A DNA stretch of 64,000 bases from Rhodospirillaceae bacterium (GTDB taxonomy: Bacteria > Pseudomonadota > Alphaproteobacteria > Dongiales > Dongiaceae): the NCBI GenBank assembly GCA_008012315.1, contig SSEL01000023.1, positions 186,001-250,000 on the forward strand, given 5' to 3'. This document shows, piece by piece, positions 1 to 64,000 of the stretch. A program made the translations under genes and the position numbers. A model generated the notes under the pieces. It did not search any database, was not told the DNA's origin, and worked only from the letters and a program-made list of their open reading frames with translations. Position 1 is the first letter of the stretch. Every line of letters starts with the position of its first letter.

Positions 1-1
1 G

Positions 2-571
2 GCTAATCTCAGCAGCACCGGTCCTTCATTGCCCGCATTGCGCTCTCTCGATCGTGACGGCCGCGTCATTTATATCAGCAGCTTTTCAAAGACATTGTCG
101 CCGGGCTTGCGGCTCGGCTTCATGGTCGCACATCGGGACATCATCCGCGAAGCACGCGCGGTCCGCGGCTACCTCGTCCGGCATGCGCCGACGCTCATCC
201 AGGAGACGGCGGCATTGTTTCTCGGTCTCGGTTATCACGATTCGCATTTGCGCAAGGTGGAGCGCCGCCGCCGGGAAGGATGGAAGAGCATGCAAAAGGC
301 TATCGAGCGCTATCTCGACGACTTCGAGGTCATGCAGTCGCCGGGCGGGACTTCCTTTTGGCTGAAAGGTCCCGATGGCTTCAATGCATCGATCCTCCGG
401 GAACGTCTTCTGCAAAAGGGCGCGATCATCGACCAGGGCCAGACCTTCTATCTCAAGAACGATATCCTCAATACCTTCCGTCTGGGATTCGCCTATATCG
501 ATCTCGATCGTATCGAGGCGGGCATCCGGCTCATCGGAAAGGAAGCCAGGCAGTGCCTGGACATGCGTTAG
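2..571 (+). CDS. C-terminal part of PLP-dependent aminotransferase / MocR-type regulator (cut by window start)
   Basis: The reading frame is open from the first bases, so the gene begins outside the window. About 190 residues are visible. The segment SSFSKTLSPGLRLGF is the classic lysine-containing pyridoxal-phosphate motif of fold-type I aminotransferases, and the rest matches the small C-terminal domain. This arrangement is common to 2-aminoadipate-type aminotransferases and to MocR regulators, which fuse a GntR DNA-binding domain to such an enzyme; the missing N-terminus decides between them. MocR proteins often sit next to the catabolic genes they control, and a class III aminotransferase follows on the same strand 180 bp later. 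Regulator or enzyme therefore remains open, but the aminotransferase fold is clear. Confidence 0.85.
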   Translation, partial: ANLSSTGPSLPALRSLDRDGRVIYISSFSKTLSPGLRLGFMVAHRDIIREARAVRGYLVRHAPTLIQETAALFLGLGYHDSHLRKVERRRREGWKSMQKAIERYLDDFEVMQSPGGTSFWLKGPDGFNASILRERLLQKGAIIDQGQTFYLKNDILNTFRLGFAYIDLDRIEAGIRLIGKEARQCLDMR

Positions 572-749
572 GCCCGGCTTGCTCCGAGGCTATCTCTCCG
601 CCGAACTGTCCCTTTAAATCTGCAAATCTGTCCCTTTTCCTCGCTGCCCGCTGTTGCCATCGTGAACGGGAGTGGGCGAGGAGAGGCCATGTTGCCTTGC
701 TTGGGTTCCGCCCCGGCTCCCGCTGCGCAATCGGACAGAGAGGCTTGTC

Positions 750-2096
750 ATGGTTACCGCATCTGCCGCCATCCCCGATGTCGACTGGTCACGTGACGCG
801 ATCATCAAGCGGCGGGACAAATATTTCGCTGCGACGCAAAGGGCTTTCGTCCCATACCGAACGCCTCTGATCATCAAGAAGGGCAGGGGCCAATATCTCT
901 GGGATGAGGACGGCAACAGGCTGATCGACCTGCTGGGGATGAATCTCTGTATCAGCGTCGGCCATGCCCATCCCGCCATCGTTGCGGCGGTCCGGGAGCA
1001 GGTCGAGGCGCTGACCCATTGCACCACCATGTTCCATCATCCGATCCCGGCCCATTTCGCCGAGGAATTGGCCGCCACCATGCCGAAAGGGCATGATTGG
1101 GTAGTGCATTTCACGAATTCGGGGGCGGAGGCGATCGATTTGGCGCTGATGATGGCGCGCTGCAGCACCGGCAATTCGGATCTGATCGCCCTGCGGAATT
1201 CCTATCATGGCGCGACCTTCGGTGCCCAGGGTGTGACCGGCGTGCGGAACTTCCGGCACAATATTGGTCAATTGCCCAATGTCTCCTTTGTCGCGGAGCC
1301 CAACCAGTATCGCGGCATTTTCGGTCCCGGTACGCAGCCATATCTCGACGAAATCGACCGGACGATCGCCTATACGACATCGGGCCGTCTCGCCGGCATG
1401 ATCATGGAAACGGTGCAGGGCTATGGTGGCATCGTCTTCATGCCCGACGGTTACATGAAGGGAGCGTTCGAGCGCATTCGCGCGGCCGGTGGCGTCTGCA
1501 TCGTCGACGAGGTTCAGTCCGGCTTCGGCAAGACCGGTGACGCAATGTGGGGTTTCGAAGCGCATGGCGTCGTTCCCGATATCGTCGTCATGGCCAAGGG
1601 GATCGGCAACGGTATTCCGCTGGGTGCGGTGGTGGCAAAGCGTGATGTTGCAGAATCGATGTCACAGAAATTCCTCTTCCACACCTACGGTGCCAATCCC
1701 ATGGCCTGTGCGGCAGGGCGGGCGGTGCTGCGGGTGATCAAGGAGGAGAAGCTGATCGAGAATGCCCGGAAGGTCGGTGCCGCCTTGAAGGCCGAGCTCG
1801 ATGCATTGATGCAGCGTCACAAGATTATCGGCGATGTCCGTGGCCGCGGCTTCATGATGGCGGTCGAGCTGGTGGAAGACCGGCAGACGAAACGCCCGGC
1901 ACCCGAGGAAACGGCGGAGGTCTTCGAAGCGACCCGGCGAAACGGCCTGGTCATGTCGAAGTCGGGGAATTTCAAGAACGTGCTGCGCATGGTTCCACCT
2001 TTATGTCTGTCGATGGACGACGTTCAGCCGGTGGCGCAGGCGCTGGAAAAATCATTCGCGGATGCGGACCGGCAAAGATGGGCGGTGGCGCGGTAG
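750..2096 (+). CDS. Class III pyridoxal-phosphate aminotransferase
   Basis: A 448-residue class III aminotransferase of the family that includes AGXT2 (alanine-glyoxylate), GabT and omega-transaminases. It would move an amino group between an omega-amino or alpha-amino donor and a keto acid in the cytoplasm. Visible motifs are FTNSGAEAIDLAL (cofactor phosphate region), SYHGATFG, CIVDEVQSGFGKTG and the Schiff-base lysine Lys283 in VVMAKGIGNGIPLGAVV. I chose ATG 750 because AGAGAGG lies just upstream and homology begins there; an in-frame GTG at 672 would add 26 unlikely residues. It is downstream of the MocR-like gene and convergent with a LysR gene 14 bp away. The substrate cannot be read from the sequence. 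Confidence 0.9.
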   Translation: MVTASAAIPDVDWSRDAIIKRRDKYFAATQRAFVPYRTPLIIKKGRGQYLWDEDGNRLIDLLGMNLCISVGHAHPAIVAAVREQVEALTHCTTMFHHPIPAHFAEELAATMPKGHDWVVHFTNSGAEAIDLALMMARCSTGNSDLIALRNSYHGATFGAQGVTGVRNFRHNIGQLPNVSFVAEPNQYRGIFGPGTQPYLDEIDRTIAYTTSGRLAGMIMETVQGYGGIVFMPDGYMKGAFERIRAAGGVCIVDEVQSGFGKTGDAMWGFEAHGVVPDIVVMAKGIGNGIPLGAVVAKRDVAESMSQKFLFHTYGANPMACAAGRAVLRVIKEEKLIENARKVGAALKAELDALMQRHKIIGDVRGRGFMMAVELVEDRQTKRPAPEETAEVFEATRRNGLVMSKSGNFKNVLRMVPPLCLSMDDVQPVAQALEKSFADADRQRWAVAR

Positions 2097-2109
2097 TCGG
2101 TGTTGACCG

Positions 2110-3000
2110 TCACTTGCTCGCTTCAGCGAACAGCCATTTACTGACAGCGGCGACCGGCGTTGGATGGCGCGGCTTGCGTGGGGCGACGACATAAAAGCCT
2201 GCGCCGACACGCAGCGCGGGTGAGAAGACGCGCGTCAAGCGACCGGCCGCGATATCGTCCTCGACAAAGAATTGGCTCGCCAAAGCAAGGCCCTGGCCGG
2301 CGATTGCGGCATCAATGGCGAGCGATGTCTGGTTGAAACGTATATTCTTTGTAGGTGCGATCGTGCCGCATTTCAGCGCCTTGTCCAGGAATTGCGGCCA
2401 GAAATCATGCGCATCATGCAGCAGCGCATATCGTGCAATATTATCGCCTTTCTCGGGCCTCCCCAGCTTCTCGACCAGGAACGGACTGGCGATGGCAACA
2501 ATCACCTCATCGAACAGCAAGTCTGCCTGCAACCCCGTTCCGAAGGGCGGGCGTCCGTAGCGCACCGCCAGGTCGACCGCATCCGTCTGGAAATTGGAGA
2601 TGCGATCCGTAGCGACAATGCGAAGGTCGATATCGGGATGGCTGGAGGTGAAGGCCGGCAGCCGGGGCAGGAGCCATTTGGCGGCGAAGCTCGGCGTAAC
2701 ACTGATCGTCAAATGAAACGGCTCTGATCGCAACGCTTCCGTTGCTTCGGAAATCAGTTCGAAAGCACGCCGGATACTGGTGATATAGCTTCGCCCTGCT
2801 TCCGTCATTTCCAGCGACAGCGGATGCCGCTCGAACAATTTGAGACCGAGCTCCGCTTCCAGGCCGCGGATCTGCTGGGCAACGGCGCCCTGGGTAACGC
2901 CGAGCTCTTCCGCTGCCAGGCGGAAATTGAGGTGCCGGGTGACGACCTCGAATACCCGCAGGCCGTTAAGCGGTGGAAATCGTCGGGGCGGTTCGGACAT
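2110..3000 (-). CDS. LysR-family transcriptional regulator (GcvA-like)
   Basis: A 296-residue LysR regulator with an N-terminal winged helix (residues about 9-68, including LNFRLAAEELGVTQGAVAQQI) and a periplasmic-binding-protein-like effector domain after residue 90. The opening PPLNGLRVFEVVTRHLNF is typical of the GcvA subgroup. It is transcribed away from the SDR gene that starts 119 bp upstream, the usual LysR-target geometry, so it probably controls that gene and itself. The effector is unknown. It is the first of three LysR genes in the catabolic island; a fourth lies in the transposon. Confidence 0.9.
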   Translation of the reverse strand: MSEPPRRFPPLNGLRVFEVVTRHLNFRLAAEELGVTQGAVAQQIRGLEAELGLKLFERHPLSLEMTEAGRSYITSIRRAFELISEATEALRSEPFHLTISVTPSFAAKWLLPRLPAFTSSHPDIDLRIVATDRISNFQTDAVDLAVRYGRPPFGTGLQADLLFDEVIVAIASPFLVEKLGRPEKGDNIARYALLHDAHDFWPQFLDKALKCGTIAPTKNIRFNQTSLAIDAAIAGQGLALASQFFVEDDIAAGRLTRVFSPALRVGAGFYVVAPRKPRHPTPVAAVSKWLFAEASK

Positions 3001-3118
3001 TCGATAGTTTTTCTACTGTATAATGGAAGGGGAATTGGCTCGTTCCCACGTTGCGGGGATGATATCACTGAATGCAGAACGCAAAATATCCATCATTTTC
3101 CGAAGAGCGGAGGCGACC

Positions 3119-3823
3119 ATGTCAGTAGAAAAAGTGGCGATCGTGACGGCAGGCGGCAGTGGCATGGGCGCGGCGGCGGCCACACGGCTCGCGGCGGATG
3201 GCTTCAAAGTGGCGATTCTCTCCTCCTCGGGCAAAGGCGAAGAACTGGCCAAGAAACTCGGCGGCGTCGGTGTGACGGGGTCGAACCAGTCGACTGAAGA
3301 CCTCGCCAAGCTGGTGAACCTTGCTGTTTCGACCTGGGGCCGCATCGATGTCCTGGTGAATAGCGCCGGGCACGGTCCACGCAAGCCCATCCTCGAGATC
3401 ACCGATGAGGATTGGCACAAGGGCATGGACGTCTATTTCATGAATGTCGTGCGCCCGGCCCGTCTGGTGACGCCGGTGATGCAGAAGCAGAAGTCGGGTG
3501 TGATCGTCAATATCTCGACCGCCTGGACCTTCGAGCCGACTTCCATGTTCCCGACCTCGGCCGTCTTCCGCGCGGGCCTCGCCTCCTACACCAAGATTTT
3601 CGCCGATACCTATGCGGCCGATAATATCCGCATGAACAACGTCCTGCCGGGTTGGATCGACAGTTTGCCGGCAAACGAAGAACGCCGCGAGAGCGTGCCT
3701 CTGAAACGCTATGGCACCAGCGAGGAGATCGCTGCCACCATCGCCTTCCTGGCCTCGCCGGGTGCTGCCTATATCACCGGACAGAACATCCGTGTCGATG
3801 GCGGTGTTACGCGCGCGGTCTGA
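3119..3823 (+). CDS. Short-chain dehydrogenase/reductase with altered catalytic triad
   Basis: A 234-residue Rossmann-fold SDR. The nucleotide-binding loop TAGGSGMGAAAA and the NSAGHG motif (the NNAG position) are present, and VLPGW matches the conserved PG after the active site. ATG 3119 is chosen because GGAGG stands six bases upstream. Where classical SDRs have Ser, Tyr and Lys, this protein reads NIST...PTSAVFRAGL, which aligns Thr, Ser and Arg with the triad. It may therefore be a non-canonical reductase, or have lost oxidoreductase activity while keeping cofactor binding. It is divergent from the LysR gene and convergent with the binding-protein gene at 3899. Confidence 0.88.
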   Translation: MSVEKVAIVTAGGSGMGAAAATRLAADGFKVAILSSSGKGEELAKKLGGVGVTGSNQSTEDLAKLVNLAVSTWGRIDVLVNSAGHGPRKPILEITDEDWHKGMDVYFMNVVRPARLVTPVMQKQKSGVIVNISTAWTFEPTSMFPTSAVFRAGLASYTKIFADTYAADNIRMNNVLPGWIDSLPANEERRESVPLKRYGTSEEIAATIAFLASPGAAYITGQNIRVDGGVTRAV

Positions 3824-3834
3824 ACCGGAAATGC

Positions 3835-3869
3835 CAAAGAAAACTGCCGGTCGACTTGTCGACCGGCAG
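3835..3869 (-). terminator. Rho-independent terminator of the binding-protein gene
   Basis: A perfect 12-bp stem, CTGCCGGTCGAC (3844-3855) and GTCGACCGGCAG (3858-3869), with a two-base loop. On the minus strand it is followed by TTTTCTTT. It lies 30 bp beyond the stop codon of the minus-strand gene ending at 3899. Confidence 0.75.
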
Positions 3870-3898
3870 CCGCTGCGCTGGGAGAGCAGCAGTGATAT

Positions 3899-5482
3899 TC
3901 AGCTATCCAGCCAGACCAGTTCCGGAATATGCCCGTTGAACAGATCGTTGATGCCGCCGATCTGGTAGCCCTTGACCCTGTCGTTATGCGCTTCCAGGAC
4001 ATCCGCGAAAACGGGGATGACGGCGCCGCCATCGTCATGCAGCATTTTCTGCGCTTCCCACAGATATTGCCTGCGCTTGGCATCATCGAGTTCGGCGGAG
4101 GCATCGGAGAGCAGCTGGTCGAAAGCCGGATTCTTCCACGCGGTTTCGTTCCAGGTCGCATCAGATTTATAGGCAATCGAAAGCATCTGGAGCGCAGTCG
4201 AGCGGCCGGCCCAGTATGACTCGCAGAATGGCCGCTTCAGCCAGGCATTCGACCAGAATCCATCAATCGGCTCACGTTTCAAGGTCATGTTCAAGCCGGC
4301 TTTCCCGGCGGCGGCCTGATAGATTTCCGCAGCGCTGACAGCCCCTTCATAGGCGGCATCGGAGGCGGTCAATTCGATCGCAGCCGCGCCCAGATTTGCC
4401 TTCTTGAGATGGAATTTCGCCCGGTCCAGATCATGAGCTGTTTGCGGCAGCTCGTTATTATAGTTCGGGTCGTTTTCCGGAACCGGATGATCGTTGCCCA
4501 CGGTCCCATAATCGTTGAATAGCGTCTTCAGCAGCGCTTTGCGATCGATCGCATATTTCAAGGCCAGGCGGAAATCGGCATTGTCGAAAGGCGCGGAATC
4601 CATCCGGGCGGCCATGATGGCATGCCAGCCGGTGGGTGCCCGTTCCACCTTCAGCCCGCTGGCGTTGTCGAGCAATGCCACGCTGGTCTTGCCGACGCGG
4701 TTGATGACATCGACCTGATCCGCCACCAGTGCATTCATCCGCACGGCCGTGTCGTTGATCACCGTCGTCTCGACGACATCGACAAAGCCGCCATCGCTGC
4801 GCCAATAATCGGCATTGCGAACGGTACGAGCCCGGATGCCCGGCGTAAAGCTGTCGAACTTGAAGGCGCCGGTGCCGACCGGCTTCGACCAGTCGGTGAA
4901 GCCGTCCTGCACGACGCGCATATGAAAATCGCCCAGGACATAAATGAATTCCGAATCCGGCCGTGACAGCTTTACGGAAATCTGGCGGTCCGTGAGCTTC
5001 GCGATGTCCTCTACATGTTTCATCTGCCCGACCATGGCCGAGGCCGATTTGCCGCGATGGAGGTTCAGCGAATAGATGATGTCGTCGGCCGTCAGCGGCT
5101 TGCCGTCATGGAAGGTGACGCCGCCGCGAATATTCATGATCCATTCGGTGGCGCCCGGCTTCACCTCCCAGCTTTCGATGAGATCCGGCTGCGGGCGCCG
5201 CTCACGGTCGAACCGGACGAAGCCGTTGAAGACCTGGGCGCCCAGGGTGATCATGACCAGCTCGGTATAGGTCCTCGGATCCCAGTTATCGGTTGTGCTG
5301 CCGCCGGCAAGGCCGAGGCGCAAAGTGCCACCTCTCTTCGGTGTATCTGCCTTTGCCGTGCCTGCGGCAAGCAAAGAGGATGCGGCTGACAGGGCGCCGA
5401 TCGTGGCGGCGGCACTCAGAAAGTCCCGTCGTGATAATTTTCCCAGACGATAAGCCTCGCTCAGCCTCGGCCAAGTGTTCAT
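3899..5482 (-). CDS. ABC transporter substrate-binding protein, family 5 (peptide/nickel/opine type)
   Basis: A 527-residue extracytoplasmic solute-binding protein of the DppA/OppA/NikA class. The N-terminus has a twin-arginine-like export signal, SRRDFLSAA, followed by a hydrophobic stretch and an AKA cleavage site near residue 45, so it should be exported by Tat to the periplasm. Family features include SWEVKPGATEWIMNIRGG and FHDGKPLTADDIIYSLN. GGGAGG precedes the ATG. No cognate permease or ATPase gene is adjacent, so it must share a transporter encoded elsewhere. It precedes the DddP-like M24 gene in the reverse direction, and both are on the minus strand, so the two could be co-transcribed (82-bp gap). 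The ligand is unknown. Confidence 0.92.
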   Translation of the reverse strand: MNTWPRLSEAYRLGKLSRRDFLSAAATIGALSAASSLLAAGTAKADTPKRGGTLRLGLAGGSTTDNWDPRTYTELVMITLGAQVFNGFVRFDRERRPQPDLIESWEVKPGATEWIMNIRGGVTFHDGKPLTADDIIYSLNLHRGKSASAMVGQMKHVEDIAKLTDRQISVKLSRPDSEFIYVLGDFHMRVVQDGFTDWSKPVGTGAFKFDSFTPGIRARTVRNADYWRSDGGFVDVVETTVINDTAVRMNALVADQVDVINRVGKTSVALLDNASGLKVERAPTGWHAIMAARMDSAPFDNADFRLALKYAIDRKALLKTLFNDYGTVGNDHPVPENDPNYNNELPQTAHDLDRAKFHLKKANLGAAAIELTASDAAYEGAVSAAEIYQAAAGKAGLNMTLKREPIDGFWSNAWLKRPFCESYWAGRSTALQMLSIAYKSDATWNETAWKNPAFDQLLSDASAELDDAKRRQYLWEAQKMLHDDGGAVIPVFADVLEAHNDRVKGYQIGGINDLFNGHIPELVWLDS

Positions 5483-5564
5483 GATGAGTCCTCCCGGATG
5501 ATTGGAAACGGCCGGCCTGTTGCTTTTGAATTGTTGCCGGTCGAACGGTTTGTATTTATTGCCC

Positions 5565-6890
5565 CTATATCTCCCGGCCGAGCAGCGTTTCGTCGTAGGG
5601 GAAAGTGGAAAGGAGCTGGAAGCCGGTTTCGGTCACCAGGACCTGCTGCTCCAGTTTCACCCCTTCCAAGCCGGTTTCTTCGGCGACATAGCTTTCGCAG
5701 CAGATCGTCATGCCGGGCGCCAATACACCGTCAGTGCCTTTCGTCTCGAAATGGCCGCGTCCGACGATTGTCGGCCATTGCCCATAGAGACCGACGCCAT
5801 GCCATGTCATGGGGATGGCAAGCGCCCGGTACTTCTCCGGCAGGAGATAGGCCTTCTCCGACATCTCCCGGAAAGTGGCACCGGGACGAATAAGATCCAG
5901 GTTGTGTTCCAGCTGCTCCCAGGCATAGCGGTAAAGCTGCCGCTGCGTTCCGGACGGGCGGCCGGGCGGGCAGAAGAATGTCCGGCTGATATCGGCGTCA
6001 TAGCCGAAGACGCCGATCATGTCGGTGTCCAATGCAACGAGATCACCCGGTCGCACCAACCGGTCGGTGGCCTCCTGATACCAGGGATTCGTCCGGCCGC
6101 CTGATGACAGGAGGCGGGTATCCATGTATTCGCCACCCATCTCGACATTGGTTCGCTCGAGGATCGACCAAAGCTGGATTTCGCTTTTCCCCGGTTCCAA
6201 AGCGCCCTGGAGCCGATGGATCGCGGCTTCGGCAACCGAGACGGAGACCGACATGCAGGCAACTTCCTCGGGCGATTTGATCGATTGCGCACGCGCCATC
6301 ATCCGTTGGACGGGAACAAGGGTGATGCCGAGATCTTCCAGGATCTTGGCGGAGAAATGGTCGACATGCCGGTCGATCGCGAGGCGCATCACATCGCCCG
6401 ATGCGCGAAGCAGCTCGGCGATTTCATTGGCCCAAAGCCGCACCTTGCGCTCGTCGTGCAAATCGGTGCTCGCCGCGATGCCGGCCCAGAATCGCGATGT
6501 TGCGGGACGCACCTCGCGAACGGTCTCCAGGCCGTTTGCCAGATGCTCCGATCCTGCATATTCGAACAAGGTCACCGTGCCATGGGCCGGGACGAAGGCC
6601 GTGCGGAAACTGCTATGCAGCGACCAGGGCTGCATGTTTCGCACACCCGAGGCATAGCGCGCATTCACCGGGTCGGATAACAAGGCGGCAGTAACATCTT
6701 CGCGCTGCAGCTCGGCTTGCAGTCTGGCCAGCCGATACGCACGTAACGCAAGCATGTCGATCTGGCCGGCGCCGTGATCCGAAACGGTCCGGCCACGCGA
6801 GCTGCGCGCGAGATCGGTCTGGCGATACCGGTCTGAATGAGAGTCCGGTGAATGAGAGTCCAGTGAATGAGAGTCCAGGGCCGCCATCAT
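5565..6890 (-). CDS. M24-family (DddP-like) metalloenzyme
   Basis: A 441-residue pita-bread fold protein of the M24/creatinase superfamily, close in motif layout to the DMSP lyase DddP. All dinuclear metal ligands can be seen: Asp288, Asp290 and Asp300 in ALDTD...DADISRT, His364 in WHGVGLYGQWP, Glu399 and Glu414. Their spacing (2, 10, 64, 35, 15) equals what I recall for characterised DddP. Family blocks GGEYMDTRLLSSG and NPWYQE are also present. However, the residue six after the histidine, a catalytic Asp in DddP as I recall it, is Gly370 here. The start has GGGAG five bases upstream. The N-terminus carries DSHS pentapeptide repeats encoded by a 15-bp tandem repeat. Lyase or hydrolase activity on a methylated onium compound is inference. 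Confidence 0.82.
   Translation of the reverse strand: MMAALDSHSLDSHSPDSHSDRYRQTDLARSSRGRTVSDHGAGQIDMLALRAYRLARLQAELQREDVTAALLSDPVNARYASGVRNMQPWSLHSSFRTAFVPAHGTVTLFEYAGSEHLANGLETVREVRPATSRFWAGIAASTDLHDERKVRLWANEIAELLRASGDVMRLAIDRHVDHFSAKILEDLGITLVPVQRMMARAQSIKSPEEVACMSVSVSVAEAAIHRLQGALEPGKSEIQLWSILERTNVEMGGEYMDTRLLSSGGRTNPWYQEATDRLVRPGDLVALDTDMIGVFGYDADISRTFFCPPGRPSGTQRQLYRYAWEQLEHNLDLIRPGATFREMSEKAYLLPEKYRALAIPMTWHGVGLYGQWPTIVGRGHFETKGTDGVLAPGMTICCESYVAEETGLEGVKLEQQVLVTETGFQLLSTFPYDETLLGREI
6834..6878. repeat. Three tandem 15-bp repeats
   Basis: TGAATGAGAGTCCGG followed by two copies of TGAATGAGAGTCCAG, head to tail. They lie inside the first 60 bases of the DddP-like gene and encode DSHS-x pentapeptides on the minus strand, so changes in copy number would keep the frame. 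Confidence 0.85.
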
Positions 6891-6978
6891 TTTCTCCCGC
6901 AGGTCGTTAAATCGACCCTAGGCAAAGACCGCCTTCCGAGCTAGGAGTTGAGGGTAATTGGAGCGATAAGCCGGGCTT

Positions 6979-7908
6979 ATGAAAGACCTCCGCAGCGCGA
7001 CGTCCTATTTTGCCGAACTGATTGCCTTCGAAGCGGCCGCGCGCCTCGGCAGCTTTACAAGGGCCGCCGACGAATTGGACGTCAGCCAGCCGGCGATCAG
7101 CCTGCGCATCCGTGCGCTGGAAAAGCGCCTGGCGACAAGCCTGTTTGCCAGGGAAGGGCGCGGCGTCACGCTGACCGCGGATGGGCTGCGCCTATGGCAA
7201 GAGGTCAAGAGCGGCTTCGATCGCATCGAGGAGGGTGTCGCTGCCGTGGAACGCCGGCAGGCCTTGCGCAACACGGTGACGATCGTCGTCTCCAGCGCTT
7301 TTGCCAGTTACTGGTTGCTGCCGCGCATCCGCCGCTTTCAGGAGGCTCATCCGACGATCGAGCTGCGGGTCCTGACATCGGACCGGTCGCTCGATCTCGT
7401 CGCCGAGCAGATACCCCTGGCGATCCGCCATGGCGACGGGAGCTGGCCGGAATACAATGCCTGGCTCTTGGCGCGGGAGGCCGTGTTCCCGGTCTGCGCG
7501 CCGCGCTACCTGAAAGCCAATGGCTCCATCGCAACGGCAAGCGACCTCACCCGGCACCGCCTGATCGATTTTCACGAGCGGCATCGCCGTCACGTGACCT
7601 GGGATGACTGGTTCCGCGAAGCCGATATCCGCATCGGCCGCGGTATAAACCGCCTGGATTTCAGCGACTATGCGCTTGTGCTCAAGGCGGCCCTAGCCGG
7701 CGAAGGCGTGGCCTTGGGCTGGGAACATCTGGTGACCGACCTGCTGGCGGAAGGCCATCTGGTTGCACCGAAAGTACCGGTGATGACGACCGGGCGGTCC
7801 TATTGGGTTGTCACGCCGAAGGTGATGCCGGAAAGCAAGGGGGCCCTGCGCTTGCGCGATTGGTTGCTGGCCGAGGTCAAGCGATCGGTGAAGACGATTT
7901 CCAGATAG
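6979..7908 (+). CDS. LysR-family transcriptional regulator (GcvA-like)
   Basis: A 309-residue LysR protein. The winged helix covers about residues 12-70 (LGSFTRAADELDVSQPAISLRI) and the effector-binding domain follows, with the GEGVALGWEHLV block common in the GcvA subgroup. It is divergent from the DddP-like gene (88 bp between starts) and convergent with the EamA gene. By geometry the DddP-like gene and the binding-protein gene behind it are its likeliest targets, but the EamA exporter could also respond. The effector is unknown. Confidence 0.9.
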   Translation: MKDLRSATSYFAELIAFEAAARLGSFTRAADELDVSQPAISLRIRALEKRLATSLFAREGRGVTLTADGLRLWQEVKSGFDRIEEGVAAVERRQALRNTVTIVVSSAFASYWLLPRIRRFQEAHPTIELRVLTSDRSLDLVAEQIPLAIRHGDGSWPEYNAWLLAREAVFPVCAPRYLKANGSIATASDLTRHRLIDFHERHRRHVTWDDWFREADIRIGRGINRLDFSDYALVLKAALAGEGVALGWEHLVTDLLAEGHLVAPKVPVMTTGRSYWVVTPKVMPESKGALRLRDWLLAEVKRSVKTISR

Positions 7909-7918
7909 CCTTGCGCTA

Positions 7919-8869
7919 TCAGGCCTTTCTGGGCTTCGTGACGACGACGATCAAAGCCAGCATCGTGGCGATGAGCGAGATGAAGACATCTCCGGTGACC
8001 GGTTCATCCAGGAGAAGCGCCCCGCTGATGACCCCGACAGCAGGGATGGCGACGATGCCGAGACCGGCAATCGCGGTCGGAAACATCGTCACCACGCGAA
8101 GCCATCCCCATTGGCAAAAGATCATCGCCGCCGTGCTCGTGTAGGCCGTGGCCAGCCAAGCCGCACTGCTCACCGCGCGCATCTCGAATGACCGGTCCAT
8201 GATCAAGGCGCCGATCAGGACGGGGATGCCGCCCAGAAGCAGCTGCCAGCCGGTCAGCAGCGCGGTTGAAGAGGTCCATCGGAAGTATTTGAACAGGACC
8301 GTTCCCAGCGCCCAGGAGACGGCCGCCGCCAGCATCAGAACGATCCCGATGGGATGCGCGATGATCGCGGAAAATTGCGGTATCACCATGGCGCCCAGGG
8401 CGACGAGGCCGAGGAAAAGGCTTGCCGTCGTTGCCAGGGTTAAGCGCTCGCCGAGAATGGGCACCGAGAGCAGCGCCGCCCAGAGCGGCATGGTCAAAGC
8501 GAGGATCGAGGCTCTTCCCGACGGCAGGAAGAAGAGCCCAAAGGCCGAGCAGAGCTGCCAGGCAACGACGTTGAAGAAGGTGACGAGGAGGATCGGCCGA
8601 ATCTCCTGCTTCGCAAGGCGCAAGGACGATCCGCTGAGCGCGCAGACGAATAACAGGCCGAATCCACCGACCAATAGAGAGATTGCCCGAAAGGTCCAGA
8701 CGGGAATCTCCATGACCGCGATCTTCGTCACCGGCCAGTTGACGCCCCAGATCAGCGTGACGAAGCAAAGCACGATGATCCCGCCGGCATGCGACAGCGA
8801 GCGTTGCTTTTGCTGAATGACGTTATCCTGTGGCGACGGAAGTCCCGGCGCGGTTTTGAAAGTGCTCAC
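7919..8869 (-). CDS. EamA/DMT-superfamily transporter
   Basis: A 316-residue integral membrane protein with about ten predicted transmembrane segments in two EamA repeats. The first starts near residue 30 (IIVLCFVTLIWGVNWPVTKI, the signature GxNW opening), the second near residue 170 (VLMLAAAVSWALGTVLFKYF). Members of this family mostly export amino acids and other small metabolites across the inner membrane. It ends 10 bp from the LysR gene in convergent orientation. The substrate cannot be deduced. The same LysR plus EamA pairing recurs inside the transposon at 32-34 kb. Confidence 0.9.
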   Translation of the reverse strand: MSTFKTAPGLPSPQDNVIQQKQRSLSHAGGIIVLCFVTLIWGVNWPVTKIAVMEIPVWTFRAISLLVGGFGLLFVCALSGSSLRLAKQEIRPILLVTFFNVVAWQLCSAFGLFFLPSGRASILALTMPLWAALLSVPILGERLTLATTASLFLGLVALGAMVIPQFSAIIAHPIGIVLMLAAAVSWALGTVLFKYFRWTSSTALLTGWQLLLGGIPVLIGALIMDRSFEMRAVSSAAWLATAYTSTAAMIFCQWGWLRVVTMFPTAIAGLGIVAIPAVGVISGALLLDEPVTGDVFISLIATMLALIVVVTKPRKA

Positions 8870-9013
8870 GATGTCCCGTCCAGACTGGAAACTCGTTGAA
8901 ATCCGGCTGGGGAGGTTAACGGCGGCACGGCTGGCAAGGTAGCGGGCTGGCTTAACGTATCGTATAAGGTGGGATTATGGGTAAAGGCCGGCAGGAGGAG
9001 TGGGGCTGCGGCG

Positions 9014-9634
9014 TCAGGGCTGGGCCAGCCAGCCTCTCAGCACCAACTCGACCTGCCGGTCCATCGCCTGCTTTTCATCCTCCAATGTCTTGAACTCATT
9101 GGCGATCATGCGATTGAAATTCTCGTTCGCCACGGCATAAAGGACTGCCACCATCGATGGGATGGGCGTGTCCTTCGAAATCAATGACAGGTCAAGGAGC
9201 GGCTCAAGCATTTCTTCAATGCGATTTTCGAACTCCTGCTTGATCAGCCGGAATTCGTCGTAGGCCTGATCATGAATGCGCAGCAGCGCTCCCATGGATT
9301 CACGCCACAGCTTGCGATCCTTTCTCGATCCGACACTTCTATTGTTCAGCAGCAAGAGACCCGATATCGCAGCAACCGGATCCAGGGTGGCCGATTTCTT
9401 GAAATAGTCGTCCAGCATGCCTGCGCGCCGGTCGCGTGCTTTCCAGAAGAAGGCGGTCAGTAGCGCCGCCTTGGTGGGGAAGTATCGATAGAGAGTCGGC
9501 GCCGAAACGTCCGCGCGTTCGGCGATTTCTTCCATCGTCGTACCTTCATAGCCCTTGCCGCGAAACAGCTCGGTTGCCGCATCGACGATGGCATCGCTGC
9601 GCTCCAGCCGCTTCCTTTCGCGCATTCCGGTCAA
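9014..9634 (-). CDS. TetR-family transcriptional regulator
   Basis: A 206-residue TetR regulator. Residues about 8-55 form the helix-turn-helix (VDAATELFRGKGYEGTTMEEI...VSAPTLYRYFPTKAALL), followed by an all-helical ligand domain without recognisable specificity. It is divergent from the Rieske oxygenase gene, and the 103-bp gap holds a perfect 16-bp palindrome overlapping a promoter-like sequence. It is therefore most likely the repressor of the oxygenase and of itself, induced by a substrate of the pathway. Confidence 0.92.
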   Translation of the reverse strand: MTGMRERKRLERSDAIVDAATELFRGKGYEGTTMEEIAERADVSAPTLYRYFPTKAALLTAFFWKARDRRAGMLDDYFKKSATLDPVAAISGLLLLNNRSVGSRKDRKLWRESMGALLRIHDQAYDEFRLIKQEFENRIEEMLEPLLDLSLISKDTPIPSMVAVLYAVANENFNRMIANEFKTLEDEKQAMDRQVELVLRGWLAQP

Positions 9635-9667
9635 TATCTCACCCCTTGCAGCCCAGTTCCATCATGC

Positions 9668-9698
9668 TTGACAATAAAAAGATGATAGTCGACTATCA
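9668..9698 (+). promoter_or_regulatory. Promoter with overlapping TetR-type operator for the Rieske oxygenase
   Basis: TTGACA at 9668-9673 is followed after 17 bp by GACTAT at 9691-9696, a plausible -35/-10 pair for the plus strand. The perfect palindrome TGATAGTCGACTATCA (9683-9698) covers the -10 element, so binding there would block transcription. It lies between the divergent TetR and oxygenase genes. Confidence 0.65.
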
Positions 9699-9737
9699 AA
9701 AAAGGGTCAATGAACATAAAAATAGTGGGAGAGGACC

Positions 9738-10970
9738 ATGGGCAGGCATGCGGCGTATGATGATCTCTTGAATTTCGGTGTTCTTGAGCCCGAGGATGTT
9801 CTTGCCCCGCATCACTACACTGCCGTGCGATCCAATGGCCGGGCGATGCGGTCAATGCCCTTGTGGTGTTACACCTCGGAAAAATTCTTTCAGGCCGAGA
9901 AAGCCAAAATTTTCCTGCCACAGTGGAATCTCCTCGAACGGGAAGAGATCGTCCCAAATGTTGGCGACTACCACACCATGGCCTTCCTGGGCGTGCCTCT
10001 GATCGTCGCACGCGGACGCGATGAGAAGGTGCGGGTCTTCGCCAATACCTGCCGCCATCGCGGCGCCCTGCTCGCTGAAGGGAAAGGCAATTGCAAGGTC
10101 TTCCGCTGTCCCTATCATTTCTGGACTTATGGCCTCGATGGGCGGCTGATCGGTGCGCCGAATTACACGGATTCGACCGGCAAGTCGTTGATCGATAGCG
10201 ACAACAAGGAAGAATTCGGCCTTGTCGAAATCGATAGCGGCACCTGGGGTGGATTTATCTTCATTCGCTTTAAGGAAGGTCCGGAAACGCTCCAGCAGCA
10301 TCTGGGAACACTGGTCGATGTCCTTGCCTCCCACAGTCTTCAGGATATGCGATGCGCCCGGAAGGTTGTTTATGACATGGACGCAAACTGGAAATGCTTC
10401 GTCGAGAACTACATCGACGCCTATCATATCCCCTATGTCCATCGCGATTCCCTGGCGCAGTGGAAGACGACGGAATATGTGCGGATAAAGCCGAAGGGCC
10501 GCGAAACCCTGGCTCTTGCAAAACACGAGGGAAGCCAACTGCTCCTGCCATCGGCGGATTATGTCGGGTTCCCCGCCATGCCACAGATTGACGAAGACAA
10601 GGCGCGCGGCACATGGTTTGCGACGCTTCGTCCCGGCATGCTGATGACGCTTGGAAATGATGGTGCGCTGGTGTTCCAAAGCGAGCCGGTCTCGGCAAAG
10701 AAATCCAAACTCACCATCAGTTCGCTGTTTCCGAAATCGTATTTCGAGCGGGAAGATTTCGAGCGCATCTCGCAGAATTACTACCGGCGGAATGATATCG
10801 TTGTCGTTGAAGACAAAGAGATCGCCCTCCGGCAGTTTGCCGGGATCCAATCTCCCTATGCGCGGATTCCACGCCTCTGCAGTGAGGAAACCAGCCTCAA
10901 TACGTTCGGAAACTGGGTTCTCGATCAGGTTCTTCCCTCCGACGACCGCACGACAATTGCCGCTGAATAA
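9738..10970 (+). CDS. Rieske non-haem iron oxygenase, alpha subunit (betaine/carnitine-type demethylase family)
   Basis: A 410-residue ring-hydroxylating-type oxygenase. The [2Fe-2S] ligands are Cys105 and His107 (CRHRG) with Cys124 and His127 (CPYH). The mononuclear iron site lies in ENYIDAYHIPYVH, with Asp227, His230 and His235. The size and the YxDxYHxxxVH block match the group that includes glycine-betaine monooxygenase, stachydrine demethylase and carnitine monooxygenase, which split N-methyl or quaternary ammonium substrates. No reductase gene is adjacent, so electrons must come from a partner elsewhere. GAGAGGA precedes the ATG. It leads the M24 gene series (97 bp to the next start) and is probably repressed by the divergent TetR protein. 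The exact substrate is unknown. Confidence 0.9.
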   Translation: MGRHAAYDDLLNFGVLEPEDVLAPHHYTAVRSNGRAMRSMPLWCYTSEKFFQAEKAKIFLPQWNLLEREEIVPNVGDYHTMAFLGVPLIVARGRDEKVRVFANTCRHRGALLAEGKGNCKVFRCPYHFWTYGLDGRLIGAPNYTDSTGKSLIDSDNKEEFGLVEIDSGTWGGFIFIRFKEGPETLQQHLGTLVDVLASHSLQDMRCARKVVYDMDANWKCFVENYIDAYHIPYVHRDSLAQWKTTEYVRIKPKGRETLALAKHEGSQLLLPSADYVGFPAMPQIDEDKARGTWFATLRPGMLMTLGNDGALVFQSEPVSAKKSKLTISSLFPKSYFEREDFERISQNYYRRNDIVVVEDKEIALRQFAGIQSPYARIPRLCSEETSLNTFGNWVLDQVLPSDDRTTIAAE

Positions 10971-11066
10971 CGATATTGCATAGCGCGTTGACCCATCGCG
11001 CAATGACCTGTGTCTCTCCGACTTGAGGGGCGGGTGGTCAGCGTCACAGCGTAGGGAGACGGAACC

Positions 11067-12233
11067 ATGCCACCGCCATTTGCAGCCTTTTCCGAAGCGG
11101 AGCATCGTCAACGCCTCAAACGGGCCCGGGCGGATCTCGCTGCTGCAGGCTTTGACGGATGCATCGTCATTGCACCGGAGAACCTGTTCTATCTGGCCGG
11201 CTACGATTCGATCTCGTCATATGTCGGACCGCAGGCGCTCATCTTCAGCGTCGACAAGACGCAGGACCCGACGCTTTTTGTCCGGAATATAGATGTGTCC
11301 CTGGTTCGGGAGACAAGCTGGGTCACGGATATCCGGACCTATCAGCTGAACGCCGATGATATCGGGTCGATTTTGGCGCGGATTGTCCTGGAGCATGGAA
11401 GCGGGACAGGACGATGGGGAATCGAGAAGCATTCCTATGCGGTCACCGCAGGCTATGCGGAGTTGTTGAAGAACTGCCTGCCCGATGTGAAACTCTCTGA
11501 TTCCGGTTTGGTCCTGAGCCGGCTTCAATACATCAAGTCACCTGCGGAAATTGCCTATGTCCGCGAGGCGGCGCGTTACGCGACTATCGGCATTACCACA
11601 GCAAAGAAAGCGCTGCGCCCCGGGATAGAAGAGATCATGCTCTGCGGCATCGTCGAGGGAGCGATGCGGGAAGCCGGCAGCGACTATCCGGCCATCCCGA
11701 CCGAATGCGCCAGCGGCGCCAGGTCGTCCGGCGGCCATGCGACCGCCATGCCGCGGGTGATTGCTGCCAACGAGATCGTTCATCTTGAATTCGCCGGGGT
11801 TGCCCGCCGCTACCATGCCGTTTCGATGATCACCATGGCAACGGGAGAGCCCGGCCGTCGCGCGCGATGGCTTTATGATGTTGCACGCGATTCTCTGCAA
11901 AGGGGTTTGGAAGCGTGCCGACCCGGCGCCAACGTTGTCGAAATTGATGAGGCATCGCTGGGGCCCATCCGGAAAGCAAATCTCGGCCATGCCGCACAGA
12001 TGCGGTTCGGGTTGGGAATCGGGATAGGCTATCCGCCCGTCTGGGTCGGGACCTTCCAGATCGACCGGTTCTCGACGGGCGAACTGCTCCCGGGCATGGT
12101 GTTCTATGTGCATGCCTGGCTGGGCCTCCAGGATGAAGGCCTCGGAGTCATGCTCGGCGGCAGCTATCTCGTGGGCGATACCGCCGTTGAACAGCTATCC
12201 GGCGCCGGCCCGGTCGAGCTTTTCGTCAGTTAA
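11067..12233 (+). CDS. M24/creatinase-family protein lacking metal ligands (paralogue 1)
   Basis: A 388-residue pita-bread protein with an N-terminal creatinase domain (residues 1-135) and an M24 catalytic domain. Metal-dependent members have D-x10/11-D, H, E and E. Here the first reads LEFAGVARRYHAV with Glu and Val, the His block reads FGLGIGIGYPPVWVG, and neither later Glu position is kept (FYVHAW, GGSYLV). It is therefore the most divergent of four neighbouring paralogues and must work without metal, as creatinase and the ectoine hydrolase EutD/DoeA do. Role is inferred as C-N or C-X bond hydrolysis of a methylated substrate, or a structural partner of its paralogues. It sits between the oxygenase and paralogue 2. 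Confidence 0.8.
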   Translation: MPPPFAAFSEAEHRQRLKRARADLAAAGFDGCIVIAPENLFYLAGYDSISSYVGPQALIFSVDKTQDPTLFVRNIDVSLVRETSWVTDIRTYQLNADDIGSILARIVLEHGSGTGRWGIEKHSYAVTAGYAELLKNCLPDVKLSDSGLVLSRLQYIKSPAEIAYVREAARYATIGITTAKKALRPGIEEIMLCGIVEGAMREAGSDYPAIPTECASGARSSGGHATAMPRVIAANEIVHLEFAGVARRYHAVSMITMATGEPGRRARWLYDVARDSLQRGLEACRPGANVVEIDEASLGPIRKANLGHAAQMRFGLGIGIGYPPVWVGTFQIDRFSTGELLPGMVFYVHAWLGLQDEGLGVMLGGSYLVGDTAVEQLSGAGPVELFVS

Positions 12234-12282
12234 AACCAGATTGGTGTGAACAGCGAACACACCGGTGAGAAGGGGCAGTCTG

Positions 12283-13542
12283 ATGTCTGAAGCCGCGTCG
12301 TATCTCGGACTTGCACCCGGCGCCTATGAGCCGGTATCTCCTGCGCATCAGCAGCTGGCTTTTTCAAAGAAAGAGTATCTATCGCGGATACGCAAGGTGC
12401 GCCAAGCGATGGCGGATGAGGGCATTGATCTGCTCTATGTCACGACGCCCGAACATATCTGCTACCTGCATGGCTATTTTGCGAGCTGGTATAAGGCAAA
12501 CAGCCCCATGCGCTATCCGCAATTCTACGGTACCGTCATCCATGTCGATCATGACGAATTCATTCATTTCGATAATCCAACGGAACTACCCGTCCTGGCG
12601 AAGACCTCGGTCTCGACCGACCACGTCTTTTTCCCCAGCCGCGAGGCATCGATCGTCTTGCCATTCATTACCGGCGAGTTGAAAGCGCGGGGATGGCTGA
12701 AAGGCACGGTCGCGATGGAATATTGGAGCTACGTGCCCAACCGCGCGGTAAGCACCATGCTGGAAGGTGCCTTTCTCGCAGAAGGCTGCCGCGTCGTCGA
12801 TGGTAGCACGATCTTGCGGCGCATCCGCCGGGCGAAATCGCCGACAGAGATCTCCTATATCGAGAAAGCGGTCGCGCTCGCGGATATCGGCCATGAAGCG
12901 ATCAGGAGCTGCATGCGGCCGGGCATGACCGAGCTGGAGGTCTTCGGCGAAGCAACGCGTGCCATGATGGCGGCCGGAAGCGAATTCCCGGCGCTCATCC
13001 CCATCTTCAATGCGACGGAAGTCAAGGAGGGGCGCCCGGTTTCGGCAGGACATTCCATGGCTGGCCGCAAAGTGATCAATAAGGGCGAGTTCCTGACGGC
13101 GGATCTCTGCGGCGTCTATAACCGATACCATGGGAACGTCATGCGCGGCTTCTTCCTGGGAGATCCACCCAAGGCAATGGTCGAGCAGCATAAAAAGGCA
13201 GCCGGCGTCTACGATGTCATCTCGCGTGAGGTGAAGGCGGGGATGACCGTTCGCGACTTCAACGCGGTGTTGAAGGCGTATTACGAGAGCGTCGGCCTTT
13301 GGGACTCGCCCGGCTGGGCTCTCGGCTACGAGCTCGGTCTCAGCCTGCCGCCGGATTGGGTCGGAGACTTCTTCTTTCATTTTAAAGATGAAAAGTATCT
13401 CGATCGCGTGTTCGAAGAGAATATGGTGACGAACTTCGAAAGCCTCTTTAACACATGGCTGATCGATACCTGCGTTTATACCAAATCGGGAACGCGTTTC
13501 ATGTCGAAGCTGCCGCCGGAGGTCATTCCTGTGGATGGATGA
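12283..13542 (+). CDS. M24/creatinase-family protein, metal-free type (paralogue 2)
   Basis: A 419-residue creatinase/EutD-type M24 protein. The creatinase N-domain contains DLLYVTTPEHICYLHGY. In the catalytic domain the first metal Asp is kept (TADLCGVYNRYHGN) but the second is Asn, the His motif is replaced by YELGLSLPPDWVG, one Glu remains (NFES) and the last is Asp (LIDT). The PPDW motif recalls ectoine hydrolase (YPPDWGE). Start ATG 12283 has AGAAGGGG upstream; an in-frame GTG at 12265 is less likely. It follows paralogue 1 after 49 bp. The substrate is unknown; hydrolysis of an amidine, ureido or betaine-like group is inference. Confidence 0.83.
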   Translation: MSEAASYLGLAPGAYEPVSPAHQQLAFSKKEYLSRIRKVRQAMADEGIDLLYVTTPEHICYLHGYFASWYKANSPMRYPQFYGTVIHVDHDEFIHFDNPTELPVLAKTSVSTDHVFFPSREASIVLPFITGELKARGWLKGTVAMEYWSYVPNRAVSTMLEGAFLAEGCRVVDGSTILRRIRRAKSPTEISYIEKAVALADIGHEAIRSCMRPGMTELEVFGEATRAMMAAGSEFPALIPIFNATEVKEGRPVSAGHSMAGRKVINKGEFLTADLCGVYNRYHGNVMRGFFLGDPPKAMVEQHKKAAGVYDVISREVKAGMTVRDFNAVLKAYYESVGLWDSPGWALGYELGLSLPPDWVGDFFFHFKDEKYLDRVFEENMVTNFESLFNTWLIDTCVYTKSGTRFMSKLPPEVIPVDG

Positions 13543-13596
13543 CGCGGCGTTCCGCGTGTGAAAAATGAACATGAAGATAGGCGCTATATCCGAATT

Positions 13597-13610
13597 TTCT
13601 TCGCGAAGAA
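13597..13610. promoter_or_regulatory. Perfect 14-bp palindrome upstream of M24 paralogue 3
   Basis: TTCTTCGCGAAGAA reads the same on both strands and lies about 100 bp before the start codon of the next gene, in an AT-richer gap of 164 bp. It could be an operator. No protein is assigned. Confidence 0.4.
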
Positions 13611-13706
13611 TTGGAATTTAATCTGTTTGACTTCGTGCTTTTTCGCTCGAAGGCTTACGGCCGGCTTCTACGCGACAGCCGCAGCAACGTTACCTCGGGA
13701 GGTATC

Positions 13707-14918
13707 ATGAAAAGCTATCTTCGCCAGCAAATCGATTGGCCCCAAGCATTTCCACCCGAAGAATATGCCGAGCGGCGGAAGAAGGTGCGGGACGTATTGG
13801 TCGAGCGAAACATCGATGCGCTCTATGTGACCACGCCGGCGAACCTGACTTACCTGTTAGGTTATGACATGATCTGGTATCACCTTCGAAACCTGACGGG
13901 ACTGCTCATCCGGGCGGACCGCGATGACACATTGTTCTTCGATGCCGTCGGCCATAGGACAATCGTATCGACGACGCCTGAAATCAAGGAAGTGATCTGG
14001 TTCGAACGCGAAAGCATCGACAATCTCATTGAAAAGGTCGGCAAGGAATTTGCCGCGCGTGGACTGGCCCAAGCGCGAATTGCGACCGAACCTTGGGCCT
14101 ATTCACCACATGCCACGGTCATGTCGGCACTCCAGCAGCGGCTCCGCCAGAACGGCGCCGAAATACTCGATGAATCCTTGCTGATCGAGCGTATCCGTTT
14201 GGTGAAGTCCCCACGGGAGATTGAGGTGATGAAGTCGGCGGCCAGCATCGCCGATGCCGCCATGTCAGCGGCGCGCGATGCCTTGAAGCCCGGCATCATG
14301 GAGACAGAAATCGAAGCAGTCATCATGCAGTCAATGATGCAAGCCGGCGGTGGCTATCCCGGCATCCGCACCATGATCGGCTCCGGGCCGAGAGCGGGCA
14401 CTCATCATAGTCCGGCCCACCATCGGAAATTAATGAAAGGTGACCTTGTCTTCATCGATTTTTGCAGCTCGCTGCATCGCTATCACGTGAATCTCAACAG
14501 GACCTTTTCATTGGGCAAGCCCGACGGCCGATGGACCGATTTGATGGAAAAGTCCGCCGGATGCGTCGATGCCATTCTGGCAGCGGTCAAACCGGGTGAC
14601 TCGTGGCGAAAAGTCGCCCAGATCGGTGATGAATATCTCGAAGCACATGCGTTGAAAAAGTACATCTGGTGGGCCGGGGGATACGCTCTTGGTATCGCCA
14701 TACCGCCTGACTGGGTCGGCTCACATTTCGCCGAGCCGAGAGAGGACATTCCCGATCAGCCCCTGCAACCCGGCATGGTTTTCAATTACGAGAACCAGTT
14801 TGACGTCTGGGAGGATTGGCCGGGAGGAAGTGGTGCTGCCTATATCGAAACATTATTGGTGACGGATCTCGGTCTCGACATCATGTCCAAGCTGCCTCGC
14901 CACCTCGTCACGGTGTAG
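13707..14918 (+). CDS. M24/creatinase-family protein, metal-free type (paralogue 3)
   Basis: A 403-residue member of the same group. The start ATG 13707 is preceded by CGGGAGGTATC, a strong ribosome-binding site; an upstream in-frame TTG is not supported. The N-domain block DALYVTTPANLTYLLGYDM is standard. Catalytic-domain motifs are FIDFCSSLHRYHVN (first Asp kept, second Asn), GGYALGIAIPPDWVG (no metal His), NYEN and YIETLL (both Glu positions kept). Together with paralogues 2 and 4 it shares the signature D-x7-RYH-x-N plus PPDWVG, so the three form one subfamily that diverged before or within this locus. A separate promoter is likely, given the 164-bp gap. Confidence 0.83.
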   Translation: MKSYLRQQIDWPQAFPPEEYAERRKKVRDVLVERNIDALYVTTPANLTYLLGYDMIWYHLRNLTGLLIRADRDDTLFFDAVGHRTIVSTTPEIKEVIWFERESIDNLIEKVGKEFAARGLAQARIATEPWAYSPHATVMSALQQRLRQNGAEILDESLLIERIRLVKSPREIEVMKSAASIADAAMSAARDALKPGIMETEIEAVIMQSMMQAGGGYPGIRTMIGSGPRAGTHHSPAHHRKLMKGDLVFIDFCSSLHRYHVNLNRTFSLGKPDGRWTDLMEKSAGCVDAILAAVKPGDSWRKVAQIGDEYLEAHALKKYIWWAGGYALGIAIPPDWVGSHFAEPREDIPDQPLQPGMVFNYENQFDVWEDWPGGSGAAYIETLLVTDLGLDIMSKLPRHLVTV

Positions 14919-14950
14919 AGAAGCGAGATCATCCAGGCGCCCTCAATATT

Positions 14951-15041
14951 CAAATTTGCTTTGTGCCACATGCGAATTTTTGTGCCATTGACAGGTTTGG
15001 TTCGCAGGATCAGGGTCAGCAGACAGCGGCGTACAAATAAA
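14951..15041. promoter_or_regulatory. Shared 91-bp regulatory module, copy A
   Basis: CAAATT at 14951, GCGAATTTTT at 14972, TTGACA at 14988 and CGGCGTACAAATAAA at 15027-15041. All four blocks recur at the same internal distances (0, 21, 37 and 76) at 22474-22564, upstream of the dimethylformamidase genes. The sequence between the blocks differs. It ends 50 bp before M24 paralogue 4 and probably drives that gene and the acyl-CoA genes behind it. Confidence 0.7.
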
Positions 15042-15091
15042 ATTTAAAAACGCACGGCACTTCGTCCGAAGAAGCTGCGATGGAGGACAAC

Positions 15092-16333
15092 GTGAAGAAG
15101 AATTTTCAAGAAGCGTTGGCTGCTGCACCCGATTTCAAAAGCCTTCCATTTCCCGAAGACGAATTTTCCAGCCGGCTTCAGCGGCTGCGAAAGGAAATGC
15201 AAGCACAGAAGATCGATCTTCTTTTCCTCAGTTCTCCCGAAAGCATCTTCTACCTGACCGGATTTCAATGTGAATGGTACCAGGCGCAGAGCGGCCGGGC
15301 ATTTCCGCCTACCAGCGGCTTGGCAGTCTCGGCGGACCGCGAGGGCTTCATTCATTTCGAGACACCGAGCGAAGCAATCCTCAGTCATGTCTCCACGGTT
15401 TCGAAAGATATCCGGATCTTCCCATTGGACGCCCGCCGCGACGGCCAGACATTCATTCTCCAGGAGCTGCGCGCCGCTGGCATGCTGAAAGGGAAGGTCG
15501 GGCTTGAACGCTACAGCTACCGCCCCAATCCTGTTATCAGCGACAAATATGTCGCCGCATTTGAAGGCGCCGGCCTGGAGGTCGTGGATGCCACGGATTT
15601 GTTGCGGAAGCTGCGGCGGACAAAGTCGCCGTTGGAAATGCAGTGCGTCGAAGAAGCGAGCCGAATTGCCGATATTGGCATGAAGGCGGCAATGGCGGCG
15701 ATTCGCCCCGGTGTCACCGAGCTGGAAGTGTTCGGCGAGATGATTGCCGCCATGACCAAGGCGGGCGGTGAGTTTCCCGGCATCCTGCCGCCCGTCATGT
15801 CGGGCTTTCGGGCAAATTGCAGCCACCCTATCGCGAGCCGCAGGGTCATCCAGAAGGGCGAAAGGGTCAATGTCGATGTCTCGGGCGTCTATAATCGCTA
15901 TCACAGCAATATCTGCCGCGGCTTCTATGTCGGCGAACCGCCAAAGGCCGTCCTCGATTTTCACAACCGGTCGGTCGGCGTTTTCAAGCTGATCGAGGAG
16001 ATGATCCGCCCCGGCATGGAGGTCCAAAGCCTTCTGAAGGCGGTCACCGATTACTATAAGGATGAAGGCCTGCTCGAGGAATCCTATTGGAGCGGCGGCT
16101 ATGAGCTCGGCATTGCTTTCCCGCCGGATTGGGTCGGCGCATTCATTTACGATAATAGCATCACAAAGCCGGGTGAGACATTCGACCCGATGACGGTGGT
16201 CAATCATGAATGTGTCTTCTTCGGGCCGCAGAAGAGTGGGCTCGCTTTCACCATCGAAACGCTGATCTTCAACCAGAGCAAAGGGCGGATCGCCAGCAAG
16301 TTTCCGCGCGAGCTCCAGATCCTCGCGGCATAG
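15092..16333 (+). CDS. M24/creatinase-family protein, metal-free type (paralogue 4)
   Basis: A 413-residue creatinase/EutD-type protein. I place the start at GTG 15092, which has GGAGG five bases upstream; ATG 15080 would add four residues and has a weak site. Motifs are VDVSGVYNRYHSN (first Asp, then Asn for the second), GGYELGIAFPPDWVG, NHEC and FTIETLIF, so two acidic positions and not the metal set are kept. The N-domain includes DLLFLSSPESIFYLTGF. It follows regulatory module copy A and ends two bases before the acyl-CoA synthetase start, so it is translationally linked to acyl-CoA chemistry. Substrate unknown; a hydrolase or lyase releasing a carboxylic acid for the next enzyme is a reasonable inference. 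Confidence 0.83.
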   Translation: MKKNFQEALAAAPDFKSLPFPEDEFSSRLQRLRKEMQAQKIDLLFLSSPESIFYLTGFQCEWYQAQSGRAFPPTSGLAVSADREGFIHFETPSEAILSHVSTVSKDIRIFPLDARRDGQTFILQELRAAGMLKGKVGLERYSYRPNPVISDKYVAAFEGAGLEVVDATDLLRKLRRTKSPLEMQCVEEASRIADIGMKAAMAAIRPGVTELEVFGEMIAAMTKAGGEFPGILPPVMSGFRANCSHPIASRRVIQKGERVNVDVSGVYNRYHSNICRGFYVGEPPKAVLDFHNRSVGVFKLIEEMIRPGMEVQSLLKAVTDYYKDEGLLEESYWSGGYELGIAFPPDWVGAFIYDNSITKPGETFDPMTVVNHECVFFGPQKSGLAFTIETLIFNQSKGRIASKFPRELQILAA

Positions 16334-16335
16334 AG

Positions 16336-18456
16336 ATGACGGCGCACTTTCGTCCGGGATCGCAGGCGCACCGGCTGGATCCGCTGCTGAGGCCGAGGTC
16401 CATTGCGATTGTCGGGGCGTCGGGTAAGCCCGGCTCCTACGGTCTCGGTATGGTCGAGGCATGTGTGAAGGCGGGTTATGCGGGCGAAATTTTCCTGATC
16501 AATCCCAACTGCCGGGAAATCGGTAGGCGGCCCTGCTATCCAAGCCTCAGCGCGTTACCCCTTCCTCCGGAACATTGCATCCTTGGCGTTGCGAATATCC
16601 GCATCGAGGCGGCGCTGCGAGAGGCCATAGATGCCGGCGCAAAGGCGGCCACCATTTTCGGCAGCGGCCTTTTGGACGACGGCATCGAGCCGCCGCTCCT
16701 CGAGCGCTTGCGTCAGATGGCGCGCCAGGCCGGAATCCTGATTTGCGGCGGCAATGGATCCGGTTTCTACAATCGGGCCGATAACGTTCGTTGCCAGATG
16801 TCAGGAGGTGCTGCGGAGCCCGTCGGCCCGGTGACCCTGGTCGCGCAATCGGGCTCCATCTCCGCGGCGCTATGTGGAAATGACGGGCGTCTGCAGTTCA
16901 ATCTGACTGTCTCCTCGGGACAGGAAATAACCACGGATGTCGCCGACTATCTGGACTTTGCGCTGCAATTGGAGAGTACGCGCGCTATCGGTCTCTTCAT
17001 CGAAACCATCCGGAATCCCCAGGCCTTCGTCCGCGTCCTGGAGCGCGCGGCAGAGATGGACATTCCCGTCGTGGTCAACAAGGTGGGGAGAAGTGAAGCG
17101 AGCCAGCGCTTTGCCGTGAGCCATTCCGGCGCACTGACGGGAAATGACGCGGTCTATGACGCCGTTTTCGATCGCTATGGCGTGTTGCGGGTCGATGATC
17201 CGGATGAACTGGTGGCGACCCTTCAACTGCTATCGACCGGCCGGCGGCCATCCATCGGTGGCAATGGCATTGTGGCGATGACCGATTCCGGCGGCGAGCG
17301 TGAATTGCTGGCGGATATTGCTGCGGCACATGATGTGCCGTTTGCGACCCTGGAGCCGGAAACGCGGGCGGCTCTGCAAAACCGGCTCGAATATGGGCTG
17401 GAGGCGGAAAATCCGTTGGATGCCTGGGGAACAGGCCATGGATTCGAGGCAATTTTCGCCGGCAGCATGTCGGATTTGCTGGCGGACCCCAACGCGTCGC
17501 TCGGCGTTTGGGTGGCGGATCTGCGTGACGGTGTTCCATATCATGAAGCCTATGGGCGGGTCGCGGCAGAGCTGGTGCGCTCAACCGACAAACCGCTCGC
17601 CATTGCCACCTGCTATTCCAAATGCCTCAATACCGTCCTGTCGACCATGCTTCGTGACGCAGGCGTCCCGGTCCTGGAGGGCATGCGGCCGGCGATGGTC
17701 GCATGCCGCCGCGCGCTCGATTACATGCAATTTCGCTCGCGTGCCGCGATGGCGTTTCCGGCGCAGCCGGCTGCATCCATGGTCAATGCCTGGAAAGCAC
17801 GATGCGCGACGGGCGTGCCGCTGGATGAGGGGGAAAGCCTGGCGCTCTTGTCGGATTTCGGCGTCCCCGTCATCCCTCATCGGATTGTCGAGGATATCGG
17901 CTCGGCGGCGGAAGCGGCGTCGCAGATCGGTTTTCCCGTTGCCGTCAAAACCGCAATGCCCGGTATTCATCATAAATCCGATGTCCAAGGGGTCTATCTT
18001 GGCTTGAAGGATCGCACGGCCGTTGAGTGGGCTTATGAAGACCTTGCCGGTCGCCTCGGGCCGAGAGTGCTGGTCTCGGCCATGGCGCCTCGCGGAACGG
18101 AAGTTGTCTTCGGCGCGATCAACGACCTGCAATTCGGCCCCGTGGCGATGATCGGTGCGGGGGGCATCCTCGTCGAACTGCTGCGCGATACACGCTTCGT
18201 CATACCGCCTGTCGATCCTCACGCGGCCCGGACGTTAATCGATCGCTTGGCCGTGAGGCCGATTTTCGATGGCCTGCGGGGACGGCCGGCCCTTGATGTC
18301 GATGCGCTGGCCGCGGCTTTCTCCCGCTTCTCCGTCATGGTCGCCACCCTGGGAGAAAGCCTGGCCGAGGTCGACGTGAACCCGATCATTCTCAGCGCCG
18401 AAGGAGCCGTTGCGGTCGATGGGCTTATCGTTCCCGCGGCACGTAACCGTCATTAA
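16336..18456 (+). CDS. NDP-forming acyl-CoA synthetase (single-chain ACD type)
   Basis: A 706-residue fused acid-CoA ligase of the acetyl-CoA synthetase (ADP-forming)/AcdA-AcdB family. Domain order: CoA-binding Rossmann domain (RSIAIVGASGKPGSYGLG, residues about 19-110), two succinyl-CoA-ligase-like flavodoxin domains with the phosphohistidine motif SHSGALTGND near residue 260, and a C-terminal ATP-grasp domain (from about 490, AVKTAMPGIHHKSDVQGV). It links a carboxylic acid to CoA at the cost of ATP to ADP. ATG 16336 lies two bases after the M24 paralogue 4 stop. An enoyl-CoA hydratase follows, so the acid is probably unsaturated or dehydrogenated later. Confidence 0.88.
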   Translation: MTAHFRPGSQAHRLDPLLRPRSIAIVGASGKPGSYGLGMVEACVKAGYAGEIFLINPNCREIGRRPCYPSLSALPLPPEHCILGVANIRIEAALREAIDAGAKAATIFGSGLLDDGIEPPLLERLRQMARQAGILICGGNGSGFYNRADNVRCQMSGGAAEPVGPVTLVAQSGSISAALCGNDGRLQFNLTVSSGQEITTDVADYLDFALQLESTRAIGLFIETIRNPQAFVRVLERAAEMDIPVVVNKVGRSEASQRFAVSHSGALTGNDAVYDAVFDRYGVLRVDDPDELVATLQLLSTGRRPSIGGNGIVAMTDSGGERELLADIAAAHDVPFATLEPETRAALQNRLEYGLEAENPLDAWGTGHGFEAIFAGSMSDLLADPNASLGVWVADLRDGVPYHEAYGRVAAELVRSTDKPLAIATCYSKCLNTVLSTMLRDAGVPVLEGMRPAMVACRRALDYMQFRSRAAMAFPAQPAASMVNAWKARCATGVPLDEGESLALLSDFGVPVIPHRIVEDIGSAAEAASQIGFPVAVKTAMPGIHHKSDVQGVYLGLKDRTAVEWAYEDLAGRLGPRVLVSAMAPRGTEVVFGAINDLQFGPVAMIGAGGILVELLRDTRFVIPPVDPHAARTLIDRLAVRPIFDGLRGRPALDVDALAAAFSRFSVMVATLGESLAEVDVNPIILSAEGAVAVDGLIVPAARNRH

Positions 18457-18501
18457 TTGACGAAATTGCCGATGCTCGACTAACGATCATGGAGTTTTGC
18501 G

Positions 18502-19311
18502 ATGTCGGATGAGCTAGTCACTGAGATCAAGGACAAGATAGCGCATGTTCGCATCAACCGGCCCAAGGCGATGAATGCGATCCATCCCAGCATAATGGGC
18601 GAGTTCAAGCAGCTGTTCCGGGATCTGGATGACGATAGAAACGTTTCGGTCATTGTGCTTTCCGGAACAGGCGATCACTTCGGCGCCGGCTATGACCTGA
18701 AGTTCGGCTGGGGTGAACATTACGGCCGCGACATATTCGGGCAGCGCAAGATGCTTCAGGATTGTGTCGATTTTGAATATACGCCCTGGGACTGCAGTAA
18801 ACCGGTTATCGCGATGGTAAAGGGCTATTGCCTGGCCGGCAGCTGCGAACTGGCCATGATGTGCTGCATCACGATTGCCGCCAAAAATGCGAAATTCGGT
18901 GAACCCGAGATACGGTTCTCTACATCGCCGCCGGCCGTCATCATGCCTTGGATCGTCGGCCTGAAGAAAGCGCGGGAACTGCTTTATACCGGCGATATGA
19001 TCGACGCCGATGAAGCATTGCGAATCGGCATGATCAATCGGGTCGTGCCGGACGAAGAACTGGAGGAACGTACCTTCAAGCTTGCCCGGCGCATGGCCGC
19101 CATTTCGGTGGAGGGCCTGCAAACAACCAAAGCCTCGATCAATCGGGGTGCGGAGATCGCCGGCCTCCGGCAAGCGATCACCTATGGGATCGAACAGGGG
19201 GCCATGCTGGATTCCGCCGAGACCGAGGCATTGCGGAAGTTTTCTGAAATTCGGACAAAAGAAGGCCTGTCGGCCGCAATCCGGTGGCGCGAAAGCCAAT
19301 TTGTCGAATGA
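18502..19311 (+). CDS. Enoyl-CoA hydratase/isomerase family protein
   Basis: A 269-residue crotonase-fold protein. The oxyanion-hole block GAGYDLKFGWG and the later LAGSCELAMM stand in the expected places. Both glutamates used by true hydratases appear present, one in SCEL and one in GEPEI, so water addition to a trans-enoyl-CoA is plausible; other crotonase reactions cannot be excluded. The start follows the synthetase stop by 45 bp with TGGAG upstream. In this context it would act on the CoA thioester made by the preceding enzyme, for example an acryloyl- or crotonyl-type CoA. That pairing is inference from order only. Confidence 0.88.
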   Translation: MSDELVTEIKDKIAHVRINRPKAMNAIHPSIMGEFKQLFRDLDDDRNVSVIVLSGTGDHFGAGYDLKFGWGEHYGRDIFGQRKMLQDCVDFEYTPWDCSKPVIAMVKGYCLAGSCELAMMCCITIAAKNAKFGEPEIRFSTSPPAVIMPWIVGLKKARELLYTGDMIDADEALRIGMINRVVPDEELEERTFKLARRMAAISVEGLQTTKASINRGAEIAGLRQAITYGIEQGAMLDSAETEALRKFSEIRTKEGLSAAIRWRESQFVE

Positions 19312-19410
19312 TGGCGGTCTGCTCATCATAACTGAGGCCGCGTAACCGCTTTCATCGTTTGCATTGCCTTTCGGCGATGCAGGCGCCAATCTTGTCATTC
19401 CCTGTATTGC

Positions 19411-19434
19411 GGCGGCCGGTATCCATCGGCCGCC
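19411..19434 (+). terminator. Hairpin between hydratase and flavoprotein genes
   Basis: GGCGGCCG (19411-19418) pairs perfectly with CGGCCGCC (19427-19434) across an 8-base loop, followed by TATTTC. The short T run makes it a weak terminator or an mRNA-stability element in the 141-bp gap. Confidence 0.4.
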
Positions 19435-19452
19435 TATTTCCATGAGCCCGCC

Positions 19453-21513
19453 ATGACCCGTGATCCTCGCTATGACATTCTCTTCGAACCCATCAAAATT
19501 GGCCCGGTGGTGGCCAAGAACAGGTTCTTCCAGGTGCCGCATTGCAATGGCATGGGAATCGTCTATCCAAGTTCCATGATTGCCATGCGCGCCATGAAGG
19601 CCGAAGGCGGGTGGGCCGTCATCTGTACCGAGGAGACGGATATCCACCCGACGGGCGATTTATCGCCTTTGGCCGAAGGGCGATTGTGGGACGACCGGGA
19701 TATTCCGGTTTTCGCGCGGATGAACGACGCCGTTCACAAACATGGCGCGCTGGCTGGCGTGGAACTGACGCATACGGCAAATCGCGATGCCTGCCTCTTC
19801 AGTCGCGAAGTGCCGATCAATGTCTCCCACGCACCGGCAGGAGACTATCCGGGCCAAGCCCGGCGAATGGACCGGGCGGACATCCGGAACTATCGTCGCT
19901 GGCATCGTGAGGCGGCTCTGCGGGCTCAGCGCGCCGGCTTCGATATCATATATGTCTATGTCCGCGCCAATACCTCGATAAACGGCAATTTCCTGTCGCG
20001 CCTGCTGAATGACCGCACCGACGAATATGGCGGCAGCCTCGAGAATCGGTTGCGCCTGACCCGTGAGGTCATCGAAGATACGATAGAGGCCGTCGGGGCA
20101 AACTGTGCTGTTGCCGTGCGATGGACGGTCGACGATGCCATGACGCCGGATGGAGAGCCTGACCCGACGGAAGGCCGCGAGGCAATCGAGATGCTGGCCG
20201 AACTGCCTGATCTCTGGGATGTCAACCTTCGCACCTGGCGCCGCGATTCCATGCCGTCTCGTTTCGGGCCGGAAGGATCGCAGGAGGAGACGATCCGGTT
20301 CGTCAGGGAGATTACGAGCAAGCCCGTGGTCGGGGTCGGACGGTTCACCTCGCCGGATACGATGGTCTCGCAAATTCGCCGTGGCGTGCTGGATTTCATC
20401 GGTGCGGCCCGACCTTCCATCGCCGATCCATTCCTTCCCAGGAAAATAGAAGAGGGTCGGATCGACGACATTCGCGAATGCATCGGGTGCAATATGTGTG
20501 TGACGTCGGATTTCCTCATGGTGCCGATGCGGTGCACGCAAAATCCGACTGCCGGGGAGGAATGGCGCAAGGGTTGGCACCCTGAACAGATCCAATCCCG
20601 CAAGTCGGAAGACAATGTCCTGATCGTTGGCGCCGGACCCGCAGGGTTGGAAGCGGCCCGGGCCCTCGGCCGCCGCGGATACGAGGTGACCTTGGTCGAT
20701 TCACGCGATGAGGCCGGTGGCCGCGTCGCGCTTGAAAGCAAGCTCCCCGGGTTGGCCGCCTGGGGGCGTGTGCGCGACTACAGGTTGCAGCAAATCCAGC
20801 AGATGGGGAATGTGCAGCTCTATCTTCAAAGCGCCCTCACTGCGCCGGAGATAGTCGAGTACGGCTATAGCAGGGTTGTGCTCGCAACCGGCAGCACATG
20901 GCGAAAAGACGGAATCGGCCGGGCGCTCAGTCACGAAATTCCGGGGTTAAGCGAGATAGATGTGTTGACGCCGGATGACGTTTTCCTGAACAGACATGTC
21001 AATGGGCCGGTGATCGTCTATGACGACGACCATTATTACATGGGTGGCGTGATCGCCGAGAAACTGCGCCGGGAAGGGCATGAGGTGACGCTGGTGACGC
21101 CATCGGCAGACGTCTCGTCCTGGTCAAAATATACGCTAGAACAGCCGTTCATCGAGAAACGGCTGCATGAGATCGGCATCTCCATTGTCGAGAAGCATGC
21201 CATCGCAATCGCCTGTCGCGGTGAAGTCGAGCTCGAGCATATACGCAATGGTAGCCGCCATCGCGTTCCTTGCGGCACGCTGGTCCTTGTGACGATGCGT
21301 TTACCGAACGACACGCTCTACTATGAGCTGACGTCGGATGATGCCGTCCTCCAGAGCGCGGGTATCAAGTCGGTCACCCGCATTGGCGACTGTTATGCGC
21401 CATCGACGATTGCTGCGGCCGTCTATTCGGGGCATCGGGTCGCACGCGAGATGGATGAGCCGATTGCCGAGATATCCTTCAAGCGCGAACTTATGGAGCT
21501 GGCGTCTGCCTGA
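19453..21513 (+). CDS. Trimethylamine-dehydrogenase-like FMN/[4Fe-4S]/ADP flavoprotein
   Basis: A 686-residue enzyme of the old-yellow-enzyme/TMADH family (dimethylamine and trimethylamine dehydrogenase, N-methylproline demethylase, 2,4-dienoyl-CoA reductase). Domains: FMN TIM barrel (1-340), an iron-sulphur site at Cys343, Cys346, Cys349 (CIGCNMC) and Cys361, then a nucleotide-binding domain beginning VLIVGAGPAGLEAARALG. The cysteine pattern matches TMADH closely. The substrate-site segment reads YVYVRANTS, where TMADH has a Tyr-x-x-His, so the His is missing and the substrate probably differs. Oxidative N-demethylation downstream of the Rieske enzyme is the best guess from context. It is convergent with a LysR gene 13 bp away. 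Confidence 0.85.
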   Translation: MTRDPRYDILFEPIKIGPVVAKNRFFQVPHCNGMGIVYPSSMIAMRAMKAEGGWAVICTEETDIHPTGDLSPLAEGRLWDDRDIPVFARMNDAVHKHGALAGVELTHTANRDACLFSREVPINVSHAPAGDYPGQARRMDRADIRNYRRWHREAALRAQRAGFDIIYVYVRANTSINGNFLSRLLNDRTDEYGGSLENRLRLTREVIEDTIEAVGANCAVAVRWTVDDAMTPDGEPDPTEGREAIEMLAELPDLWDVNLRTWRRDSMPSRFGPEGSQEETIRFVREITSKPVVGVGRFTSPDTMVSQIRRGVLDFIGAARPSIADPFLPRKIEEGRIDDIRECIGCNMCVTSDFLMVPMRCTQNPTAGEEWRKGWHPEQIQSRKSEDNVLIVGAGPAGLEAARALGRRGYEVTLVDSRDEAGGRVALESKLPGLAAWGRVRDYRLQQIQQMGNVQLYLQSALTAPEIVEYGYSRVVLATGSTWRKDGIGRALSHEIPGLSEIDVLTPDDVFLNRHVNGPVIVYDDDHYYMGGVIAEKLRREGHEVTLVTPSADVSSWSKYTLEQPFIEKRLHEIGISIVEKHAIAIACRGEVELEHIRNGSRHRVPCGTLVLVTMRLPNDTLYYELTSDDAVLQSAGIKSVTRIGDCYAPSTIAAAVYSGHRVAREMDEPIAEISFKRELMELASA

Positions 21514-21526
21514 CTCGCTATTCCGT

Positions 21527-22456
21527 TCAGGAATAGGGGCCGGGGATGGCCGGCTTGTCGGTCTGTGTTATTTCCGTTGGCAGGTCGCTGACCTTGTTCA
21601 TGAACCATCGTTTGAAAGCGCGTATCGTCGCGTTGTTGCGGCTGCGATGCGGTGTGATCATGCAGAAAGGCGCCGGGGCCGGAACGGAAACCGAGAGGAC
21701 ACGAATCAACTGGCCCTCTCGAAGGTCCCGCTCCACCAGAATTTCATCGGCGATCGCAATGCCGCATCCTGCCCGGGCGGCCTGATGCGCGACGAATGTA
21801 TCGCCAAGATACATATTGGCCTTTGCGCGAATCTCGCGCCGGCCGATACCTTGCAGCAGGTGATCCCAGTCGGAGCCGTCATAGTTTCCGTGGATCAGCG
21901 TGTGCTCGCGGATATGTTCGATCTTGGAAAGGGGGGCGCCGAGATGCAGCAGATTGGGGCTGCAGACAGGGAAGTAGGTGGTGTGGATATGCGTGACTTC
22001 CTTTTCACCGGGCACATGCACGTCTCGCCATGAGATGACGAGATCGACGGTCTCATCGATCTGTGTGATCGGCACCCAGGTGAACTCGGCTAAACTGAAC
22101 TGCTCAATGAACTCGCGCGCATATTCCAGGATCGGCGAACTGGCGATAGCCGGGGTCGTGGCTATCTTGATGCTGCGTTCGGAGAGCGGTTCCTTCAGTT
22201 CACCGATGAGCCCATGTATTTCATCCAATGAGTCTGTGAGTGTGGCTAGAAGCCGACGGCCCTGTGGGGTGAGAACGATCTGCCGGCCTTTGCGGCCCAG
22301 TAAGGGAATGTCGAGCTGCTCCTCCAAATGGCGGAGCTGATAACTCACCGCGCTATGGGTGACCGACAATTCGCTCGCCGCGCGGTGAAGATTGCCGTTC
22401 CGGCCGACAGATTCGAAGGTGATCAGGCTTTGTAGCGTGGGCAGCTTTCGTTTCAT
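21527..22456 (-). CDS. LysR-family transcriptional regulator (GcvA-like)
   Basis: A 309-residue LysR protein with an N-terminal winged helix (residues 6-65, NLHRAASELSVTHSAVSYQL) and an effector domain. It is divergent from the dimethylformamidase-like pair, and regulatory module copy B begins 18 bp upstream of its start codon. That makes it the best candidate to control the amidase operon, and through module copy A also M24 paralogue 4 and the acyl-CoA genes. Effector unknown. Confidence 0.9.
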   Translation of the reverse strand: MKRKLPTLQSLITFESVGRNGNLHRAASELSVTHSAVSYQLRHLEEQLDIPLLGRKGRQIVLTPQGRRLLATLTDSLDEIHGLIGELKEPLSERSIKIATTPAIASSPILEYAREFIEQFSLAEFTWVPITQIDETVDLVISWRDVHVPGEKEVTHIHTTYFPVCSPNLLHLGAPLSKIEHIREHTLIHGNYDGSDWDHLLQGIGRREIRAKANMYLGDTFVAHQAARAGCGIAIADEILVERDLREGQLIRVLSVSVPAPAPFCMITPHRSRNNATIRAFKRWFMNKVSDLPTEITQTDKPAIPGPYS

Positions 22457-22473
22457 GAGCGCATCCAGATCTA

Positions 22474-22564
22474 CAAATTATTTTTGTATTGAACGCGAAT
22501 TTTTATGGAATTGACATATTTTTTTTTAAGATGCAGGCTCGATCTCGACCGGCGTGCAAATAAA
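22474..22564. promoter_or_regulatory. Shared 91-bp regulatory module, copy B
   Basis: CAAATT at 22474, GCGAATTTTT at 22495, TTGACA at 22511 and CGGCGTGCAAATAAA at 22550-22564, with exactly the spacing of copy A at 14951-15041. It lies in the 290-bp gap between a LysR gene and the divergent amidase operon; nothing else was recognised in that gap except poly-T at 22517-22527. Confidence 0.7.
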
Positions 22565-22746
22565 CTTAGAAGAAAAGCGCCGCAGAATGCAACAAATACT
22601 GAAAAGTAAAGCGTAGTTGACAGTAAATGTCGCCCGTCTCAGGTACTGACTTGACGGAGATCATATGTTTTGCTTACGCGTAACTGTAATTTTTCCCGCT
22701 TTTTCGAATAGCCGACTTCCTCATGCAGCAGAAACGGGGAGGGGTC

Positions 22747-23058
22747 ATGAGTGCTGAGGATCCGCAGGTCGATCAATCGCGCCGCGACTTGATCGAGGAA
22801 TTCCGGCGCAAGCGGATCGGGCGACACAGCCCGGATTTGCGACTGTTGCTGAACCGGATGCGCATGAGCGAGGGCAAGCGTCCCTATATTCTGATTTGCA
22901 CGAAGCCGCATCGCGAATGGTGTCTCGGCCGTAAGAGCGGCGCGCGCGGCTCGGAAATCGAGGTTATGCCGGAGGTCATCTTCCATTCGCCGGAGGAGGC
23001 GGAATGGGAGATCTTCAAGCGCCGCTGGCAGGAATTGACCGGGGAGACCCTGACATGA
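22747..23058 (+). CDS. dmfA1: N,N-dimethylformamidase-like small subunit
   Basis: A 103-residue basic, helical protein that precedes and overlaps the large-subunit gene by four bases (ATGA). In known dimethylformamidases a small alpha subunit of about 130 residues pairs with a beta subunit of about 760, the same order and overlap. The C-terminal part (FHSPEEAEWEIFKRRWQEL) resembles the end of those small subunits. ATG 22747 is preceded by GGGAGGGG; an in-frame ATG at 22723 is possible. Assignment rests largely on the neighbour; taken alone the protein would be hypothetical. It probably has no catalytic residues and stabilises the large chain. Confidence 0.7.
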   Translation: MSAEDPQVDQSRRDLIEEFRRKRIGRHSPDLRLLLNRMRMSEGKRPYILICTKPHREWCLGRKSGARGSEIEVMPEVIFHSPEEAEWEIFKRRWQELTGETLT

Positions 23059-25325
23059 GGACTGGGCTCCCGCGGAAGAGAATTGCCGGTTACGCCAGCC
23101 GAATGAGCGTTCGGCCCGGTGATCGGATTGATTTCATGGTCTCGTGTGAAGACGTTTCCGACTATGCGGCCGAGATCGTGCGCTTGATCTCCGGCGATCA
23201 CCATCCCGACGGCATGGGCTTCGTCGAAGAGCCGGTGCAGACCGACATTGCCGCAAAGCACAAGGGGCGCTTTCAACAGCTATATGCGGGGTCCTTCGCC
23301 GTCATCGACGACATCGAGGCCTTCAGGCCGGTTACCGACTTTACCCTTCAGGCCATGATCTGGCCCACGGCCCCAGGAAAGGGCCGCCAGACTCTCATGG
23401 GGCGTCGTCTCTCTGCCAATAAAACCGGGTTCGCGCTTGTCCTGGACGAGGCGGGCGCCTTGGCAGTGGAGATCGGCGACGGCAAAGCGATCCGGACCAT
23501 CAGCACGGATACGCCGTTGCGGGAGCGTGAATGGGCTTTTGTGGCGGCGACCTTCAACGCATCCAACGGCACGCTGAAGCTTTATCAGGAACCAGTGGAC
23601 TCTTTTAACCGGTCACTGGCCCCAAATCGGCGCGAGGCCCGTGTCGACGGGATGAAGCCTGCGACTGGCCGCATGCCTTTCATGATTGCCGCTGCCGGCG
23701 CCAGCTTCGGCAATGGACGCCTGGTGGCCGACTGTCACTTCAATGGCAAGATAGACAGTCCTATCGCTGTCGCTGCCGAACTCGACCGGCAAGCGATGGA
23801 AAGTCTTCGGCGCCCCGACTGCCCCTTGCCGACGGCGATCCTGGCCGCCTGGGATTTCGCGCAAGCCATACCGACCGACCGGATCATCGACCGTTCGCCA
23901 TTTGCCCGCCATGGCCGCCTGATCAACTTGCCCGCACGGGCCATGAAAGGGCATAACTGGACCGGCGAGATACTGGATTGGAAACAAGCGCCAGAACAAT
24001 ATGGCGCGATACATTTCCATGACGACGACCTCTATGACGCCGGATGGGACGTTGATGTCTCCCTGATTGTTCCGGGTTCACTTCGAAGCGGGGTTTACGC
24101 GGCCAAGCTGACGGCGGGTGACGAGGTGGAGTATATCCCCTTTGTGGTTCGTCCCGGCCGGGACCAGAAGAAGGCCGGTGCCGTCTTCCTCATGCCCACC
24201 GCGAGCTATATGGCCTATGCCAATGAGCGCACCGGGCTGGAGGGTGGCGCACGTATCCATGCTTTCACCAATCACCTGGTCGGGCTTGGCCCCGGAGATA
24301 TCTGGCTCAATGAGCATCCGGAAGTCGGCAATTCCCTCTATTGCCATCACAGCGACGGTAGCGGTGTCTGCTACAGCTCCCGTCTGCGGCCGATATTGAA
24401 TTTCCGGCCCGGCATCACGAGCGCATGGATCGGTGCGGCGGGCACCGCGCCGTGGCAGTTCAACGCCGATCTGGCCCTGATCGGCTGGCTCGAAGCCCGC
24501 GGCATTCCATACGACGTGATCACGGATGAAGACCTCCATGAAGAGGGCTTCCCCCTTCTCGACGGCTATAACGCGGTTCTGACCGGCAGCCACCCCGAAT
24601 ACTATTCGAAGGCCATGTACGAGGCCCTGGTGTCATATCTCGGGCGCGGCGGCCGGCTCATGTATCTCGGTGGAAACGGCTTCTACTGGCGCATCGCCTA
24701 CCATCCGATCCTGCCCGGCGTGATCGAGCTCCGGCGTGCGGAAGACGGTATCCGTGACTGGGTCGCCGAGGGCGGCGAGTATTTCCATAGCTTCACGGGC
24801 GAGTATGGCGGCATGTGGTCAAGGATGGGTCGCCCGATTCACGCCTTGGTTGGTGTCGGGATGGCTGCCCAGGGATTTGATGTCAGCTCCTATTACCGCC
24901 GGATGCCGGGCAGCAGGGATCCCCGCGCCAGCTTCATCTTCGATGGAGTCGAGGATGAGGTCATCGGTGATTTCGGGACCGTCGGCGGTGGCGCGGCCGG
25001 GCTCGAGCTGGATCGCTACGACCGCTCGCAAGGCTCGCCTGCCCACGCCTTGGTTCTGGCCTCATCCGAGAGCCACTCGGACACCTATTTCCCGCCGCCG
25101 GACGAGATCAACAATGCCACGGCCATGATGGATGGCCGCCAGAATGCGAACATCCGTGCCGATCTTGTTTTCTTCGAGACGCAGGGCGGCGGCGCGGTCT
25201 TCTCGACCGGCTCCATCTCCTGGATCGGCAGCCTGTCTCATAACAAGTGCGACAATAATGTGTCGCGCATAACGGAAAACGTCCTGCGTCGCTTTCTGGA
25301 ATCGGAGCGGTTTGTCGTGCCGTGA
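23055..25325 (+). CDS. dmfA2: N,N-dimethylformamidase-like large (catalytic) subunit
   Basis: A 756-residue protein with an N-terminal LamG/concanavalin-like domain (about 80-290, FTLQAMIWPTAPGKG) and a C-terminal glutamine-amidotransferase-like fold (about 380-740, DVITDEDLHEEG, VLTGSHPEYYS, GGRLMYLGGNGFYW). Dimethylformamidase hydrolyses N,N-dimethylformamide to formate and dimethylamine with a mononuclear iron held by two Tyr and one Glu. Tyr388 and Tyr429 (41 apart, as I recall for Tyr399/Tyr440 of the Paracoccus enzyme) and Glu515 are candidates. The real substrate may be another N-substituted amide, because many homologues are uncharacterised. It is followed after 28 bp by an ABC importer in the same operon. 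Confidence 0.85.
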   Translation: MRTGLPRKRIAGYASRMSVRPGDRIDFMVSCEDVSDYAAEIVRLISGDHHPDGMGFVEEPVQTDIAAKHKGRFQQLYAGSFAVIDDIEAFRPVTDFTLQAMIWPTAPGKGRQTLMGRRLSANKTGFALVLDEAGALAVEIGDGKAIRTISTDTPLREREWAFVAATFNASNGTLKLYQEPVDSFNRSLAPNRREARVDGMKPATGRMPFMIAAAGASFGNGRLVADCHFNGKIDSPIAVAAELDRQAMESLRRPDCPLPTAILAAWDFAQAIPTDRIIDRSPFARHGRLINLPARAMKGHNWTGEILDWKQAPEQYGAIHFHDDDLYDAGWDVDVSLIVPGSLRSGVYAAKLTAGDEVEYIPFVVRPGRDQKKAGAVFLMPTASYMAYANERTGLEGGARIHAFTNHLVGLGPGDIWLNEHPEVGNSLYCHHSDGSGVCYSSRLRPILNFRPGITSAWIGAAGTAPWQFNADLALIGWLEARGIPYDVITDEDLHEEGFPLLDGYNAVLTGSHPEYYSKAMYEALVSYLGRGGRLMYLGGNGFYWRIAYHPILPGVIELRRAEDGIRDWVAEGGEYFHSFTGEYGGMWSRMGRPIHALVGVGMAAQGFDVSSYYRRMPGSRDPRASFIFDGVEDEVIGDFGTVGGGAAGLELDRYDRSQGSPAHALVLASSESHSDTYFPPPDEINNATAMMDGRQNANIRADLVFFETQGGGAVFSTGSISWIGSLSHNKCDNNVSRITENVLRRFLESERFVVP

Positions 25326-25353
25326 ACAACCACAAAAATAAGGGAGGAACGAG

Positions 25354-26415
25354 ATGCCACATAAAAAAAGAAAACATATCGGCCTTTTGCTTGCAGGTCT
25401 CGTCGTCGCGAGCATTGCCGGTGGATCGGCAAAAGCCGATGACGAAAAAAAACTTGTCATAAGCAGCTGGGGAGGCGCCTTCACCAAGGCCACTTTGGAC
25501 AACTTCGTGACTCCCTTCGCCAAGGAAAAGGGCATCGACTATCAAATGGTCGATGCATCGGGGAAGCATCTCGCCCAGGTACAGGCTCAGACCAGCGCCG
25601 GAAAAATAACCTGGGATGTGATCGATTCTTTGGATGAGGCGACCGCAGCGCTGATGTATAAGCGCGGCTTGCTGGAGACGATACCGCCAGATGTAAAAAA
25701 GGTCCTGGAAGAGAATTCGGCGCCGGGCATGGTGACGGATTTTGGCGTCATGCTCTCCAGTATCGCCAACCCCATCATTTGCAATAACGAGAAGGTCAAG
25801 GCTTGCCCCAGCAACGCAGCCGAGTTCTTCGATACCGACAAGTTTCCGGGTGAGCGTTCCGCCGACAGCAATGTTTTCGATATGCTGATCCTTGCTTTAA
25901 AGGCGGTCGGCGTTGGCGACCGGGCGCCGACGGATGAAGAATTGGACAAGGCTTTCGCCCTGATCGAAAAGGTCCAGCCCTCGCTGCGGACCCTGTGGGA
26001 TTCAGGCGAACAGAGCATGCAGATCATGCGCAACGGCGAAGCGGTGATCACGCAGATCTGGAACCGTCCGGCCCGGAAGCTGGTCGAGGAATCGCCTGGC
26101 AAGTATACGGTCAATTGGCAAGATGCACCGTATGGGCCTGCCTACATCGTCGTGGTCAAGGGTGCACCGCACCCGAAGCTGGCTTTCCAATACATGGAAT
26201 ACTACGCAACGCATCCGGAGCAGCAGGCAAAATGGTCGTCGACGACCTCCTACGGTGTTGCCAATCCCAAAGCCCTGGCAAGTATCGACCCGGCCGCCAA
26301 GGAGTGGTTGCCTGAATCGCATTTGAAATCGGTAACGCATGGCAACATTGAGTGGTGGATCGAAAATCAGAAAGCGATGGTGCAGCGCTGGCGCCAGGTA
26401 ATTGGCGGCAGTTAA
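25354..26415 (+). CDS. ABC transporter substrate-binding protein (spermidine/putrescine type)
   Basis: A 353-residue periplasmic binding protein of the PotD/PotF class. A signal peptide (KKRKHIGLLLAGLVVASIAGGSAKA) ends near residue 29, and the mature start KKLVISSWGGAFTKATLDNFV is the family hallmark. GGGAGG precedes the ATG. It is the first gene of a complete importer (binding protein, two permeases, ATPase) directly behind the amidase genes. The ligand is probably a cationic or amide compound that the pathway consumes, not necessarily a polyamine. Confidence 0.92.
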   Translation: MPHKKRKHIGLLLAGLVVASIAGGSAKADDEKKLVISSWGGAFTKATLDNFVTPFAKEKGIDYQMVDASGKHLAQVQAQTSAGKITWDVIDSLDEATAALMYKRGLLETIPPDVKKVLEENSAPGMVTDFGVMLSSIANPIICNNEKVKACPSNAAEFFDTDKFPGERSADSNVFDMLILALKAVGVGDRAPTDEELDKAFALIEKVQPSLRTLWDSGEQSMQIMRNGEAVITQIWNRPARKLVEESPGKYTVNWQDAPYGPAYIVVVKGAPHPKLAFQYMEYYATHPEQQAKWSSTTSYGVANPKALASIDPAAKEWLPESHLKSVTHGNIEWWIENQKAMVQRWRQVIGGS

Positions 26416-26464
26416 GGCATTAAGGATGAGGAAGCAATCGGGTCTCCTCTAAAGCCGTCAATTG

Positions 26465-26513
26465 CCCGGGCCAGACCATCTTTCCCCGCTGGAGAAAGCA
26501 GGTCTGGCCCGGG
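26465..26513 (+). other. Long hairpin between binding-protein and permease genes
   Basis: CCCGGGCCAGACC (26465-26477) pairs perfectly with GGTCTGGCCCGGG (26501-26513), with a weaker inner CTTT/AAAG stem. No T run follows, so it is more likely an mRNA-stabilising or attenuating structure that raises binding-protein output over the permeases than a full terminator. Confidence 0.6.
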
Positions 26514-26552
26514 TGTTGATCTGCATCATCTGTTTTCGGTCGAGTCTGCCCC

Positions 26553-27440
26553 ATGGCGCTATCTGGTACGCTTCCCACGGCTGCAAAGAAAATTTCGCTA
26601 GGCTGGAATCCGGTGGCGGGCCCGATGACCGGCTTGCTGTTGGCCGCCCCGATCATTGTCATGCTCATCCTGTTTCTTGTCGTCCCGGTTGCGATGGTGC
26701 TTGGCCAAACCGTCGTGATCGATGGGATTGGTGCTTACAAGACATTCTGGAACGATCCGGTATCGATGGCTGCATTGCGTCGTACCATCGTCAGCAGCAT
26801 CGTCGTGACACTGCTCACGACGGGGCTGGGCGGGATACTTGCTTGGCGCCTGCGGATGACCCGGTCGCGACTGGTGCGCGCCTTGATATGGTTGTCGATA
26901 CTGACCCCTCTGTGGATGGGCGTGGTGGTCAAGAATTACGCGTTCGCGATTATATTGGGTCGCGGCGGCCCACTCAGTGAAATCTGCGCGTGGCTGTTTG
27001 GCATTGACGATTTCTCGCTGATGTACAGCCCGATAGCCGTCATCCTGGGTGTCTTCTACTCCATGCTGCCTTACGCGGCATTGCCGCTATATGTGACGTT
27101 CCGCCAGATCGATCTTGATCTGCTGGCGGCATCCGAAATCCTGGGCGCCAGCCGATTGCAGGCGATAACCAGCGTTCTGCTCCCTCTTGCAAGACCCGGT
27201 CTGGTTGCGACGGGAATCATCGTCTTCGTCATCTCGATCGGCTTCTACATCACGCCTGTCCTGCTCGGCGGCGCCAAGTCGCCATATCTGCCATCGCTTA
27301 TCGAGCAAGATCTCTCTCAGTTCTACGACGAGGGGGCGGCCCGGATATCGGCTGCGATCCTGCTCATCCTGGCCACCGCGGTCGTTGGCCTGGCGATGAA
27401 ATTACTCGGCGCACGACAGCTACAGCGAGCGATCAAATGA
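26553..27440 (+). CDS. ABC transporter permease, PotB/PotH-like
   Basis: A 295-residue inner-membrane permease with about six transmembrane helices, the first near residues 29-52 (LLLAAPIIVMLILFLVVPVA). The cytoplasmic EAA loop ASEILGASRLQAITSVLLPLARPG, which contacts the ATPase, is at about residues 190-212. It overlaps the next permease start by four bases (ATGA), so the two are translationally coupled. Together with its partner it forms the channel for the ligand delivered by the binding protein. Confidence 0.92.
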   Translation: MALSGTLPTAAKKISLGWNPVAGPMTGLLLAAPIIVMLILFLVVPVAMVLGQTVVIDGIGAYKTFWNDPVSMAALRRTIVSSIVVTLLTTGLGGILAWRLRMTRSRLVRALIWLSILTPLWMGVVVKNYAFAIILGRGGPLSEICAWLFGIDDFSLMYSPIAVILGVFYSMLPYAALPLYVTFRQIDLDLLAASEILGASRLQAITSVLLPLARPGLVATGIIVFVISIGFYITPVLLGGAKSPYLPSLIEQDLSQFYDEGAARISAAILLILATAVVGLAMKLLGARQLQRAIK

Positions 27441-28243
27441 GGCCGGTGTCGATTTCCATCCACGAACGCGGTGTTGCATGGGCCGTTGACGGACTCGTGT
27501 GGCTGACCATCATTCTCATGCTCTCACCGCCGATCCTGATTATCGTTCTGTCGTTCTCCGGTGAAGATCACCTTGTCTTCCCGCCGGCGCATTGGGGGAT
27601 CAGGCAATATCTGGCCTTGATCACATCGGATTATTGGCTGGCTGCGATCTGGACATCGATCAAGATCGCCGTTCCCGTGGCAATCCTCTCGACGATCATC
27701 GGCTTGGCTGCGAGCCTGGCGATTCACCGCAGCAGGTTGGCCGGGCGAGCCGGCTTGAGTTTTGCCGGAATCCTGCCCCTGATCGTCCCGGTTTCCGCCT
27801 ATGCGGTAGCGCTCTATGGCCTGTTTGCCAAATTGGGCCTCATCGCCAGCTATGCCGGCATGATCCTCGCGCATACAATCCTGGCGGTTCCACTCTCGTT
27901 GATTCTGTTTGACGCCTCTCTCTCGACGTTGCGGGCGGAATTGGAGCTCATGGCGATGACCTTGGGGGCTTCTCGCCGTCAGGCCTGGACATCCGTCACC
28001 CTGCCTTTGCTTTTTCCGACCTTCGGTGCGTCGCTGGTCTTTGCCTTCCTGACCAGTTTTGACGAAGCGGTTCTCGTCAATTTTCTCGGCGGTGGCGTTT
28101 TTGTCACCTTGCCGAAGGCAATTTTTGATGCGGTTCGTTTTGGTGTAGATCCGCTCATCGCCGCCATTGCGACAATCTTGATTGTCGTGACGGCGGCACT
28201 GGCCGCCATATCCGTCGCCATGCAGCGAAGGACCAAAGCGTAA
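27437..28243 (+). CDS. ABC transporter permease, PotC/PotI-like
   Basis: A 268-residue second permease with about six transmembrane helices beginning with DGLVWLTIILMLSPPILIIV. Its EAA loop MAMTLGASRRQAWTSVTLPL lies at about residues 175-194. Start ATG overlaps the stop of the preceding permease gene. It pairs with that protein in a heterodimeric channel of the polyamine/opine importer class. Confidence 0.92.
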   Translation: MRPVSISIHERGVAWAVDGLVWLTIILMLSPPILIIVLSFSGEDHLVFPPAHWGIRQYLALITSDYWLAAIWTSIKIAVPVAILSTIIGLAASLAIHRSRLAGRAGLSFAGILPLIVPVSAYAVALYGLFAKLGLIASYAGMILAHTILAVPLSLILFDASLSTLRAELELMAMTLGASRRQAWTSVTLPLLFPTFGASLVFAFLTSFDEAVLVNFLGGGVFVTLPKAIFDAVRFGVDPLIAAIATILIVVTAALAAISVAMQRRTKA

Positions 28244-28268
28244 TCAATCTGCTGAGAGGGCGGAACTG

Positions 28269-29345
28269 ATGACCACACAGGTGGGATTGGAGTTCAAGAA
28301 TATCACAAAGCGCTACGGACCGGTCGTCGCCGTCCAGGATGTAAACCTGGCCGTCGGGCGCGGCGAATTGCTGACGCTGCTCGGGCCGAGCGGGTCAGGC
28401 AAGACGACACTGCTCAAGTTGCTGGCCGGCTTCGAGGTTCCCGATGCGGGTGAGATTGTGCTGAATGATCGCAGCATCGCGACTTTGCCGCCGGCGGCCC
28501 GCAATGTCGGGATGGTCTTTCAGAATTACGCGCTCTTTCCCCATCTCTCGGTGCTGGACAATGTCGGCTATGGCTTGCGCTATCGCGGTCAGAGCAAGGC
28601 GGAGCGGCACGCGAGGGCGAAGAAAATGCTCTCCCTGGTGCGGCTCGAGGGCTATGACGACCGGTATCCCCGGCAGCTTTCCGGTGGACAGCAACAGCGC
28701 GTTGCGATTGCCCGGGCCCTTGCGATCGAGCCGGATGTGCTGCTGATGGACGAGCCGCTGGGCGCGCTCGACCGCCAGCTTCGATTGGAGATGGAGCAGG
28801 AGATCCGTCGTCTCCATCATGAGCTCGACACGACTTTCATCTATGTCACACATGACCAGGAAGAGGCGCTGACGCTATCGGACCGTGTGGCGATCATGCG
28901 CAACGGGCGACTGACGGCATTGGGCGCGCCGCGCGATTTATATGAGCAGCCGCCCAGCGCCTTCGTCGCGCGATTCTTCAGCAACTCGAATCTCCTGCCC
29001 GTCGATTCGATCGTCACCAATGGCAACGGCATTCGCATCTGCAGCCTGGGCGGCGAATTCGAGCTGCCCGGAAAACTACCGGACGGCAAGGTCGCGCTCG
29101 TGGCGAATCCATCGGCGATTCAAATTGGCGATTCCAGGCCGGGCACGCTAAGTTTCAAAGCTCGGGTCAAGGACGCCGTGTTTCTCGGGGAGCTTGTCCA
29201 ATTGCAATGTCAGCCGTGTATCAATGATAAGCTCGGCCTGTTGACGGTACGCAGTTCCCTTGCTGCGGCCGCCAAGGCGAAGGTCGATGATTTTCTCGAA
29301 CTGGCGATTCCCTTCGAAAAATTGAGGCTGGTTGACGACAACTGA
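28269..29345 (+). CDS. ABC transporter ATP-binding protein, PotA-like
   Basis: A 358-residue ATPase. Walker A is GPSGSGKTT near residue 40, the Q-loop FQNYALFPH follows, the ABC signature is [15 protein letters not shown] and Walker B is [12 protein letters not shown], with the switch His in [10 protein letters not shown]-terminal TOBE-type domain (from about residue 240) is typical of the PotA/CysA group and may regulate transport. It starts 25 bp after the second permease with GAGAGGGCGG upstream, and completes the importer operon. Confidence 0.94.
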
Positions 29346-29435
29346 CGAGGGAGCGTGTTCAGGCAAAGCCCCAAAAAGAGGGCGCCCTTCGCGCCGTGAG
29401 GCAGCAACGTCTATGTGGTACGGATAGGAGACGAG

Positions 29436-29822
29436 ATGCTTGAGCAGTGGGACAAGGTTGCCATTTCCGCCATCAATATCCCGCTACAGGATGTGTCGGA
29501 AGAGCAACGTGTTGAAGGAACGCCACGTACCGGAGCAGTGCATCTCGTCACCTTCGAAGGTGGGACGATCGGGGTCTGGGAGATGACCCACGGGGTCATG
29601 CGTGATACCGAAGTGGAGGAGATTTTCACGGTCCTCGCCGGCAAGGCGTCGATCGAATTCGAAGATGGGAAGGTCATCGACATTGCGGTGGGTGATATTG
29701 TCCGGCTGCATGCCGGGCAGCGCACGATCTGGCGCGTTACCGAAACGCTGAGAAAGCTTTATTTCTCGTTTTCGTCACCCAAGATCGCCTTGAGTTTCCC
29801 AACGCTGCCCTTTTTCGTCTAG
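29436..29822 (+). CDS. Cupin-domain protein (DUF861-type)
   Basis: A 128-residue single beta-barrel cupin with the motif EVEEIFTVLAGKASIEFEDG and VGDIVRLHAGQRTIWRVTETLRKLYF, the Cupin_3 pattern. ATG 29436 has AGGAGACGAG upstream; an in-frame GTG at 29415 is weaker. Proteins of this family often accompany amine and amino-acid catabolic operons, though their reaction is rarely known. It is the last gene before the transposon insertion and is probably the tail of the amidase/importer operon (90-bp gap to the ATPase gene). Confidence 0.82.
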   Translation: MLEQWDKVAISAINIPLQDVSEEQRVEGTPRTGAVHLVTFEGGTIGVWEMTHGVMRDTEVEEIFTVLAGKASIEFEDGKVIDIAVGDIVRLHAGQRTIWRVTETLRKLYFSFSSPKIALSFPTLPFFV

Positions 29823-30045
29823 GCAGGGATGATCGGCCACTTAAAGCCGAGCCTTCACGCGCAACTTGCAGGTCCCCCAATCGGCCTGCGGGAGAACTTC
29901 AGGCACCACCAAAGGGAACGCCCTTGAAAAGCCGAACTTTTCAAGGGCGTCAATCGCTACTTTAAGAACTGTAGCGCATGGCTTGAGCCGATCTACGCAC
30001 TGAGCGGGGCGATCGCGCTCCAGTCGTATCTATGACTCACATTAT
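29823..30045. other. Intergenic gap between cupin gene and transposon, with perfect hairpin
   Basis: No gene was recognised. A perfect 14-bp stem, ACGCCCTTGAAAAG (29918-29931) and CTTTTCAAGGGCGT (29937-29950) with loop CCGAA, may end the cupin operon. Before the transposon arrived this region followed the nrdJ stop codon. Confidence 0.55.
30041..30045. repeat. Target-site duplication, left copy (ATTAT)
   Basis: ATTAT directly abuts the left terminus TGAAACGTGAC. An identical ATTAT directly follows the right terminus at 52679-52683. Five bases is the duplication length of Tn7-family elements. Confidence 0.85.
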
Positions 30046-30052
30046 TGAAACG

Positions 30053-30185
30053 TGACTCATATCTTGCAGTCACTGCTCCAGTAACCCCCTCAAAAAATTG
30101 AATCGACCTCTCGCTGCTGACGAACAGTTTGCAGCAATTGACGCATCGGCATGCAGTAGCCAGGACAACTGCAAACTATGCGTCA
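30053..30185. repeat. Left-end transposase-binding sites (four)
   Basis: Sites read TGACTCATATCTTGCAG (30053-30069), TGACGAACAGTTTGCAG (30118-30134), TGACGCATCGGCATGCAG (30139-30156) and, inverted, CTGCAAACTATGCGTCA (30169-30185). They match each other and the right-end sites, and are spread over 133 bp. Confidence 0.75.
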
Positions 30186-30213
30186 CAAAAGCACGATTGT
30201 TTACAGATCTTGC

Positions 30214-30729
30214 TTACTTGACGTCGTGTTCACTCGTTGGAGGATTGCCAATAAGCCATTCGTCGCGTCCTGGATGGTAGAGGCCGGGCAGGGGAAAGTG
30301 CTTATGGATCGTCTGGTAGTCGGACACGTTAAAGCTGACAACGGTCGCTTCTCTAATGACGGCTGTCGCAGCCACAATCAGGTCGCCACCGATTTTCAAT
30401 TTCGATGATTTGGTTTGCGTTTGCAGAAAATTACGCAGAGCTGGGGTCAGGAACATCTGCGCCTGCAGCTTAAGAATAGGAAGATCCGGGTGATCGATCT
30501 GGCTCTCAAAATTTGAAAGCAAACCGGTCAACCATTGGTCAAGTTCAGTGGCGCGATCATGGTGACCGTTTACCCTCAAGCTCTCGATCCCAAGGATCAT
30601 CTCAAAGCACACTGACATCGGAATCCTCAGACTTTCCGTCGGGACCGAGTCAAGCCAGGTGAGGAGAGCTGGATTAGGTTGTTGCTTGCTTAGATTGCTG
30701 ACGACGTCAGTGTCGAGGATGAAAAGCAT
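30214..30729 (-). CDS. PIN-domain toxin (VapC/FitB-like)
   Basis: A 171-residue PIN-domain ribonuclease of the VapC/FitB class. The first acidic residues lie in FILDTDVVSNL (Asp6, Asp8), a conserved Glu follows in CFEMILGIESL, and GGDLIVAATAVIREATVVSFNVSDY holds the third Asp and the closing motif. Such toxins cut tRNA or rRNA when the antitoxin is lost. The ATG overlaps the antitoxin stop by one base (TAATG), so the two are coupled. It is the cargo gene nearest the left end and would stabilise the element or respond to phage. Confidence 0.88.
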   Translation of the reverse strand: MLFILDTDVVSNLSKQQPNPALLTWLDSVPTESLRIPMSVCFEMILGIESLRVNGHHDRATELDQWLTGLLSNFESQIDHPDLPILKLQAQMFLTPALRNFLQTQTKSSKLKIGGDLIVAATAVIREATVVSFNVSDYQTIHKHFPLPGLYHPGRDEWLIGNPPTSEHDVK

Positions 30730-31016
30730 TATTCTTTGTTGACCGGCAATTTACCGAACAGTCCGAAACCATTCGCGCGGTTCTCGGCGATGACTTCTTC
30801 GAGATCGTTGTCGTCGGAGTTCCGTGGGCCACCCTTCAGGAGATAATCCTTGAGCGTTGGACGCGAGGCTTCAAAAGCTGCTCGTGACATGATGACGATC
30901 TCTTCTCCGTTTCGATGACGCACAATCTGGGTTTCGCCATTCAGTGCCCTCTGCATCAGATCCGAGAAGGAATTCCGAGCTTCAGATGCTTGCCAATATG
31001 TGCCGCTGATTTTCAT
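30729..31016 (-). CDS. Phd/YefM-type antitoxin
   Basis: A 95-residue antitoxin. The N-terminal WQASEARNSFSDLMQRALNGETQIVRHRNGEEIVIMSRAAFE is a Phd-like DNA-binding domain, and the C-terminal tail (DDNDLEEVIAENRANGFGLF) would wrap the toxin. ATG 31016 has AGGAG eight bases upstream; upstream in-frame codons are not supported. The three AATTGTAC half-sites at 31070-31108 lie just upstream and are likely operators for autorepression by the complex. Confidence 0.88.
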   Translation of the reverse strand: MKISGTYWQASEARNSFSDLMQRALNGETQIVRHRNGEEIVIMSRAAFEASRPTLKDYLLKGGPRNSDDNDLEEVIAENRANGFGLFGKLPVNKE

Positions 31017-31069
31017 ACCATCATCTCCTATCGTAGGTAATTTATCACAACGGGGTTCATGTGTCAATT

Positions 31070-31108
31070 TAATTGTACGATTGAATTGTACATTTTAATG
31101 GTACAATT
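31070..31108. promoter_or_regulatory. Three AATTGTAC half-sites between antitoxin gene and the 308-residue gene
   Basis: AATTGTAC at 31070-31077 and 31084-31091 as direct repeats 14 bp apart, and inverted as GTACAATT at 31101-31108. The spacing suggests a cooperative operator, probably bound by the antitoxin. It also covers the start region of the divergent gene. Confidence 0.6.
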
Positions 31109-31985
31109 TACTGATCAAATTTGGCGGATGGGGGCGGAGTTGGGTGCATCGAAGCGAAAGAAGGCTGCCGGGTTTCCTGAGGAAGCGATAGTGGCTTGGG
31201 AAGCGCGGGATTGCGTTGATTTCGCCGTGGCCCTGGCGCGAGAAACCGGCTGGCTTCTCCATGTTGACTGGTGCGCACCGGCCTCGGGATCGACCCCGCC
31301 TAAGATATCGGAAGCGGAGATGGTGCCGCTGCGCGTCTATGTCGGTGATGACCGAGATCGGATTTTTGATCCACGTGGCACGCGGTCGATTGTCGAGTTC
31401 AGTACCTCAATCATTGGCAAGCTCGCCCGAGATCGGAGGCCCCCGAACGTCCAGTCATACGGTGTTTCCACACGGACCTATGATGAAGCGAAGCTGGCCA
31501 ACATGCCGCTTCGCTTTCCGTTTAACGAACAGTTGGTCTCTGACGCGGCTGCTGCCATCCGTGGCAACCAGGCTTTTCTTGGTGCTATCCCGCAACGAGC
31601 AGAACCCCGGTTACCGGCAAAGATCGCGGCAGACTTTTCCTGGGGAAACTGTGTCATCTATGCCCAGGCGATGGAAGACATTACGGGACTCGAAGCGACA
31701 GCCCTGTGTGCTGACCAGATCCATCCAAACTGGTCAGCCGCCAACATCGGGGCAGATGGCTATGTCCATAGCTTGATTGTCAGGCCAGATGGCATGGGAG
31801 AGGATTCTTGGGGAAGGCAACCAATTGCCTATATCGCAGCGCGCTTCGGGGTAACTGCCTGGCACTTCGAACGGCCCCTTCATCTCAAGATCGTGGATCG
31901 CCTGAAGAGAAACAGCCCAGTGCTGTGGCAAGAGCGATATGATTTGGCCGCCAGCTTCATCCGGAAATTCGACGACCCGAGATAG
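31098..31985 (+). CDS. Hypothetical protein, transposon cargo
   Basis: About 295 residues from ATG 31098; a GTG-type start at 31059 or ATG 31128 are alternatives, and no good ribosome-binding site decides. I recognise no family. The protein is soluble, without signal peptide or membrane segment, and mixed alpha/beta. The segment near residue 190 (FSWGNCVIYAQAMEDITGL) has a lone Cys followed later by YVHSLIV, a spacing that could suit a cysteine-type enzyme, but this is only a visual impression. It shares an intergenic region with the antitoxin and may be co-regulated. Codon use appears normal, so it is probably expressed. Confidence 0.7.
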   Translation: MVQFTDQIWRMGAELGASKRKKAAGFPEEAIVAWEARDCVDFAVALARETGWLLHVDWCAPASGSTPPKISEAEMVPLRVYVGDDRDRIFDPRGTRSIVEFSTSIIGKLARDRRPPNVQSYGVSTRTYDEAKLANMPLRFPFNEQLVSDAAAAIRGNQAFLGAIPQRAEPRLPAKIAADFSWGNCVIYAQAMEDITGLEATALCADQIHPNWSAANIGADGYVHSLIVRPDGMGEDSWGRQPIAYIAARFGVTAWHFERPLHLKIVDRLKRNSPVLWQERYDLAASFIRKFDDPR

Positions 31986-32039
31986 AACGGTCGTCAACGA
32001 AGGCCACGGGATCTCGTCTGCTACACACGGCACGAAAGA

Positions 32040-32948
32040 TCACCTTGATAGCGTAAATTCTCGCACCTCGTCGGCGATCCAGTCTCTTACGGCAACCACC
32101 TTGGGATCGTGCTTGCCACCTAAGCGGTAGACCAAGTCATATCCCCAATCGACCGTCAGCCGAGCTTGAGGAAACAATTCGACGAGGCGGCCTGCCGCGA
32201 GGTCTTCAGCAACCAATACGCTGCGGCCAAGTGCTACGCCTTCACCCCTGATCGCTGCCTCGATGGACATGCTGCCGTGGCTGTAACCCGGTCCCCGATT
32301 CCGTAGGGTGGGAAGCCCGACCATTGCAAACCAGTCTTCCCATGTGGCTGTCATTCCGATCTCATGCACTAGCTGGCAAGACGTCAGATCGTTCACAGAA
32401 CTCAGGCCGCCCATGCGGTCGCGGAATGCCGGAGAACAGACAGGCGTAATAGTTTCGCTCATCACCCGCTCGGCGGCGGCATTGGGATAGTGACCAGCGC
32501 CATACCGGAGCGCGACCGCGACGTGTCCTTTGGTGAAGTCCACATCGTTGTCAGTTACTTCAAGCTGAACATCGAAATCCGGATAACGTGCCATCAATCG
32601 GTGCAGACGTGGCGTCAGCCATTTGCTCGCGAAGGATACGCCTGAGCTAATGACCAGCCGCGCGTCATCGCCCTTGCGACGGATGTTATCGGCCTCCCGT
32701 GCGAGTTCCGAAAGGAGGCGACTGACAGCACTGAAAAAGGCGGCACCCGCCTCAGTCAACTCGATCCGCCGTGTCATTCGGCGGAAGAGTGAGACCCCGA
32801 GGTACGATTCAAGTGCCTTGATCTGGCGACTGATGGCGCCATGGGTCACGTGCAGCTCGTCTGCCGCCAGTGTCATGCTCAGGCGTCGGCCGGTCGCTTC
32901 GAAGGCCCGGAGGGTCTGTAGGGGCGGAAATCGATCAGTCATTGACAT
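32040..32948 (-). CDS. LysR-family transcriptional regulator (GcvA-like), cargo
   Basis: A 302-residue LysR protein. FPPLQTLRAFEATGRRLSMTLAADELHVTHGAISRQIKALESYL forms the N-terminal winged helix; the effector domain includes VISSGVSFASKWLTPRL. It is divergent from the EamA gene beginning 101 bp away, the same pairing as at 6979-8869 outside the element. It likely induces that exporter. Its presence inside the transposon shows that the cargo is not only defence genes. Confidence 0.9.
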   Translation of the reverse strand: MSMTDRFPPLQTLRAFEATGRRLSMTLAADELHVTHGAISRQIKALESYLGVSLFRRMTRRIELTEAGAAFFSAVSRLLSELAREADNIRRKGDDARLVISSGVSFASKWLTPRLHRLMARYPDFDVQLEVTDNDVDFTKGHVAVALRYGAGHYPNAAAERVMSETITPVCSPAFRDRMGGLSSVNDLTSCQLVHEIGMTATWEDWFAMVGLPTLRNRGPGYSHGSMSIEAAIRGEGVALGRSVLVAEDLAAGRLVELFPQARLTVDWGYDLVYRLGGKHDPKVVAVRDWIADEVREFTLSR

Positions 32949-33049
32949 TTATATATGATTTTATATCACGCATCGTGTGACGATAAATGGTTTGTCAGCG
33001 ATTTTACAGCGCTTTTATACATGACAATGACGCACGTATTTCGGTTCGC

Positions 33050-34006
33050 ATGCCAAAGAAGGTTTTCGTGTCGAACAACGCCTCCGATATCGCGGCCACC
33101 GCGCCCATAACTGGTCTCCGTGCCTCTCTCTCCCTCAAGAGCCTCAGCTTAATGCTCCTGCTGGCCCTCATGTGGGGTCTGTCGATTCCGATCACCAAGA
33201 TCGGCGTCGGAACGATCCCGCCCATGACGTTTACTGCGATGCGCTTCCTCGTCGCGGTCCCTCTGCTGATGTGCTTGTCTGGCCGTCGCCTGCGCCTGCC
33301 GTGGAGGGCGGTGCCCAGCGTCATCGCGCTTGGCGTCATGGGCATAACCTTGGGCAACGTCGCCCAATCCTTTGGCGTGCAAGGAACGTCCGCCTCGGCC
33401 GGAACGATCATTTCGGCGACCATTCCGATTTTTATCGTGATCTTCGCAGCGCTGCGCCTGAAGCAGCCGGTGATCGGACGCCAGTGGGTCGGCCTGCTCG
33501 CTGCCTTCGCCGGTATCGCCCTCGTTGCCATCAAGGGCGGGGCGGGCGTTGATGAGATGTCGAAGAACACCCTCGCCGGGGTGGCCTGGATGCCGGTCTC
33601 GGCGGTCGCTATCGCCTTCTATTACATCTGGAGCGCGGAGTTGACGGAGAAGTACGGTACGATGCCGGTCGTCACCTGGAATGCGCTGGCCGGATTGGTC
33701 GCGATCATTCCGCTGGCCTTGTGGGAGATCGAGCATACGCCTATGCAGATCACCACGCAGGCAGTGTCCGCCGTCGTGTATCTTGGCGTCATGGTGACTG
33801 TCGCGGGCCTATTGGTATGGCTGCATCTCCTCCGGACCGTGCCCGCGCGGATCGCAGCCAGCGTCCAATATCTTCAACCAGTGTTCGGGATCGCCGCCGC
33901 GTCGATCCTCTTTGGCGATGAGCTAGGCCTCATGTTCGCAGCGGGCGTTGCCCTGATCCTCGGTGGCCTTGCCTTGGCTGTCAGGAATAAGAGAGCCACG
34001 ACCTAG
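33050..34006 (+). CDS. EamA/DMT-superfamily transporter, cargo
   Basis: About 318 residues from ATG 33050 (an ATG at 32987 is a weaker choice), with ten predicted transmembrane segments in two EamA repeats. The first repeat opens with LMLLLALMWGLSIPITKIGV, the second near MPVSAVAIAFYYIWSAEL. It would export small metabolites, amino acids or toxic compounds. It is divergent from the LysR gene and convergent with tniQ (33 bp). A transporter with its own regulator can benefit the host and so favour retention of the element. Confidence 0.9.
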   Translation: MPKKVFVSNNASDIAATAPITGLRASLSLKSLSLMLLLALMWGLSIPITKIGVGTIPPMTFTAMRFLVAVPLLMCLSGRRLRLPWRAVPSVIALGVMGITLGNVAQSFGVQGTSASAGTIISATIPIFIVIFAALRLKQPVIGRQWVGLLAAFAGIALVAIKGGAGVDEMSKNTLAGVAWMPVSAVAIAFYYIWSAELTEKYGTMPVVTWNALAGLVAIIPLALWEIEHTPMQITTQAVSAVVYLGVMVTVAGLLVWLHLLRTVPARIAASVQYLQPVFGIAAASILFGDELGLMFAAGVALILGGLALAVRNKRATT

Positions 34007-34039
34007 ACTTGGGGGATTGCGTGAGGTTTTAGGAAAGAG

Positions 34040-35872
34040 TCATCTCACGTGAACGTCACTGCGAAGATAGAATGTCGCATTCACGAGATCGGCAGGGATC
34101 TTCGGTTTAATCCCAGCCTCGTCGAGGCGTTCCTTCAAGTCGCCAAGGTACTCGCCGAGTTTTGCACCCAGCTCCGTCAGGCCGACGTAGCGCAAGCGGA
34201 AGGCGTCGATGTCCATCTGGTCGACAACCCGCTGGGGACACCGATTGACCGGATTGATGGCCTCCCGTGACGGCAGGTAGCCGTGATCAATGAGCGCGGC
34301 CAAAACGGGCGGCGAAACCCCAAGCTGCTTTTCCGCTTTCTGCAGGGATACGCCACCATGGTCCTCTCCACGGATCAGCGGCTTGACCTCTTCAGGGTCG
34401 ACCAGAAGCGCCATGTAGCCTCTCTCGCCAGCCAGGATGCTTCTACGCATTAACCGGCCGCCAAGGATAAGTCTCACAATCTCTCCAGCGGAGCAGCAGG
34501 CGCGCTTTGCCGCCGCAGGGATCGGCATAAGGCCGTCCGAGACCTCTGGAATGGATGCCGCTCCGGCGTGAAGCGCTTCCATGAACGCGTCGAGCTTCTG
34601 ACGAGAATAAGCCCTGACCCTTCCGCTGGTCGCCTCGAATGATACATCTGGTTCAAAAATGTCAGCGTTTTGGAGCGCCAACATCTGAGCACGGGGAATA
34701 TTGAGGTACGGGCCGATCTGGTTGAATTTGAGAGAATCGGTCAACCCGACCAGGAGATGCTTGGCGGCATTGGCCGAGAACAAGACTCTCTCATCGGAGA
34801 GATGTCGATCCTTCTCGGGATACAGGCCAGCGTTCAGCAACAGTTTCCGCAAGCGCTTGGGGTGAAGGCCTGTCTCGACGGATGCCGACCGAATGGAATG
34901 CAGGATGCGAATAGGGAAGGGCTTGCTGAACATCTCGTGGGAAGGCCCAACGGGAAAGTTGGCCTGAGTAAAATCAAACATAATCTTTCGAAGCGGATCA
35001 TAGACGGCGTCCACGTTATCATGAGCAAGCCATTCATAGAGGCGACCATAGACATCTCGCGGTCCCCAATCAAACTTTGCCTGCAGAAACTGCTCCCGAA
35101 GCTCCATCAATACCTTTTCTACGCCGTCCTGGCCCTTTTGTAATGCCAGGAACCCGCGATCCATCGCCGACCGAATCTCGTCTTCGCTAAGCAGCTCGTA
35201 TTCCACGCCTGAGCCGTGGACCGCGACCATGCCGACATTGAGAGCCATACGTTCGAAAGCATAGAAGGGGAACGCGTCCAGCCAGGTCGGCGCCTGCTTG
35301 AGACCGCACACCCGACGGATGGCGTATTGTTCATAGTCGGTGGGTGACAGGTGTTCCTGGCTCGCCACCAGCTCATCAAGTTGAGAGAGCAAAGGTTCGA
35401 GCCTTCTTGAAAAGTCGTAGATCGACAGGTCTTTCGGGCATTCAGGCAGCTCGTAGAGCCGCCGGGAATGCTCCGGGCAGCAGTAGACAGAAGCAACCAG
35501 CCAGGTCGACCGGCAACAGACCCGAGCTTCGGGCGGGCCAGGATTTGTCGCCATATCCTCTTTCAGGCACTCAAGGCACACGCGCAAATGGGTCCGGCGC
35601 AGGGACGAGCGGGACAACATCTGACCATTCAGGCGGAACTCCTGTCCGTTTCGCACGATACTGTGGCGCTCGATGTCTTCCGATGCGAGCCGCGCCAATT
35701 CAGCCACGAGAGCAATCCCGTTTGAACGACCGTTTTTGATCCAGCTTTCAGAGATGCCCATATGTGCCAGAAACTGGGCCATATCTTCGGCCCCGTTGAA
35801 CGCCGCGAGACGCGAGGTGTAGCTGGTCAGCGGCTCATATCTGCCGAGGGGCGGCCGAAGCAGGTTCATCAT
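34040..35872 (-). CDS. tniQ: TniQ/TnsD-family target-site selector
   Basis: A 610-residue protein. The N-terminal TniQ domain (about 1-150) begins PLTSYTSRLAAFNG and has zinc-type motifs CLECLKED and CCPEHSRRLYELPEC. The long C-terminal part (about 300-590) contains HTH-like segments such as LGVSPPVLAALIDHGYLPSREAI. TnsD of Tn7 is 508 residues and binds the glmS 3' end; short TniQ proteins of CRISPR-linked elements are about 400. The length here argues for a DNA-binding TnsD type, so it is the likely protein that recognises the nrdJ 3' end. The start overlaps the tnsC stop by four bases. Confidence 0.88.
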   Translation of the reverse strand: MMNLLRPPLGRYEPLTSYTSRLAAFNGAEDMAQFLAHMGISESWIKNGRSNGIALVAELARLASEDIERHSIVRNGQEFRLNGQMLSRSSLRRTHLRVCLECLKEDMATNPGPPEARVCCRSTWLVASVYCCPEHSRRLYELPECPKDLSIYDFSRRLEPLLSQLDELVASQEHLSPTDYEQYAIRRVCGLKQAPTWLDAFPFYAFERMALNVGMVAVHGSGVEYELLSEDEIRSAMDRGFLALQKGQDGVEKVLMELREQFLQAKFDWGPRDVYGRLYEWLAHDNVDAVYDPLRKIMFDFTQANFPVGPSHEMFSKPFPIRILHSIRSASVETGLHPKRLRKLLLNAGLYPEKDRHLSDERVLFSANAAKHLLVGLTDSLKFNQIGPYLNIPRAQMLALQNADIFEPDVSFEATSGRVRAYSRQKLDAFMEALHAGAASIPEVSDGLMPIPAAAKRACCSAGEIVRLILGGRLMRRSILAGERGYMALLVDPEEVKPLIRGEDHGGVSLQKAEKQLGVSPPVLAALIDHGYLPSREAINPVNRCPQRVVDQMDIDAFRLRYVGLTELGAKLGEYLGDLKERLDEAGIKPKIPADLVNATFYLRSDVHVR

Positions 35873-36942
35873 TTCCGGCCACGCTTCCGGCCCCGTTTGA
35901 GATCATCCGCTTCCTCGTCCTCAACGTCCAGCGACGCGTTGGGATCGATGAGGTGCCAGTCACGGACCAGGAAAATGTTTTCGTCGGGGTCGCAGGCGGA
36001 GTGAGCCGCATAAAATTCAGCGAAGTCGTTGACTGTCACAGCGTTGCGATGTCCATAGATGGCTTCTTCGCCTGCACCTTGGATAAAGCGGGCAATTCGA
36101 CCCGTCAGATTGCTGGCGGCGTGGCAAAGGCGAAGATAGAAGGTATCGCTGGAGAGAGCCGAAATATCCAGTTCCAGGCGCTCGAAGATTGCTTTGACCA
36201 TGAATTTGACCCACTTCAGATCCGCAGGAATGGAGAGCGGCGGCAAGGAGATCATGCGAGATCTGAAGGGAATCTGCTTATCGCGCCGGGCGAATTTCCC
36301 GAATTCCGGAAGACCGGACAGCACCAAACAGACCGGCCAATCGGGGCTTTGCATAAGGTTCTTCAGGGTATCGAGAAGCTTCTGGCTCTCATGGTCAGTT
36401 CGATTTTGCAGACAGTGCTGAACCTCATCGATATGAAGAATGATCGTCCTGCGCTGCTTGAGCTGTTGCTTCACAATTCGCCACGCGATGTTCTCCTTGA
36501 GATCGGTCGTCGTCTTATACTCAATAGTGTCCAGAATCTCGTTGGCAAGTTGCCGCAACGTGCAGGGAGACGGGGCGACGACACTCACGAGCGGGCGCAT
36601 CGTGCCAATCTCCGTCTCATAAGGATTCAAATTGGGACGTTTCGAGAAGAGATACGAAAGAGATCGGCTTTTCCCGGCACCACTTTCGCCCATGACAAAA
36701 AGAGCGCGCCCTTCAAGGCGCCTCGCGGCACCGGAATGTTGCGGAAGGACGGCGCTATCCACCAAACGGTCGAATTGGCTCGACAGCCTCTTATCGCGGC
36801 CCGAAGAGATATAGCTTTCATGGAGCTTTGTCAGGAGCGGCCCCAGCGCCGGGTCGCCGGTCGCGATGTCGATGGGGAGCGTTTCCAAAAGCCAAGAGCT
36901 ATCGTCTTGGCTCTCCAATTCGGGGTGTTCATTGGTATCCAT
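35869..36942 (-). CDS. tnsC: TnsC/TniB-type AAA+ transposition regulator
   Basis: A 357-residue AAA+ ATPase. Walker A is GESGAGKS (residues 85-92), Walker B lies in IILHIDEVQH near residue 170, and GRIARFIQGAGEEAI is a sensor-like helix. In Tn7 systems TnsC forms an ATP-dependent filament on target DNA, joins TniQ/TnsD to the TnsAB transposase and controls target immunity. It overlaps tniQ and starts 11 bp after the tnsB stop, so all four genes form one leftward operon. Confidence 0.93.
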   Translation of the reverse strand: MDTNEHPELESQDDSSWLLETLPIDIATGDPALGPLLTKLHESYISSGRDKRLSSQFDRLVDSAVLPQHSGAARRLEGRALFVMGESGAGKSRSLSYLFSKRPNLNPYETEIGTMRPLVSVVAPSPCTLRQLANEILDTIEYKTTTDLKENIAWRIVKQQLKQRRTIILHIDEVQHCLQNRTDHESQKLLDTLKNLMQSPDWPVCLVLSGLPEFGKFARRDKQIPFRSRMISLPPLSIPADLKWVKFMVKAIFERLELDISALSSDTFYLRLCHAASNLTGRIARFIQGAGEEAIYGHRNAVTVNDFAEFYAAHSACDPDENIFLVRDWHLIDPNASLDVEDEEADDLKRGRKRGRK

Positions 36943-36953
36943 TTGCAGCTCCT

Positions 36954-39131
36954 TTAATCGTCAATGGTCCATTCGCTTTCGTCACCGACGGTGGACGAAG
37001 GCGGCGCTTCAGAATCGTCGGCAGGCTCTTTCCTGGGACGACTGCGTTTGGGCTTGTTTTCTTCGGTGGGCACGAGAGGCTCATTCTCCCCATCTCCGTC
37101 GACACCGATGTCATCCGGTACGGTCTCAGGCTCCGTCAATTCGTAGGCCTCTCCGATCCGGAAGGTCTTGAAGATGTCCCGGTCGATCTTCTTGAGTTCG
37201 GCGACAGTGATAACAGGCGCTGCGAGGCCGGTCTCTTTCACCGCGTTGTCGCCCAATGCTTTGATATCGCGCAGCGCTTCGGCAACGATGGGCCAACTGA
37301 CCTTGGCTTCCTCCACGTACTGTCGACGGAGGTTGGCGCCAGCGGCTTTCCACTGAGAAACGGAAACTCCTTCAAACATCTTCTTGGTGGCAGGTACGGA
37401 GATCCATCCGTGCTTGCCCTTCACGGAGACACTTCCCAAGTCCGCCTGATCAATCTGGACCGGGACGCGCTTCTGGCCAACCTCACGTCGGATCATCTGC
37501 AGCGCTTCGGATTGATAGAAGATATTGAGAAACCGAACGCCCTTCCCGGTGATCGCCTTGTGGATGGTGGTTCCGAAGACGTGGCGAATCTGTTCCGCCG
37601 GGGGCGGGGGTTCGACGCCATCCTCCTTCATCAAGCTCTTCCACTTGTTGAAAGGGGTCTGACCCCCGAGGCCACCGTGTTCGGTGTTATGATAAATGTC
37701 GACGATCCACCGAATGATCGCCTTGTTCAACTCAAGGGCCGTCAAGCTAGCATCGGCCTCAGAGTTATACAGTCCCTTCTGCAGGATATTGGAGAAGGTG
37801 CGCCCGGTGAAATGGGGCAACAAACTAGAGTCAGTGGTCTTGAAAACCCTTTCGATATAAGCCCTCATCTGGGGAACGCCGCCCGGTGTCGTTTCGGCCT
37901 GTCCGCCAATCGAAAGAGCAGCAGCACGAAATTCATTAGAGACGAAGTTCTTCCCGCCGTCGGTGACGATGTTTTCCGGTCGGCCGCACATTTGCCAAGT
38001 TTGGCGACAGCCGTATTGCCGGGCGAGATCCGTCTTGTTCGAAACGACCATCTGCAGGCAACGCAGCGCGTTTGCGGTGTCAGGCTTGCCTGTCGACATA
38101 TAGGCGCCGACGATGCAGCGAGATGCCACGTCAATGGCGTAAGTCAGATTGCAGCGAACGCGGGCGATCTCGGCCTTAAGCTCCGGCGCCATCTGCTTCC
38201 ATTCCGGAGCGCGTTCAAGCAGCACATGCATATGCACTGACCAGTCGTCGATCTCAACGCGTTCCAGGAGCCGATAAGTCGGCTGACCCTCTCTCGTAAT
38301 GAAGTGCTTCTTAAGAGCCGTCTCGGCACCTTCACGGCCCGCCGTAAGGTGAATTTTGTCGGTGCCTTCAACCAAGCGGTACAGGCTCCGGATATTGAAA
38401 TAGGGAATCTTGCCTTCGGTGATGGGATCGCGGCTCTTGTTCCGGTCGTCGATCTCGATTTTGATCTGTTTGTAGAGATTTTTGACAGTGGGGCAGCGAC
38501 GGTCCAGGTAGTCCGGAAGTTTCGCGTGGATGATTTCACGGACATCAGACGAAAGACGCGGGGTATCATTGCCGGACCGGCGACGGCCATTCATCAAGGC
38601 CATCTTGTTATAACCCCCGCGTTCGTAGTTATTGACCCACCGGAGCAGCGTTGTATGCGTGGGCGGCCTTCGTACTTCGATGACTGCACCGCTGCGCCCC
38701 TTTTCGTTTTCTTCCGAGATAAGCCGCTGGATCTCGGCAATCGCCCGCCGCATCGAGTCATCGCTCCTGTTGACCCAGTCAATCTGGGTCTCCATGCGAA
38801 GGAAATGGTCACAGAACGTCATGCGCCAAATGATGTCGTGCTTTTCCTGGTCGTCCAGATCATCCCAGGTCACACCATGAGTGATGCTGTAAACCTTGGC
38901 AGCGGCCGGACTGAAATAGTTGCGCTCGACGGCCAGTTGACCAGCAATGACAAGTTCTTCGATCTGAAAATGCGTGAAGGTCTCGATAATCTTGACGTTG
39001 TCGACGCGCTGGAACTGGTGACCGTAGTTGTCAGTATCAATGCAGATATAGCTGATATCACGAATCGTAATCCGATCCTGGCGATTGAAGCGGTATTGCT
39101 GTGGATCAGGCGTGATGGCCAAAGCGGTCAT
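36954..39131 (-). CDS. tnsB: TnsB/TniA-type DDE transposase
   Basis: A 725-residue rve-family transposase. N-terminal helical DNA-binding domains cover about 50-270 (HTTLLRWVNNYERGG is an HTH). The catalytic core has Asp295/296 (VEIDDW), Asp391 (IVTDGGKNF) and Glu427 (YIERVF); the 36-residue gap between the last two fits the family. A beta-barrel and an acidic C-terminal tail follow, the latter likely contacting TnsC. It would bind the TGACKCAT sites at both ends and join the 3' strands to target DNA. The stop overlaps nothing, but the start overlaps the tnsA stop by four bases. Confidence 0.94.
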   Translation of the reverse strand: MTALAITPDPQQYRFNRQDRITIRDISYICIDTDNYGHQFQRVDNVKIIETFTHFQIEELVIAGQLAVERNYFSPAAAKVYSITHGVTWDDLDDQEKHDIIWRMTFCDHFLRMETQIDWVNRSDDSMRRAIAEIQRLISEENEKGRSGAVIEVRRPPTHTTLLRWVNNYERGGYNKMALMNGRRRSGNDTPRLSSDVREIIHAKLPDYLDRRCPTVKNLYKQIKIEIDDRNKSRDPITEGKIPYFNIRSLYRLVEGTDKIHLTAGREGAETALKKHFITREGQPTYRLLERVEIDDWSVHMHVLLERAPEWKQMAPELKAEIARVRCNLTYAIDVASRCIVGAYMSTGKPDTANALRCLQMVVSNKTDLARQYGCRQTWQMCGRPENIVTDGGKNFVSNEFRAAALSIGGQAETTPGGVPQMRAYIERVFKTTDSSLLPHFTGRTFSNILQKGLYNSEADASLTALELNKAIIRWIVDIYHNTEHGGLGGQTPFNKWKSLMKEDGVEPPPPAEQIRHVFGTTIHKAITGKGVRFLNIFYQSEALQMIRREVGQKRVPVQIDQADLGSVSVKGKHGWISVPATKKMFEGVSVSQWKAAGANLRRQYVEEAKVSWPIVAEALRDIKALGDNAVKETGLAAPVITVAELKKIDRDIFKTFRIGEAYELTEPETVPDDIGVDGDGENEPLVPTEENKPKRSRPRKEPADDSEAPPSSTVGDESEWTIDD

Positions 39132-39745
39132 TCGACATCTCCATGAGCGCGGCAGACGTAGCTCGCCCTGGTAATTTTCCCCTTGCTCGCAAGCTTGAGA
39201 TGCCCATGCCTAATGAGGGTCAGGACATCGCGAAAGGTCGATCCGAATTGCTCGGTAGCAGCGAGAAGATCGGCGATTTTGATGGCGCCTTTCAGCGACA
39301 CCGCAAGCTGAATGATCTCGGGGTGGAGGCTGATGGAGGTTCCGCAGTTAAACAGCAAGCGCGCATTCTCGGCGACATCGCGAGTGATATGGCGCTCAGT
39401 ACGCAAGCGCAGAGCCGTGGCAAAGGAGCGGCCGACTTGCTTGCTAACAAGATTCATGTTCGCAACGACGTTGAACCTCTCAACCTCGCGGTTATAAGCG
39501 ATGCGATAGGCGACCCTCGCGCCATTCCGATACGCCACGATGTAATCGAAATTGAACTTTTTCATTTCTCCATCCACGTTCCGAAAAAACACCGAGGGCG
39601 GGCGATCCACAATGGATTCGACGTCGTCATCGATGAGCTTCATGAACAGAAAGTTCGCGTGCAGTCGGTTCTTATGGAGAAGAATCCGATTGGTCTGCGG
39701 ATCGACAAGACCCCCGCTGACCCGAGCTTTCGAAGTCGGCTTCAA
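39128..39745 (-). CDS. tnsA: TnsA-like protein with degenerate nuclease motif
   Basis: About 205 residues directly upstream of and overlapping tnsB, the position and size of TnsA, which cuts the 5' strands in cut-and-paste Tn7 transposition. The fold signature DDDVESIVDRPPSV...FNFDYIVAYRNGARVAYRI is recognisable, but where TnsA has PDF...EVK this protein has FDYIV...YRI, so the catalytic Lys is missing, and the upstream Glu is not evident either. It may be inactive or structural, which would favour replicative cointegrates. The start is uncertain: the codon at 39745 is TTG without a clear ribosome-binding site, and the frame stays open further upstream. Confidence 0.75.
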   Translation of the reverse strand: MKPTSKARVSGGLVDPQTNRILLHKNRLHANFLFMKLIDDDVESIVDRPPSVFFRNVDGEMKKFNFDYIVAYRNGARVAYRIAYNREVERFNVVANMNLVSKQVGRSFATALRLRTERHITRDVAENARLLFNCGTSISLHPEIIQLAVSLKGAIKIADLLAATEQFGSTFRDVLTLIRHGHLKLASKGKITRASYVCRAHGDVE

Positions 39746-40126
39746 AGGACGAGCTGCGCGCGATTCTTTCGGTGGCTGCCAAGTCGGGCAGCCATAGGCG
39801 AAACTTACGCGGGCGTCGTTATGTGCAAGCCTCTGATGTCGGGATCGCCTTCCACCTCGGGCGAGGTGGAATCTTGATCGGTGGTCTGATCACGTTTGGA
39901 GAGCTGATCGTCAGCGTTTTGCTGATCAGGACGGGACTTCGGTTTGTTGGAAGAAGACGAAGACATAGCGGACCTCATCGATTGAATCGTCCCGCTGTCA
40001 GACCGGACCCTTATGGGTTACGGACTTAAAGGACAGGGGCTATTCGTGAGGCGAGCTTCATCATGCCTCACTCTTAACAGACCAATTGCGATTTGTCGAA
40101 TCGAATCTTTAAAAATTGACGCGATA
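39746..40126. other. Gap between tnsA and the Lon-like ATPase gene
   Basis: About 380 bp with no gene I can support. The tnsA frame stays open into it without an ATG, so tnsA may begin here at a rare start codon. The promoter of the tns operon is probably here too. I saw no repeats. Confidence 0.45.
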
Positions 40127-41731
40127 TCAATGAGTTGAGTCAAATTTATCGCGAACTTTAAGGACGATGCCGACAAGTTGCTGCAGCGCCCGAAGCGATC
40201 CGCCTGGCCATGCCGAGCGCAGTGCCTGGATTTCCACTGCATCGAGCGGCAGCGCCCATGCTGGGTTTAGGCCGCGTTCTTCGATGAGCGTTCGCAAGAT
40301 GCTGTTGGCTAATGGCACCAGATGATCTGTCGTCGGAGACGGGAAGACGAAGCGGCGGCACCGATCTCGCAATGGCTCGGGAATGCCGTCCATACTATTG
40401 GCGGTTCCAAGCCAGAGAACATGGCTCACGTTCACCGCAGACTGGATGTAGGGATCGTGCCAAGCGGTCGCGGACGACGGCTCAAGCAGGCCCAGCAGGG
40501 CATCAACAAGAGATCCATTGTGCCTGCTGTCACCGGTCTTCTCGATCTCATCGAGGATGATGCCAGGCGATGCACAGTGATATCTCCGCACCAGGGAGAG
40601 CGGTAGACTTGGCTCTCCCGTCGACCAACGCCTTGCCGTACCAGCCAGAGAAGCGTCGGCGACGCCACCACAGCTATAAACCTCATGCGGGACGTTCAGC
40701 AGACTGAGGAACCGCTTAGCAAACGCGGTCTTGCCGCTACCCGGAGCGCCGACAAAAATTGTCGGCCGGAACTTGATGTAATCAAGCCCCTCCAGGTCAT
40801 TGAGGATCGCATCGATAATGACGGTGGCGTATGGGAACTCACGTTCCAATGTGGTTCGCACCACGGATAAGTTGGGTACGGCAACCAATGGCAGGGCGAT
40901 GTTCAAGATTGGCTTGAATTCGTTGGCGATCTTCCGGCCATCTGCAACGTCGCCGTTGCCGACAACGCTTAGAACGACGACATCGGCAACGAGCTTCACC
41001 TCCTCGTTGGTCTCTTCCTGCCCAAATTCTGGAGACAGTTGGCCCGACATCGAAATGAGGTGTGCGCCGAATTGATCTGCCTTCGGTTCTTCGGCCTTCT
41101 TATCGTCGCTGACGGGATCTAGGCGCCGTCTTTCCCTCTCTTCGACGAAGCGATCAATCATGCGCTGCCCGATGTCATGGGCGCGGACATGGTTCGGCGT
41201 CCAAGGGCGGGGCCAGTTCGTCACTTTGCCTGTCGCTTGTAACATCCAGCCGATAGCACAGACGCCGTAATCAAGCGCTTCATCATCTGGCGTCTTGTTG
41301 TCATGCGCAAGATCGATGGCGTAACCGGCGACCTTCCACATAGATGCTCGGTCGCCCAACATGGAAGCATAGAACTCGCAGCGACGAGCACCATCTTCCC
41401 AGAGTTCTGCATGGCGCTTGTCCTCGACCACGCAGAACCGCAACGCCATCGCTGCGTCGGTGCAGTCGGAGACGGTCGGCGAGACGGTCATTGCGCGCAA
41501 GGTTTCTACAGTCAACTCCATAGCGGCTGTCTGCGGCTTAATTCGCGCGATGAGCCGTTCGGCAAATTGACTTGAATCGACCAAGATGTTGTCACGATAA
41601 AACGGCTGCATGCGCAGCAACTCACCGAGGGTTGGCAGGTGAATGCCAGCGCGGGCAGCATCACTGCGGCGTTTGAAGGCGCGAGCACGACGTGCGCGTG
41701 CAACGGCGTCTTCGGGCTTGACCTCAACCAT
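40127..41731 (-). CDS. Lon-like AAA+ ATPase, transposon cargo
   Basis: About 534 residues. The C-terminal half is an AAA+ module: Walker A GAPGSGKT (328-335), Walker B IILDEIEK (391-398), sensor-1 LWLGTAN and arginine-finger DRCRRF, most like the ATPase core of Lon. The N-terminal half (1-290) is helical and unrelated to Lon's N-domain, and no protease domain follows. ATG 41731 is chosen because GGAGG stands six bases upstream and overlaps the end of the previous gene. Together with its small partner it looks like a two-gene unit, immediately before the tns genes. A remodelling role in defence or transposition is conjecture. Confidence 0.8.
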   Translation of the reverse strand: MVEVKPEDAVARARRARAFKRRSDAARAGIHLPTLGELLRMQPFYRDNILVDSSQFAERLIARIKPQTAAMELTVETLRAMTVSPTVSDCTDAAMALRFCVVEDKRHAELWEDGARRCEFYASMLGDRASMWKVAGYAIDLAHDNKTPDDEALDYGVCAIGWMLQATGKVTNWPRPWTPNHVRAHDIGQRMIDRFVEERERRRLDPVSDDKKAEEPKADQFGAHLISMSGQLSPEFGQEETNEEVKLVADVVVLSVVGNGDVADGRKIANEFKPILNIALPLVAVPNLSVVRTTLEREFPYATVIIDAILNDLEGLDYIKFRPTIFVGAPGSGKTAFAKRFLSLLNVPHEVYSCGGVADASLAGTARRWSTGEPSLPLSLVRRYHCASPGIILDEIEKTGDSRHNGSLVDALLGLLEPSSATAWHDPYIQSAVNVSHVLWLGTANSMDGIPEPLRDRCRRFVFPSPTTDHLVPLANSILRTLIEERGLNPAWALPLDAVEIQALRSAWPGGSLRALQQLVGIVLKVRDKFDSTH

Positions 41732-42062
41732 ACATGTCCTCCACGGCATAACGTGGCTTCCCAAGGCGGTAGAAGCGGCTGAACGTCCGTGCCCAGCCCT
41801 CGGCCGGGTCAATGGACCAAAGGACACTGGTACGGATGTAACGGCCGGTGCCAAGGTCGGGATGGCCTTCAACCATGCCGGTGAGGCACGTCAGAGGACG
41901 GGTGGCATGCTGCCAACCGTTGAGGAAGGGAGCATCCTTGAGATCTGCGGCCGTCGGGCCTTCACCTTCGAGGATGCGGCGGAGATCGGCTGTGAGCGCT
42001 TCCAGGCGCGCGATCTCTTCTAGGGCCAGCGCGAGCGCTGGACCGTCATAGCGTCTTTTCAT
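41724..42062 (-). CDS. Small conserved hypothetical protein (DUF6634-like)
   Basis: About 112 residues from ATG 42062 (a start at 42194 would add 44 residues of low complexity). It contains a helical N-terminus (ALALEEIARLEALTADLRRI) and the C-terminal block GWARTFSRFYRLGKPRY, which I associate with the DUF6634 family of alphaproteobacteria; that link is from memory. The end overlaps the start of the Lon-like ATPase gene by eight bases, so the two products probably act together, for instance as an adaptor and a remodelling ATPase. Confidence 0.65.
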   Translation of the reverse strand: MKRRYDGPALALALEEIARLEALTADLRRILEGEGPTAADLKDAPFLNGWQHATRPLTCLTGMVEGHPDLGTGRYIRTSVLWSIDPAEGWARTFSRFYRLGKPRYAVEDMYG

Positions 42063-42385
42063 TGGAGACACCTGCAATAGAGCTAGGGATGTCTGGCTCG
42101 GAGCCAGGCGCGAAGCTGCAGGCGGCGATTGGTAATTAGGAGAATAGACCGCTCCAGCCGCCCGCATATCCACGTATTCGGTGCGGGCGTGCAACGCCAG
42201 CCGACGCGCTTGGGGCGGCAGTCTGCATGGCTTCGAGATGACGGCTATCGCTTCTCATGATTAGAACAAATACGGAACATGAGACGTTGCGTCAAGTAGG
42301 CAAATATGCTCTGCTGTTAACACTTAAAAGTAGCGATTCGCACACTATATTAAACGCGCGCTATTGCGAAGTTGGGGAAGGCTCA
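42063..42385. other. Divergent promoter region between ATPase pair and membrane-protein gene
   Basis: About 320 bp between two divergent transcription units. AT-rich stretches around 42290-42360 (for example TTAACACTTAAAAG) are the likeliest place for the rightward promoter. No gene or repeat was recognised. Confidence 0.4.
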
Positions 42386-43027
42386 ATGGCAGAGGGCACA
42401 AAGCCGCTCAAGGAAACGAACAAGACTGGCATCGCCATCGTGCTCGTCATGAACGTCATCGTCTACTATCTGGCGGTCAAAACGGATGCACTCTTATCCG
42501 CTGACTATGCGACCATCTATAAAAGCGTATCCGAGGGCGTTCCCGCCGGGTTGCTGCTGATCCTCACGAGCATCGTGAATGCACAGATATCTCCGGCGAA
42601 CAAAGCGCGGATAGTCTTTATGCGCTGGGACAACCCGTTGCCGGGTTCATATGCCTTCACAAAGTACGCGCATGAAGACCCAAGAGTTGACGTCTCGGCG
42701 CTCGAAAAGAAATACAATCCTCTTCCGACAGATCCAAAAGATCAAAACAGGCTCTGGTACAAGCTCTACAAGACGGTTGAAGACGAAGCGGCAGTTCTGC
42801 AGGTTCATCGCGAATATCTGTTCAGTCGCGACTATAATGGCATCGCACTTTTGATGCTGATCGGTCTCGGCGCTGCGGGCTTCTATCAGATCCCGTCATT
42901 GAAGACGGCGAGCCTCTATCTTCTCGCACTTCTCATTCAGTTCCTCCTGACGGGCCAGGCTGCTCGTCACCATGGCAAGCGCTTCGTCACAAGCGTTTTG
43001 GCCCGCTGCGCAGCTCGTGAAGGCTAA
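42386..43027 (+). CDS. Four-helix membrane protein, candidate defence effector
   Basis: 213 residues from ATG 42386 (GGGGAAGG upstream; an ATG-type start at 42257 is less likely). Predicted transmembrane helices lie at about 15-33 (GIAIVLVMNVIVYYLAV), 50-68 (GVPAGLLLILTSIV), 150-167 and 172-192, with a cytoplasmic insert of about 80 residues between helices 2 and 3. This 2+2 layout resembles the S-4TM/SLATT class of pore-forming conflict effectors, but I cannot assign it to a named family. An MBL-fold gene follows five bases later, so the pair is almost certainly one operon. Confidence 0.75.
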   Translation: MAEGTKPLKETNKTGIAIVLVMNVIVYYLAVKTDALLSADYATIYKSVSEGVPAGLLLILTSIVNAQISPANKARIVFMRWDNPLPGSYAFTKYAHEDPRVDVSALEKKYNPLPTDPKDQNRLWYKLYKTVEDEAAVLQVHREYLFSRDYNGIALLMLIGLGAAGFYQIPSLKTASLYLLALLIQFLLTGQAARHHGKRFVTSVLARCAAREG

Positions 43028-43032
43028 AGAAA

Positions 43033-44124
43033 ATGGCTGACTACTTCGAGATCGACTTCTTGGACGTCGAAACTACAAAGAGCGGAGACGCAATCGCAAT
43101 CCGCTACTCGGTCAACGGCATCGTTCAAATTCATGTCACGGATGGTGGATATATCGATACCGGATCATCGTTAGCTGCTCACATTCGAAAGCATTACGAT
43201 AACCCGACGGTCCTTGACCGGGTTATCGTGACCCATCCGGATGGGGACCATGCAAACGGCTTGCGTACCATTCTCGAAGAGTTTGAGGTGCGCGAATTGT
43301 GGATGCTGCGACCATGGTTATATGCAGATGAGCTTTTGCCTCGATTTGCACGCTTTACGAACGTCGACAACCTCAAGAGCCGACTGAAAGAAATCTATCC
43401 AAACATTGCTAAACTGGAAGAAATTGCAGCGGAAAGGAATATCCCGATTGGTGCACCTTTCCAGGGCACGACGTTAGGCGCATTTACTGTACTTGCACCA
43501 TCAAAAACGCGGTATCTGGACCTTATTGTTGAGTCCGATAAGACACCTGAAAGCGTTGCCGATGAAGCCAGGACGGTGACCGAAGCGGTTGCGAAAGCAA
43601 TAAGTGGCGTCGTGATTAAAGCCGTCAATTTCATCAGAGCTGCTTGGGGTGAGGAGGTCTTCTCGCCAGACGAAACGAGTGCTGAAAATGAGATGAGCGT
43701 TGTGCAGTATGCCAATATTTGTAACCAAAAAATTCTTCTGACCGGGGATACTGGAAGAGGGGGGCTAAAAGAGGCTGCCGACTATGCTCCGGTCATCGGA
43801 TTAGCGTTGCCAGGTATCAATCGTTTCCAAGTTCCTCATCACGGCTCACGGCGAAATGTATCTACGGAAGTTTTAGATCGGTGGCTTGGGCCGCGATTGG
43901 AGCAAAAACCTGTACAAGGGCAAGGCACTTTTACCGCTATCATTAGCTCAGCAAAGGCTGACGAAGATCATCCACGGAAAGCGGTCGTCCGAGCCTTCAT
44001 TCATCGTGGCGCCAATGTGATCACGACTGAAGGCAAGACTGTTTGTACATATCAAGACTCGCCTACGAGAGCGGGTTGGACTTCAATCACGCCAGAGGTC
44101 TATCCGGACGATCAAGAAGAATAG
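43033..44124 (+). CDS. MBL-fold hydrolase (ComEC-like), partner of membrane protein
   Basis: A 363-residue metallo-beta-lactamase-fold protein. The zinc motif is VTHPDGDHANG near residue 70, further ligands lie in LLTGDTG and VPHHGSRRN, the pattern of the ComEC/Rec2 C-terminal domain. Such soluble domains often hydrolyse nucleic acids or phosphodiesters. It follows the four-helix protein gene after five bases. A catalytic sensor or signal-degrading enzyme paired with a membrane effector is a common layout in bacterial conflict systems, but this pair is not one that I can name. Confidence 0.85.
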   Translation: MADYFEIDFLDVETTKSGDAIAIRYSVNGIVQIHVTDGGYIDTGSSLAAHIRKHYDNPTVLDRVIVTHPDGDHANGLRTILEEFEVRELWMLRPWLYADELLPRFARFTNVDNLKSRLKEIYPNIAKLEEIAAERNIPIGAPFQGTTLGAFTVLAPSKTRYLDLIVESDKTPESVADEARTVTEAVAKAISGVVIKAVNFIRAAWGEEVFSPDETSAENEMSVVQYANICNQKILLTGDTGRGGLKEAADYAPVIGLALPGINRFQVPHHGSRRNVSTEVLDRWLGPRLEQKPVQGQGTFTAIISSAKADEDHPRKAVVRAFIHRGANVITTEGKTVCTYQDSPTRAGWTSITPEVYPDDQEE

Positions 44125-44201
44125 AAACAGTGCCGCGACCGTTTAAGCATTTTTGAGTACACGGTAGTATCCACTGCAGCCTTAGAGGTTGAGGGGGCGA
44201 C

Positions 44202-45038
44202 ATGAAGGCGATTACAGCAAGCGTTATGGCGGGCCTTGGCGGATTGTTACCCAGCGCGTGCAAAATTGCGGTGGCGCTTACTACAGACCCATCGCAGCCG
44301 CTACCTCATCCCCACATCTTCATCGGCCTGGGCGTCTTCTTTCTGATCAGCCTGGTGCTCAATGTTGGCATCAATAGGGATCACCACCTGGACAGGGCGG
44401 TGATGATAGGCATCTGCGCGCCTGGCATTATCACAAATGCGGTGGCGGGATACGCATCGAGTTCTCACCCCACCGCTGATGTACCCAGCCCTCCCGCGCA
44501 TGTTGAACAGTCCGGATCACTATTAGATCCACTACTTGGCTACAGCGCGAGAGCCGATGATACCAACAGCAGCTACGGAAATGTCCTCAGTGTAAAGGAC
44601 GTCCTTTCTGATCAAGATATCCTGAAGTTGAGCCAAGAGCCGTCGAACCATGCTGCCTTGGTGAAGGTTATAGGCCCTGACGGCAAATATACGACCTCGC
44701 TCGATTCGAAGCTTGATGTCCAATTCTTCGATCATGGGGTGATGGTGAAAAACCTATTCGTGCAGCCGGGACAATCTGAGCTGATAACACCACCCACTGG
44801 CGCTACAGAACTAAGTTTCGGCGCCATAAATAGCCATAGCCGTGGTTCGGATAAGCTCACTTTGTGGAGCCATGGGTTACCTGGAAAGTTTGTTGTCTTA
44901 GTTGATTCCAGGGAAGCTGCTTCAGGGTGGTCTGACTTTTGGTGGGTGCTGGGTGCAGATCGAAAGATCGTCCTTCAACCGAGAAAGACGACCGTATATC
45001 GCCTAGTAGACGGCCAACTCGTACCGTATGTGCAATAG
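44202..45038 (+). CDS. Hypothetical membrane-anchored protein, cargo
   Basis: A 278-residue protein with two or three hydrophobic segments near the N-terminus (FIGLGVFFLISLVLNVGI at about 40-57 and VMIGICAPGIITNAVAGY) and a soluble beta-rich C-terminal region of about 180 residues (VDSREAASGWSDFWWVLG). A family is not recognised. GAGGGGG precedes the ATG. The C-terminal part is probably on the outer face of the inner membrane. It opens a run of three envelope-type genes (44202-46352) with short gaps that may form one functional group. Confidence 0.7.
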   Translation: MKAITASVMAGLGGLLPSACKIAVALTTDPSQPLPHPHIFIGLGVFFLISLVLNVGINRDHHLDRAVMIGICAPGIITNAVAGYASSSHPTADVPSPPAHVEQSGSLLDPLLGYSARADDTNSSYGNVLSVKDVLSDQDILKLSQEPSNHAALVKVIGPDGKYTTSLDSKLDVQFFDHGVMVKNLFVQPGQSELITPPTGATELSFGAINSHSRGSDKLTLWSHGLPGKFVVLVDSREAASGWSDFWWVLGADRKIVLQPRKTTVYRLVDGQLVPYVQ

Positions 45039-45103
45039 GCGCATCAAGGAGTGAGTTGGAAAGAGAGATCATCTCGAAAGATCATATTGGTGAAACCGAA
45101 CTG

Positions 45104-45700
45104 ATGGTGGCTGACAATATGAACCGCGTTCTGACCCTCATATTGGTTATTCTGATCGGCGCAAACAGTTACTATGCCTGGTATCAATGGAAGCACGCTC
45201 TTCCCACACAGACCCAGCTAGATGCCGATATAGCTCAAGTAGACCAGGATATTGCCGAAGCTTCTGGGCAGCGAGCCAAATTCGTGGAGGGATCACTCTT
45301 GCAGATCCTTGCGGATGGACAGCTCTCAGCGCTGCAAAGCACCCGAGCAATGTTGGACCAAAAGCGCCTCTCGCTCCTGCGAGGGATCAACATCGACTAC
45401 GCCGTGAATGGTCAGGCGTGGACGGCAGCGAATACAGAAACAGTTAAAGGGATAGAAGCAGAAATTGCAGTTGAGGATGCCAAGATTGCGAATGCCGACA
45501 TTAGAGCTAGTTCGACCGGCGGTCTACTCGCAGCTCTTGGTCAGGTGAACGCTCTGATCGAACATATGAATGGAGCGTTGCTACGGCAACGCTATTTGGC
45601 CGCGAAATACGGCTTTCCCTATGCAGCCGCAGTGGATCGCACGGCGACAGATCAGAAGAAGTCAATTGGGAAAGTGGTCAATGCCCCTGATGCTCTATAG
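45104..45700 (+). CDS. Hypothetical protein with N-terminal membrane anchor and coiled coil
   Basis: About 198 residues from ATG 45104 (45119 is an alternative). One transmembrane segment, VLTLILVILIGANSYYAWY, is at about residues 9-27, followed by a long helical region rich in Asp, Gln and Ala (TQTQLDADIAQVDQDIAEASGQ) typical of a coiled coil. No family is recognised. It lies 65 bp after the previous membrane-protein gene and overlaps no neighbour. A scaffold role in an envelope complex is a guess. Confidence 0.65.
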   Translation: MVADNMNRVLTLILVILIGANSYYAWYQWKHALPTQTQLDADIAQVDQDIAEASGQRAKFVEGSLLQILADGQLSALQSTRAMLDQKRLSLLRGINIDYAVNGQAWTAANTETVKGIEAEIAVEDAKIANADIRASSTGGLLAALGQVNALIEHMNGALLRQRYLAAKYGFPYAAAVDRTATDQKKSIGKVVNAPDAL

Positions 45701-45713
45701 TGGCGGAACCAGC

Positions 45714-46352
45714 ATGAAGCTTATCAACGCCTTCCTCCTCCTCGCCATTTCGATCTCAGCGCCCGTGGCGGCTATTGCCCAATCATCGACGCAGAAAGCA
45801 GCCCCTGATCAACAAGCTAACAGCGCCTCGATATCGGCACCCTTTGGGCTATCTTGGGGGGCGACGAAAGCGGAGACCGAGAAAGCTGGGATCGTCCTCA
45901 CTGCTCGCTCTGATGAATCTAACGGGCCTGCCTATATGGCGACGAACCTGCCGAAGACAATTTCTGACGTCGAATCCGTTGTCCTATATTTTGGCTTTGG
46001 TGATCGCCTTTACAGAATAGCCGCATTCGGGAAGACGTACGAAAATGATCCATATGGGACTCAAGTACGTTCTCGCTATGATGAGCTAGTTAAGATACTG
46101 GAGCAAAAATACGGCCCCGGAAAAGCCAGTGACTTCGCTGCGGACTTTTACCACGGCGACAATTGGACCTATGGTCTGATGAAGAAGGAGAACTGGCATT
46201 ACACCGACTTCGAGAACGGTGGCGTTTCAGTCCAGATTTCCTGTCGTTCAGTTGAGATGAATGATTCATATTGGATCATCATCTATGAAAATGTATCGGA
46301 AGCGAAAATTGCGGATGAAGCCCGCAAGAAGCATGAGGCTGGGGCACTGTGA
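45714..46352 (+). CDS. Hypothetical secreted or periplasmic protein
   Basis: About 212 residues. The N-terminus is a clean Sec signal peptide, MKLINAFLLLAISISAPVAA with an AIA-Q cleavage site near residue 23. The mature part contains PFGLSWGATKAETEKAGI, a start seen in small periplasmic proteins of unknown role, and aromatic blocks such as NWTYGLMKKENWHYTDF. ATG 45714 was chosen because the signal begins there. It is the third of three envelope-type genes in the cargo. Confidence 0.7.
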   Translation: MKLINAFLLLAISISAPVAAIAQSSTQKAAPDQQANSASISAPFGLSWGATKAETEKAGIVLTARSDESNGPAYMATNLPKTISDVESVVLYFGFGDRLYRIAAFGKTYENDPYGTQVRSRYDELVKILEQKYGPGKASDFAADFYHGDNWTYGLMKKENWHYTDFENGGVSVQISCRSVEMNDSYWIIIYENVSEAKIADEARKKHEAGAL

Positions 46353-46400
46353 AAACGGTCATGCTCCTGTTCCACTGATGAAACAGAATCTGCTCCAGTG

Positions 46401-47468
46401 ATGCGTGTCGAAAGGACAGGAAGTCCAAAACTGCTGACGCCTCGCATGAAGCGCTTCCTCGTTGAAGCGCTACGCGGAATCGATTTGGATGAAACTCAGT
46501 CACATCAGGAAGAAAGACCAGATTACGAATGCCTTGGTGGCCTTCTAATAGTTGAGCTGAAATCCCTCGAAGAGGATGGTTCTACTCGAATGGGAAATTT
46601 GATCGAGGAGCTGGGGAAGAGGGCAGATTGGCCACAGTTTCTCGGTCCAACTCCCATCAAAGCATTCATTCAACATACTGATGAACCAGAGGCCATCGCT
46701 CGGAAGGTTTCCAACAGGATTGGCCGCGCCGTCGTCAATCATATGAAAAAGGCTAATCGCCAGCTTGGCGCCTATCGGAAAGAAGGCTCACGCCGAAATA
46801 TAGTTGGTGCATTGGTCTTTGTAAACGAAGACCATGAAATTTATGATCCGCAGCTAGTTGGTCGGATTATTGCGCACGAACTTCGCCGCATGGATGCCGG
46901 AAATCTGCTCTATCCCAATATTGATCTCGTCTTCTATTTCACAGAGCGGCACGTTCAAATAGACGGGCGTCAGGTGTTGTACCCGTGCGTTGTCGTCGAA
47001 GGTCAAAGGGTTAACGAGGCGCCATGGATGGCGTCACTTAGCACATGCGTTTTGGAAAAATGGTCATCGTGGAACGGACATCCATTTATTAGGGATGGCA
47101 CTGCGACCGACTTTACGACAATTGATGCAATTCCTGAGATGGCACCCAAGCATGAACGGTGGCGAACAGGTTATCGACGCAATCCCTATTTGCGGACATT
47201 CGATGTATCGCAGTTGAGAGACCGGTTCGATGAAATCATGGTGGTACTCAACCATGCCTTCATAAAAGGCAGCCCATGGAAGCCTCCGAGAGAGTTGATC
47301 GAAAGAAGCTTCGAGGCATTCACTCATCTAACGCTTGAGATGAGTGAGCGAGCCATACCGGCATCGAATTTCCGACTGGAGGTCGACCGATTGGCGGCAG
47401 CGGCGGAACGCCTAAAATTGACGGACGAATCGATAAGTTGGCTGAAGGAAATGGATTCGGAGAAATAG
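46401..47468 (+). CDS. PD-(D/E)XK nuclease-like protein, cargo
   Basis: A 355-residue protein with a restriction-endonuclease-like motif near residue 35: RPDYECLGGLLIVELKSLEEDG, where Asp and ELK stand as in the PD-(D/E)XK core. No HTH or methylase partner lies beside it. The rest, including RIIAHELRRMDAGNLLYP and IDLVFYFTERHVQIDGRQ, is unfamiliar. GTG 46398 directly precedes the ATG. It is convergent with the HerA gene. A nuclease acting alone in defence is possible, though the activity is inferred from one motif. Confidence 0.65.
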   Translation: MRVERTGSPKLLTPRMKRFLVEALRGIDLDETQSHQEERPDYECLGGLLIVELKSLEEDGSTRMGNLIEELGKRADWPQFLGPTPIKAFIQHTDEPEAIARKVSNRIGRAVVNHMKKANRQLGAYRKEGSRRNIVGALVFVNEDHEIYDPQLVGRIIAHELRRMDAGNLLYPNIDLVFYFTERHVQIDGRQVLYPCVVVEGQRVNEAPWMASLSTCVLEKWSSWNGHPFIRDGTATDFTTIDAIPEMAPKHERWRTGYRRNPYLRTFDVSQLRDRFDEIMVVLNHAFIKGSPWKPPRELIERSFEAFTHLTLEMSERAIPASNFRLEVDRLAAAAERLKLTDESISWLKEMDSEK

Positions 47469-47609
47469 CAGGCTACCGATTATATGGCCTCACAGACACT
47501 CGCAGAAGCAGAAGGACGGGGCCTACGCAACGCTCTAACTTGTTGGGGATTGGAGCGGTGGGAGACCCGATGAGCTTGAATGGCGGTACTCTTGCTTTCA
47601 CCGGGTTAT

Positions 47610-49328
47610 CTAATCGTTGGCCCCTTGCTGTTGGCGCCTGATCCAATGAGACTGAAACTGAGGTCCTTTGGAGTTAGGCGGTGATTTTGGCCGGAGCATT
47701 CTAAGCGGCAATGGAGTGGGGAGATCGGGGCCAATGATAATGGCCTCGCCAGGAGCTAGCATCGGGATAAACTGTGTCGCGCCGCGATCAAGATCGCCAC
47801 AGGCATGTTCAATTGTATTGCGATCTTGTTCATTTGTAAGGCGATGAACAATCAGTGTGCCAAGCTGGCTTAATACGTCCTGCGGGATATCGCGCGGTCT
47901 TTGCGTAGCGAGGACACATGTCAGCCCATACTTGCGGCCTTCCTTCGCGATCAATCCAAATGAATCGAGTTGCACGCTACCGTATTCGTCACCAACCGTG
48001 CGTCCAAGGAACTGATGAGCTTCATCCAAAAAAACTACAATCGGAGCCTCCCGAAAGCGCCCTTCACGGGCAATTCCTAGAAGATATCGACCAATGATAT
48101 TCAGGAGGATTTCGCGCGTGGAATGCTCGAAGCGGACTTCTTTAAAAGAGATGAGCGCTATGTCGCGCTGATTGTCGGCCAGAAAATTGTCGATCTCATC
48201 TACCAGAGAACGACCATGAGTCTGGAAGAGGCATTCCAGCTCGCGAGAACGCGTTAGAGTCGCAATGCGGGAAGCGAGAGATTCACAGTATCCAAGCGCC
48301 TGCTGGTCTACTAACCCGAAGTTCTGTGGATTATTCCTGTCTGTGCCCCAAATGCACTCAAGCTTGATCTGTTCAGACAGATTTGTAATGTCCAAATTGC
48401 ACTTAGGTGCATGAATAGCACCTGCATGGGCGCGGATAGCATTGAAATAGGAGGCGCGTGAACGATTTGCCTTCTCGACGAGGCCGTTCTGGATGTGCAG
48501 GCCAGGGGGAGCTGCGTTTCCTATAGCGCGTACAAGCTTCAGACTCTGTATTGCTTCACGGAGCTTCGGTCCTTGGCTCTGCCCCGATGGTCGAAACAAT
48601 GAAAAGAGATCATCCTCAGTGATTTCGGTATATGGAAAGTGGACGTGGTATGCATTGGGAACGTTGGCTTCAAAGGCGAAGATGGTGCTTATACCCGCTG
48701 TCTCACAAAACTCGCCCGTCGGGTCGAAGATTATAGCTTTCCCTCTGTTCTCTTTAATCTTTTCAATGAGACTTGCGATGGTCCAACTTTTCCCGCCGCC
48801 AGTCGCGCCAAAAATCCCGCAATGACGGCCAAAAAGCTTCTCGGGTGGCAAGTCGATCATTACGCTTCGATTACCCGCCTCGATCATCCCCAGAGGTATA
48901 TTGATTTCGCTTGCCCTTGTAGAGCTGTTCCCAATCATCTGGGCCAAAATTTCGGCTCCTGCGAGAAATACCCCATCACCGATTTTGGGATAGGCGTTCA
49001 CTCCGCGCGTAAGTTTGGCGTCGCTGTCAACCACTGTGGCGAGTAACTGAATACGACCAATTGGATTGGGGGTGATAGATGCTCCGAGATGAGGTTCGAC
49101 CGACAGGCGCTCAGCGTCTGGGATTTTTACCTCCATGATCCGGCCCAAGAGTTTAGTATGCTCGCAATCGATAAATACGAAATCGCCCACCGCGCCTCGT
49201 GATAGCGCTCGTCGTTCTGGATGCGCAGTTGCCAAAGGAAGGTTTGCTTGGACCTGTCCAGCATTCACAAATGTAACGGTGCCGACGTATTTGTCTGGAT
49301 CAACCGGACTGATTGCCCGCATCATCAT
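47610..49328 (-). CDS. herA: HerA-type DNA translocase (SIR2-HerA defence pair)
   Basis: A 572-residue hexameric ATPase. An N-terminal HAS barrel (about 1-130) precedes the core with Walker A GATGGGKS (174-181), Walker B IVVFLDEAHQFLG (near 435) and a C-terminal arginine-rich segment. The start overlaps the end of the SIR2 gene by four bases. SIR2 plus HerA is a known anti-phage module (Nezha), in which the two form one large complex that degrades NAD+ and cuts DNA on infection. Length and order here match that system. Confidence 0.88.
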   Translation of the reverse strand: MMMRAISPVDPDKYVGTVTFVNAGQVQANLPLATAHPERRALSRGAVGDFVFIDCEHTKLLGRIMEVKIPDAERLSVEPHLGASITPNPIGRIQLLATVVDSDAKLTRGVNAYPKIGDGVFLAGAEILAQMIGNSSTRASEINIPLGMIEAGNRSVMIDLPPEKLFGRHCGIFGATGGGKSWTIASLIEKIKENRGKAIIFDPTGEFCETAGISTIFAFEANVPNAYHVHFPYTEITEDDLFSLFRPSGQSQGPKLREAIQSLKLVRAIGNAAPPGLHIQNGLVEKANRSRASYFNAIRAHAGAIHAPKCNLDITNLSEQIKLECIWGTDRNNPQNFGLVDQQALGYCESLASRIATLTRSRELECLFQTHGRSLVDEIDNFLADNQRDIALISFKEVRFEHSTREILLNIIGRYLLGIAREGRFREAPIVVFLDEAHQFLGRTVGDEYGSVQLDSFGLIAKEGRKYGLTCVLATQRPRDIPQDVLSQLGTLIVHRLTNEQDRNTIEHACGDLDRGATQFIPMLAPGEAIIIGPDLPTPLPLRMLRPKSPPNSKGPQFQSHWIRRQQQGAND

Positions 49329-50617
49329 ATTCCGTGATCTCGAATAGACTTAATACGCTCAACATGGCGCTCTCTGTCCGTCTCTCCAATAAGATCCGGA
49401 AGCGCATCAGCCAAATCTTCAAAACGGCCGTTCATGAGGTGGATGCGAGGGTCATCTCGTAAAGTCAGTGAGATAATCTTTTCTAGAAACGAATTGGTAT
49501 GTGCTGCTCCCACGGGAATCGCTTGCGCCGCAGGCTCAGCCGCCGTTCCACGTAAAGCGCCTTCCGATGAAATAAAGCTCGGATCGCAAATAACTAGCCG
49601 AAGAGACAGATTTGATTCGAGCGCAGCAATAATGGGGCGACTTATATGATCGTCATTGAAGCCGAATCCGGCTATTACGAGAGCTGTGTCAGGTTCGCGC
49701 AACGCTGCCTGAAACGCTCCCATCATATCTAAATATGGCGGCTCGAAAGCTTCCTGGTACTTACTCGACCGTGGGTAAATGAGAACCGGCTTTCCGCTTT
49801 TGTTGTCACGCGAACGCATCACCTCATCACCAATGCGTCGCCAATCGGTGGACCCGTGAAGCTTGTATAAGTGGAAGACATTTGAGATGTAGTCCGGTGA
49901 TTCCTTAGGGCCGCCGCGCCGCACGATGTCTAGTTCGTAGTGCTGTCGATCATAAACCTGATCAAGAGTGTGCGAGAATCCGTCAATCACCGTGAACCGC
50001 AGACGGCGAGCGGCCTCTTCAAATGCTAAGTCGTAGTTAGTGGTAAACAGCATCGCTCTCGCTTTACGAAAGCCTCGTCTCCCAACTTTTCTTACATAGG
50101 ACTCATGGGCAGATAGTATTGTTCCATGATCAACGAAATCCACTCTTGCAAGAATACTAGCTTCGGCACTCGACACGAAGCTACGAACCTTAACTACGTC
50201 CTCGTCGTCTTCGGCTGCAGCCTCATTTAATTCCAAATATACTTTGCAAAGACTCAGTAGCTTCTCAATATTTTGGCCTAGTCGAGCCTTTGAAAACCTA
50301 TTGCAGATTTCTTCGAATTCGGCGTTACCGACAGCCGTCTTCACCGTATTCCACAGATCGGTCATAGATGGAGCCTGCGGCACTCCATCGGCATTGCGAG
50401 CACACAGTGACGCACCTGATCCAATCAGGGTTACGAGGTTAGAGGCGGACATCGCGTTAATTAGAGCGCTATCCACGATTTCTTGGCTGCCTCGGGCGGT
50501 AGCTTTACCATCCTCAGCCGCACGGTCGGTGTAAGCGACCCATCCCTCATTCGGAACCAGTAGCCGGAGGTTGGACCTTCCTGCGCCAATTTCCTTCCAA
50601 TAATCCCAAATGCTCAT
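49325..50617 (-). CDS. SIR2-domain NADase (SIR2-HerA defence pair)
   Basis: A 430-residue protein with a sirtuin core: LVTLIGSGAS (residues 62-70) as the NAD-binding loop, TTNYDLAFEEA (near 195), the catalytic His in YKLHGSTDW and IAGFGFNDDHI near the end. These defence sirtuins hydrolyse NAD+ and starve infected cells, unlike deacetylases. ATG 50617 is preceded by GGGGG; an in-frame start at 50638 is weaker. It forms a coupled pair with HerA and lies directly behind the TIR-MBL genes on the same strand, so four defence genes may share a transcript. Confidence 0.88.
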   Translation of the reverse strand: MSIWDYWKEIGAGRSNLRLLVPNEGWVAYTDRAAEDGKATARGSQEIVDSALINAMSASNLVTLIGSGASLCARNADGVPQAPSMTDLWNTVKTAVGNAEFEEICNRFSKARLGQNIEKLLSLCKVYLELNEAAAEDDEDVVKVRSFVSSAEASILARVDFVDHGTILSAHESYVRKVGRRGFRKARAMLFTTNYDLAFEEAARRLRFTVIDGFSHTLDQVYDRQHYELDIVRRGGPKESPDYISNVFHLYKLHGSTDWRRIGDEVMRSRDNKSGKPVLIYPRSSKYQEAFEPPYLDMMGAFQAALREPDTALVIAGFGFNDDHISRPIIAALESNLSLRLVICDPSFISSEGALRGTAAEPAAQAIPVGAAHTNSFLEKIISLTLRDDPRIHLMNGRFEDLADALPDLIGETDRERHVERIKSIRDHGI

Positions 50618-50709
50618 GCAAGCCCCCAATATCGCCAATGCTCTATCACTACAAATACGACTCAGCGTCTACATCACCCTTTGTGGCCAAGCAATGTCGC
50701 GCGAGCCTT

Positions 50710-51624
50710 CTACTGAAAGAGCGCTTGAAAGATCGGAGACAAAGTTGCTTCCATTCGATCCGATTTTGTCAGCAGGGGCTGATATACTTTCTGATCAACA
50801 TGCGGATACGGCCAGATCGTATAACTACCGTCAGGCCGTACCTGGATTTGCAAGTTGCCGTCGCTCCGCGTCGTCAGTACATACCGTTGAGGGACCAGAA
50901 GGCCAGATTGGCGGGCTGTATAGTCGGGAATGCCCCAGGCCCTGCGTGCATACCATCCCGTGGTTCCCTGGCTAAGGTGGCGGTGTTCGTAATCAGAAAT
51001 GATGACAACGTCAGGTTTGCAGTGTGCGAATACAGCTTCGCAACAACCGTTCTCGCGACCATGGTGCGACGCGACAAGTACTCGGACCTTCCCGAGCATC
51101 GCTGTGAAATTTGGGTTTCTTAGGAAGGCCTCCCAACCAGCCTTCTCCAGGTCGCCTGAGAACAAGATCGTAAAACCGTGGGCAGTAACGAATAGGGGAA
51201 TGCTGAGATCATTCGTTTCTGTGAAGACGCCATAGCGATGAAAGAAGGCGAGCAGGTTGACTTCGTCCAATCCCGGCAGGTGTCCGAAGTTGCCGCCATA
51301 CTGCTTCAGCAGCCAGTGTATCTGCCGGAGGCTATCATTGAGGCCATGCTTGGCCTTCATCTGCAGGAATGCCTCCGCTGTTATCGACGGATTCGTTCTG
51401 AAGGACTGGATTTGGAGGTTCTGAAGAACCCCCTCGATATTGTTGATGTGATCACTATCCAGGTTCTGGGCCAGAAGCATTTCCATGCGCTGTCCATAAT
51501 AATGGGCGGATGGAAACCAATACGGATCAGTGCAATATCCGGCATCGATCATGATCTTCCGGCCGGTCGATGACGTCACAACCGCGCATGCGCCGTGGCC
51601 AACATCATGAATATCGATAAGCAT
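50710..51624 (-). CDS. MBL-fold hydrolase (ComEC-like), partner of TIR protein
   Basis: A 304-residue metallo-beta-lactamase-fold protein: MLIDIHDVGHGACAV opens the fold, NLDSDHINN is the zinc motif with Asn in place of the first His, TILFSGDLEKAG and VASHHGRENG hold later ligands. It starts 92 bp after the TIR gene stop and ends 92 bp before the SIR2 start on the same strand. As with the second MBL protein in this element (43033), it is ComEC-like without membrane domains. Role alongside TIR is unknown; processing of a TIR-made nucleotide signal is one possibility. Confidence 0.82.
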   Translation of the reverse strand: MLIDIHDVGHGACAVVTSSTGRKIMIDAGYCTDPYWFPSAHYYGQRMEMLLAQNLDSDHINNIEGVLQNLQIQSFRTNPSITAEAFLQMKAKHGLNDSLRQIHWLLKQYGGNFGHLPGLDEVNLLAFFHRYGVFTETNDLSIPLFVTAHGFTILFSGDLEKAGWEAFLRNPNFTAMLGKVRVLVASHHGRENGCCEAVFAHCKPDVVIISDYEHRHLSQGTTGWYARRAWGIPDYTARQSGLLVPQRYVLTTRSDGNLQIQVRPDGSYTIWPYPHVDQKVYQPLLTKSDRMEATLSPIFQALFQ

Positions 51625-51716
51625 TTCTTCGATTCCTTATGTCCGGTTTCCCTCTCCTCATCCCCGATGATTGATCTTTTTGTTACCCGCGTCGTCCCAC
51701 GCGTGTCGCTCGATGC

Positions 51717-52517
51717 TTATGCTGCGGCAGGGGCGCGTATGACTTCCACAATCTCGGCAGCAATCTCTTCGATAGTATGGGTGGCAGTGGTTCGCGCCAC
51801 ACGGTCAGCGAGCGAAGGCGAATAGCTGATCACCTCGCTCTTTGTGACGTTATGCCAGATCGGTAGCAGAATTTGTTCGCCGGAAACGGCTCGGGTCACG
51901 AGACCATCAAGTTCATATTCCGTCCATCCCCGACCGAAGAAGCCTCGGGACAAGACAACTACGCCAAACCGACTGGTAGCCAGGCCTTTGTCGATCTTGC
52001 GACGAAGGCTATCACCGATTTTCATTTCGAACTCATCGTACCAGACCGCCAGCCCCGCGCCCTGAAGGGCCTTAGCAAGCGGCCGTACAACCTCGTCCTT
52101 GTCTTCTGACGCATGGGATATGAAGACGTCGAACGTCCGATTGTCGACAGCATCATTCGCCGGAGCTGGGCCGCCCTCCGGCTGCCGGAGCAGGGCTGGT
52201 ACTGACGACAGTGGAGCTTCATTGATCGTGGGCAGCGGGCGAAGTGCAGCCCCAGGGATCACCCTTATGCTGGTGCGGGTGGTTCCTACCAGGCCCTGCA
52301 TATCGACCGCGATGTGCCAATTCCCTGAGTTGGGAACAGCAATACGTATTGGGGAGCGCTTCGCCAGCCCGCCATAATATCTATGCTGGCGTCCAGCCTT
52401 ATAGTTACTGAAGTTCGACCAATCCATGAGCCGAACGTTCGCAGCGCTGCCGGATAGGGTGACCTCAACGGCGCTACCACCATCGAGATGACCGAGGTCG
52501 TAATGCGTAAACTTCAT
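51717..52517 (-). CDS. TIR-domain protein with N-terminal DUF1883-like domain
   Basis: A 266-residue protein. The N-terminus (1-95), MKFTHYDLGHLDGGSAVEVT, resembles DUF1883; a Pro-rich linker (95-125) follows; the TIR domain (128-260) begins TFDVFISHASEDKDEVVRPLAKAL and has WYDEFEMKIGDSL, with Glu164 the likely NADase residue. ATG 52517 is preceded by GGAGGG; an in-frame ATG at 52532 is weaker. TIR proteins sense infection or make NAD-derived signals. It heads the leftward TIR-MBL-SIR2-HerA run, and a terminator-like hairpin stands just 33 bp upstream, within its leader. Confidence 0.85.
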   Translation of the reverse strand: MKFTHYDLGHLDGGSAVEVTLSGSAANVRLMDWSNFSNYKAGRQHRYYGGLAKRSPIRIAVPNSGNWHIAVDMQGLVGTTRTSIRVIPGAALRPLPTINEAPLSSVPALLRQPEGGPAPANDAVDNRTFDVFISHASEDKDEVVRPLAKALQGAGLAVWYDEFEMKIGDSLRRKIDKGLATSRFGVVVLSRGFFGRGWTEYELDGLVTRAVSGEQILLPIWHNVTKSEVISYSPSLADRVARTTATHTIEEIAAEIVEVIRAPAAA

Positions 52518-52549
52518 GAATGAACCCTCCATCCACGTAGTCCTGTTAG

Positions 52550-52599
52550 GCCCAAAAAAGAATCGCCCCCAAGGTCTCGACTGAGGCCGTTGGGGGCGA
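52550..52599 (-). terminator. Strong terminator or attenuator inside the transposon right end
   Basis: TCGCCCCCAA (52563-52572) pairs with TTGGGGGCGA (52590-52599), extended by an imperfect GGTCTC/GAGGCC stem. On the minus strand TTCTTTTTT follows. It faces transcripts coming from nrdJ and lies 33 bp before the TIR start, so it may insulate the cargo or attenuate the TIR operon. Confidence 0.7.
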
Positions 52600-52610
52600 A
52601 ATCTAGGCTA

Positions 52611-52671
52611 CTGCACGCCGTTGCGTCATTTACTGCACACTATGAGTACAATTCCCATAAATTATGCGTCA
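52611..52671. repeat. Right-end transposase-binding sites (three, tightly packed)
   Basis: On the minus strand: TGACGCAACGGCGTGCAG (52611-52628), GTACTCATAGTGTGCAG (52633-52649) and TGACGCATAATTTATGG (52655-52671). They repeat about every 22 bp, as in the right end of Tn7, and match the left-end sites in inverted orientation. Confidence 0.75.
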
Positions 52672-52678
52672 CGACTCA

Positions 52679-52683
52679 ATTAT
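52679..52683. repeat. Target-site duplication, right copy (ATTAT)
   Basis: ATTAT immediately follows the right terminus GTCACGACTCA and equals the left copy at 30041-30045. It ends 21 bp before the nrdJ stop codon. Confidence 0.85.
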
Positions 52684-52704
52684 TATTGAACCGGTGACGC
52701 AGCC

Positions 52705-55700
52705 TTAGCTGCATCCGCTGGTCGAGCCGCAGGTGTTGCACTTCATGCAAGTGCCGTTGCGCACCAGGGTGAAGTTGCCGCATTCGCCGCAGGCATCGCC
52801 TTCGTAACCCTTCATGCGGGCTTCGCGCACTTTCTCCAGGCGGTCGTCGACCTTGGCCATGACGCTGCTGCTGGCATTGCTGATTGTGGCGGCTTCGGCA
52901 TGGCTATGACCATGGCCACCATGGCTTCCGTGGTCATGGCCGCCATGATCATGCGCGGCATGCGCTTCGACGGCGAGGGCGTTATTGCCGGCGGCGGCGA
53001 AGGCTGCATTGCTGAACACCACCAGGTTGCTCCGCACATAACCGGTAGAGGCGATGCGCTTCACGGCTTCCATGGCTGCCGGCGTTTGCCGTCCGTCCTG
53101 GCCGCTCTGCGGCAGGTTGCCCTGGCTGTTACCGGTGCCGACGCTGTCCGGCATCAAGTCGCTCGGCTGCACATGCGCAAGGTCGTTGCGGCCGAGATAG
53201 GAGATAGCCAGCTCGCGGAAGATGTAATCGAGGACCGAGGTCGCCATCTTGATGGCGTCATTGCCTTCGACCATGCCCGAGGGCTCGAAGCGGGTGAAGG
53301 TATAGGCCTCGACGAATTCCTCCAGCGGCACACCGTATTGCAGGCCGATCGAGATGGCGATGGCGAAATTGTTCATCAGGCTGCGGAAGGCAGCACCTTC
53401 CTTATGCATGTCGATGAAGATCTCGCCCAGCGCACCGTCTTCATATTCGCCGGTCCGCAGATAGACCTTGTGGTTGCCGACGATCGCCTTCTGGGTATAG
53501 CCCTTGCGGCGTTCCGGCAGGCGCTTGCGCTCCTGCTGGGCATTGACCACGCGTTCGACGATCCGCTCGACGATGCGTTCGGCGACGATCGGCGCACGGG
53601 CCGCCGCCGGCGCTTCGAGCACCTCGTCGACCGTGTCGTCATCCTCGCCCAGCACGCTGGAAGCGAGCGGCTGTGACAGCTTGGAGCCGTCGCGATAGAG
53701 CGCGTTCGCCTTGATGCCGAGGCGCCAGGACAGCATATAGGCTTCCTTGCAATCCTCGACCGAGCTGCGGTTCGGCATGTTGATGGTCTTCGAGATCGCC
53801 CCCGAGATGAACGGCTGGGCGGCCGCCATCATGCGGATATGACTCTCGACCGAGAGGAAGCGCTTGCCGACACGGCCGCAGGGATTGGCGCAGTCGAAGA
53901 CTGACAGATGTGCGTCCTTCAGATGCGGCGCGCCTTCCAGCGTCATCGCACCGCAGACATAGGTATTGGTGCCCTCGATATCAGCCTTGCTGAAACCGAG
54001 AGTGCCGAGGAGGTCGAAGGTGGGATCGTTGAGCTGCGCATCGGTCAGCTTCAGCACCGTTTTGCAGAACTCTTCGCCCAGCGTGTATTTGTTGAAGACG
54101 AAGCGGATATCGAAAGCGCTGGCCAGTGCTTTCTCCACCGCCTGCAAGGGGGCAGAGGTGAAGCCCTTGGCCTTCAGGCTCTCGTGATTGATCACCGGCG
54201 CGCCGGACAGCGTGCCATGGCCCACCGCATAGGCGGTGATTTCGGCGATTTCGCTTTCGCTATAGCCAAGGGTCTGCAGGGCGACGGGAACGGTGCGGTT
54301 GATGATCTTGAAGTAACCGCCGCCGGCCAGCTTCTTGTACTTCACCAGCGCGAAATCGGGCTCGATGCCGGTGGTGTCGCAATCCATCACCAGGCCGATC
54401 GTGCCGGTCGGGGCGATCACGGTCGCCTGGGCATTGCGGAAGCCGAAGAGCTCGCCCAGCTCCAGCGCTTTGTCCCAGGCCCGCTTGGCAGCGGTGATCA
54501 ACTCCTGATCCGGGCAGTTGGCGGCATCCAGCGGCACCGGCTTCACGCTCAGCTTCTCATAGCCTTCGGTCTCGCTGTAAGCGGCCCGGCGGTGATTGCG
54601 GATGACGCGCAGCATCGCCGCCCGGTTCTTGTCATAGCCGGGGAAGGTGCCGAGCTCGCCGGCCATCTCCGCCGAGGTGGCGTAGGAAACGCCGGTCATG
54701 ACCGCGGTCAGAGCGGCGGTGATGGCGCGACCTTCCTCGCTGTCATAGCCGAGGCCCATCGCCATCAGCAGGCCGCCGATATTGGCATAGCCGAGGCCGA
54801 GCGTGCGGTATTCATAAGAGAGCTGGGCGATTTCCTTCGACGGGAACTGCGCCATCAGCACCGAGATTTCCAGCACGATGGTCCAAAGACGGACCGCATG
54901 CTCATAGGCGGCGATATCGATGCTGCCGTCTTCGCGCTGGAAGGTCATCAGGTTCAGCGAGGCGAGATTGCAGGCCGTGTCGTCCAGGAACATGTATTCC
55001 GAGCACGGATTGGACGCATTGATGCGGCCGGATTCCGGGCAGGTATGCCATTCATTGATGGTGGTATCGAACTGGACTCCCGGATCGGCGCTGGCCCAGG
55101 CAGCATTGCCGATCTTGTCCCACAGGTCGCGCGCCTTGATGGTCTTTGCGACCTTGCCGTCGGTGCGGCGGATCAGGTCCCAGTCGCCGTTATCCAGCAC
55201 CTTCTGGATGAAGTCGTTGGCGACGCGCACCGAGTTGTTGGAGTTCTGGCCGGAGACGGTCAGATAGGCTTCCGAATCCCAATCCGTGTCGTAATTGCGG
55301 AAGTCGATCTCGGTATAGCCCTGTTCGGCGAAATGAATGACGCGCTGGATGTAGTTCTCGGGGATCGCCGATTTGCGCGCGGCCTTGATCGCGGATTTCA
55401 GCGCTGGATTGGCTTTCGGATCGACGCGGTCATTCTCATTGGCGGCGTTCGGCAGGCCCTCATGGACCGCTTTCATCACGTCGTTGAGATGCTTGCTGGC
55501 AAGCTTGGACCCGGCGACCAGAGCAGCGACCTTCTGCTCCTCGATCGCCTTCCAGTCGATATATTCCTCGATATCCGGATGGTCGAGATCGACCGTCACC
55601 ATCTTGGCGGCGCGGCGGGTGGTGCCGCCTGACTTGATCGCGCCGGCGGCGCGATCGCCGATCTTGAGGAAGCTCATCAGGCCGGAGGAACGGCCGCCGC

Positions 55701-56439
55701 CGGCCAGCTTCTCGCCATTGCCGCGCAGCTTGGAGAAATTGGAGCCGGTGCCCGAGCCGTATTTGAAGAGGCGCGCTTCCCGGACCCACAAATCCATGAT
55801 GCCGCCTTCATTGACGAGGTCGTCGGCGACCGACTGGATGAAGCAGGCATGGGGTTGGGGATGCTCATAGGCCGAGCTCGAGGCGACCAGTTCGCCGCTC
55901 TTGAAATCGACGTAGAAATGGCCCTGGGCCGGACCGTCGATGCCATAGGCCCAATGCAGGCCGGTATTGAACCATTGCGGGCTGTTGGGGGCGCCCATCT
56001 GCTGGCACAGCATGACGCGCATTTCGTCATAGAAGGACTTGGCGTCGGCTTCGCTGTCGAAATAACCGCCCTTCCAGCCCCAATAGGTCCAGGTGCCGGC
56101 CAGGCGATCGAAAACCTGCGTCGCGCTCATTTCGCTGGTATAGCGCTGCTCGGCCGGGAGCTGCATCAGGGCTTCCAGATCGGCTTCCTTGCGCCACAGC
56201 CATTCCGGCACCTCGGCCTCGACCACCGGGCGCAACTTGGCGGGAATCCCGGCCTTGCGGAAATACTTCTGCGCCAGGACGTCGCTCGCCACCTGCGACC
56301 AATCGGCCGGCACATCGATATCCTTCAGCTGAAAGACGATCGAGCCGTCCGGATTGCGAATCTCGCTCACGGTCTTGCGGAAGTCGATTCCCGCATAGGG
56401 CGACTGGTCGGACTTGGTGAAACGACGCTCAATACGCAT
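52705..56439 (-). CDS. nrdJ: Adenosylcobalamin-dependent (class II) ribonucleotide reductase
   Basis: A 1244-residue class II reductase that makes deoxyribonucleotides with vitamin B12 and needs no oxygen. Family blocks include [35 protein letters not shown] and the substrate-loop [20 protein letters not shown]. The C-terminus is a zinc-ribbon, [10 protein letters not shown]...[10 protein letters not shown], typical of alphaproteobacterial NrdJ. A histidine-rich stretch, [18 protein letters not shown], stands about 60 residues before it. ATG 56439 has a G-rich site upstream; 56463 is a weaker in-frame choice. The stop codon is 26 bp from the transposon, and the conserved end of the gene probably serves as its attachment site. 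Confidence 0.95.
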
Positions 56440-56896
56440 GCAACCCCCCGGTTCGTAGGCCACTCAAGACAGAATCCTCCAGCCCGGCCGAATGTTTCTA
56501 AAACACTTCAGCTGATTGGGCTAAGAGGTTGTAGAAAAGGCGCTAAATCTGGACAGGTCGTCCGCGCCCACACCCAGATATTGGGGGAAAGTGACGTTGG
56601 GCTGCAAGCAGGAAATTCAAGAGTTAGTCATTCTTTTGGGTTGACGCCACTGGATATTGTGCTCCCTAAGGGAAACCGCCGCGTCGCGGCCGGCAGGCCC
56701 CCGAAAATGGGCATTCACACATATTAAGATCTTGGTGAAATTGATTTTCGCAAATAAAATCAATTGATTACCGTGTTGCGGAAAAGAGCGGACGTCATCC
56801 AATCATCACTCGAATGTCACGCTACAGTTAGGCAAGCGGGCTTGCCGCCGACACAATCCCTAGTTCCGCAATCGCCGGTGCCGTTGGGTTTGCAAC
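56440..56896. other. Gap between nrdJ and the EamA gene
   Basis: About 460 bp without a supported gene. It holds two NrdR-box-like sequences (listed separately). I looked for a cobalamin riboswitch on the nrdJ strand and saw no convincing B12 box. An AT-rich stretch near 56730-56770 could hold the nrdJ promoter. Confidence 0.5.
56571..56662 (-). promoter_or_regulatory. Two NrdR-box-like sequences upstream of nrdJ
   Basis: On the minus strand GCACAATATCCAGTGG (about 56647-56662) and CCCCAATATCTGGGTG (about 56571-56586). They share CAATATCnnGTG-like cores, as in NrdR repressor boxes. Their centres are about 76 bp apart, wider than the usual three helical turns. Confidence 0.45.
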
Positions 56897-57805
56897 CTAA
56901 TCCCGGTGGCGTCCCGCGCCGAGGACCGAGGAGAGGCCAAGGGCGGCCAGGATAACGCTCATGCCGATCCATTGGGTCGGATGGGTCGGTTCGTGCAGGA
57001 TCACCATGGCGGAGGTGGTGGCGATGAAGGGTTCCAGATTCATCGTGATGCCGGTCTGCGACGGCGGCAGAAGCTGGACGGCGATGAAGAAGGTGGAAAA
57101 GCCCAGGATGTAACAAGCCGAGGCGGCGATGGCCCCGAACCAGGCGAGCCCGCCGACCGGGAGCACGAAATCGCCCAGCAAAGAGCCGATGCCCGGCAGG
57201 GCGATCATCCCGCTGAAAATCAGCGCCATCCAGACATTCATCCAGAGATTCATGGTCAGCGGCGAGGCGCCGCGCATGGCGCGGTTCCCGGAAACGACGG
57301 CGATGGCCAGGCCGGTGGCACCCGTCAGGACCAGCCCCACGCCGCGCCAATCGAAGGCACTGCCGATCGATTGCGAGGAAGCGAGCACCACGCCGCCGAA
57401 AGCCGTGAACATGCAGACGATTTTCGTCCAGGACGGTTTTTCCGAGCGGATCGCCAGGGAAAGAAGCATGGTGATGATCGGAAAGGTATAGAACAGCACT
57501 ACCTGCAGGCCGACGGTGATATAGGCGACCGAGCCCAGATAACCGATGGAATTCATCAACATGCCGATGGCCATGATGCCGGCGCCGCCAAGTTGGCGGG
57601 TGGTCAGGCGCAGCCGCCGCTGACGGATCAGGTGATAGGCGCCGATCACCACGGCGAAGCTGACGAACCGCATCCAGACCAACGTGGTTGGCGTGGCGCC
57701 GCTCTCATAAGCCAGCTTGGCGAAGGTCGAAATAATGCTGAGCGAGGCACAGGCCAGCAGGACTAGGCATAATCCAGTCCAGTATTGCCGGCGGCTTAGC
57801 GTCAT
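56897..57805 (-). CDS. EamA/DMT-superfamily transporter
   Basis: About 302 residues from ATG 57805 (57850 and 57877 are other in-frame starts, with no clear ribosome-binding site to decide). Ten predicted transmembrane segments in two EamA repeats; the first helix is YWTGLCLVLLACASLSIIST, and the second repeat begins near ASACYILGFSTFFIAVQLLP. It would export or import small metabolites. It is divergent from the complex I subunit gene at 58047 and not obviously linked to its neighbours. Confidence 0.88.
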   Translation of the reverse strand: MTLSRRQYWTGLCLVLLACASLSIISTFAKLAYESGATPTTLVWMRFVSFAVVIGAYHLIRQRRLRLTTRQLGGAGIMAIGMLMNSIGYLGSVAYITVGLQVVLFYTFPIITMLLSLAIRSEKPSWTKIVCMFTAFGGVVLASSQSIGSAFDWRGVGLVLTGATGLAIAVVSGNRAMRGASPLTMNLWMNVWMALIFSGMIALPGIGSLLGDFVLPVGGLAWFGAIAASACYILGFSTFFIAVQLLPPSQTGITMNLEPFIATTSAMVILHEPTHPTQWIGMSVILAALGLSSVLGAGRHRD

Positions 57806-58046
57806 CGAATTGGTCGTCAGGATCTGCCTCCCCGCAGATAAGCTCGCCACCATAGCCGAGCCGCTCGACCACGCCAACGAGCTTGCCGGATCATCAGGCG
57901 GGCAAGAAAAGATCCGCGGCGCCAGGTGTCAAGTTCTTGTTTCGCAAGGAAGATTAGCAACGACCCTCGGCTTGTCACGAGCCTTGCGCACCGGTATAGT
58001 GCGCGCCGGAATCGTAACGGCTTCAATTTTCAGGGTTTGGTGCGAG

Positions 58047-58400
58047 ATGGCCTTCGGCACCCGTCTTTTCACGATGGTTTACGGCGAATTGGTCGGTACA
58101 GACGAATTCGGCAACAAGTATTATATCGACCGCCGGACCAAGGGTCAGAAGCGGGAGCGTCGCTGGGTCATCTATAACGGCTCGGTGGAAGCCAGCCGGG
58201 TGCCGCCGGTGTGGCATGCCTGGCTGCATCGCACGACGGTGACGCCGCCCACCAGCCAGGTTCAGAAGAAAACGTGGCAAAAGCCCCATCAGCCGAATCT
58301 GACGGGCACGGAACAGGCCTATTTCCCGGAAGGACATGCCCTCATGGGTGGCCAGCGGGCCAAGGCGACCGGGGATTACGAGCCCTGGGTTCCGAATTAA
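58047..58400 (+). CDS. NADH:ubiquinone oxidoreductase 17.2-kDa-type accessory subunit (NDUFA12 homologue)
   Basis: A 117-residue protein of the NDUFA12 family: LVGTDEFGNKYYIDRR, RRWVIYNGSVEASRVPPVWHAWLH and YEPWVPN are the hallmark blocks. This accessory subunit of respiratory complex I is shared by alphaproteobacteria and mitochondria and faces the cytoplasm. ATG 58047 is chosen because homology starts there. It precedes a lipid-transport gene, mlaD, in the order common to this class (NDUFA12, MlaD, DUF2155, aat, accCB). Confidence 0.95.
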   Translation: MAFGTRLFTMVYGELVGTDEFGNKYYIDRRTKGQKRERRWVIYNGSVEASRVPPVWHAWLHRTTVTPPTSQVQKKTWQKPHQPNLTGTEQAYFPEGHALMGGQRAKATGDYEPWVPN

Positions 58401-58525
58401 ACCGTTCGCGACAATCGATGCTGGGTTGCAACCCGTTCGGTGCATGTAGCCCAAAACGCGATGCTTGCATGTCATGGCGATGGCGACATGCAGGCATTCG
58501 CATTCCAGGTGATTAGGGGAAGACT

Positions 58526-58984
58526 ATGCAGCGCAACGTTCTGGAAACCGTCATGGGCGCCGTCGTCCTGATCGCCGCCATCGGTTTCCTCTATCTCGCC
58601 TCGGTCACGGTCGGCTATCGCGAAGCCAGCAACGGCTACGATCTCGTCATGCGGTTCGATCGCGGTGCTTCAGTCAGTCCGGGCACCGATGTCCGTATCG
58701 CCGGCGCCAAGATCGGCACGGTCGTGTCGAAGAGCTTCGATGCGGAAAACTATCAGGCGGTCGTGACGGTCAATATCGACGGCAAAGTCAAGTTGCCGAA
58801 AGATACCTCGGCGATCGTCACCAGCGACGGGCTTCTGGGCGACAATTACGTGCTGCTGGAAATCGGTGGCGATGATGAAACCTTGAAGCCCAATGACCAG
58901 ATCACCCATGTGCAAGGCGCGCTCAATCTTGCCGATCTCATCAACAAGTTCGTGGTCGGCGGGTCGAGCAGCAAGCAGAACTGA
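58526..58984 (+). CDS. mlaD: MlaD-type phospholipid transport protein (MCE domain)
   Basis: A 152-residue MCE protein with one N-terminal membrane anchor (VLIAAIGFLYLASVTVG, about 14-30) and the MCE domain, including VSPGTDVRIAGAKIGTVV and LLGDNYVLLEIGG. In the Mla pathway it forms a hexameric ring on the inner membrane that passes phospholipids between membranes. GGGGA precedes the ATG. Partner genes mlaE and mlaF are not in this window. Confidence 0.93.
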   Translation: MQRNVLETVMGAVVLIAAIGFLYLASVTVGYREASNGYDLVMRFDRGASVSPGTDVRIAGAKIGTVVSKSFDAENYQAVVTVNIDGKVKLPKDTSAIVTSDGLLGDNYVLLEIGGDDETLKPNDQITHVQGALNLADLINKFVVGGSSSKQN

Positions 58985-59000
58985 AACGATGGAATAGGCC

Positions 59001-59240
59001 ATGGCTGGTCGCCAGCCGAAGAAACAGTCTTTCGAACCGCCGCTCTGGCGCCAGCCAGACGGTAAGCCGGTTTCCTGCGACGAGAAGATCAAGGTCCTCA
59101 ATCAAAACCTGACCGAATTGCAGCAGATGGCCCAGGATCTGGTCGAAGATGCCATCCTCATGGGCTGTGACGAAACGCAGATCCGGGCCGTGTTGGACCA
59201 GATGATCGCTGGCCTCAAGAACCCCTATCGAAAGTCATGA
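59001..59240 (+). CDS. Small conserved hypothetical protein between mlaD and DUF2155 genes
   Basis: A 79-residue soluble, helical protein (CDEKIKVLNQNLTELQQMAQDLVEDAILMGCDETQIRAVLDQM). It begins 16 bp after mlaD and its stop overlaps the next start by four bases (ATGA), so it belongs to the same operon. Similar small genes occur at this place in other alphaproteobacteria. Function unknown. Confidence 0.8.
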   Translation: MAGRQPKKQSFEPPLWRQPDGKPVSCDEKIKVLNQNLTELQQMAQDLVEDAILMGCDETQIRAVLDQMIAGLKNPYRKS

Positions 59241-59653
59241 TGATGTTCGGATCGATTGCTCGGCCGGCCCTGGGCGCCGTTCTCCTGCTGTCGGCTGCAA
59301 TGGCCGCCGGGCCTGCCTCGGCCTTACCGATGAATGAAGCGGTGCTGCAGGCACTGGACAAGATCACCGCGCGGGTTTCCCGCATCACCGTGCCGGTGGG
59401 CGGCACCGTGACCTTCGGGTCGCTGCAGATCACCGCCAAGGCCTGCGACAAGCGTCCGCCGGAAGAGACGCCGGAAAGTGCGGCCTTTCTCCAGGTTGTC
59501 GAAGTGAAGCCCGGTGAGGCGCCGGTCAGCCGGTTCTCCGGCTGGATGTTCGCGTCCAGCCCGGCCCTCTCGGCGATGGAGCATCCGGTCTATGACCTCT
59601 GGGTGCTCGACTGCATCAACGCCGACAGCGCCCCCTCGGGCAAATCGGAATAG
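59237..59653 (+). CDS. DUF2155-domain exported protein
   Basis: A 138-residue protein with a Sec signal peptide ([19 protein letters not shown], cleavage near residue 30). The mature part, [40 protein letters not shown], is typical of DUF2155, and two Cys residues could form a disulphide. It is periplasmic, of unknown role, and commonly lies in this gene order in alphaproteobacteria. The end overlaps the convergent aat gene by 64 bp. Confidence 0.92.
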
Positions 59654-60258
59654 AATCGCGCCGGCAGGGCCATCGCGGCATTCAATTGCTGGCGATATTC
59701 GTCGCGCCCGATCTCGATCGCGCCGAAACGCGCGAGATGCTGGGTGACGAATTGCGTGTCCAGCAGGCCATAACCGCCGGCCTTCAGCCGCGCCACCAGA
59801 TGGACCAGGGCAACCTTGCTGGCATCGGTCTCGCGGCTGAACATGCTTTCGCCGAAGAAAGCGCCACCCAGCGAGATGCCGTAAAGGCCGCCGACGAGAC
59901 GCCCATCGACCCAGGTCTCGATGCTATGGGCATGTCCGAGGACGAAAAGCTGCCGGCAGAGATCGAAGATCGTGTCGTTGATCCAGGTCTGACGGCGGCC
60001 CGGCGCCGGCGCCGCGCATTGCTCCACCACGGCGGTGAAAGCGCGGTCACAGGTGACGTCGAAATCGCCGCGCCGCACGGTTTTCCTCAGGCTTTGCGGG
60101 AGATGGAAGTTCTCCAGGGGCAGGATGCCGCGCTGTTCCGGATCGATCCAATAAAGATCGGGATCGTCACGGCTTTCCGCCATGGGAAAGATCCCGATCG
60201 CATAGGCGCGCAACAGCATGCCGGGGGTGATTTGTGGCGTCGACCGCCTGTTGGACAT
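59590..60258 (-). CDS. aat: Leucyl/phenylalanyl-tRNA-protein transferase
   Basis: A 222-residue enzyme that adds Leu or Phe from tRNA to proteins with N-terminal Arg or Lys, marking them for ClpS/ClpAP. Family blocks are [35 protein letters not shown]-like [33 protein letters not shown] and [16 protein letters not shown]. The start ATG is 60258. It is convergent with and overlaps the DUF2155 gene. Confidence 0.96.
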
Positions 60259-60456
60259 CCCAGCCTCCGAGAGCGAAGCGCGTCATGGCGGCCTGTAGTG
60301 TAGCTGTCGCGAACGAACACGCCTAGAGCCGGATCGCTCCAAATTGAGTCACTTTGTGGTGCTCTTTTGTAAACGCCGTCGCTTGCGAAACTGTTCCCAT
60401 GCCAAGGCTGGGGCTTTGGTGTTGCAGTTTCCAAGTCGATCTGGCCATTTCCGGCA

Positions 60457-60487
60457 AAGAAAAGAGCGGGCCAATGCTGGCCCGCTC
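60457..60487 (-). terminator. Rho-independent terminator of the aroQ-accB-accC operon
   Basis: GAGCGGGCCA (60464-60473) pairs with TGGCCCGCTC (60478-60487) across loop ATGC. TTTTCTTT follows on the minus strand. It lies 41 bp beyond the accC stop. Confidence 0.8.
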
Positions 60488-60527
60488 CTTGGTCGTTATC
60501 GCGTCCGGCGCGCCGTCGCTTGGCCTG

Positions 60528-61868
60528 TCAGGTCAGGCCGACGAACTTCTCCAGCCAGCGGATATCGTAATCGCCATTGATGAAATCCGGCGCCTGGATC
60601 AGGCGCTGATGCACCGGAATCGAGGTCTGCACGCCCATGATGACGGTTTCCTCGAGGGCGCGGCGCAGGCGCATCAGGCATTCGTTGCGGCTGCGGCCGT
60701 GGACGATCAGCTTGGCGATCAGGCTGTCATAGGTAGGCGGCACCCGATAGCCGGAATAGAGCGCGGAATCGAACCGCACGCCGAGCCCACCCGGTGCATG
60801 GAAATCCGTGATTCGGCCGGGTGACGGCACGAAGGTATCGGGATTTTCCGCGTTGATCCGGCATTCGATGGCATGCCCGCTGATCTGGACGTCGCGCTGC
60901 TCAAAACCGAGCGGCGCACCGGAGGCGACGCGGATCTGTTCGCGCACCAGATCGATGCCGGTGATCATCTCGGTCACCGGATGTTCGACCTGCAGGCGGG
61001 TATTCATTTCGATGAAATAGAATTCACCGTCCTGGAACAGGAATTCGATGGTACCGACGCTGCGATAGCCCATCTTCTTCATAGCCGTCGTGGCGATCTC
61101 GCCGATCTGCCGGCGCTGGGCTTCATTGAGCGCCGGCGACGGCGCCTCTTCCAGCAGCTTCTGGTGGCGGCGCTGCAAGGAGCAGTCGCGCTCGCCGAGA
61201 TGCACCACATTGCCGTGATTATCGGCCAGGATTTGAATCTCGATATGGCGCGGATGGGAGAGATATTTCTCCATATAGACCGCGTCATTGCCGAAAGCGG
61301 CCTTGGCCTCGGCGCGTGCCATGGAGAAGGCCTGGCCCAGCTCCCCGGCGCTGTTGGCGACCTTCATGCCCTTGCCGCCACCGCCGGCAGCGGCCTTGAT
61401 CAGCACCGGATAGCCAGTCTTCTCGGCCACGTCGCGGGCTTCCGCCTCGCTGCGGATTTCGCCGTCGGAGCCGGGCACGACCGGAATGCCGAAGCGGATC
61501 GCCGCATCCTTGGCCTGCACCTTGTCACCCATCAGCGCCAGATGTTCCGGCGATGGACCGATGAAGGTGAAGCCATGCTCTTCCACCATGGCGGCGAATT
61601 TCGCGTTCTCGGAGAGAAAGCCGATACCGGGATGGATGGCATCCGCGCCGGTGATGGTGGCGGCGGATATGATCGCCGGCATGTTGAGGTAGGAATCGCG
61701 CGACGGTGCCGGGCCAATGCAGACGCTTTCATCCGCCAGGCGCACATGCATGGCGTCGGCATCGGCCGTGGAATGCACCGCCACCGTGCGAATGCCCATC
61801 TCGCGGCAGGCGCGATGAATGCGAAGCGCGATCTCGCCGCGATTGGCAATCAGGACTTTTTCGAACAT
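60528..61868 (-). CDS. accC: Biotin carboxylase subunit of acetyl-CoA carboxylase
   Basis: A 446-residue ATP-grasp enzyme that carboxylates biotin on AccB, the first step of fatty-acid synthesis. Motifs: [21 protein letters not shown] at the N-terminus, the glycine-rich loop [26 protein letters not shown] and the C-terminal [13 protein letters not shown]. It is separated from accB by 33 bp on the same strand, in the usual pair. Confidence 0.97.
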
Positions 61869-61901
61869 CTCGCTTTGTCGTCCAGTTGCTGGTGGCGGGG
61901 T

Positions 61902-62339
61902 TTATTGAATGACCAGGAGCGGCTCGCCGAATTCGACCGGCTGACCGTCCTGAACCTGAATCTCGGTAACGGTGCCGGCATTCGGCGCCTGGATGGGGTT
62001 CATCACCTTCATCGCCTCGATGATCAGCACTGTCTGTCCCTTTGACACCCGGTCACCGACCTTGACGAAGGGCGCGGCACCCGGTTCCGGCGCCATATAG
62101 GCGGTGCCGACCATGGGCGAACTCAGCGTGCCGGCGGCGGGCTGGTCGCTCTTGGCCGGTACCGCGGCGGCGACCGCGGCGACCGGCGTCACCGGGACGG
62201 CCGGCACGGCGGCGCTGATGCTGCTGTTCACGCGGATTCGCTGACCATTGTTTTCATATTCGATCTCGGTCAGGCCAGTTTCCTGCAGCAATTTGGCCAG
62301 TTTGCGCACCAGGACATCATCGACGTCGAACTTGCTCAT
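61902..62339 (-). CDS. accB: Biotin carboxyl carrier protein of acetyl-CoA carboxylase
   Basis: A 145-residue carrier. The N-terminal helix, a Pro/Ala linker (50-75) and the C-terminal biotinyl domain are all visible; biotin is joined to Lys in EAMKVMNPI. The start shares one base with the aroQ stop (TGATG), so it is translationally coupled to aroQ. Confidence 0.96.
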   Translation of the reverse strand: MSKFDVDDVLVRKLAKLLQETGLTEIEYENNGQRIRVNSSISAAVPAVPVTPVAAVAAAVPAKSDQPAAGTLSSPMVGTAYMAPEPGAAPFVKVGDRVSKGQTVLIIEAMKVMNPIQAPNAGTVTEIQVQDGQPVEFGEPLLVIQ

Positions 62340-62797
62340 CAGCGGTCTTTCTTATTTTTAAGGATCGTCGCCAAGGCATCGAGCGCCAGCAGATATCCCT
62401 GGGCGCCCAGCCCACAGATCACACCGCTGGCGGCCTGGCTGACATAGGTATGGTGACGGTAGTCTTCGCGCCGAAAGATGTTGCTGAGATGCACCTCGAT
62501 CACCGGCAATTCCGCGATCAGCAATGCATCCAGCAGGGCGATCGAGGTATGGCCATAGGCAGCCGGATTGATCACGATACCGGCTGCGTTGCCGCGGGCC
62601 TGCTGTATCCAGGTGACCAATTCGCCTTCGAGATTGGATTGACGGAAATCCAGGCTGAGACCCAATTCCCGGGCGCGCTGTTCGCAAGCGCTCTCGATAT
62701 CCTGCAAGCTATCCCGGCCGTAAATTGATGGCTCCCGAATCCCCAACATGTTGAGGTTCGGTCCATTCAAAACCAGGATACGCGGCAGAGTGGCCAA
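62339..62797 (-). CDS. aroQ: Type II 3-dehydroquinate dehydratase
   Basis: About 152 residues. LNGPNLNMLGIREP holds the catalytic Tyr region, INPAAYGHTSIALLDAL the His/Asn site and VIEVHLSNIFRREDYRHHTY the catalytic His. It removes water from dehydroquinate in the shikimate pathway. I place the start at a TTG (62797), preceded by GGGAG at eight bases, because no ATG stands in frame near the family start; an upstream start at 62857 would add 20 residues. It heads the aroQ-accB-accC operon. Confidence 0.95.
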   Translation of the reverse strand: MATLPRILVLNGPNLNMLGIREPSIYGRDSLQDIESACEQRARELGLSLDFRQSNLEGELVTWIQQARGNAAGIVINPAAYGHTSIALLDALLIAELPVIEVHLSNIFRREDYRHHTYVSQAASGVICGLGAQGYLLALDALATILKNKKDR

Positions 62798-62963
62798 AAT
62801 GATTGCTCCCAATCGGCTTAAGCTTGTCCTTATAGCGACGGACGCTGCAGGCCGCAAGGAAACCGGCTCAGGCCGATAAGAGATATTATTCCTATTTCAT
62901 GTAAGGCAAAAAAGGCTGGTGAATCGGCCAGACAACGATGCGGCCAGCCGGGGGAACGGGCCG

Positions 62964-63821
62964 TCAGCTCTTCTGATCCCGGGCTTTGCTGACCAGCTGT
63001 TTCATGTCGTCGAAGGTGATCGCACCCGGTACTTTCTGGGTGCCGATGATGAAGCCCGGCGTTCCCTCGATGCCGAGTTTCTCGGCAAGGGCGCGATTGG
63101 CGTCGATTTCCGCCATCAGGGCCGGATCCGTCATATCGGATTGCAGCTTGTCGGCGTCGAGGCCGACATCCTTGGCGATCTGGACAACGACATCCTTGGT
63201 AAAAGTGCCGCGATGGCGCATCGCTGCCTCATGGAACGCCGAATATTTGCCCTGCTTGTTGGCGGCCAGCGCCGCCAGGGCGGCGACTTGGGAATCCGGC
63301 CCAAGGATCGGAAATTCCTTGAACACCACCCGGACATTGGGATCGTTATCGATCAGTTTGGTGACATCGCCGACGACCCGCTTGCAGTAGGGACACTTAT
63401 AGTCGAAGAACTCGACCATCGTCACATCACCCTTGGGATTACCGAGGACGGGCGAAGAGGGCGAATTGAACAATTGCTGCTGCTGGCTGGCGATCGTGGC
63501 CTGGAAATCCGCATCCTTGGCTTCGGCCTGTTTCTGCTGCAACCGGCCCACAGCCTTGACGATGACTTCGGGGTGATCGAGTAGATATTGCTCGATGATC
63601 GGGCCGAGCGCTTCGGAATCCAGAACCTGGCCGTTGGGCAATGTGATGGCGGGAGAAGACTGCGTCGGCGCCTTCTGATCGGAACTGGCCGATTGGGCCT
63701 GGGCAGGGGAAATCAGGGCCGAAGAAACCAGGGCAGGAGACATTGCCCGGCCGTAATGCATGACACCATAGCCGGCGGCGACGGCGAGCATGAAGCAGAT
63801 AGTCAGTGTGGCGAGACGCAT
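62964..63821 (-). CDS. DsbA-family thiol-disulphide oxidoreductase
   Basis: A 285-residue exported protein with a signal anchor (LTICFMLAVAAGYGVMHY), a low-complexity Ala/Ser/Gln linker (35-60), a helical segment rich in Gln (about 85-115) and a thioredoxin domain with the active site CPYC in VEFFDYKCPYCKRVV. The helical insert between residues 70 and 120 resembles ScsC/BdbD-type proteins. It would oxidise or isomerise disulphides in the periplasm. It lies 125 bp after the probable M48 protease gene on the same strand, a common alphaproteobacterial pairing. Confidence 0.93.
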   Translation of the reverse strand: MRLATLTICFMLAVAAGYGVMHYGRAMSPALVSSALISPAQAQSASSDQKAPTQSSPAITLPNGQVLDSEALGPIIEQYLLDHPEVIVKAVGRLQQKQAEAKDADFQATIASQQQQLFNSPSSPVLGNPKGDVTMVEFFDYKCPYCKRVVGDVTKLIDNDPNVRVVFKEFPILGPDSQVAALAALAANKQGKYSAFHEAAMRHRGTFTKDVVVQIAKDVGLDADKLQSDMTDPALMAEIDANRALAEKLGIEGTPGFIIGTQKVPGAITFDDMKQLVSKARDQKS

Positions 63822-63946
63822 CTTCGGATCTCTTCCTTACGGCGGCGAGCGCCGGGTCAATGAGTATTAGTTAGGTAGCGTGTTGCGATGCGGCAGGGCA
63901 TCACGATTTCGTGTCGTCCGGCCAGTGCGGTGCAGGACCATAAGGC

Positions 63947-64000
63947 TCAATTATCGTCATTTTCCGATACGCCGAGGATGTCCTGGGCCCGCTGCCAGCT
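63947..64000 (-). CDS. C-terminal end of probable M48-family metalloprotease (cut by window end)
   Basis: Seventeen codons before a TGA on the minus strand: SWQRAQDILGVSENDDN. The QRAQDILGVSE block is what I recall at the end of M48 (BepA-like) proteases, which often stand before a DsbA-family gene. The evidence is short, so the assignment is tentative. Confidence 0.5.
   Translation of the reverse strand, partial: SWQRAQDILGVSENDDN

Follow-up and report, generated by a model that had tools for sequence, protein, structure and literature searches.

Four different, predicted metal-free M24 homologues side by side in a putative catabolic operon of a Rhodospirillaceae bacterium

Introduction

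Why would a bacterium carry four M24 genes in a row, each without the full metal set of the M24 metallopeptidases, and on what could such a series act? M24 genes are commonly annotated as Xaa-Pro peptidases and, to our knowledge, only a very few substrates (creatine, ectoine) are known for the metal-free hydrolases of this superfamily. An operon in which four separate M24 groups are linked to genes for likely next steps would offer a concrete route to their substrates. It would also offer a way to correct the peptidase annotation of M24 genes, of which we counted 14–38 matches in each of nine genomes beyond that of the window (the 64,000-nucleotide stretch of DNA analyzed here).

Layout of the gene run

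The four consecutive M24 open reading frames (A, B, C, and D) are all on the plus strand, at the positions given in the initial annotation. They belong to a plus-strand run of eight genes (9738–21513) that comprises a Rieske oxygenase, A–D, an acyl-CoA ligase, a crotonase, and a histamine-dehydrogenase-like gene. The run and its surroundings hold the following features:

5565..6890, minus strand: DddP-like M24 metalloprotein, 4.2 kb upstream of A, in a separate clade
9014..9634, minus strand: TetR-type regulator (PF00440, E 9e-20), divergent from the run
9738..10970, plus strand: Rieske oxygenase alpha subunit; PDB matches led by carnitine monooxygenase, followed by phthalate and naphthalene dioxygenases
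11067..12233, plus strand: M24 gene A, DoeA-like; catalytic His224, Glu241 (DoeA Glu255 position), RYH 248–250, His349
12283..13542, plus strand: M24 gene B; His263, Asp280, RYH 287–289, Glu392 (numbering from 12265)
13707..14918, plus strand: M24 gene C; His266, Asp283, RYH 290–292, Glu394 (numbering from 13611)
15080..16333, plus strand: M24 gene D; His249, Asp266, RYH 273–275, Asn277, PPDW 348–351, Glu377
16336..18456, plus strand: ADP-forming acyl-CoA ligase (acetate/3-hydroxypropionate-CoA ligase type); longest open reading frame opens at 16210, inside D
18502..19311, plus strand: crotonase / enoyl-CoA hydratase family
19453..21513, plus strand: amine dehydrogenase of the histamine / trimethylamine dehydrogenase family (PDB comparison)
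21527..22456, minus strand: LysR regulator; in Aestuariivirga and Rhizobiales bacterium Y(2018), a 66% orthologue lies next to the D gene
23004..25325, plus strand: DMFase large-subunit / N-acetyl-beta-phenylalanine acylase family; retains iron ligands Y399, Y440, and E521
25354..29345, plus strand: polyamine-type ABC importer (SBP_bac_8, two permeases, ATPase)

The longest open reading frame of B opens at GTG 12265 and that of C at TTG 13611; the likely starts, chosen from upstream sequence, are 11067 (A), 12283 (B), 13707 (C, with GGGAGG upstream), and 15080 (D). With the starts chosen here the gaps in the run are 2–164 bases, and no annotated opposite-strand gene interrupts it. Promoter and terminator patterns between the genes of the run were no more numerous than in shuffles. 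Judging from the shared strand and the short gaps, the run would be one transcript, and the TetR-type gene is, from its position, likely a local regulator.

Each of A–D matches Pfam PF00557 (Peptidase_M24; E 3e-18 to 1e-34, 66.8–120.6 bits, gathering score 23) and also, above the curated cut-off, PF01321 (Creatinase_N), so that the M24 assignment is not due to chance. The reading frames, their order, and the Pfam matches agree with the earlier description of four consecutive creatinase/EutD-type genes after a Rieske oxygenase. The host genome has 16 PF00557 matches, and five of them (A–D and the DddP-like gene) lie here within 10.8 kb. This bears out the earlier count of five M24 genes in 11 kb, but the DddP-like gene retains its metal ligands (Asp295, Asp297, Asp307, His371, Glu406, and Glu421 in an alignment to 4b28; ligands from PMC4108388). 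The same alignment places Ile and Gly at Tyr366 and Asp377, both invariant in DddP, and the NCBIfam score is 286 bits against a cut-off of 600. DMSP breakdown by this gene was rejected because Tyr366 and Asp377 are not kept, and the gene is probably not part of the run.

Origin of the four genes

In a maximum-likelihood tree, A, B, C, and D fell into four clades, each of which had 100% bootstrap and included members from other genomes, and AU tests rejected both A–D (p 5e-6) and B–D (p 5e-96) as one clade. Adjacent same-strand genes of one superfamily could bring to mind a recent tandem duplication of one gene with its copies decaying, and true duplicates do exist in three other genomes (L097–L099). 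However, A–D share only 24–38% identity with one another, whereas identity to the best relative in other genomes is 61% for A, 73% for B, 66% for C, and 69% for D, and duplication is rejected by the tree and the AU test under the model used, which leaves it with hardly any probability. The tree shows that A–D came together from separate lineages, without duplication at this locus.

The genes are thus not the tandem paralogues of the initial annotation: each has its own orthologue group, and the orthologues lie apart elsewhere. That annotation had named separate families with single known substrates as the outcome that would speak against it; separate orthologue groups are what we found, but not known substrates. 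Named relatives of D are mostly Hyphomicrobiales.

Active sites and metal positions

Ligand columns were read on an alignment with Pyrococcus prolidase, creatinase (the reference sequence was verified at every residue against PDB entry 1CHM), and Halomonas DoeA, with Asp-Asp-His-Glu-Glu as the reference set. At the five prolidase ligand positions, A has E, V, L, H, and G, while B, C, and D have D, N, Y, E, and I; one column beyond the last site, they have E/D. B–D therefore retain the first Asp and the first Glu, with Asn replacing the bridging Asp and Tyr replacing His. The full dinuclear set of the M24 metallopeptidases is absent in all four, as had been claimed, though B–D hold two or three of the five positions. 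A–D can fairly be taken as metal-free with regard to the dinuclear site, and a single metal is possible in B–D because of the D, E, and E/D at ligand positions.

A, B, C, and D all retain the catalytic His common to prolidase, creatinase (His232), and DoeA, and in each of them the [E/D]-x7-RYH motif, also found in DoeA, is present. At the position of DoeA Glu255 (the Glu that is residue 255 of 6twk_A), A has Glu and B–D have Asp. The D-x7-RYH-x-N and PPDWVG motifs reported for three of the genes do occur in B, C, and D, as variants of DoeA motifs, with the core [E/D]-x7-RYH and PPDW in DoeA too. The first gene had been described as stripped of nearly all acidic positions. It keeps the Glu at DoeA 255, and what had been read as loss is a fixed pattern (E-RYH-H-G) common to 11/11 rows of the A clade.

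No variation was seen within a group (5–11 members each) at the catalytic His, at [E/D]-x7-RYH, or in a pattern specific to the group; the combination of a kept catalytic His and a lost dinuclear set that goes with metal-free M24 hydrolases is likewise invariant. Group-invariant active sites of this sort look like the product of selection on the active site, and A–D look like functional metal-free hydrolases akin to DoeA and creatinase. Decay into pseudo-enzymes was rejected, given that the active-site residues are invariant and group-specific.

This invariance also bears on the earlier proposal that the genes encode a heteromer in which at least one M24 subunit is inactive. In its favor, dimers are the usual form of such M24 proteins, and other lineages have M24 proteins without enzyme activity (Ebp1-like, Spt16). 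Nonetheless, orthologues of each type occur in loci of their own, away from any such series, and the active-site pattern does not vary within each type's group, so that we consider a heteromer very improbable.

Relation to known M24 enzymes

The structure model of D (pTM 0.75) folds with M24 enzymes, and its nearest folds are DoeA (Z 34.6) and creatinase (Z 33.5). With DoeA/EutD (6TWJ, 6TWK, 6YO9), A–D share the M24 fold, the catalytic His, [E/D]-x7-RYH, and PPDW (PPVW in A), and in some loci of the A–D types a second amidohydrolase gene adjoins the hydrolase, as in the EutD–EutE pair. In contrast, A–D are only 22–28% identical to DoeA/EutD, their NCBIfam scores of 107–164 (best 164.2 bits) fall short of the curated cut-offs of 575 and 613 bits, and in B–D Glu255 is replaced by Asp, with Asn/Glu at another two sites. 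None of the ectoine genes sought (doeB, eutBC, ehu/ueh transporter) is among the annotated island genes. Ectoine is not a likely substrate of A–D, since the same genome has an ectoine locus elsewhere (G000:C27; DoeA 52%, DoeB 70%, EutB and EutC 55%), and ectoine degradation by the island was rejected on the NCBIfam scores and this separate locus.

Creatinase (1CHM, 1KP0, 7YTO) is likewise a metal-free M24 hydrolase, with its His232 in all four genes and its Glu358 position in B–D only. The positions of Glu262, Phe62, Arg64, and His376 are not kept in A–D, so that the creatinase set (His232, Glu262, Glu358, Phe62/Arg64) is not found as a whole, and identity is 19–23%. The DMSP lyase DddP belongs to the same superfamily, but A–D sit in another clade and are without iron ligands. 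The creatinase/DoeA kinship and the catabolic island of the initial annotation are supported by sequence, model fold, and neighbors.

More than one M24 gene per catabolic cluster has been described in Thermodesulfobacteriota ectoine clusters with two eutD homologues (PMC13188858); these are read as ectoine clusters, unlike the present island without ectoine genes. A literature search on M24 expansion, or on M24 genes together with DMFase or Rieske genes, found nothing relevant.

Partner genes here and in other genomes

The Rieske oxygenase has intact Rieske and mononuclear-iron motifs, and no reductase gene for it was seen nearby. The amine dehydrogenase keeps Cys31 for covalent FMN and the Asp358 equivalent, and has Glu for Gln65 and Arg for Asn115 (histamine dehydrogenase flavin Cys, Asp358, Gln65, and Asn115 from PMC10180351). 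A reading of this ‘OYE’ gene as a dienoyl-CoA reductase was rejected after PDB comparison pointed to histamine/trimethylamine dehydrogenase. With regard to the DMFase-like gene (iron ligands Tyr399, Tyr440, and Glu521 from PMC7686228), the large subunit of Paracoccus DMFase is inactive alone (PMC7686228), and no small subunit was identified among the small open reading frames near 22.4–26.5 kb. N-acetyl-beta-phenylalanine acylase is of the same family as the DMFase large subunit.

Orthologues of C adjoin a DMFase/acylase-like gene in four genomes (G001, G013, G014, G178) and, at 44–48%, also in G351, while five other C-type loci (L054, L117–L119, L121) have no second amidohydrolase. In Aestuariivirga and Rhizobiales bacterium Y(2018), D orthologues stand beside the same LysR (66%), ligase (63%), and crotonase (77–79%), at loci that also hold a polyamine-type ABC importer and an HDAC-type amidohydrolase. 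D adjoins an HDAC-type gene in one gammaproteobacterial MAG as well, and no second (HDAC-type) amidohydrolase is present at the D-type loci L041, L043, and L045. A locus from another family (L120, in G351) has ligase, crotonase, DMFase-like, C-type M24, Rieske, and HDH-like genes within 20 kb, and a G275 locus has B-type M24, HDH-like, and ligase genes within 20 kb.

A-type orthologues are found on plasmids, where their neighbors are FAD oxidoreductase, serine hydrolase, SSADH, and aminotransferase genes. Such quite different surroundings would suit a loose pile of unrelated scavenging genes, gathered by transfer, with one substrate per hydrolase and no shared path. We find this improbable, considering that C-, D-, and B-type genes recur beside ligase, crotonase, HDH-like, Rieske, and acylase-like genes.

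Of 385 genomes, the same few hold the A, B/D, and C types, a co-occurrence far above chance over the 384 other genomes (p 6e-7 to 5e-10, values that ignore kinship among M24-rich genomes from few families). A multi-step path in which A–D act in sequence on one compound would be consistent with this co-occurrence, with the single same-strand run and its short gaps, and with the adjacency of A-type and D-type genes in two other genomes (L082, L083). However, in G275, where the largest contig spans 3.4 Mb of a 3.5-Mb genome, the four types are separated by hundreds of kilobases, and elsewhere each type has its own locus, often with its own transporter or regulator. A sequential path therefore appears rather unlikely.

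A putative catabolic pathway

The reading we favor, with some confidence, is that the run is a catabolic operon with a linked acylase and polyamine-type importer, in which A–D would be four different, probably active, metal-independent C–N hydrolases of the DoeA/creatinase kind. Its most likely role is the breakdown of a nitrogen-rich compound. Because partner genes recur around C-, D-, and B-type genes elsewhere, this compound may be a cationic amine of N-acyl or amidine type, and the island suggests that a cationic amine bearing an acyl or amidine group is taken up as the substrate.

In this putative pathway, the steps of which are given in a presumed order, the importer would take up a cationic amine bearing an N-acyl, amidine, or guanidine group, and the Rieske oxygenase would trim or hydroxylate it. 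The M24 enzymes may then hydrolyze C–N bonds of related compounds or of successive intermediates. Their residues suggest a chemistry with the conserved His as acid-base and, as carboxylate, the Asp/Glu at the position of DoeA Glu255, which we take to be the covalent residue in DoeA. The DMFase/acylase-like enzyme could take off the remaining acyl group (cf. EutE/DoeB after EutD/DoeA), the released amine would be oxidized by the amine dehydrogenase, and the acid would enter central metabolism through the ligase and crotonase.

We see the chances as evenly balanced that the operon encodes a new route for breaking down an N-acyl, amidine, or quaternary amine compound, in which several distinct metal-free M24 hydrolases work alongside a DMFase-type iron acylase and an HDH-type dehydrogenase. 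If so, the B, C, and D groups would be new activities, and an M24 hydrolase with a second amidohydrolase would be a general catabolic pair, of which EutD–EutE is one case.

Series of M24 genes in other genomes

The series had been called unusual in the initial annotation. Of the genomes surveyed, only this one has a series made up of four old, separate groups, but it is not unique as a series, for three other genomes hold runs of three or four metal-free M24 genes (L097–L099): four in 6 kb (G129, C12), three in 4.5 kb (G231, C4), and three in 4.4 kb at a contig end (G395, C49). These resemble A–D as same-strand M24 genes without the metal set within about 6 kb. They differ from A–D in being true tandem duplicates (53–97% identical) with Arg in the catalytic His column. 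EutB/EutC-like neighbors are present at two of the three loci.

M24 genes in other genomes and in the same genome

The M24 family was strongly expanded in G129, G231 and G395, three genomes of one family (f114) that carry 33–38 M24 genes each at genome sizes of 3.1–3.9 Mb. Metal-free M24 proteins, those without the full Asp-Asp-His-Glu-Glu dinuclear metal set, were encoded there by 3–4 true tandem duplicates at each series (L097, L098 and L099, respectively), with Arg filling the catalytic His column of the group. EutB/EutC-like genes neighbour the series at L097 and L098.

The window's own genome has an ectoine/hydroxyectoine locus away from the island (L095, G000:C27), with matches to DoeB (70%), EutB and EutC (55%), and DoeA (52%), together with a second DoeA-like gene. 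Elsewhere (L084, G351:C214), an M24 gene resembling D, the fourth of the window's consecutive metal-free M24 genes, is followed by three Rieske oxygenase genes in tandem.

DddP-like gene

5565-6890 (-), DddP-like metalloprotein

All six iron ligands (6/6) were kept in this protein, and Tyr366 and Asp377 were missing. Judging by these residues, it is probably not a DMSP lyase. At L007 the window's genome carries a paralogue of this gene (42%).

Transposon-type and defence-type genes

34040-39131 (-), Tn7/Tn5053-type element genes (TniQ, TniB, TnsB-like)
43033-44124 (+), MBL-fold protein
47610-50638 (-), HerA and SIR2 gene pair
51717-52532 (-), protein with DUF1883 and TIR domains

The Tn7/Tn5053-type element is a near neighbour of the catabolic run (9738-21513), and no CRISPR-like repeat array was found around it (29.0-47.5 kb searched). 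The MBL-fold protein, whose gene is adjoined by ORFs without Pfam matches, strongly matched a candidate defence family in PADLOC (PDC-M48B). PADLOC also identified HerA and SIR2 as an anti-phage defence pair of known type, which the DUF1883-TIR gene adjoins.
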